A stretch of 22,984 nucleotides of DNA from a virus: the IMG/VR virus record IMGVR_UViG_3300042691_035074, positions 1 to 22,984 of that record; one strand, written 5' to 3'. A program made the translations under genes and the position numbers. Below are positions 1 through 22,984 of this stretch, one piece after another (within the stretch, counting starts at the first letter, position 1; every line of letters starts with the position of its first letter). The notes under the pieces are model-generated. The model was not told the DNA's origin. It was given only the letters and a program-made list of their open reading frames with translations, and did not search any database.

Positions 1-2579
1 ATAACAGATTCGATCAAAATCCTGACATAGAAACAAGAAAAATATTAGAAACACTTAGAGATGATATATTAGTCAGTGACCTTGACACAGAATTCGGCAA
101 ACTGTTTTTTGTCTTAATAAATTATGTGTTTGACGAGCAAAAGTTTGTAGATTGGGTATTTAAAACCAGTTTTATAACTGCATATCAAAAATTAAATGCG
201 TTTACCCAACCTCAGATATTTTCCAATAACATTCAAACTTATTATAGACAATATTTAGAAGAAGTAAAACCTTACAGTACAACTATAAGAGAATTTGTTC
301 AAAATTATCAAGGATCAGACAACTTTACTGGTTACACTACAGATTTTGATGTTCCTCCTATATATGACACAGTTCTAAATATTAACAGAAGTCCTAGTGG
401 AGAATTTATCGAGGATGCCAGATATTTACAATTGCCTCAGTACAGGGACTGGTTATTTAGTTATGGATACTATATTGACAGTATTGAAGTTGTAAATGCA
501 GGTAGTGGATATACTGTACCACCGGTTATAACAATAACCGGAAGTTCAAATCAAAACAATGCAGTGGCAAAAGCATACATCACCAATGGGGCAGTAAGTA
601 GAATAGATTTACTCTATTCTGGATCAAATTATCTAAGTAATCCTGTGATTACAATTCAAGGCGGTAACGGTACAGGCGCAATTGCTAGAGCAAATTTAGC
701 AAATGATTATGTTAGAAAACTTAAAACTTACATCAAATATGATCGTATTACTTATGGAACTACAGTCATACCATGGGAACCTAACACCGCATTTGAACTA
801 GGTCAGATTGTAAATTATAACGGTAATGCGTATATTGTTAACAGAATAAATTATGTGTCGGGCTCGACATTTAATTTAAATGGGCTTACACTTTATGATG
901 TAGATAAATTTTTGAATGCAAATGATCGTATTCAAGCATATTATCAACCAGAATTAGGTTTGCCCGGCAAGGATTTTAGTCTATTAGAAGAAGGTATTGA
1001 TTATCCCGGGGTAAAATTAGAGGCTCCATTATATTCTGACAGTGGGGGGTTTGATCAGGGAGGATTCGACCTTATACCATTTGACCCATTCCAATTAGAT
1101 TCTGACGGAACTGTGGTTATCAGTGAAGATCTATTAGATACTGTGATTACTGGCAGTTATACAGACAGCACTTTGGGAATAAAACCAGAAGATATTATTG
1201 TTGATGGTGGTCCTTATGTTTACGATTACTATCGAACATGGACTGCTAATACATATTATGATAAAGGTGATTTAGTTAATTACGGAAATTTGGTTTATTA
1301 CACAGTAAACTCACATACTACATCTACAAGTTTTTCAACTACAGATTTTGCGCTTTACAATGTTGGTCCCTATGGTAGTCACGCACCAGAAGAATTATTG
1401 CCCGGGCGCGTTTATGATACATTAGAATTATCAGTTTACACTATTGCAGCAGATCCTACTTCAAGTGCATACAGTGATTGGCAAACTAATGCTGGAATAG
1501 GGGTAGATTATATTCAAGTAATAGATCCTGGTTTTGGATTTGACGCAAATACAGTGTATGTGGTTATAGAAGGTGGTGGCCCATTTGCTGATCCAGCAGA
1601 TGCAGGTGTAGTGCTTAACAGCAATGGATCTGCTGTAAGTTTCACTGTATTTGGATCTGGATCTGGTTACACTGAAACTCCTAACGTAGTTGTTTATGGG
1701 GCCAATATACAGCCAATTGTAGCCAGTTGTACAATGAAATTGCTTAATGCACCATCTGCTTCGGAACCATATCAAAAACTTGCATATAAAATATTCAAAG
1801 ACATGAATGATAATGTAAGTTATCTAAGAATTGACGGATCTGCATCTACCACTCTTACTCAAAATTTAAGTTTTTCCGATACTACAATACACGTTGCTAA
1901 TGCTGCAGTGCTTTCTACACCCGGTGCTAGTGGCACAAGTCCTGGTGTAGTTTGGATTAACGGTGAAAGAATTGTTTACTATTACAAGAATGATTCGGAC
2001 AATGTGTTGGGTCAACTAAGAAGAGGCACTAGCGGCACCGGGGCTAAAAATCACTTTATTGGAAACACCGTATATGATGGCAGTCAGGCACAAGTTATTT
2101 TAGATAGTGCAAATTATTCCTATACGCCGACTTCGAACGTTTCTTTATTAACTATAAACTACACAGGCAATATAACCACAGATACTAACACTGCACAAAT
2201 AATAGGAACAAATACAATTTTCACAGCAGAACTTAACCCCGGAAAACAAATTTTTGACATGGCCGGAACTTTGATTGGTACTATTGCAAATGTTACAAGC
2301 GACACTTCTGCAAATTTAACTACACCTGCTGCTATTACAAATAGTGATTATATTTTTGCCGGTTTTGGTACATTTTACACTGGAAATACTTATATTAGAA
2401 GTAACCTTTGGAACACAGTTGCCACAGATACTATAGAAACAGAAAGTGGATTAGATATTAGTACTGAGGCTGGAGATATTCTAGTAACCGAAATTCCAGT
2501 AGAAAATGCAAGAGCACCATTGTTTATGAGTAATAGCAGTATTCAGGTCAACTTTTTGAAACAGGGATTATTACCATAA
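1..2579 (+). CDS. Large virion structural protein, 5'-partial
   Basis: The reading frame is already open at the left edge (codons from base 3) and runs without a stop to TAA at 2577-2579, so the GTG at 126 is an internal codon, not the start. About 858 residues are visible. The first part (about nt 84-200) contains KLFFVLINYVFDEQKFVDWV, a pattern I associate with giant structural proteins of marine T4-like phages. Four Gly-Tyr-type beta repeats (of the form GSGYTxPPxVTI) lie at nt 474-542, 594-662, 1503-1574 and 1632-1700. Two segments at nt 774-839 and 1239-1307 (W-x4-Y/F-x2-G-x2-V-x-Y-x-G-x2-Y) resemble carbohydrate-binding modules of the CBM5/12 type. A third module near nt 1875-2085 has the VWINGERIVYYYK...LRRGTSGTGA pattern of phage tail proteins. 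A virion role (tail or baseplate-associated fibre) is inferred from these modules and from the fibre genes that follow; the exact position in the particle is unknown. Confidence 0.8.
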   Translation, partial: NRFDQNPDIETRKILETLRDDILVSDLDTEFGKLFFVLINYVFDEQKFVDWVFKTSFITAYQKLNAFTQPQIFSNNIQTYYRQYLEEVKPYSTTIREFVQNYQGSDNFTGYTTDFDVPPIYDTVLNINRSPSGEFIEDARYLQLPQYRDWLFSYGYYIDSIEVVNAGSGYTVPPVITITGSSNQNNAVAKAYITNGAVSRIDLLYSGSNYLSNPVITIQGGNGTGAIARANLANDYVRKLKTYIKYDRITYGTTVIPWEPNTAFELGQIVNYNGNAYIVNRINYVSGSTFNLNGLTLYDVDKFLNANDRIQAYYQPELGLPGKDFSLLEEGIDYPGVKLEAPLYSDSGGFDQGGFDLIPFDPFQLDSDGTVVISEDLLDTVITGSYTDSTLGIKPEDIIVDGGPYVYDYYRTWTANTYYDKGDLVNYGNLVYYTVNSHTTSTSFSTTDFALYNVGPYGSHAPEELLPGRVYDTLELSVYTIAADPTSSAYSDWQTNAGIGVDYIQVIDPGFGFDANTVYVVIEGGGPFADPADAGVVLNSNGSAVSFTVFGSGSGYTETPNVVVYGANIQPIVASCTMKLLNAPSASEPYQKLAYKIFKDMNDNVSYLRIDGSASTTLTQNLSFSDTTIHVANAAVLSTPGASGTSPGVVWINGERIVYYYKNDSDNVLGQLRRGTSGTGAKNHFIGNTVYDGSQAQVILDSANYSYTPTSNVSLLTINYTGNITTDTNTAQIIGTNTIFTAELNPGKQIFDMAGTLIGTIANVTSDTSANLTTPAAITNSDYIFAGFGTFYTGNTYIRSNLWNTVATDTIETESGLDISTEAGDILVTEIPVENARAPLFMSNSSIQVNFLKQGLLP
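474..1700 (+). repeat. Four degenerate GxGY beta repeats in the structural protein
   Basis: Four segments of about 23 residues, at nt 474-542, 594-662, 1503-1574 and 1632-1700, share the pattern I-x-V/L-x4-G-S-G/N-Y-x3-P-x-V/I-x-I/V-x-G. They are arranged as two tandem pairs about 0.9 kb apart, with a carbohydrate-binding-like module after the first pair and another before the second pair. The pairs therefore look like a duplicated block of the protein. The similarity is seen at protein level; the DNA has diverged. Confidence 0.6.
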
Positions 2580-2582
2580 ATA
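2575..2582 (+). promoter_or_regulatory. Possible T4-type late promoter box (CATAAATA)
   Basis: CATAAATA differs by one base from the T4 late-promoter box TATAAATA and lies 18 bases before the next start codon, overlapping the stop codon of the previous gene. A transcript from it would begin right at the ribosome binding site, which is tight. One-mismatch matches are common by chance in DNA this AT-rich, so this is only a candidate. Confidence 0.25.
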
Positions 2583-2586
2583 TAAC

Positions 2587-2593
2587 AAGAAGG
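2587..2593 (+). promoter_or_regulatory. Shine-Dalgarno site AAGAAGG
   Basis: AAGAAGG lies seven bases before the ATG at 2601 and supports that start for the fibre-like gene. It occupies most of the 21-base gap after the preceding structural gene. Confidence 0.6.
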
Positions 2594-2600
2594 TATTTTT

Positions 2601-3818
2601 ATGACAGTTAAAATAAGCGAATTAAACGAAATATCTGCAGCAAACTTAATTGCAAATACAACTGCTATTTTCCCAGTTGTCAGTGGAAATGCTACGATAG
2701 AAACTCTGAGAGCCAATTTATCTTCTATAACTGATTATATTTTTGCCAGCACAGTTACTACAGGCAACATAAATTTAGGAAATGTTGCAGGTACTGTTAG
2801 TAGGACTGCACCTGGCACTACAAACGAAAGAATAACTGTAAGACCTTCGATGAATATTAATGGTAGTGGTAGCGTTAACGCATTTGATTACGCAGCCATG
2901 GCGTATATGCTTGAGGGCAGTCCTGGTTCGAGTGGGAGAGTTACAAACTACCCTAACACCCCTTATGTTTTACAACATAAAACCAAACAGGCAACAGGCA
3001 TCATGATGTTAAACTGTTCTGTGTTCAGCGAATCTACTAACGATTATGCTGCACCGGGATTAGTGTATATCACAGCAGGTAACACTACACACATCAATGC
3101 ATATGTACGTATTGGCACTGATGTGTCTGATCCTGGCGATATTAAATTTTTCGGACAAGACATTAGAGCAAATGGTAATCTTACTGCTCCTAACGTAAGT
3201 GTAAGTTCTGTAACAATATCGACTGGCGCATATAGCGGAGCACTTACTGTGGCAGGCGGCGCCGGGATAGGCGGAAATCTATATGTAGGTCAAAACTTTA
3301 TTGTATCACAATATGCTAATTTGACTCAAGGAGCAACCTTAACTGGTAATTTATTTGTAAATGCCAATGCCAATGTTACAGGAAATTTACTTAGTACCAA
3401 TGCTAATATAAGAAGTAATCTTGTGGTAGGTAATACAATTACTGTTGGTAATACTGTAAGTTCATACAAATCGCAGACTACAAGTTTCTTTGTAGGGTCT
3501 CAATTATCGGATGGAATTGACATAGGTAATACAATCGCAGACGCAAATAATATGTCACTATGTTATATTGATACATCTTCTGGAGCAATAGCAGCAGATC
3601 TTGGTGCAAGTCAGACTGATGGATTTTTCAAAATATTTTATATGACTGCAGATGGGGGAGATTGCACGTTAACAGTTTCCCGGGCCGGATGGAAAAGCGG
3701 GGCATCAGGGACAATTACCTTCAATGACGTAGGCGATGGTTGTACTTTGGTTTATATGGGTTCCTTTGCTTTTGGTGCGTGGTATGCAGTGGGAACCAAT
3801 GGGGTCACATACGCTTAA
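2601..3818 (+). CDS. Tail-fibre-like virion protein
   Basis: This 405-residue protein starts at an ATG with a clear AAGAAGG site. It begins MTVKISELNEISAANL, a pattern typical of fibre proteins of marine T4-like phages (a short coiled segment attaching to the particle). The middle (residues about 85-190) is a globular Gly/Asn/Thr-rich part. Residues 208-231 carry the module TGAYSGALTVAGGAGIGGNL, followed by short TGNL/NAN repeats (about 236-285) expected to form an elongated beta fibre. The C-terminal 115 residues form a separate Gly/Asp-rich beta domain ending LVYMGSFAFGAWYAVGTNG, a likely tip. No enzyme motifs are visible. Its role is probably structural or receptor-binding, inferred from composition, the shared module with the fibre gene at 4627 and gene order. 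No membrane segment or signal peptide is seen. Confidence 0.75.
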   Translation: MTVKISELNEISAANLIANTTAIFPVVSGNATIETLRANLSSITDYIFASTVTTGNINLGNVAGTVSRTAPGTTNERITVRPSMNINGSGSVNAFDYAAMAYMLEGSPGSSGRVTNYPNTPYVLQHKTKQATGIMMLNCSVFSESTNDYAAPGLVYITAGNTTHINAYVRIGTDVSDPGDIKFFGQDIRANGNLTAPNVSVSSVTISTGAYSGALTVAGGAGIGGNLYVGQNFIVSQYANLTQGATLTGNLFVNANANVTGNLLSTNANIRSNLVVGNTITVGNTVSSYKSQTTSFFVGSQLSDGIDIGNTIADANNMSLCYIDTSSGAIAADLGASQTDGFFKIFYMTADGGDCTLTVSRAGWKSGASGTITFNDVGDGCTLVYMGSFAFGAWYAVGTNGVTYA

Positions 3819-3836
3819 ATAACCCTATAAAAAATC

Positions 3837-3986
3837 ATGATAAATACCAATACTGAAAAAGATTTACAAGAAAAAAAAGAATCAGAATCAAAAAAACCCG
3901 ATGAAAGTTCCGGTATTTATATTAGGGGTTTTTTAAAAATTACAGATCCAGAATCTGGTGAAACAATTATAGAAACTGGAAATTGA
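3837..3986 (+). CDS. Short protein sharing a motif with the downstream structural protein
   Basis: An ATG at 3837 opens a 49-residue frame ending at TGA 3984-3986. The first 24 residues are Lys/Glu/Ser-rich and probably disordered or helical. Residues 29-49 (IRGFLKITDPESGETIIETG then N) align without gaps to residues 9-29 of the protein encoded immediately downstream (IQGHVKIWCPDTGEILTDKR then N), with 8 of 21 identical (I, G, K, I, P, G, E, N) and several similar. This similarity is the main evidence that the frame is coding, because no good ribosome binding site precedes the ATG. It is in a different frame from the downstream gene, so it is not simply a detached start of it. It may be a duplicated, shortened copy acting as a small virion part or regulator; no function is known to me. 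Confidence 0.6.
   Translation: MINTNTEKDLQEKKESESKKPDESSGIYIRGFLKITDPESGETIIETGN
3891..3934 (+). other. Inverted repeat AAAAAACCC/GGGTTTTTT inside the short gene
   Basis: AAAAAACCC at 3891-3899 is perfectly complementary to GGGTTTTTT at 3926-3934, with a 26-base loop. A stem ending in a T run resembles a weak bidirectional terminator, placed between the fibre gene and the next structural gene. The same bases also encode part of the 49-residue protein, so the pairing could be a by-product of Lys-Pro and Gly-Phe codons in AT-rich DNA. The strand is nominal. Confidence 0.3.
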
Positions 3987-3987
3987 T

Positions 3988-3991
3988 AGGA
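3988..3991 (+). promoter_or_regulatory. Shine-Dalgarno site AGGA
   Basis: AGGA lies five bases before the ATG at 3997 and supports that start. It sits in the ten-base gap after the short gene. Confidence 0.45.
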
Positions 3992-3996
3992 TTAAA

Positions 3997-4590
3997 ATGT
4001 TAGATAAAAATGATGCAATGATTCAAGGTCATGTTAAAATTTGGTGCCCCGACACTGGTGAAATTCTGACAGATAAACGCAATGCTATTCATTATGAAAA
4101 TATGAGTGAAAGTCTTGCCCAAAGTATTGGCAATAAAAGCACAGGATTCATCAGTAGAATGGCTTTTGGTAATGGCGCCACAGCAATTGATACAACTGGG
4201 GTAATCACATATTTGCCTACTAATACATTCGGACAAAGTGCAAGTTTATATAATCAAACCTATAGTAAAATAATTGATAATACTAGTGCATTAAACACAG
4301 ATCCTATTAGAAATTACATCGAAATTCGTCATACTCCTGGAACTATATATTCAGACATTTTTATTAGTTGTCTATTAGATTACACAGAACCTAGCGGGCA
4401 ACAAGCATTTGATAACAGTGCGTCAATGAGTGGAACTTATGTATTTGATGAATTGGGTTTATTAAGTGAAAACGGTAGATTACTTACTCATGTGGTATTT
4501 CATCCCGTACAAAAATCCTTAAATAGATTAATTCAAATCGATTACACAATTAGAATTCAAAGCCTGACCAATTTGAGTACTAACCTATAA
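3997..4590 (+). CDS. Phage structural protein with GxxKIxxPxTGE N-terminal motif
   Basis: This 197-residue protein starts at an ATG with an AGGA site. Residues 9-38 (GHVKIWCPDTGEILTDK followed by NAIHYENMSE) match a pattern I recall from structural proteins encoded near the fibre genes of marine T4-like phages. The rest is predicted to be mostly beta (for example SDIFISCLLDYTEPSGQQAF and GTYVFDELGLL), ending in a strand-rich segment VQKSLNRLIQIDYTIRIQS. There are no catalytic motifs, signal peptide or membrane segments. Placement between two fibre-type genes suggests a baseplate, tail or fibre-connector role. The assignment as structural is reasonable; the precise part of the virion is not known. 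The N-terminal motif recurs in the small gene just upstream. Confidence 0.65.
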   Translation: MLDKNDAMIQGHVKIWCPDTGEILTDKRNAIHYENMSESLAQSIGNKSTGFISRMAFGNGATAIDTTGVITYLPTNTFGQSASLYNQTYSKIIDNTSALNTDPIRNYIEIRHTPGTIYSDIFISCLLDYTEPSGQQAFDNSASMSGTYVFDELGLLSENGRLLTHVVFHPVQKSLNRLIQIDYTIRIQSLTNLSTNL

Positions 4591-4598
4591 ATTAGCAG

Positions 4599-4606
4599 GA
4601 TAAATA
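4599..4606 (+). promoter_or_regulatory. Possible T4-type late promoter box (GATAAATA)
   Basis: GATAAATA differs by one base from TATAAATA and lies 20 bases before the ATG at 4627, in the 36-base gap between two structural genes. This gap position is like that of the box before 2601. The match is weak evidence in AT-rich DNA. Confidence 0.3.
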
Positions 4607-4626
4607 TTAAAAAGTGGAAATAGCAA

Positions 4627-6243
4627 ATGGCTTATAATATTACTTTAACAAACGGCAATTTACTTGCAACAATTGCCGACGGAACGGTAAACACAACATC
4701 TACCCCATTGACTTTAGTTGGTAAAAACTATGCCAACTATGGACAGTTCTTGAACACCAATTATGTTAGAATGTTGGAAAATTGGAATAATGATTCCGAA
4801 CCCACAAATGCATTAGAAGGACAACTATGGTGGGATAGTGCAGGTTCCGGCGGAAATCTTAAGGTTCTCACAGGAACTGATTGGAGAACCATTGGTAGTA
4901 TTACTGCTAACGCAACCGCACCGCAATATCCAGTAACTGGTGCTGGATGGTGGGACACAGTAAATAACCAGTTAGGAGTTTATGATGGCGGCGATTGGGT
5001 AGTAGTTGGCCCAGCATTTACTTCAACTGGTGGAAGTGTTACTCCTGAACAAATCACTGATAACACAGATGTAGCGCATAATGTGTTAAGTGTAAACATC
5101 GGTGTTACTAGAGTTGGTATTATCAGCAAAGATGCAACTTTTACACCACAAACAGTAATTTCTGGATTTAGTCAAGTCAAACCCGGATTCCAATTAGCAT
5201 CGGGAACAGATTTTAAATTTCAAGGCAACACAACTAACTCTGATCAATTGGGTAATATTGCAGCAGCAAACTATGCAAGAAATGATGTTGACAGTTTCTT
5301 TACTGGCGTAGTTGTGGTAAACAATGCAAATGGATTAAAAGTAGGTACGTCTAATAATTTTATTATCAAACAAAGTGGTACAACTTCGTTATTATTTAAT
5401 AATTATATTGATGCAGACACCAAAATTCAAGCCAATGTAGGCGGTGTTCCTTTTGACGCTATCACTATTAACGGAGAATATGGTAGCACCACAATTGCTA
5501 ATTTACAACTAACTGGTGCTTTAGAAACTACTGGATATATTCAAACTACTCAGGGTAGTCAAGCAACCAGTAATGCAACAGGTGCATTAAGAGTAGTAGG
5601 CGGAATTGGTTTAACTGGTAATATCTTCACTAGTAATAGTATCCAAGCAAATGGTAATGTTACTGTATTAGGCAATTTATATTCAGGAAATGCAAATGTA
5701 ACTTCTTATCTGTTTATAAATGGCACAGAAAATGCAACCAGTAACGTAACTGGTGCAGTAAGAATTTTAGGCGGCATGAGTGTGCAAGGAAATATACGTT
5801 GCGTTGGTAATGTCAGAGGCGACTATATTATTGGAAGTTCTATCACAGCACTATATGCTGACTTGGCAGAAAGATTTGAAGCAGATGCATATTACAGTCC
5901 AGGCACAGTGCTGACTATGGGCGGGTCTGCAGAAGTGACTTTAGAAGATCGTGAACTCAGCGATGACATTTTAGGTGTAGTGAGTACAAAGGCAGGTTAT
6001 TTAATGAATGCTGCAGCAGGAGATGATGATACCCATCCACCTATTGCGGTTACTGGTCGGGTACCGGTTAGAGCAATTGGTCAAGTTCGAAAAGGTGATA
6101 GACTAGTAAGTGCAGGAAATGGTCTAGCCAGAGTAGCAAAAAAATCTGAAATAACTCCTTTTAATGTTATCGGTCGTGCACTAGAAAATAAGTATACAGA
6201 AGACGAAGATTTAGTGCTTTGTATAGTAAAATTAAATAGTTAA
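4627..6243 (+). CDS. Tail fibre protein with conserved C-terminal domain
   Basis: This 538-residue protein begins MAYNITLTNGNLLATIADGT. Residues 31-130 have two related modules, EGQLWWDSAGSGGNLKVLTG (64-83) and GAGWWDTVNNQLGVYDGGDW (105-124), often found at the start of marine phage fibres. Two near-duplicate repeats, ATSNATGALRVVGGIGLTGN (313-332) and ATSNVTGAVRILGGMSVQGN (370-389), build the shaft. The C-terminal part (about 409-538) starts YADLAERFEADAYYSPGTV and ends DLVLCIVKLNS. This domain is widespread at the end of phage fibres; it resembles intramolecular-chaperone or peptidase G2-like ends, but I cannot identify a catalytic residue and do not claim cleavage. The role is most likely host recognition. 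It is followed after 12 bases by another virion-type gene. Confidence 0.8.
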   Translation: MAYNITLTNGNLLATIADGTVNTTSTPLTLVGKNYANYGQFLNTNYVRMLENWNNDSEPTNALEGQLWWDSAGSGGNLKVLTGTDWRTIGSITANATAPQYPVTGAGWWDTVNNQLGVYDGGDWVVVGPAFTSTGGSVTPEQITDNTDVAHNVLSVNIGVTRVGIISKDATFTPQTVISGFSQVKPGFQLASGTDFKFQGNTTNSDQLGNIAAANYARNDVDSFFTGVVVVNNANGLKVGTSNNFIIKQSGTTSLLFNNYIDADTKIQANVGGVPFDAITINGEYGSTTIANLQLTGALETTGYIQTTQGSQATSNATGALRVVGGIGLTGNIFTSNSIQANGNVTVLGNLYSGNANVTSYLFINGTENATSNVTGAVRILGGMSVQGNIRCVGNVRGDYIIGSSITALYADLAERFEADAYYSPGTVLTMGGSAEVTLEDRELSDDILGVVSTKAGYLMNAAAGDDDTHPPIAVTGRVPVRAIGQVRKGDRLVSAGNGLARVAKKSEITPFNVIGRALENKYTEDEDLVLCIVKLNS

Positions 6244-6248
6244 AAGGG
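6243..6248 (+). promoter_or_regulatory. Shine-Dalgarno site AAAGGG
   Basis: AAAGGG, overlapping the stop codon of the fibre gene, lies seven bases before the ATG at 6256 and supports that start. Confidence 0.5.
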
Positions 6249-6255
6249 TATTGAA

Positions 6256-7188
6256 ATGACATATGCCAGTGGCGGATTAATTCAAGCATCAGATTACAAT
6301 GGATTTGCGGGTGGATCCGCCGGCGCAAATGTTAGTGGACAGATTAACACCGTTTGGGGAATTGGTAGAGGTAATGCTGGATACGGACAAACTGCAGTGG
6401 CAAACGTTAGCGCATCGACCACAGTTACCGCTGCACAGTGGGCTAGTTTAATAAATACGGTTAATGGAGCAAGAAAACACCAGTCTGGTGCAGGATATTC
6501 AAATATTAGTGTTCCTACTGCAGGAACAACAATTTCGTTTATTAGTACATTATCTTCTACTCTAACTGCTGCTTATACTAACAGAATACCTGTTACAACA
6601 AATTCATCAAGCGCAACTTCAACCAAAAATATAACAATAAATGTTAGTGCTGGGGTGGCAGGAAGCGGATCTGTGACATGGACTGTGACATTTGCCTCAG
6701 TGGATCAATGTAGATATTTTTGGAATGCTGGTGGGTACGTTTATGTGTATTACAACAGTTTTACAAATTCAGGAGGAACTTCGCGCGGTACTAGCATTCA
6801 AACCTTAGCTCAAACAAATTATAATTATAAAGTAATGTTAGCTAATTCATTTAATGCCAGAGTAGGTACTGGAGGTACAGTAGTAACTGATACGACTACT
6901 GGTGGTTATTATGGACAATCTACAAGTCCTACAGAAAGATGCCGAATAAACAGTACTAGTTATTATTCGGGAGATTATATCTATCTTAATGTAAACACTA
7001 ATGGTACTGCTGGATCATACGGTGCTAATGGCAATACCATTACTTTAACATTTGGTGCATATTCTGCTAGTACTGGTAGCACCCAACCTTCAGATAGTAT
7101 AAATATAACTTTAGCTATGACTTGTGCTATAAACCCCCCAGCAACTACATATATTGCTAATACTTGGGGAACTCCAACCGTTGGTTAA
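6256..7188 (+). CDS. Virion-type protein, Gly/Ser/Thr/Asn-rich
   Basis: This 310-residue protein begins MTYASGGLIQASDYNGFAGG and continues with VNTVWG-like and GYGQTAVANV segments, a signature I associate with virion proteins of marine T4-like phages encoded beside the fibres. Residues about 50-75 (VTAAQWASLINTVNGARKHQ) are probably helical; the remainder is low-complexity and beta-rich, with many Gly, Ser, Thr and Asn and few charged residues (for example SKNITINVSAG-type strands and TNGTAGSYGANGNTITLTFG). There is no catalytic motif, signal peptide or membrane segment. A fibre tip, adhesin or capsid/tail decoration role is inferred from composition and position. The function is not known to me. 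Confidence 0.65.
   Translation: MTYASGGLIQASDYNGFAGGSAGANVSGQINTVWGIGRGNAGYGQTAVANVSASTTVTAAQWASLINTVNGARKHQSGAGYSNISVPTAGTTISFISTLSSTLTAAYTNRIPVTTNSSSATSTKNITINVSAGVAGSGSVTWTVTFASVDQCRYFWNAGGYVYVYYNSFTNSGGTSRGTSIQTLAQTNYNYKVMLANSFNARVGTGGTVVTDTTTGGYYGQSTSPTERCRINSTSYYSGDYIYLNVNTNGTAGSYGANGNTITLTFGAYSASTGSTQPSDSINITLAMTCAINPPATTYIANTWGTPTVG
7098..7105 (+). promoter_or_regulatory. Exact TATAAATA late-promoter-like box
   Basis: TATAAATA at 7098-7105 is an exact match to the T4 late-promoter box. It lies inside the 3' end of the preceding gene and about 95 bases before the ATG at 7200, so it could drive the small gene and the long overlapping modification block after it. It is an intragenic octamer in AT-rich DNA and may be chance. 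Confidence 0.3.
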
Positions 7189-7199
7189 TTTAAAAAATT

Positions 7200-7514
7200 A
7201 TGAATAGTGTTTCTCAATTAGTTGAGCAAGTGAAACTTGCTACCGATTATCAAATCAATAAAAGAATCTTAAGAGAACGTGTATTAACAGAACTACATAT
7301 GCCATACAATAATGGTATGTTTTTATTGACGCCTGAATTACTATCATTTGCCGCAACATGGCCCAATGATATATTATATCTTGAAGACACTTATCAAAAT
7401 CCAATTGAAATACACAGACAAGAGTTTTTAGACAAAGCCCGTGCACACTATCAACAAGCAATGAATGAATGGCATCAAAAGCATGAAGAACTTAAACGAA
7501 TTAGGAAAGTCTAG
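7200..7514 (+). CDS. Small conserved phage protein next to the tail genes
   Basis: This 104-residue protein has a helical N-terminus (SVSQLVEQVKLATDYQINKR), a central part ERVLTELHMPYNNGMFLLTP, and a charged helical C-terminus (QEFLDKARAHYQQAMNEWHQ followed by a Lys/Arg/Glu tail). It is followed by an overlapping glycosyltransferase-type gene. No known domain is recognised, but its size, location at the end of the fibre block and helical make-up would fit a small tail-associated protein or a fibre-assembly chaperone; this is inference only. No clear ribosome binding site precedes the ATG at 7200, which lies 11 bases after the preceding stop. Confidence 0.6.
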   Translation: MNSVSQLVEQVKLATDYQINKRILRERVLTELHMPYNNGMFLLTPELLSFAATWPNDILYLEDTYQNPIEIHRQEFLDKARAHYQQAMNEWHQKHEELKRIRKV

Positions 7515-8304
7515 AGGTGTTTTATTATTTGCTTTTAACAGTAAAACAGTTAGTTACGTAGATCTAGCAGTCAATTCAACAAAGTTAATAAAAAAATTTT
7601 TAAATCTACCTGTTACCCTAGTTACTGACAGTGAAGTACCAGAACCATCATTATTCGACAAAATTATAATGGTTGAAAGTAAAGATGGCAATGTTAGATT
7701 CACAAAAGAGCAAACGGTTATCGAATGGCGTAATTTTGATCGTTATAGAGTATACGAATTTAGCCCCTACTACGAAACTATATTAATTGACGTTGATTAT
7801 TTAATATTAGATAATACTTTAATAAAGTTGTTTGAACAAAATTTTGATTACAGATTGCAATACAGAATGACTACACCTGCAGGATTAAATCAAGATGAAA
7901 TGGGACCAATAAGTTTACCAATGGTATGGGCCACTGTTGTTTTATTTAGAAAAACCGAAGTCACTAAAATGTTTTTTGATTTAATAGGCCGTATTCAACG
8001 TAACTATGGATACTATCGAGCCCTGTTTGGTATAAGAGATACTAATTATAGAAATGATTTTGCTTTTAGCATTGCTAACATTATACTTAATGGATATACT
8101 GTTGGGCCTGAAAGAAGTATCCCATGGCCTTTGTTTACTATTGAGGACAATCTAAATTCCATAACTCGAAAAAATAATTTTCTGGTGGCAAAAACAATAG
8201 ATCGTGCATTTGTCATTCCTAAACAAAATATTCATATTATGGATAAAGCATTTTTACAATCCCAACAATTTCAACAATTTGTGCAGGACATGATCGATGA
8301 ATAA
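7465..8304 (+). CDS. Glycosyltransferase-fold protein (DxD)
   Basis: This protein of up to 279 residues looks like a nucleotide-sugar transferase of the GT-A type. The core begins GVLLFAFNSKTVSYVDLAVN, a beta strand and helix with the repeated-substrate layout of this fold, followed by VTLVTDSEVPE. PYYETILIDVDYLILD holds Asp109-Val-Asp111, the expected DxD metal/nucleotide-sugar site. The later segment MVWATVVLFRKTEVTKMFFD fits an acceptor region. Two starts are possible: ATG 7465, or ATG 7483, which reduces the overlap with the preceding gene from 50 to 32 bases; neither has a good ribosome binding site. It is a clear paralogue of the next gene. It probably transfers a sugar to a phage or host acceptor; donor and acceptor are unknown. 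Confidence 0.65.
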   Translation: MNGIKSMKNLNELGKSRGVLLFAFNSKTVSYVDLAVNSTKLIKKFLNLPVTLVTDSEVPEPSLFDKIIMVESKDGNVRFTKEQTVIEWRNFDRYRVYEFSPYYETILIDVDYLILDNTLIKLFEQNFDYRLQYRMTTPAGLNQDEMGPISLPMVWATVVLFRKTEVTKMFFDLIGRIQRNYGYYRALFGIRDTNYRNDFAFSIANIILNGYTVGPERSIPWPLFTIEDNLNSITRKNNFLVAKTIDRAFVIPKQNIHIMDKAFLQSQQFQQFVQDMIDE

Positions 8305-9163
8305 ACAAGGTAAAGGCTTTGTCACATTTGCACAAAATACTGAGACAGTAGACTATCTTAAGTTAGCCTACTTGCAAGCATTGAACATAAAAAGTATTCA
8401 TCAAGATGCAAGTTATTCTGTTATAGTTGATAAAAAAACTAAAAACACAATAACAGGTAGAAATTGGATAGATATATTTGATAATATAATTGATTTGCCA
8501 TACGATGAAAATGCTGAGGATAGTGATTGGAAATTAGCCAATGAATACCAAATATTTCAGTTAACTCCATACAAAGAAACAATTAAATTAGAAAGCGATT
8601 TATTGTTTACTAGATCCATGAACCATTGGTGGTCGGCTTTAAGATTAAAAGATATTGTTTTTAGTTACCATTGTAAAAATTATAGATCAGAAAATCGAGA
8701 GTATTCGATTTATAGAAAATTTTTCGTTGACAATCAGTTGCCTGATCTGTATAATGGTATGATGTATTTTAGGTATAGTCATTTAGCAGCCAAATTTTTT
8801 GAAACAGCACAACAAGTTTTACATTCTTGGAATGATTTGAAAACTGTTTTACTGAATGTCAGAGAAGATACACCTAGTACAGATGTTCTTTATGCAGTTA
8901 CAGCAAAAATAATTGGACCCGAACATTGCACATTGCCCTCCTTAGATTTTTTTAATTTTGTACATTTAAAACCTGCAATTAATTGCTGGGGTAACACCGA
9001 CGAAAGTTGGCAAAATAGCGTTAATAGTGAAATAGATGAATTAATAATTAGAGTTAACAATCTTAATCAATATTATCCGGTTCATTATTATGATAAAGAA
9101 TATTGCACAGATGAATTGATAGACCATTATGAGCGAATCTATAGAAGATCCAAGTTGGCTTGA
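8297..9163 (+). CDS. Glycosyltransferase-fold paralogue with altered DxD
   Basis: This 288-residue protein matches its upstream neighbour in layout: GFVTFAQNTETVDYLKLAYL aligns with GVLLFAFNSKTVSYVDLAVN, and PYKETIKLESDLLF aligns with PYYETILIDVDYLI. At the metal site Asp-Val-Asp is replaced by Glu99-Ser-Asp101, so sugar-nucleotide binding may be altered or lost. The central region has an aromatic segment (NHWWSALRLKDIVFSYHCKN) and LYNGMMYFRYS, which fits an acceptor pocket. The ATG at 8297 has AGGA (8285-8288) eight bases upstream and overlaps the previous stop by eight bases. It could be a partner or specificity subunit of the upstream enzyme, or an active enzyme using a variant motif. Confidence 0.6.
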   Translation: MNKQGKGFVTFAQNTETVDYLKLAYLQALNIKSIHQDASYSVIVDKKTKNTITGRNWIDIFDNIIDLPYDENAEDSDWKLANEYQIFQLTPYKETIKLESDLLFTRSMNHWWSALRLKDIVFSYHCKNYRSENREYSIYRKFFVDNQLPDLYNGMMYFRYSHLAAKFFETAQQVLHSWNDLKTVLLNVREDTPSTDVLYAVTAKIIGPEHCTLPSLDFFNFVHLKPAINCWGNTDESWQNSVNSEIDELIIRVNNLNQYYPVHYYDKEYCTDELIDHYERIYRRSKLA

Positions 9164-9518
9164 ACTTATCAAAGCATTTGAAACAGCACTAATTCATGTA
9201 GAAGAAATTCCTATCGAATATGAATATAGAGTTTATTATGATGAAAATGGTTTTATAACCAACACCAGTTGTTTAAAAAAAGATGAAATTCTTCCTGACA
9301 GACCTTACTTAATTGTTTCAAAAGATGAATTCGATAATTTTCACAAGTATATTGTTATAAAAAATAAACTAATAGAACGTAAAGACAACGCAGGGCAACT
9401 GAAACAAATCGTAAAAAGTACAACAGGGTTTCTAACAGTAAAGAATAATCCTGCTTTACTAATAGAGCAAGATGAATCTTATACAGATACGGAATACTAT
9501 GACTACCGAAATTATTGA
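9129..9518 (+). CDS. Small conserved phage protein of unknown function
   Basis: This 129-residue protein overlaps the end of the preceding glycosyltransferase-like gene by 35 bases. It is acidic at the N-terminus (MSESIEDPSWLELIKAFETA), then has a beta-type segment (YEYRVYYDENGFITNTSCLK, PYLIVSKDEFDNFHKYIVIK) and a Tyr/Asp-rich tail (DTEYYDYRNY). I recognise the general pattern from marine phage genomes but no family with a known function. It has no catalytic motif, signal peptide or membrane segment. The overlap with genes on both sides suggests co-translation with the glycosyltransferases, perhaps as an accessory subunit. Confidence 0.55.
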   Translation: MSESIEDPSWLELIKAFETALIHVEEIPIEYEYRVYYDENGFITNTSCLKKDEILPDRPYLIVSKDEFDNFHKYIVIKNKLIERKDNAGQLKQIVKSTTGFLTVKNNPALLIEQDESYTDTEYYDYRNY

Positions 9519-10404
9519 TATTGCAGACTTAGACTGTATTTTTTTAACCTATGATGAACCACTCAAGGAAGAATTTTGGATTCGTATTCAAAATATGGTA
9601 CCATGGGCTAAACGTGTAGATGGAGTTAAAGGTAGTGATGCTGCACATAAAGCAGCAGCCTTGGCCAGTGATACTGATCGTTTTGTGCTGATAGATGGGG
9701 ACAATATACCAGATCCCAATTTCTTTAACTGTCAACTTGAATTAAACGAAAACAATCGAGACTGTGTATTTAGGTGGAAAGCACGTAATCATATAAATGG
9801 TTTGATGTATGGCAATGGTGGACTAAGTTGTTGGACTAAAGAATTTGCCCTTAACATGAGAACACATGAAGCAACTGATGGCACGGATGAAACACAGGTA
9901 GAATTTTGTTTTCATCCTAAATATTGGGCTATGCATGATTGCTATAGCACTACATACCCCAATGCAACTCCATTCCAGGCTTGGCGGGCAGGCTTTAGAG
10001 AAGGTGTTAAAATGTGTTTGAACAGAGGTAGCCGCCCGACACTACAGGAATTTGAACAGGCAGTTCATGTAAGAAATTATGATCATCTTTGTATTTGGCA
10101 GACAGTGGGACGGGACGTTGAAAATGGCGATTGGGCTATATATGGGTCAAGGTTAGGAACCTATTTAACTATGCTGACAGACTGGGATTACAAAGAAGTA
10201 CAAAATTTTGACAAACTTAAAAATTTGTGGGAAAAATTTGAGCATAGTCCTCCTGAACAATTATTTGAACAGTTGAAAAACAGGCTTAGTTTACCTATCA
10301 CTGAATTAGATGCAGAGCAAAGTAAATTTTTTAAACATCATTACAAAAGTACATTCAAAAATGTAGGTGCTATATTTACAGAAACTATGGTGCTTGCTCA
10401 ATGA
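9499..10404 (+). CDS. Glycosyltransferase-like protein (DGD)
   Basis: Starting at ATG 9499 (301 residues), the protein begins MTTEIIDIADLDCIFLTYDE, a strand-helix-strand start of a GT-A-type fold, followed by WAKRVDGVKGSDAAHKAAAL and RFVLIDGDNIPDPNFFN, where Asp66-Gly-Asp68 is the likely metal and nucleotide-sugar site. Further conserved-looking segments include MYGNGGLSCWTKEF, FCFHPKYWAMHDCYSTTYPN and AWRAGFREGVKM. An upstream ATG at 9472 would add nine residues, but 9499 follows GGA with normal spacing and overlaps the previous gene less. The ATG of the next gene overlaps its stop (ATGA). A sugar transferase role is inferred from the fold and motif; the sugar and acceptor are unknown. Confidence 0.7.
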   Translation: MTTEIIDIADLDCIFLTYDEPLKEEFWIRIQNMVPWAKRVDGVKGSDAAHKAAALASDTDRFVLIDGDNIPDPNFFNCQLELNENNRDCVFRWKARNHINGLMYGNGGLSCWTKEFALNMRTHEATDGTDETQVEFCFHPKYWAMHDCYSTTYPNATPFQAWRAGFREGVKMCLNRGSRPTLQEFEQAVHVRNYDHLCIWQTVGRDVENGDWAIYGSRLGTYLTMLTDWDYKEVQNFDKLKNLWEKFEHSPPEQLFEQLKNRLSLPITELDAEQSKFFKHHYKSTFKNVGAIFTETMVLAQ

Positions 10405-11795
10405 CAAAAAGTGTATTTTTAAGTTCAGCCGAAGATGCAAAAGAAAAGTTAGGCCCGACTCTTTGTCTTGCTAAATGGAAACAGGTTAGTTTGCATTTGC
10501 CCACAGGATTAAACAACAGTTGCTACCATCCACCTTTGCATCAAATACCGGCAGATCTGTTAAAAGACAATTCTAGCGCACTGCATAATACACCTTACAA
10601 AAAACAACAACGTAAAATAATGTTAAAACAACAACGGCCTGATGAATGCAGTTATTGTTGGACACAAGAAGATTTAGGTAATCTCAGTGATAGGCATTAC
10701 CGTAGTGGAGAACCATGGGCTGCTAAAGACTTTGATGTTATTGAATCTAGTACAGGAGACGAAGATGTCTTACCTAGTTACGTTGAAGTTAATTTTAATC
10801 ACGCTTGTAATTTAAAATGTAGTTATTGTAGCCCCCAGTTTAGTAGTTCTTGGGCAGATGAAGTTGCCAGACATGGTGCATATCCAACTTCAGTACCACA
10901 CAATGCTCCTGAGCACTTCACCGGAAGTCGTCGACCTATTCCTGCTAGAGAGTATAATCCTTATGTAGAAGCATTTTGGCAATGGTGGCCTACATTGTAT
11001 CCTGAATTAGAACATTTTAGAATGACAGGTGGCGAACCTTTAATGGACCCTAATACTTATAAAGTTTTTGACTATGTATTAGCCAACCCCAGTTCTAAAT
11101 TGCATCTTAATGTGACTAGTAATTTTAGCGTCGAACCAAAATTGTTTGATCGTTATTTAGATTATGTAAAACGACTTTGTGATAACGACGATAAAAAAAT
11201 TGAGCACTTTATGCAATTTGTCAGTTTAGATACTGTTTTTGCCAAAGCAGAATATATTAGGTATGGATTAGATTTCGAGAGATTGTGGAATAACGTAAAT
11301 AGATTTTTAACTGAAGTTCCAAGTCGTAGTAGTCTTACATTTATAATTACTATGAATGCTTTGAATGTTAGTAGCGTAATTGATTTAATTACTAATATAC
11401 ATGGACTGAGAGAACTTTATAGCAAAACTTATCAAAGAGTTTGGTTTGATACTCCAATTTTAAGAAATCCTGAATGGCTCAGTGTGCAACTTTTACCTGA
11501 AAGTTATGTAGATAAACTAGAATTTGTTTGGAGTTTCATGCTTAAAAAATTAGAAACGTCTGATAAACCATTTAAAGGCTTTAAGGATTACGAATTACAA
11601 CGATTGCAAAGAGTAATTGATTGGATGCGAGAAGGGCAAAAACTGCCAGTCGAAATCTTAAAAAATAATAAGGCAAACTTTTATAAATTTTTTAAAGAAC
11701 ATGATATAAGACGTAACACTAATTTTGGATATATATTTCCTGAAATGCGGGAATTTTATTTAGAATGCAGCCATTATGCAAAATCCAATTCCTAA
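10401..11795 (+). CDS. Radical SAM protein with N-terminal twitch-type region, copy 1
   Basis: This 464-residue protein has the radical SAM core CNLKCSYC (Cys136, 140, 143) for the S-adenosylmethionine-binding 4Fe-4S cluster, and TGGEPL (209-214) for SAM binding. Before the core lies a Cys-rich region, LCLAKW (Cys22), NSCYHP (Cys41) and CSYCW (Cys83, 86), the layout of the N-terminal twitch radical SAM group, where a second cluster may bind. The usual CC pair is C-Y here. After the core comes the SSxW signature (FSSSWADEV), then EYNPYVEAFWQWW, shared almost exactly with copy 3. The C-terminus carries DIRRNTNFGYIFPE, a D-x2-R-x3-F motif also in copies 3, 4 and 5. The ATG overlaps the preceding stop (ATGA). 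The substrate is unknown. Confidence 0.85.
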   Translation: MTKSVFLSSAEDAKEKLGPTLCLAKWKQVSLHLPTGLNNSCYHPPLHQIPADLLKDNSSALHNTPYKKQQRKIMLKQQRPDECSYCWTQEDLGNLSDRHYRSGEPWAAKDFDVIESSTGDEDVLPSYVEVNFNHACNLKCSYCSPQFSSSWADEVARHGAYPTSVPHNAPEHFTGSRRPIPAREYNPYVEAFWQWWPTLYPELEHFRMTGGEPLMDPNTYKVFDYVLANPSSKLHLNVTSNFSVEPKLFDRYLDYVKRLCDNDDKKIEHFMQFVSLDTVFAKAEYIRYGLDFERLWNNVNRFLTEVPSRSSLTFIITMNALNVSSVIDLITNIHGLRELYSKTYQRVWFDTPILRNPEWLSVQLLPESYVDKLEFVWSFMLKKLETSDKPFKGFKDYELQRLQRVIDWMREGQKLPVEILKNNKANFYKFFKEHDIRRNTNFGYIFPEMREFYLECSHYAKSNS

Positions 11796-12924
11796 AACAT
11801 TTTGTCCTGCCAAGTGGGATGATTTAGTTGTACATATGCAACAAAACTATGTGTATGGTTGTTGTAAGGCTGCTCCGATAATTTTTGAAAAAGATTATAA
11901 AAGTATAATTCAAAATCAAAGACAAAATCTATTAGACGGTGTGCAGGATCCTTCATGTAACTACTGTTGGAGTGTAGAAAATAATAATTTACCTAGTTTA
12001 AGACAAGAATATTTAGAAAAATTTGATAAAAATAAATTTACAGAATATTTAAATGTTAATCGATCTACGAAAAATTTAGAAATTAATTTAGGTAACAGTT
12101 GCAATATGCAGTGTATATATTGTAACCCAAGACTTAGTAGTCAATGGGAAAACGATGTAAAGCAAAAAAAATATCCTGTTTTCACTGATCGATTTGTTTA
12201 TGAAATATCTGAAAAAAAAGACATAAATGAAACAATGCGGTTGAATTTAGAGATAATAGAAAAAGAACAACCAGATAAAATAACAATAATAGGTGGAGAA
12301 CCTTTACTTAACAAGCATTTTTGGAAAATAGCCAGTAAACTTAATAATACATTCTTGTCGATTACAACTAATCTAAATTGTGAAATCGATGTAATAAAAA
12401 GATTAATAGAATTAGAGAATGAAAATAATTTACAATTAGATGTAATGGCTAGTTTAGATTGTACTTTTCCGCTATCTACTTTTAATCGATATAATTTAGA
12501 CTATGATAAGTTTTTGAATAATTTGCTATATTTTATAAAAAATTCTAAAGCATGTCGAATAGGTATACAAAGTCTTATGACCTGTATCACTATATTAGAT
12601 ATTGAAAACTTTTTGAATTTTCTTAAGTCATTGCAAGAAAAATTTCCAATGACAGAATTATTTTTTAATTTTCATGTTTGCACTGAACCAAAGATTCAAA
12701 GTTTTTCGGTTATGCCAGATAAAACAAAGGACGAAATATTATTTTACATGAAAAATTATAAGCATGAAGTAAAAGTTAACGGATTTCAAAATATAATCTC
12801 TTACCTACAATCTTCTAAATTTAACAGTGGATTACATAAACAATTTAAAAGATTTATAGAAGAATGGGAGTCCAGAAAAGAAATGTATTTGCCATTGGAA
12901 GTTAAAGAAAAATTATGTATATGA
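11776..12924 (+). CDS. Radical SAM protein with N-terminal twitch-type region, copy 2
   Basis: This 382-residue copy is the shortest of the six. It has FCPAKW (Cys10), GCC (29-30) and CNYCW (61, 64) in the N-terminal region, then the radical SAM core CNMQCIYC (109, 113, 116) with LSSQWENDV after it, and IGGEPLL (172-178). It belongs with copies 1 and 3 by its AKW and CxxCW motifs but keeps the paired CC seen in copies 4-6. It lacks the EYNPYVEAF segment of copies 1 and 3. Its codon usage is notably AT-rich and the protein is rich in Lys, Asn and Ile (8 G/C among the 60 bases 12001-12060). It overlaps the previous gene by 20 bases. The substrate is unknown. Confidence 0.8.
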   Translation: MQNPIPKTFCPAKWDDLVVHMQQNYVYGCCKAAPIIFEKDYKSIIQNQRQNLLDGVQDPSCNYCWSVENNNLPSLRQEYLEKFDKNKFTEYLNVNRSTKNLEINLGNSCNMQCIYCNPRLSSQWENDVKQKKYPVFTDRFVYEISEKKDINETMRLNLEIIEKEQPDKITIIGGEPLLNKHFWKIASKLNNTFLSITTNLNCEIDVIKRLIELENENNLQLDVMASLDCTFPLSTFNRYNLDYDKFLNNLLYFIKNSKACRIGIQSLMTCITILDIENFLNFLKSLQEKFPMTELFFNFHVCTEPKIQSFSVMPDKTKDEILFYMKNYKHEVKVNGFQNIISYLQSSKFNSGLHKQFKRFIEEWESRKEMYLPLEVKEKLCI

Positions 12925-14261
12925 CATCAGAATCTGATATTGAGTATAAAAGACGTGTGATTGACATTAAGTCAAACTCTTTCTGTGCAGCAAAATGGTA
13001 TAACGCCACTATATGGTTAGGTAGCGGAATGACTACTAGTTGTCATCATCCTTTGCCCCACAAAGTTGATGTGGAACAAGTTAAATTGAATCCTAAACTA
13101 TTGCATAATACAGAAACAAAAAAGCATGAAAGAAGTCAAATGCAAATAGGACAAAGACCTTCAGGGTGTGAATACTGTTGGAAAATCGAAGATATGAATA
13201 AGGATTCTATCAGCGATCGAGTATATAAAACAAAAATTTATAAAGAAGAAGATCTGGATTTTGCATTTAAATCGAACAGTAATCAAGATTTTAATTTAAA
13301 AACTTTAGAAATCGCATTTGATAGAACTTGTCAATTTGCTTGTAGTTATTGTAATCCAGCTTTTAGTAGTACCTGGGTTAACGACATAAAGAAAAATGGC
13401 CCTTATACCAATTTAATCAGTGATGGTAGAAATCATTTTACTCATACACATGATAGTAGTCAATTACATAAATTTGGTGAATACAATCCATATGTAGAGG
13501 CATTTTTTAAATGGTGGGAATCTGACCTACACAAAACTTTAAATGAACTGCGTATTACAGGTGGTGAACCTTTAATGAGTGGGGAAACTTGGAAACTTTT
13601 AGAATGGTTCAAGAAAAATAAAGGTAAAAGCAATACACGACTGGCGCTTAATAGTAATCTTGGAACTGAAGTTGATGTAGATAAATTGTTAGATGCAGTA
13701 GAAGGTTTAACTTTTGATCTTTATACTAGTAATGAAAGTGTAGGAAACAAAGCTGAATATATTAGGGATGGATTAAACTACAATGATTGGCTGTCTAATA
13801 TTATAAAACTAATCGAAAGTAAAAAATTAGCACGACTACATATTATGTGTACAGTTAACGCTTTATGTTTAGACAGTCTGCCAGAACTATTAGAGATAAT
13901 TGTTGATTTGAAAAAAAGATACGGAAGAGATTATCCCAATATTACACTTAATATACTTAGATTCCCGAGTTTTCAAAGTCCGTTAGTATTACCAATTGAG
14001 ATGAGGATAAAATATAGAGATCAATTAATTAATTTTTTGGTAAAACATAAAGGTCATAATTACTTACACGAACATGAAATAAATCATTTACAACGTCTAA
14101 TAGATTATTTATATTCAGTTAAAACTCCTCACAGTGAAGCATTCGATTTGCCACATTTAAAAAATGATTTTAAACAGTTTTATCTGCAATATGATCAAAG
14201 ACGCGGTAAAAATTTTGTTGCAACATTTCCAAACTTAGCAGACTGGTTTAACTCATTATGA
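12915..14261 (+). CDS. Radical SAM protein with N-terminal twitch-type region, copy 3
   Basis: This 448-residue protein is the closest relative of copy 1. The N-terminal region has FCAAKW (Cys24), TSCHHP (Cys43, with His where the second Cys of CC would be) and CEYCW (85, 88). The core is CQFACSYC (139, 143, 146), followed by FSSTWVNDI, EYNPYVEAFFKWW and TGGEPL (215-220). The end has DQRRGKNFVATFPN, matching copy 1. The start is ATG 12915 or ATG 12921; it overlaps the preceding gene by about ten bases, and no strong ribosome binding site is seen. Copies 1 and 3 share a gapless extra segment, so a duplication within the cluster is likely. The reaction and substrate are unknown. Confidence 0.8.
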   Translation: MYMTSESDIEYKRRVIDIKSNSFCAAKWYNATIWLGSGMTTSCHHPLPHKVDVEQVKLNPKLLHNTETKKHERSQMQIGQRPSGCEYCWKIEDMNKDSISDRVYKTKIYKEEDLDFAFKSNSNQDFNLKTLEIAFDRTCQFACSYCNPAFSSTWVNDIKKNGPYTNLISDGRNHFTHTHDSSQLHKFGEYNPYVEAFFKWWESDLHKTLNELRITGGEPLMSGETWKLLEWFKKNKGKSNTRLALNSNLGTEVDVDKLLDAVEGLTFDLYTSNESVGNKAEYIRDGLNYNDWLSNIIKLIESKKLARLHIMCTVNALCLDSLPELLEIIVDLKKRYGRDYPNITLNILRFPSFQSPLVLPIEMRIKYRDQLINFLVKHKGHNYLHEHEINHLQRLIDYLYSVKTPHSEAFDLPHLKNDFKQFYLQYDQRRGKNFVATFPNLADWFNSL

Positions 14262-15589
14262 GCATAAAAGAGTTCTATAACAAAGGGTTTAATTATCTAG
14301 ATAGGTCACCTTACTTTATTGAATATGATAAATTAACTGATGATCAAAAATTTAAACTAACTGAAAGCAAATACTTTTGTATGATGCCATGGGTGCATAT
14401 GCATGCCTATCCAGACGGAAGAGTGTACCCTTGTTGTTTAGCAGATTATTGGCATCCAGTAGGTGATCTTAGAAAAAACACAATGATTGAAGTTTGGAAT
14501 AATGAAAAATATAAAGAACTTAGACGCAATATGCTAAATGAAAAACCTAGCGAGGTTTGTAAAAAGTGCTACGAGCAAGAATCTAATGGTTTTTTTAGTA
14601 TGCGATATGATTCTAACCGTAATTACGGACACCATGTTAATGAAATTAATTCTACTAGCGAAGCCGGTTATACACAAGATTTTAAAATTAGATATTGGGA
14701 CATAAGATTTTCAAATTTATGTAATTTTAGATGTAGAACATGCGGTCCGATTTTTAGTAGTAATTGGTATAATGATTATGTAAAAATGTACAATAAAGTG
14801 CCTGATGTTCTTGGTCGTGATATGGAAAGAATTGAATACACTGCAGGCAATGAACAAAGCATGTTAGAACAAATGGAACCACATATTCCGTATTTAGAAC
14901 AGGTGTATTTTGCAGGTGGCGAACCTTTAATCATGAAGGAACACTATTATCTATTAGAAAAATTAATAGAATATGGAAAAACAGATGTAAGGATACAATA
15001 CAATACTAACTTTAGTGAACTGTCTTATAAAGATAAACATGTTTTTGATTATTGGAAGCACTTTAAAAATGTCAGTGTTGGTGCTAGCTTAGATGCCAGC
15101 GGTAAACGGGCAGAACTTATGAGAAAAGGCACAATATGGAAGCAAACTGTGGCAAATCGGCAGTTAATGATGGAAAAAGTGCCGCACGTTGATTTTTATA
15201 TTGCTGCTACTATAAGTGCAATGAATGTGTTACATATTTTAGATTTTCATAAAGAATGGGTAGAGTTAGGATTAGTTAAACACAAAGATTTTAATTTTAA
15301 TATCTGTCAAGGTCCAGACTGGTACAGGATTGATATATTTCCTGAAGAATTCAAATTGAAAATAATAAAACCTGCATACGAAAAGCACTTAGAGTGGTTA
15401 GCGCCTCATGATGATTTAGAACGAGCAACCAATGGATATTGTAGTGCAATTAAATTTATGATGAAAGAACACGAAAATAATTTGTTACCAAAATTTGTAG
15501 AAGAAGTTGACAAACTAGATCACAATAGATCTGAAAATTTTTGGAATACCTTTCCTGAATTAGGGTTTTTAAAACATGATGCTTCCTAA
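14258..15589 (+). CDS. Radical SAM protein with N-terminal twitch-type region, copy 4
   Basis: This 443-residue protein starts with ATGA overlapping the previous stop. Its N-terminal region is the best match to a complete twitch/SPASM-like cluster site: FCMMPW (Cys41), YPCC (59-60) and CKKCYEQE (101, 104). The radical SAM core is CNFRCRTC (155, 159, 162), followed by FSSNWYNDY, and AGGEPL (219-224). The core reads CRTC instead of CxYC, placing it in a second subgroup with copies 5 and 6. The C-terminus has DHNRSENFWNTFPE. In related radical SAM enzymes such clusters support peptide or small-molecule chemistry; which applies here is not known. Confidence 0.85.
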   Translation: MSIKEFYNKGFNYLDRSPYFIEYDKLTDDQKFKLTESKYFCMMPWVHMHAYPDGRVYPCCLADYWHPVGDLRKNTMIEVWNNEKYKELRRNMLNEKPSEVCKKCYEQESNGFFSMRYDSNRNYGHHVNEINSTSEAGYTQDFKIRYWDIRFSNLCNFRCRTCGPIFSSNWYNDYVKMYNKVPDVLGRDMERIEYTAGNEQSMLEQMEPHIPYLEQVYFAGGEPLIMKEHYYLLEKLIEYGKTDVRIQYNTNFSELSYKDKHVFDYWKHFKNVSVGASLDASGKRAELMRKGTIWKQTVANRQLMMEKVPHVDFYIAATISAMNVLHILDFHKEWVELGLVKHKDFNFNICQGPDWYRIDIFPEEFKLKIIKPAYEKHLEWLAPHDDLERATNGYCSAIKFMMKEHENNLLPKFVEEVDKLDHNRSENFWNTFPELGFLKHDAS

Positions 15590-16787
15590 AACAATTTGTA
15601 TGTTACCCTGGATAAGTGTAGAAACTAGTCCCACTGGAACAGCCAGGCCATGTTGCTTGGCCAAAGAAGAAATACTGGACGATCAAGGTGTGCCCTACGA
15701 TTTAACTAAAACAACATTAGAAGAAATCTACAAAAGTAATTACATGATAAAACTTAGACAAGATTTTAGATTAGGTAATAAACCTGCCACGTGTAAGCAA
15801 TGTTGGGAAGAAGAATCAGTAGGAAAAGACAGTAAAAGAATAAACAGTAAAATACGTCTTAAAGAATTGTATGAATTAGTAGACTGGCAAAATGACACAC
15901 CTAATCAGTTATGGTTTTTAGATTTAAAATTAGGTAATATCTGTAATTTAAAATGTAGAATATGTGGAAGTTGGAGTAGTAGTAAATGGGCAGAAGAAGA
16001 AATAAATTATTTAGAAAATATTGTAGATAAAAAGAAGACACTAGCATACAAATGGTTAAAGCAAGGAGCATGGCCAAGAAATTCTGAAAATTTTTGGAAA
16101 AACTTAGAAAGATTATTGCCCGATGTCAAATACATTGAATTTACTGGAGGGGAACCATGGTTGATAGAAGAACACTTTCAACTTTTAGAGTTTGCAGTTG
16201 ATCAAGGATTAAGTTCACAAATTGACATTCATTATAATACAAATGGAACACAAAGTGTAAAACAACATGTTAATTTATTTAAAAAATTCAATAGGGTAGA
16301 AATTGCATTTAGTGTTGACAACGTTGACAAAAAATTTGAATATGAACGTTATGGCGCTAATTGGAATCAAGTAAATCAACATATAGACGAAGTGCATGAA
16401 CTAAGAAGGAATCAATCTAATATAACAACACAACTTTGTTTCACTGTAAATATACAAAATGTTTATTACTTAGACGAATTGTTAAATTGGGCAGATACAA
16501 AACATTTCGATAATATATATTTTAATATTTTACATGGCCCGGAATTTATGTGTGTTCAAAATTTAACTCATTCTGCTAAAAAATTAGTCATTGATAAATT
16601 ATCTAATATAAAATGGAGTAATAATTTTTACGCAGACCAAATTAATCAAATTATTAATTTTATTAAGAATGGTCCGGCATCCGACGGCAAAGATTTTTTA
16701 ACTAGAATGAAACAGACAGATAATTATCGAAATCAAAGTTTTCTTAATACACATTATGATATTGCAAAGGCAATGGGATATGAATAA
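15576..16787 (+). CDS. Radical SAM protein with N-terminal twitch-type region, copy 5
   Basis: This 403-residue protein begins at ATG 15576 (a second ATG follows at once), with AGGG ten bases upstream, overlapping the previous gene by 14 bases. The N-terminal region has ICMLPW (Cys8), RPCC (26-27) and CKQCWEEE (73, 76), all cysteines expected for an additional iron-sulfur cluster. The radical SAM core is CNLKCRIC (123, 127, 130), with SSSKWAEEE after it, and TGGEPW (190-195), where Trp replaces the usual Leu. The end DNYRNQSFLNTHYD keeps part of the C-terminal motif. It belongs with copies 4 and 6. The substrate is unknown. Confidence 0.85.
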   Translation: MMLPKTICMLPWISVETSPTGTARPCCLAKEEILDDQGVPYDLTKTTLEEIYKSNYMIKLRQDFRLGNKPATCKQCWEEESVGKDSKRINSKIRLKELYELVDWQNDTPNQLWFLDLKLGNICNLKCRICGSWSSSKWAEEEINYLENIVDKKKTLAYKWLKQGAWPRNSENFWKNLERLLPDVKYIEFTGGEPWLIEEHFQLLEFAVDQGLSSQIDIHYNTNGTQSVKQHVNLFKKFNRVEIAFSVDNVDKKFEYERYGANWNQVNQHIDEVHELRRNQSNITTQLCFTVNIQNVYYLDELLNWADTKHFDNIYFNILHGPEFMCVQNLTHSAKKLVIDKLSNIKWSNNFYADQINQIINFIKNGPASDGKDFLTRMKQTDNYRNQSFLNTHYDIAKAMGYE

Positions 16788-18075
16788 GAGTTTTTGTTTT
16801 GCGCCCTGGACTCACACTTATTTGAGTCCACAGACTGAACGACGTATGTGTTGTACTAGTAGGGAGCCAGCACAAAATTTTAAACAGTATATAGATACAA
16901 CAGCAGGCACTGGAAAATATATTCCTTTAACTTTAGAAGATCATTGGAATTCCGATCATATGAAATCTGTTCGGAAACGAATGTTAGCAGGTGAAATTTT
17001 GCCTGAATGTGAAGTATGCAATAATAAGTTATTGAATACAGATGTTTACCGTAGTTATTTTAACAATTTATTTTCTCATAAGTATAATGAAGTATTAGAA
17101 AATACAGATAAGACCACTGGTTACACCACTATGAAACCTGTAAGTTGGGATTATAGATTTAGTAATCTGTGTAATTATAAGTGTCGTACATGCGGTGATA
17201 TGTTAAGCAGCAGTTGGGAAACGGAGCAACGTCAACACAACATGATAGATTGGCATGATCCTAAAAACCATTGGATGCAGCCAGATGTAAAAACACAAAT
17301 TGAACAATTTCAAAGTGATCAAATTGAAAAAGAATTTAGTCAAGCAGTAGAGGAACATCGTGTAGAGGAAATTTATTGGGTTGGTGGCGAACCGCTGATG
17401 TACGAACAACATTGGCGGTATATGCAAAGAATAATTGAGTTAGGAGACGGTCCGAATGTTTATGCAAGATATAACACAAATCTCAGTAGAGTTAAGTATA
17501 AAGGTATTGATTTGTATAATGATATTCTTTCTAGGCTTGGTGATTGGCAAATATGTGCAAGTTTGGACGGCACAGGTAAGATCGGAGAATACATTAGAAC
17601 AGGTCTTAATTATGATTCGTGGTATGAAAACTTCCGTAAAGGAGTTGAAATCCAACGTCACCGACGTCAAATGCGAATTGACTTTACGCTCACTTTGCCC
17701 GGAATGTTCGAAATTATTAATATACAGCGACTTGCAGAAAAAGAAAATGTAGATGTATTATCGAAAGTAGTTTTTAGTTTAAGTCCTAACATTATTTTAA
17801 GTCCCTTATCACTACCAAAAACAATTTTACATCCTTGGATAGACGAAATTTTGAACAGTGATTTACACATACCCAGTATGAGAGATATTCTAGTACAATT
17901 AAAATCGAGGCCTACTTTTCAAGAGGAATGGCCCGAACAATACCAAAAAGGATTATATAACGGCAAGAAGAGAATATTACATTTGGAAAAAATAAGAACA
18001 CAATCGATTACTCTTGAAGAAATACTTGCTCAAAAACCTGAATTATTGAAATGGTGGAATCAAATTGAATGTTAA
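16780..18075 (+). CDS. Radical SAM protein with N-terminal twitch-type region, copy 6
   Basis: I choose ATG 16780 (431 residues) rather than ATG 16756, because AAAGG at 16766-16770 is well placed and the overlap with the previous gene is then eight bases. The protein begins MNKSFCFAPW (Cys6), then RMCC (24-25) and CEVCNN (77, 80), the radical SAM core CNYKCRTC (131, 135, 138) with LSSSWETEQ, and VGGEPLMY (201-208). The C-terminal D-x2-R-x3-F motif of copies 1, 3, 4 and 5 is not evident; the end is helical and Lys/Glu-rich (HLEKIRTQSITLEEILAQKP). It is the last copy in the array and overlaps the unknown gene that follows by 11 bases. The substrate is unknown. Confidence 0.8.
   Translation: MNKSFCFAPWTHTYLSPQTERRMCCTSREPAQNFKQYIDTTAGTGKYIPLTLEDHWNSDHMKSVRKRMLAGEILPECEVCNNKLLNTDVYRSYFNNLFSHKYNEVLENTDKTTGYTTMKPVSWDYRFSNLCNYKCRTCGDMLSSSWETEQRQHNMIDWHDPKNHWMQPDVKTQIEQFQSDQIEKEFSQAVEEHRVEEIYWVGGEPLMYEQHWRYMQRIIELGDGPNVYARYNTNLSRVKYKGIDLYNDILSRLGDWQICASLDGTGKIGEYIRTGLNYDSWYENFRKGVEIQRHRRQMRIDFTLTLPGMFEIINIQRLAEKENVDVLSKVVFSLSPNIILSPLSLPKTILHPWIDEILNSDLHIPSMRDILVQLKSRPTFQEEWPEQYQKGLYNGKKRILHLEKIRTQSITLEEILAQKPELLKWWNQIEC
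18053..18058 (+). promoter_or_regulatory. Shine-Dalgarno site GGTGGA for a TTG start
   Basis: GGTGGA lies six bases before TTG 18065 and is inside the last codons of radical SAM copy 6. It supports the TTG start, because the frame has a stop (TGA at 18047-18049) just upstream and no ATG until far downstream. Confidence 0.4.
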
Positions 18076-19147
18076 TGTTACACTTAGAAACCCTCTTTTA
18101 AAAGAAGATCAGATAACTTATCATATAGATGTATATGACACACCATTGGCAAAACTGTGGTATGCTGCGTTGCAAGGACTATTACAATCTAACAAATATT
18201 TAGAAAAGAATTTTTGTTTTTTAGGATTTCCCGATAGCGATAGAAATTTAAGTTATATATGTAAGGAATTAAGTTGGGCTAAGGAAACTATTAACAATTA
18301 TTTCAGTTCAGAATATCAAATCTTAGAAACGTTTACACCTGAAGTCATGTTTTCTAATTTAGAAATAAATCATGAATTAATGAATAAACTTCATTTTCAT
18401 TTTGAACGTTTACAAGGAACAGTTAATGGGTTAAGCGATTATTATAAAAAAGCAGATTACAAAACAAAATTTGCAATAAGACAATTGAATAATCTGTGCC
18501 ACGAAGCAGAAGCACTAATGCTTAGTATAAGAAAAAAACACAATATGCCACTGTGGATTAGGCCCAGTCAAATTACGACATTTCTAACTGCCCACCGATA
18601 TAAATTTCCAGATGAACATAAACAAATATTCAATGAAAAAAACTATGATAGAAAATTTGGTGAGGTTTATCTGCATTGGTCACAAATAGGCAAAACTTTA
18701 TTCGAGGTATTTAGGGATGAAGATGCTGCTGATTTAGATATTGCTACCTGTTCGGCTATTACCCATTTAGAATACTATAGCGGTGAATTTGATATAGAAT
18801 GGGGAAACAGTATTACATATAATGGAAACTTCCCCTGGCATAATTTAGAAATAGATAATTTTAAAAAATGGTTAGTAAAAAATAAAATCGATATCAATGA
18901 CTCAATCTACAATTTCGGTTACCACTCTATAGGACAAGTTGATTTAATCAAAAGCTTTGGAACCAAAAATCAGTCTGAAATCTTAAAAGTGCTTTCAAAA
19001 CATTTAGACATATACTGCATTACTGCAGGAGAACTAACTAATTTTTATAATTATAATTGGACGGACGATAACTATTATCATGAGCAAATTAAACTATTGA
19101 TCCCCGGTTATGATTACAGTAGTCGTCAAATTTTACAAGGGGCTTGA
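18065..19147 (+). CDS. Unknown His/Glu-rich partner of the radical SAM cluster
   Basis: The 360-residue protein must begin at TTG 18065 (or a rarer codon), since the next in-frame Met is residue 95. No known domain is recognised, though I have the impression that similar proteins occur in other marine T4-like phages. It is mostly helical. Potential metal ligands are spaced along the helices: HFHFERLQG (His110, His112, Glu114), CHEAEALM (His146, Glu147, Glu149), GEVYLHWSQIGKTLFE (Glu200, His204, Glu214) and THLE (His234, Glu236). The second and first of these are separated by a regular helix (KKADYKTKFAIRQLNNL). This could be a metal-binding helical bundle, but it might equally be a structural or substrate-binding protein. 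It overlaps copy 6 and is followed directly by the microprotein gene. Confidence 0.65.
   Translation: MNVNVTLRNPLLKEDQITYHIDVYDTPLAKLWYAALQGLLQSNKYLEKNFCFLGFPDSDRNLSYICKELSWAKETINNYFSSEYQILETFTPEVMFSNLEINHELMNKLHFHFERLQGTVNGLSDYYKKADYKTKFAIRQLNNLCHEAEALMLSIRKKHNMPLWIRPSQITTFLTAHRYKFPDEHKQIFNEKNYDRKFGEVYLHWSQIGKTLFEVFRDEDAADLDIATCSAITHLEYYSGEFDIEWGNSITYNGNFPWHNLEIDNFKKWLVKNKIDINDSIYNFGYHSIGQVDLIKSFGTKNQSEILKVLSKHLDIYCITAGELTNFYNYNWTDDNYYHEQIKLLIPGYDYSSRQILQGA
19137..19142 (+). promoter_or_regulatory. Shine-Dalgarno site AAGGGG
   Basis: AAGGGG lies six bases before ATG 19149. It is one of the strongest ribosome binding sites in the window and supports translation of the very short gene that follows. 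Confidence 0.55.
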
Positions 19148-19148
19148 T

Positions 19149-19250
19149 ATGGCATGGTTATTACGATTATATCACAGAATAAAACTCGAAATTCGATATA
19201 GAAAAAAATTAAAAGAATTACGTAAAAGAGACCCATTTATTTACAAATGA
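19149..19250 (+). CDS. 33-residue basic microprotein
   Basis: ATG 19149 to TGA 19248-19250 encodes 33 residues: MAWLLRLYHRIKLEIRYRKK then LKELRKRDPFIYK. A strong AAGGGG site precedes it, and its stop overlaps the ATG of the next gene (ATGA), so it is probably translationally coupled. It is highly basic with a short hydrophobic start and a predicted amphipathic helix. I recall short basic proteins with the ending KRDPFIY in other marine T4-like phages, so I believe it is conserved. Possible roles are an RNA- or membrane-binding peptide, a small accessory subunit, or even a substrate of the neighbouring enzymes; none can be shown here. Confidence 0.65.
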   Translation: MAWLLRLYHRIKLEIRYRKKLKELRKRDPFIYK

Positions 19251-19918
19251 TATATTGTATCGGTGACAGTTTTACTTTTGGTGCAGAATTGCCAGACACA
19301 GGCAACGGCATTAGACCTAGTAAATTAGCATGGCCGGGAATCTTATCTAATATGCTGATGCATCCTACTACAAATTTAGGAAAACAAGCATGTAGTAATC
19401 TACGTATTATAAAAAAAACAATGTCATGTGTCTTTAGAGGAGATGCAGATTTAATCATTATTGCATTTACTAATCCAGAAAGAACAGATTTTATTGATAA
19501 ACAGGGAGTATTTTCTGTCTGGCCAGGAAGGAATATTCAACGTTTAGAATATACTAGAGCAAAGATTATTAATTATATCAATGAAATTTATGTGGAAGGT
19601 AAGACTGTTAATTGGTATCAAAGAAACTGGTTACGAGATGTGATATTATTACAAAATTTTCTACAACAAAATAATCAAAAATATATAATGGTTCAATCTC
19701 ATATGTCGCAATGGAATAATTATGTTTTCAAAGATCAAAATCTTGATCTTACATCTAAAATTGATACCACTTATTTTGTAGGATGGCCCTATGATGGATT
19801 TACAGAATGGGCTCACGGTTCTAAAGAAGGCCCCGGAGGTCATTTTTTAGAAGATGGTCACAAGATTGTAGCAGAAAAAATTTATGCATATATTGGGCGT
19901 TTCGGCTGGTTTTCATGA
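19247..19918 (+). CDS. SGNH/GDSL-type hydrolase-like protein
   Basis: This 223-residue protein begins MIYCIGDSFTFGAELPDTGN, with Gly6-Asp-Ser8-Phe as block I of SGNH hydrolases (esterases, often acting on acetyl or acyl groups on sugars). Later segments fit the family: FTNPER (Asn76) as block III and GGHFLEDGHKIVAEKI as block V. His199 lies where the catalytic His is expected, six residues before the following GH. The acid normally three residues before that His is absent (Pro196), so activity may rely on another residue. The start ATG overlaps the preceding microprotein stop. A role in adding, removing or remodelling an acyl group on the proposed decoration is inferred. Confidence 0.65.
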   Translation: MIYCIGDSFTFGAELPDTGNGIRPSKLAWPGILSNMLMHPTTNLGKQACSNLRIIKKTMSCVFRGDADLIIIAFTNPERTDFIDKQGVFSVWPGRNIQRLEYTRAKIINYINEIYVEGKTVNWYQRNWLRDVILLQNFLQQNNQKYIMVQSHMSQWNNYVFKDQNLDLTSKIDTTYFVGWPYDGFTEWAHGSKEGPGGHFLEDGHKIVAEKIYAYIGRFGWFS

Positions 19919-21353
19919 TGCTGCTGTGTGTGTTTTAGACATTCTTGGAAACATACAGTTTGCAGCTCACAGTGAAAGATACAGTAAAATAAAAAATGAT
20001 CATAATATTGATTCGGGTTTAATTGACGAATTAAAAGAATATGATATAACTAAAATTGGCTATTATGAAAATCCTTTACAAAAGCAACTGAGGCAATTCT
20101 ATGCAGGGCAAGGTATAGAATGTAACGCTATTACTAAACAACAAATAATTAGAAAATATTTTGGTAACGCCTTTTGCGGATGCGACATTCAAACGTTTAA
20201 TCATCATTTAAGTCATGCAGCCGCGGGTTTTCAAACCAGTGACTTTGACCGTGCCACCGTAGTAGTGATAGATGCCATTGGAGAATGGGAAACTGTATCT
20301 ATCTATGCTGCAGAGTATCGAGATAACCGTGCGGTGTATAAAAAACTTTGGACAAAGTACTATCCTCATAGTATAGGATTGTTTTATAGTTCAATGACCA
20401 AAGCAGTCGGACTCAAACCATTAGATGAAGAATATATTTTAATGGGAATGAGTGCTTATGGTGATCGGGATTATTCAAATTTACTAAAGAATCATTTTAT
20501 TAAAGATGAGTGGAATTTAGAATTTACCGATAACTTTCATCTAGGCACAGACTTATCTCATACAAATTATCTAGATCCAATGGATGTGGCTGCAGGCGCA
20601 CAAACACTGACTGAAAATTTAATTTGTAATGTTATGAAACGTGCTAAAAATTACAATTGGTCAGACAACTTAGTTTACATGGGTGGTGTGGCTTTGAACT
20701 GTTTGGCTAACGCGAAGTTATTTGAATATTTTAAAAATATTTGGATAATGCCTAATCCCGGAGATGCAGGTAGTAGTCTAGGAGCAGCAGCATTAGTGTA
20801 CGGTAAACGACTTAATTGGACCAATTGTTATTTAGGCCATAATATACCAGGACCCTATCCAGTAAATTCTTTATTAGATGAATTATTAAAAAATAAAATT
20901 GTGGGTATTGCCAATGGTAGAGCCGAATTCGGTCCTAGAGCATTGGGCAATAGAAGTTTGCTAGCAGATCCCAGAGGAACAGATATTAAAGATAAAGTTA
21001 ATGAAATAAAACAAAGACAAAAATTCAGACCCTTTGCACCAGTAATATTAGAAGAATTGGCCGACGACTATTTTGAAATGCCTACAAAACAAAGCAGGTA
21101 TATGCAGTTTATTGCCCCTTGTCGTTATCCTGATTTATTCCCCGCTATTGCACATTATGATAATACCAGCCGGGTACAAACTGTGCCTAAGGATAATTCC
21201 GGAATTCGAGAATTATTAGAAAAATGGTTTATATTAACAGGCTGTCCTATTCTATTAAATACAAGTCTAAATATTCGTGGTCAACCAATGGTGAATAATC
21301 GAAAAGACGCAGATGATTTTCAAACACTATATAATGTGAGAGTTTTTTCGTAG
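19884..21353 (+). CDS. O-carbamoyltransferase (NodU/CmcH/TobZ family)
   Basis: This 489-residue protein carries the family's features. N-terminal: MHILGVSAGFHDAAVCVLD, then FNHHLSHAAAGF (His107, 108, 111), metal- and substrate-related His residues. Middle: YPHSIGLFYSSMTKAVGLKP, YILMGMSAYGD, YMGGVALNCLANAK and NPGDAGSSLGAA. C-terminal: GRAEFGPRALGNRSLLADPR (345-364), KFRPFAPVILEE and TSLNIRGQPMVN. Family members use carbamoyl phosphate and ATP to make carbamoyl-adenylate and then carbamoylate a hydroxyl, usually on a sugar or antibiotic. The protein is at the short end of the family but ends in a way I consider complete. It overlaps the SGNH gene by 35 bases. The acceptor is unknown; a glycan decoration is plausible. 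Confidence 0.85.
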   Translation: MHILGVSAGFHDAAVCVLDILGNIQFAAHSERYSKIKNDHNIDSGLIDELKEYDITKIGYYENPLQKQLRQFYAGQGIECNAITKQQIIRKYFGNAFCGCDIQTFNHHLSHAAAGFQTSDFDRATVVVIDAIGEWETVSIYAAEYRDNRAVYKKLWTKYYPHSIGLFYSSMTKAVGLKPLDEEYILMGMSAYGDRDYSNLLKNHFIKDEWNLEFTDNFHLGTDLSHTNYLDPMDVAAGAQTLTENLICNVMKRAKNYNWSDNLVYMGGVALNCLANAKLFEYFKNIWIMPNPGDAGSSLGAAALVYGKRLNWTNCYLGHNIPGPYPVNSLLDELLKNKIVGIANGRAEFGPRALGNRSLLADPRGTDIKDKVNEIKQRQKFRPFAPVILEELADDYFEMPTKQSRYMQFIAPCRYPDLFPAIAHYDNTSRVQTVPKDNSGIRELLEKWFILTGCPILLNTSLNIRGQPMVNNRKDADDFQTLYNVRVFS

Positions 21354-21377
21354 CCCATGCAATGTTTAACTACTTAA

Positions 21378-21384
21378 AAAGGAG
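21378..21384 (+). promoter_or_regulatory. Strong Shine-Dalgarno site AAAGGAG
   Basis: AAAGGAG lies five bases before ATG 21390. It occurs in the only clear intergenic gap (36 bases) after about 14 kb of overlapping genes, so a separate translation, and perhaps transcription, unit may start here. No promoter is clear in the gap itself. Confidence 0.6.
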
Positions 21385-21389
21385 TATCA

Positions 21390-22247
21390 ATGAGTAGACA
21401 AAAAATTCTTATAATGGGTTTGCCTGGTGCAGGCAAAACATATTTTGCTGAAAGACTAAAAACTTATTTAGAAAATTTCAGCGATATTTCTCATATGCCA
21501 ACATCCAGAATGCTCAATCTAGAATCTTTACCCACAACTTGGAAGGCTGAAGTTACTTGGTTTAATGCCGACGAGATTCGCAAGAAATACAATGATTGGG
21601 ATTTCAGTCGAGAAGGCCGCATTCGTCAAAGTTTACGTATGGCGCAATTTGCTTTAGAATGTTCGGGTGATTTTGTTATCTGTGACTTTGTTGCACCGTT
21701 GCCCGAAATGCGACATAATTTTAAGGCAGACTGGACTATTTGGATTGACACCATCGATGCTGGTCGGTATGAAGATACCAATAAAGCTTTTATTCCGCCA
21801 GACATTTATGATTTTCGTATTACTGAACAAAACGCAGACAAATGGGTACCATTTGTGGGGAACCACATCTTAAACAATAAACGTCGTCCTATTTTTGATT
21901 GGAAAAAAGAAACTGTACAAATGTTAGGGCGGTGGCAACCATGGCATGCTGGTCATCGTGCATTGTTTGACCGTGCTATGGCCAAAACAGGTCAAGTATG
22001 TATTATGATCAGAGATTGTCAAGGTTGGCAAGGCAGTAATCCGTTTGCTATAGAACAAGTCACTAACTTGATAAAACGTGATCTTGATCCTTTGTATCAA
22101 GGTCAGTATACTATTCAAGTTGTACCTAATATTGTTAATATAACGTATGGTAGAGATGTAGGTTATAAAATAGAACAAGAAGTGTTTGATGACACTATTC
22201 ACAGTATCAGTGCAACTAAAATTAGACAAACCATGGGATTAAAGTGA
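21390..22247 (+). CDS. APS-kinase-like / nucleotidyltransferase fusion
   Basis: This 285-residue protein joins two domains. Residues 1-165 are a P-loop kinase of the adenylylsulfate-kinase type, with GLPGAGKT (10-17) as Walker A, FNADEIRKKYNDWDFSREGR (58-77) as the family's substrate-binding motif, and CDF as a likely Walker-B-type strand. Residues 175-285 are a small nucleotidyltransferase with HAGH (186-189, the HxGH motif) and ISATKIR (273-279), as in cytidylyl-, NMN- and phosphopantetheine-adenylyltransferases. Similar fusions are found in phages. Unlike sulfate-activating fusions, no full ATP sulfurylase is present, so a phosphorylate-then-nucleotidylate role for a sugar or alcohol is a reasonable alternative to PAPS synthesis. 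It overlaps the dCMP deaminase start. Confidence 0.7.
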   Translation: MSRQKILIMGLPGAGKTYFAERLKTYLENFSDISHMPTSRMLNLESLPTTWKAEVTWFNADEIRKKYNDWDFSREGRIRQSLRMAQFALECSGDFVICDFVAPLPEMRHNFKADWTIWIDTIDAGRYEDTNKAFIPPDIYDFRITEQNADKWVPFVGNHILNNKRRPIFDWKKETVQMLGRWQPWHAGHRALFDRAMAKTGQVCIMIRDCQGWQGSNPFAIEQVTNLIKRDLDPLYQGQYTIQVVPNIVNITYGRDVGYKIEQEVFDDTIHSISATKIRQTMGLK

Positions 22248-22681
22248 AAGAAAAAATGATTCGTGCGTACATGCAAACTGCAAAAATTTTTGCAGAGTGC
22301 AGTACTGCACGAAGGCTTCATGTAGGGGCAATAGTTGTTAAAGATGATAGAATTATCAGTATAGGCTATAACGGAATGCCATCTGGATGGAATAATAACT
22401 GCGAAGACGAAATACGATGGCCCAATGGTGAAATTCGATTTTTAGAGACTAAGCCTGAAGTACTTCATGCTGAATCAAATGCTATAAGTAAACTAGCCCG
22501 CAGCAGTGAAAGTGGGGATGGCGCCACTATGTTTATTACGCACAGTCCTTGTTTAGATTGTGCTAAATTAATCTTTCAAAGCGGGATTAAATCTGTGTAT
22601 TATGGCACTCAATATCGAAGCACTGATGGTATAAATTTTCTCGATAAATGCCAAATTGATATAAAACAGATCGATGTTTGA
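22244..22681 (+). CDS. Deoxycytidylate (dCMP) deaminase-like protein
   Basis: This 145-residue protein starts at GTG 22244, which overlaps the previous stop (GTGA); ATG 22256 is an alternative. It has HAESN (His75, Glu77), the catalytic zinc site and proton shuttle, and SPCLDC (Cys103, Cys106), the other two zinc ligands. GYNGMPSGWNNNCEDE is typical of dCMP deaminases, which convert dCMP to dUMP. It is close in length to small phage dCMP deaminases. A purely metabolic role in pyrimidine supply is most likely; a role in modified-base synthesis cannot be excluded. The start of the next gene overlaps its end by eight bases. Confidence 0.85.
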   Translation: MKEKMIRAYMQTAKIFAECSTARRLHVGAIVVKDDRIISIGYNGMPSGWNNNCEDEIRWPNGEIRFLETKPEVLHAESNAISKLARSSESGDGATMFITHSPCLDCAKLIFQSGIKSVYYGTQYRSTDGINFLDKCQIDIKQIDV

Positions 22682-22984
22682 TGTATTCTATAAAGGCCCA
22701 AAGCCTAATCTATTTGCCTTTGAACAACCTGCAAGTTCACTAGAACAAGCAAACAGTCAGTGCAGAACAAACTACTTTTGGTTTATTGACGGACTGAATA
22801 ATTATACTGATTTTGATTTTCATTTTAAACCAGTGCCGTGGGAGGCTGATCAGACACACGTTTGGCCTAGTCAATATCAGCAGAATGGTGGTACAATGTT
22901 AGTGCCTAAAGGCACAGTAGAACATAAATGGAATTGGCACGAAGAAATAATTAAAAGAACCGAGTCTGCTCCGATATACTACAT
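22674..22984 (+). CDS. Conserved phage protein, glycosyltransferase-associated type, 3'-partial
   Basis: An ATG at 22674 opens a frame without a stop to the right edge (103 complete codons). The sequence begins MFDVFYKGPKPNLFAFEQPA and continues CRTNYFWFIDGLNNYTDFDF, then VPWEADQTHVWPSQYQQNGG and TMLVPKG. I recall this DVFY..G.KPN / R-T-x-Y-F-W / W-P-S-Q-x-Q pattern from marine T4-like phages, where it is often attached to or beside glycosyltransferase-type proteins, but I cannot name a characterised function. It overlaps the dCMP deaminase stop by eight bases. The protein is cut by the window, so its full domain structure is not visible. Confidence 0.6.
   Translation, partial: MFDVFYKGPKPNLFAFEQPASSLEQANSQCRTNYFWFIDGLNNYTDFDFHFKPVPWEADQTHVWPSQYQQNGGTMLVPKGTVEHKWNWHEEIIKRTESAPIYY

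Follow-up and report, generated by a model that had tools for sequence, protein, structure and literature searches.

An ordered array of N-terminal-twitch radical SAM genes linked to fibre-like and glycosyltransferase-like genes in T4-like phages

To our knowledge, most characterisation of twitch/SPASM radical SAM enzymes has dealt with single enzymes. Among them, BtrN, the butirosin aminocyclitol dehydrogenase, has a twitch with four cysteine ligands and carries out a two-electron oxidation (PMC9012708). Groups of radical SAM genes have also been described in phages. The Campylobacter phages CP220 and CPt10 carry an interchangeable module with five of them (PMC2853527); moreover, the T4-like genome TARA_ERS488813_N000010 has 12 radical SAM genes (PMC5332604), and the host-recognition islands of pelagimyophages, which hold fibre and glycosyltransferase genes, differ from one another by radical SAM cassettes (PMC7029224). 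The NCBIfam model NF033640 (N_Twi_rSAM) combines an N-terminal twitch with a core CxxxCxxC and GGEP; its name gives no reaction, and its definition comprises no ordered five-gene array. In a literature search made mostly outside subscription journals, no paper was found that names this model or describes an ordered array of N-terminal-twitch (N-twitch) genes together with partner genes.

The stretch of DNA analysed here (the window) is an entire IMG/VR record of 22,984 bases, itself a fragment. A first-pass annotation had described six consecutive, overlapping radical SAM genes, and these were confirmed: g1 (10401..11795), g2 (11776..12924), g3 (12915..14261), g4 (14258..15589), g5 (15576..16787), and g6 (16756..18075) span positions 10401-18075 of the + strand, with neighbours overlapping by 20, 10, 4, 14, and 32 bases, respectively. 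By the curated cut-off of 170 bits, all six proteins belong to NF033640, matching most of the model at 172.7-397.9 bits (g1, 324; g3, 295; g4, 398; g5, 330; g6, 291), with g2, at 172.7 bits, barely over the threshold by a margin of less than 3 bits. Six places in the window matched PF04055, whose cut-off was passed singly by g2, g4, and g5, and by g1 and g3 once neighbouring matches were added, g6 being just under it. The profile searches thus did not show, as would have refuted the first-pass annotation, that the six proteins lie outside the radical SAM superfamily. PF13186 (SPASM/twitch auxiliary cluster) was over its cut-off in g4 and g5. As in the NF033640 model, an N-terminal set of cysteines precedes the core motif and GGEP in each protein, just as had been annotated: C22, C41, C83, C86, and W26, the core C136xxxC140xxC143, S148-S149-x-W151, and GGEP at 210-213 (g1 numbering) are invariant in g1-g6. 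Furthermore, the predicted model of g4 (pLDDT 93) is a radical SAM barrel, and matches solved radical SAM structures with Z up to 11.8.

Relatives were gathered from IMG/VR by scans with g4 (39 loci) and g1 (80 loci), the alignment of the six array proteins being too divergent to serve as a query. The commonest complete pattern was g1-g3-g4-g5-g6, found in exactly this order in about 50 related loci, a count that is not of independent loci, some being near-copies (e.g., L024, L025, and L031). The g2 gene, present in six array patterns including the window, with one further pattern holding two weaker g2-like genes, is therefore an optional insert in a conserved core of five. Divergent relatives (L037, L038, and L043) have 10-11 family members per locus, and whole records have 3-17. 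The seven cluster cysteines (C22/C41/C83/C86 and the core three) are 97-100% conserved among 451 g1, g3, g4, g5, and g6 sequences and six of g2; the N-terminal cysteines are hence a trait of the family, and the conservation of the seven argues for activity in every array member. The SSxW signature held for the six proteins of the window, as first noted, but is less general among assigned relatives, in which W is found at 47% in g5 and the second S at 72% in g3.

In a quick tree built without bootstrap, where the g1 branch has a support of only 76 and long branches place divergent rows unsurely, a single branch separated each of g1, g3, g5, and g6 from all other sequences, as it almost did for g4, the two halves being {g1,g2,g3} and {g4,g5,g6}. 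Judged from the exact order, the separate clades, and the conserved cysteines, the five core genes appear to be ancient, non-redundant paralogues maintained in order. Together with the gene overlaps and constant partners described below, these features lend good support to the earlier proposal of a dedicated multi-step pathway or several substrates, whereas the idea of six genes as the unit has to be given up.

Clustering of neighbouring genes revealed a constant module order, i.e., s197, F538, S310, A104, B279, C288, x129, D310, the array, and E360, followed 3' by an optional SGNH-like gene and then usually by a carbamoyltransferase gene. In the window, where all of these lie on the + strand, the module is preceded by T858 (3..2579, 5' end missing), a T4-like virion/baseplate structural protein according to PHROG virion structural and baseplate matches. 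Next come s197 (3997..4590), a conserved virion-locus gene with 50-53% identity in the jumbo phages Atu_ph07 and Phosso; F538 (4627..6243), fibre-like by PHROG tail/virion matches, with Peptidase_G2 below cut-off; and S310 (6256..7188), present in 86 array loci, which by alignment is a variable fibre/adhesin-like protein and may be the acceptor. A104 (7200..7514) is the first gene of the enzyme operon, and is followed by B279 (7465..8304), C288 (8297..9163), the conserved small protein x129 (9129..9518; 84 loci), and D310 (9472..10404), which is the most conserved partner, with a mean column identity of 67%.

Homology to GT8 glycosyltransferases was found for C288 through a profile match to glycogenin (E 7e-6) and for B279 through C288 (hhalign 99.5%, E 4e-23), with no match of either one singly to Pfam GT8. 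D310 could be glycosyltransferase-like, as its DGDN motif suggests; its profile found no PDB or GT8 match, with PDB rows at chance level only, and it was rejected as a C288 homologue because the two profiles do not align. The conserved partner E360 (18065..19147; 78 loci) matched nothing in a PDB profile search, as was the case for B279, and its model (pLDDT 90) had no significant match in Foldseek; VIA-align rows were mostly cyclophilins, with Z 7-8 over ~135 residues, so that a cyclophilin-like part is tentatively predicted, in what could be a common arrangement. Downstream, the SGNH-like gene (19247..19918; 31 loci) was labelled by eye and has a weak DUF6071 match below cut-off, and the carbamoyltransferase (19884..21353; 68 loci) is of Nol/NodU type (PF16861, PF02543, phrog_1601). 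Accessory inserts among relatives include a B12-binding radical SAM protein, a SPASM radical SAM protein, and an FkbM methyltransferase.

Since the original loci had been found through the array itself, the association was re-tested from D310, by a scan that recovered at least 597 stretches of DNA from uncultivated viruses. Among the best 80 of these at least 597 matches, a radical SAM gene was present in 69/69 with 3 kb downstream (two or more in 66), and S310, B279, and C288 in 78/78 with 4 kb upstream; using the 80 closest matches and a profile built from array loci, this test may miss looser arrangements. The carriers are jumbo phages of up to 374 kb and are T4-like as judged by gp23, which was found in 12/14 long records of relatives and absent from two, in agreement with the phage origin first assigned. 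A cyanophage origin was discarded, psbA being absent from 14 records, in an exclusion that is not complete. When g1, S310, A104, B279, D310, and E360 were searched by tblastn in 50,697 phage records, none of them had a match.

Regarding transcription, 58/74 loci have a T4-late-promoter-like motif in the 150 bases upstream of F538 (background, ~3%), while sigma70-like promoters score high upstream of A104 in 59/91 orthologues (at most 17% for other genes), and in 26/91 a terminator precedes A104 (0-1 elsewhere); as the motifs were defined after viewing the sequences, these figures characterise the present loci and do not amount to a blind test. Successive genes between B279 and E360 overlap in 86-100% of cases. 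The window itself has no good promoter before A104. A perfect TTGACA-17-TATAAT, a candidate promoter, lies at 8727-8755, inside C288 of the window. The fibre and enzyme genes thus look like two units, late and early-type, respectively, so that the adjacency of the fibre genes says less about the acceptor than membership in one operon would.

The best explanation, which we favour at somewhat less than even confidence, is that the cassette makes and attaches a radically modified glycan, most likely on the adjacent S310 (or F538). In support of this, the five-gene order is accompanied by GT8-like partners, the usual carbamoyltransferase, and linked fibre genes. The N-terminal cysteines are spaced 19/42/3 in g1 and 18/45/3 in BtrN by profile alignment, consistent with a four-cysteine twitch cluster of BtrN type, and it is from this alignment and the two-electron oxidation of BtrN that oxidative sugar chemistry is proposed by analogy. 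Each array enzyme would cleave SAM at its core 4Fe-4S cluster and take hydrogen from a different position, and the N-terminal cluster would probably accept an electron; with such an acceptor, two-electron oxidations of sugar carbons are likely, or else epimerisations or rearrangements. Glycosyltransferases would then put the sugar on the acceptor, and the carbamoyltransferase would cap a hydroxyl. A sigma70-type promoter of its own probably drives the enzyme operon ahead of the late fibre genes, so that the enzymes would be ready at fibre production. A point against this explanation is that no nucleotide-sugar synthesis genes are present in the core module, so the host or genes at another site would have to supply the sugar.

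Several further observations count against a glycan product. The best structural matches of the g4 model are tied (BlsE, Z 11.8; anSMEcpe, 11.1; SkfB, 11.1; DesII, 11.0), so this predicted fold does not tell sugar-acting from peptide-acting enzymes apart. A peptide substrate would agree with the tentative cyclophilin-like part of E360 and with the radical SAM cassettes that other phages have in the same slot, and a good A104 promoter is lacking in the window. Moreover, some extra family copies sit among recombination-type genes without sugar context. Other out-of-array members favour the sugar reading: in a Halobacteriovoraceae MAG they have an NAD-dependent epimerase gene and GDSL genes as neighbours, and in a phage record (G002) they adjoin DegT and ADH genes. 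The five out-of-array places considered serve as illustration and not as a count.

A rather unlikely alternative is that the array acts directly on the fibre protein (S310 cross-links, epimerisation, or residue oxidation), in the way known for radical SAM enzymes of RiPP maturation, with glycosyltransferases then acting on the modified protein. The tight linkage of S310 (78/78 D310-anchored loci), the peptide-acting anSME and SkfB among the tied neighbours of g4, and E360 are all compatible with such direct modification. So is the slot after s197-F538 in Atu_ph07 and Phosso, which holds four PF04055-type genes and a protein of ~300 aa ending in CHxSCHxSCHxSRSRR; this type of motif is C-terminal in 78/78 sequences, and a radical SAM-like ORF lies nearby in 39/48 loci of at least 8 kb. 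The CHxS core was seen only in these other phages, whereas S310, A104, and x129 have no short repeated core, for which reason x129 and A104 were rejected as peptide substrates; in addition, no RRE or leader-like element was found by a search made without a dedicated tool, and the constant GT8-like and common carbamoyltransferase partners indicate sugars. The contents of the slot suggest that it receives different radical SAM cassettes in different phages, and we infer that the fibre could be the target common to them.

It is less probable that the cassette acts early in infection on the host surface, altering the O-chain or another envelope glycan and so blocking superinfection by competing phages. 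A sigma70-type promoter that sets the enzyme operon apart from the late fibre genes would suit this function, but the adjacency of fibre genes would be left unexplained, and glycogenin, to which the GT8-like partners are similar, glucosylates a protein. Such a role has been proposed for glycosyltransferases of the pelagimyophage host-recognition island, where radical SAM cassettes are likewise variable (PMC7029224).

A hypermodified base of DNA, or a nucleotide, seems very improbable as the product. A dCMP deaminase and a kinase-like gene do lie downstream in the window, and the nucleotide-acting viperin and MoaA are profile relatives of the array proteins. Phages are also known to use glycosyltransferases on DNA. 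However, these two downstream genes are found in only 13 and 10 loci, respectively, and the partners that stay constant encode fibre proteins, glycosyltransferases, and the carbamoyltransferase. Finally, merely expanding selfish or redundant paralogues with no joint pathway, an idea that the copy number of 3-17 per record and a fused g1-g3 ORF in one locus (L096) might suggest, are already disfavoured to the point of being scarcely credible, with order, clade structure, and cysteines all conserved.

Returning to a glycan on the fibre, a wider proposal, which we regard as doubtful in its entirety, is that five distinct radical SAM enzymes, working as an ordered line, give phage tail fibres a novel modification of carbohydrate or protein type, with whole cassettes being swapped between phage lineages at the fibre-side slot. 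That five paralogues are conserved in line, within a module that recurs in at least 597 stretches of DNA from uncultivated viruses, speaks for radical chemistry in several steps, and the array adjoins genes that are likely to determine host binding. Should a fibre modification be the product, the post-translational chemistry of the virion could be put to a direct test, for which cultured Vibrio phages provide a smaller starting system.

Those cultured phages, K566 and the KVP40-like Vibrio phages, are T4-like and carry three to five N-twitch-like genes, mostly below the family cut-off and without the five-gene order. In K566, these genes alternate with a GT8 (PF01501) and a GT4-like gene (matches below cut-off), and a fibre-like ORF is nearby, an arrangement that favours the glycan reading. 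CP220 and CPt10 resemble the carriers as large phages with five radical SAM genes, there accompanied by sugar-transferase-like genes and an amidinotransferase; CP220 was nevertheless rejected as a homologous array, because its best NF033640 score is 31 bits against the cut-off of 170, and none of its genes passes. The TARA genome and the pelagimyophages are, like the array carriers, radical SAM-rich and T4-like; compared by description only, the accessible portions of their reports describe no array order, family, or partner module. BtrN shares with the array proteins a four-cysteine twitch of matching spacing, but there the twitch is C-terminal instead of N-terminal and the similarity is weak (E 2e-4). 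In brief, radical SAM-rich modules were known before in T4-like phages, and what is new is the N-twitch array with its fixed order and its link to genes for fibres and glycosyltransferases.

The motif CHxSCHxSCHxSRxRR was found in at least 120 IMG/VR stretches (loci L215-L294), where it formed the extreme C-terminus in 78 of 78 ORFs, and a radical SAM-like ORF lay close to it in 39 of the 48 loci of 8 kb or longer. The proteins carrying this motif and the radical SAM-like ORFs could represent a widespread viral RiPP-like system.

Among relatives of the array of six N-twitch radical SAM genes (g1-g6), 10-11 such genes were present per locus in L037, L038 and L043. A single long ORF (L096:6721-9432) scored as a g1-g3 fusion and, in L092, g3 was split into pieces. 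Large N-twitch proteins were also encoded at L337:5553-7136 and L338:5561-7093, both flanked, by eye, by recombination-exonuclease-subunit-like genes, and these two neighbourhoods contained no sugar genes. Contig L127 is assigned to a Flavobacteriales MAG; in it, a g1 relative adjoined ORFs that, likewise by eye, resembled a phage sliding clamp and clamp loader, and the contig is probably of phage origin.

The structural model of the array partner E360 (18065-19147, + strand) resembled a cyclophilin bearing a helical insertion, a likeness with no backing at the sequence level. Within the GT8-like glycosyltransferase gene C288, a perfect TTGACA-17-TATAAT match was observed (8727-8755).

In the cultured jumbo phages Phosso (L213:20638-28381) and Atu_ph07 (L212:21451-29100), the slot equivalent to that of the array holds four radical SAM genes, and also encodes a protein of about 300 aa with the C-terminus CHxSCHxSCHxSRSRR.
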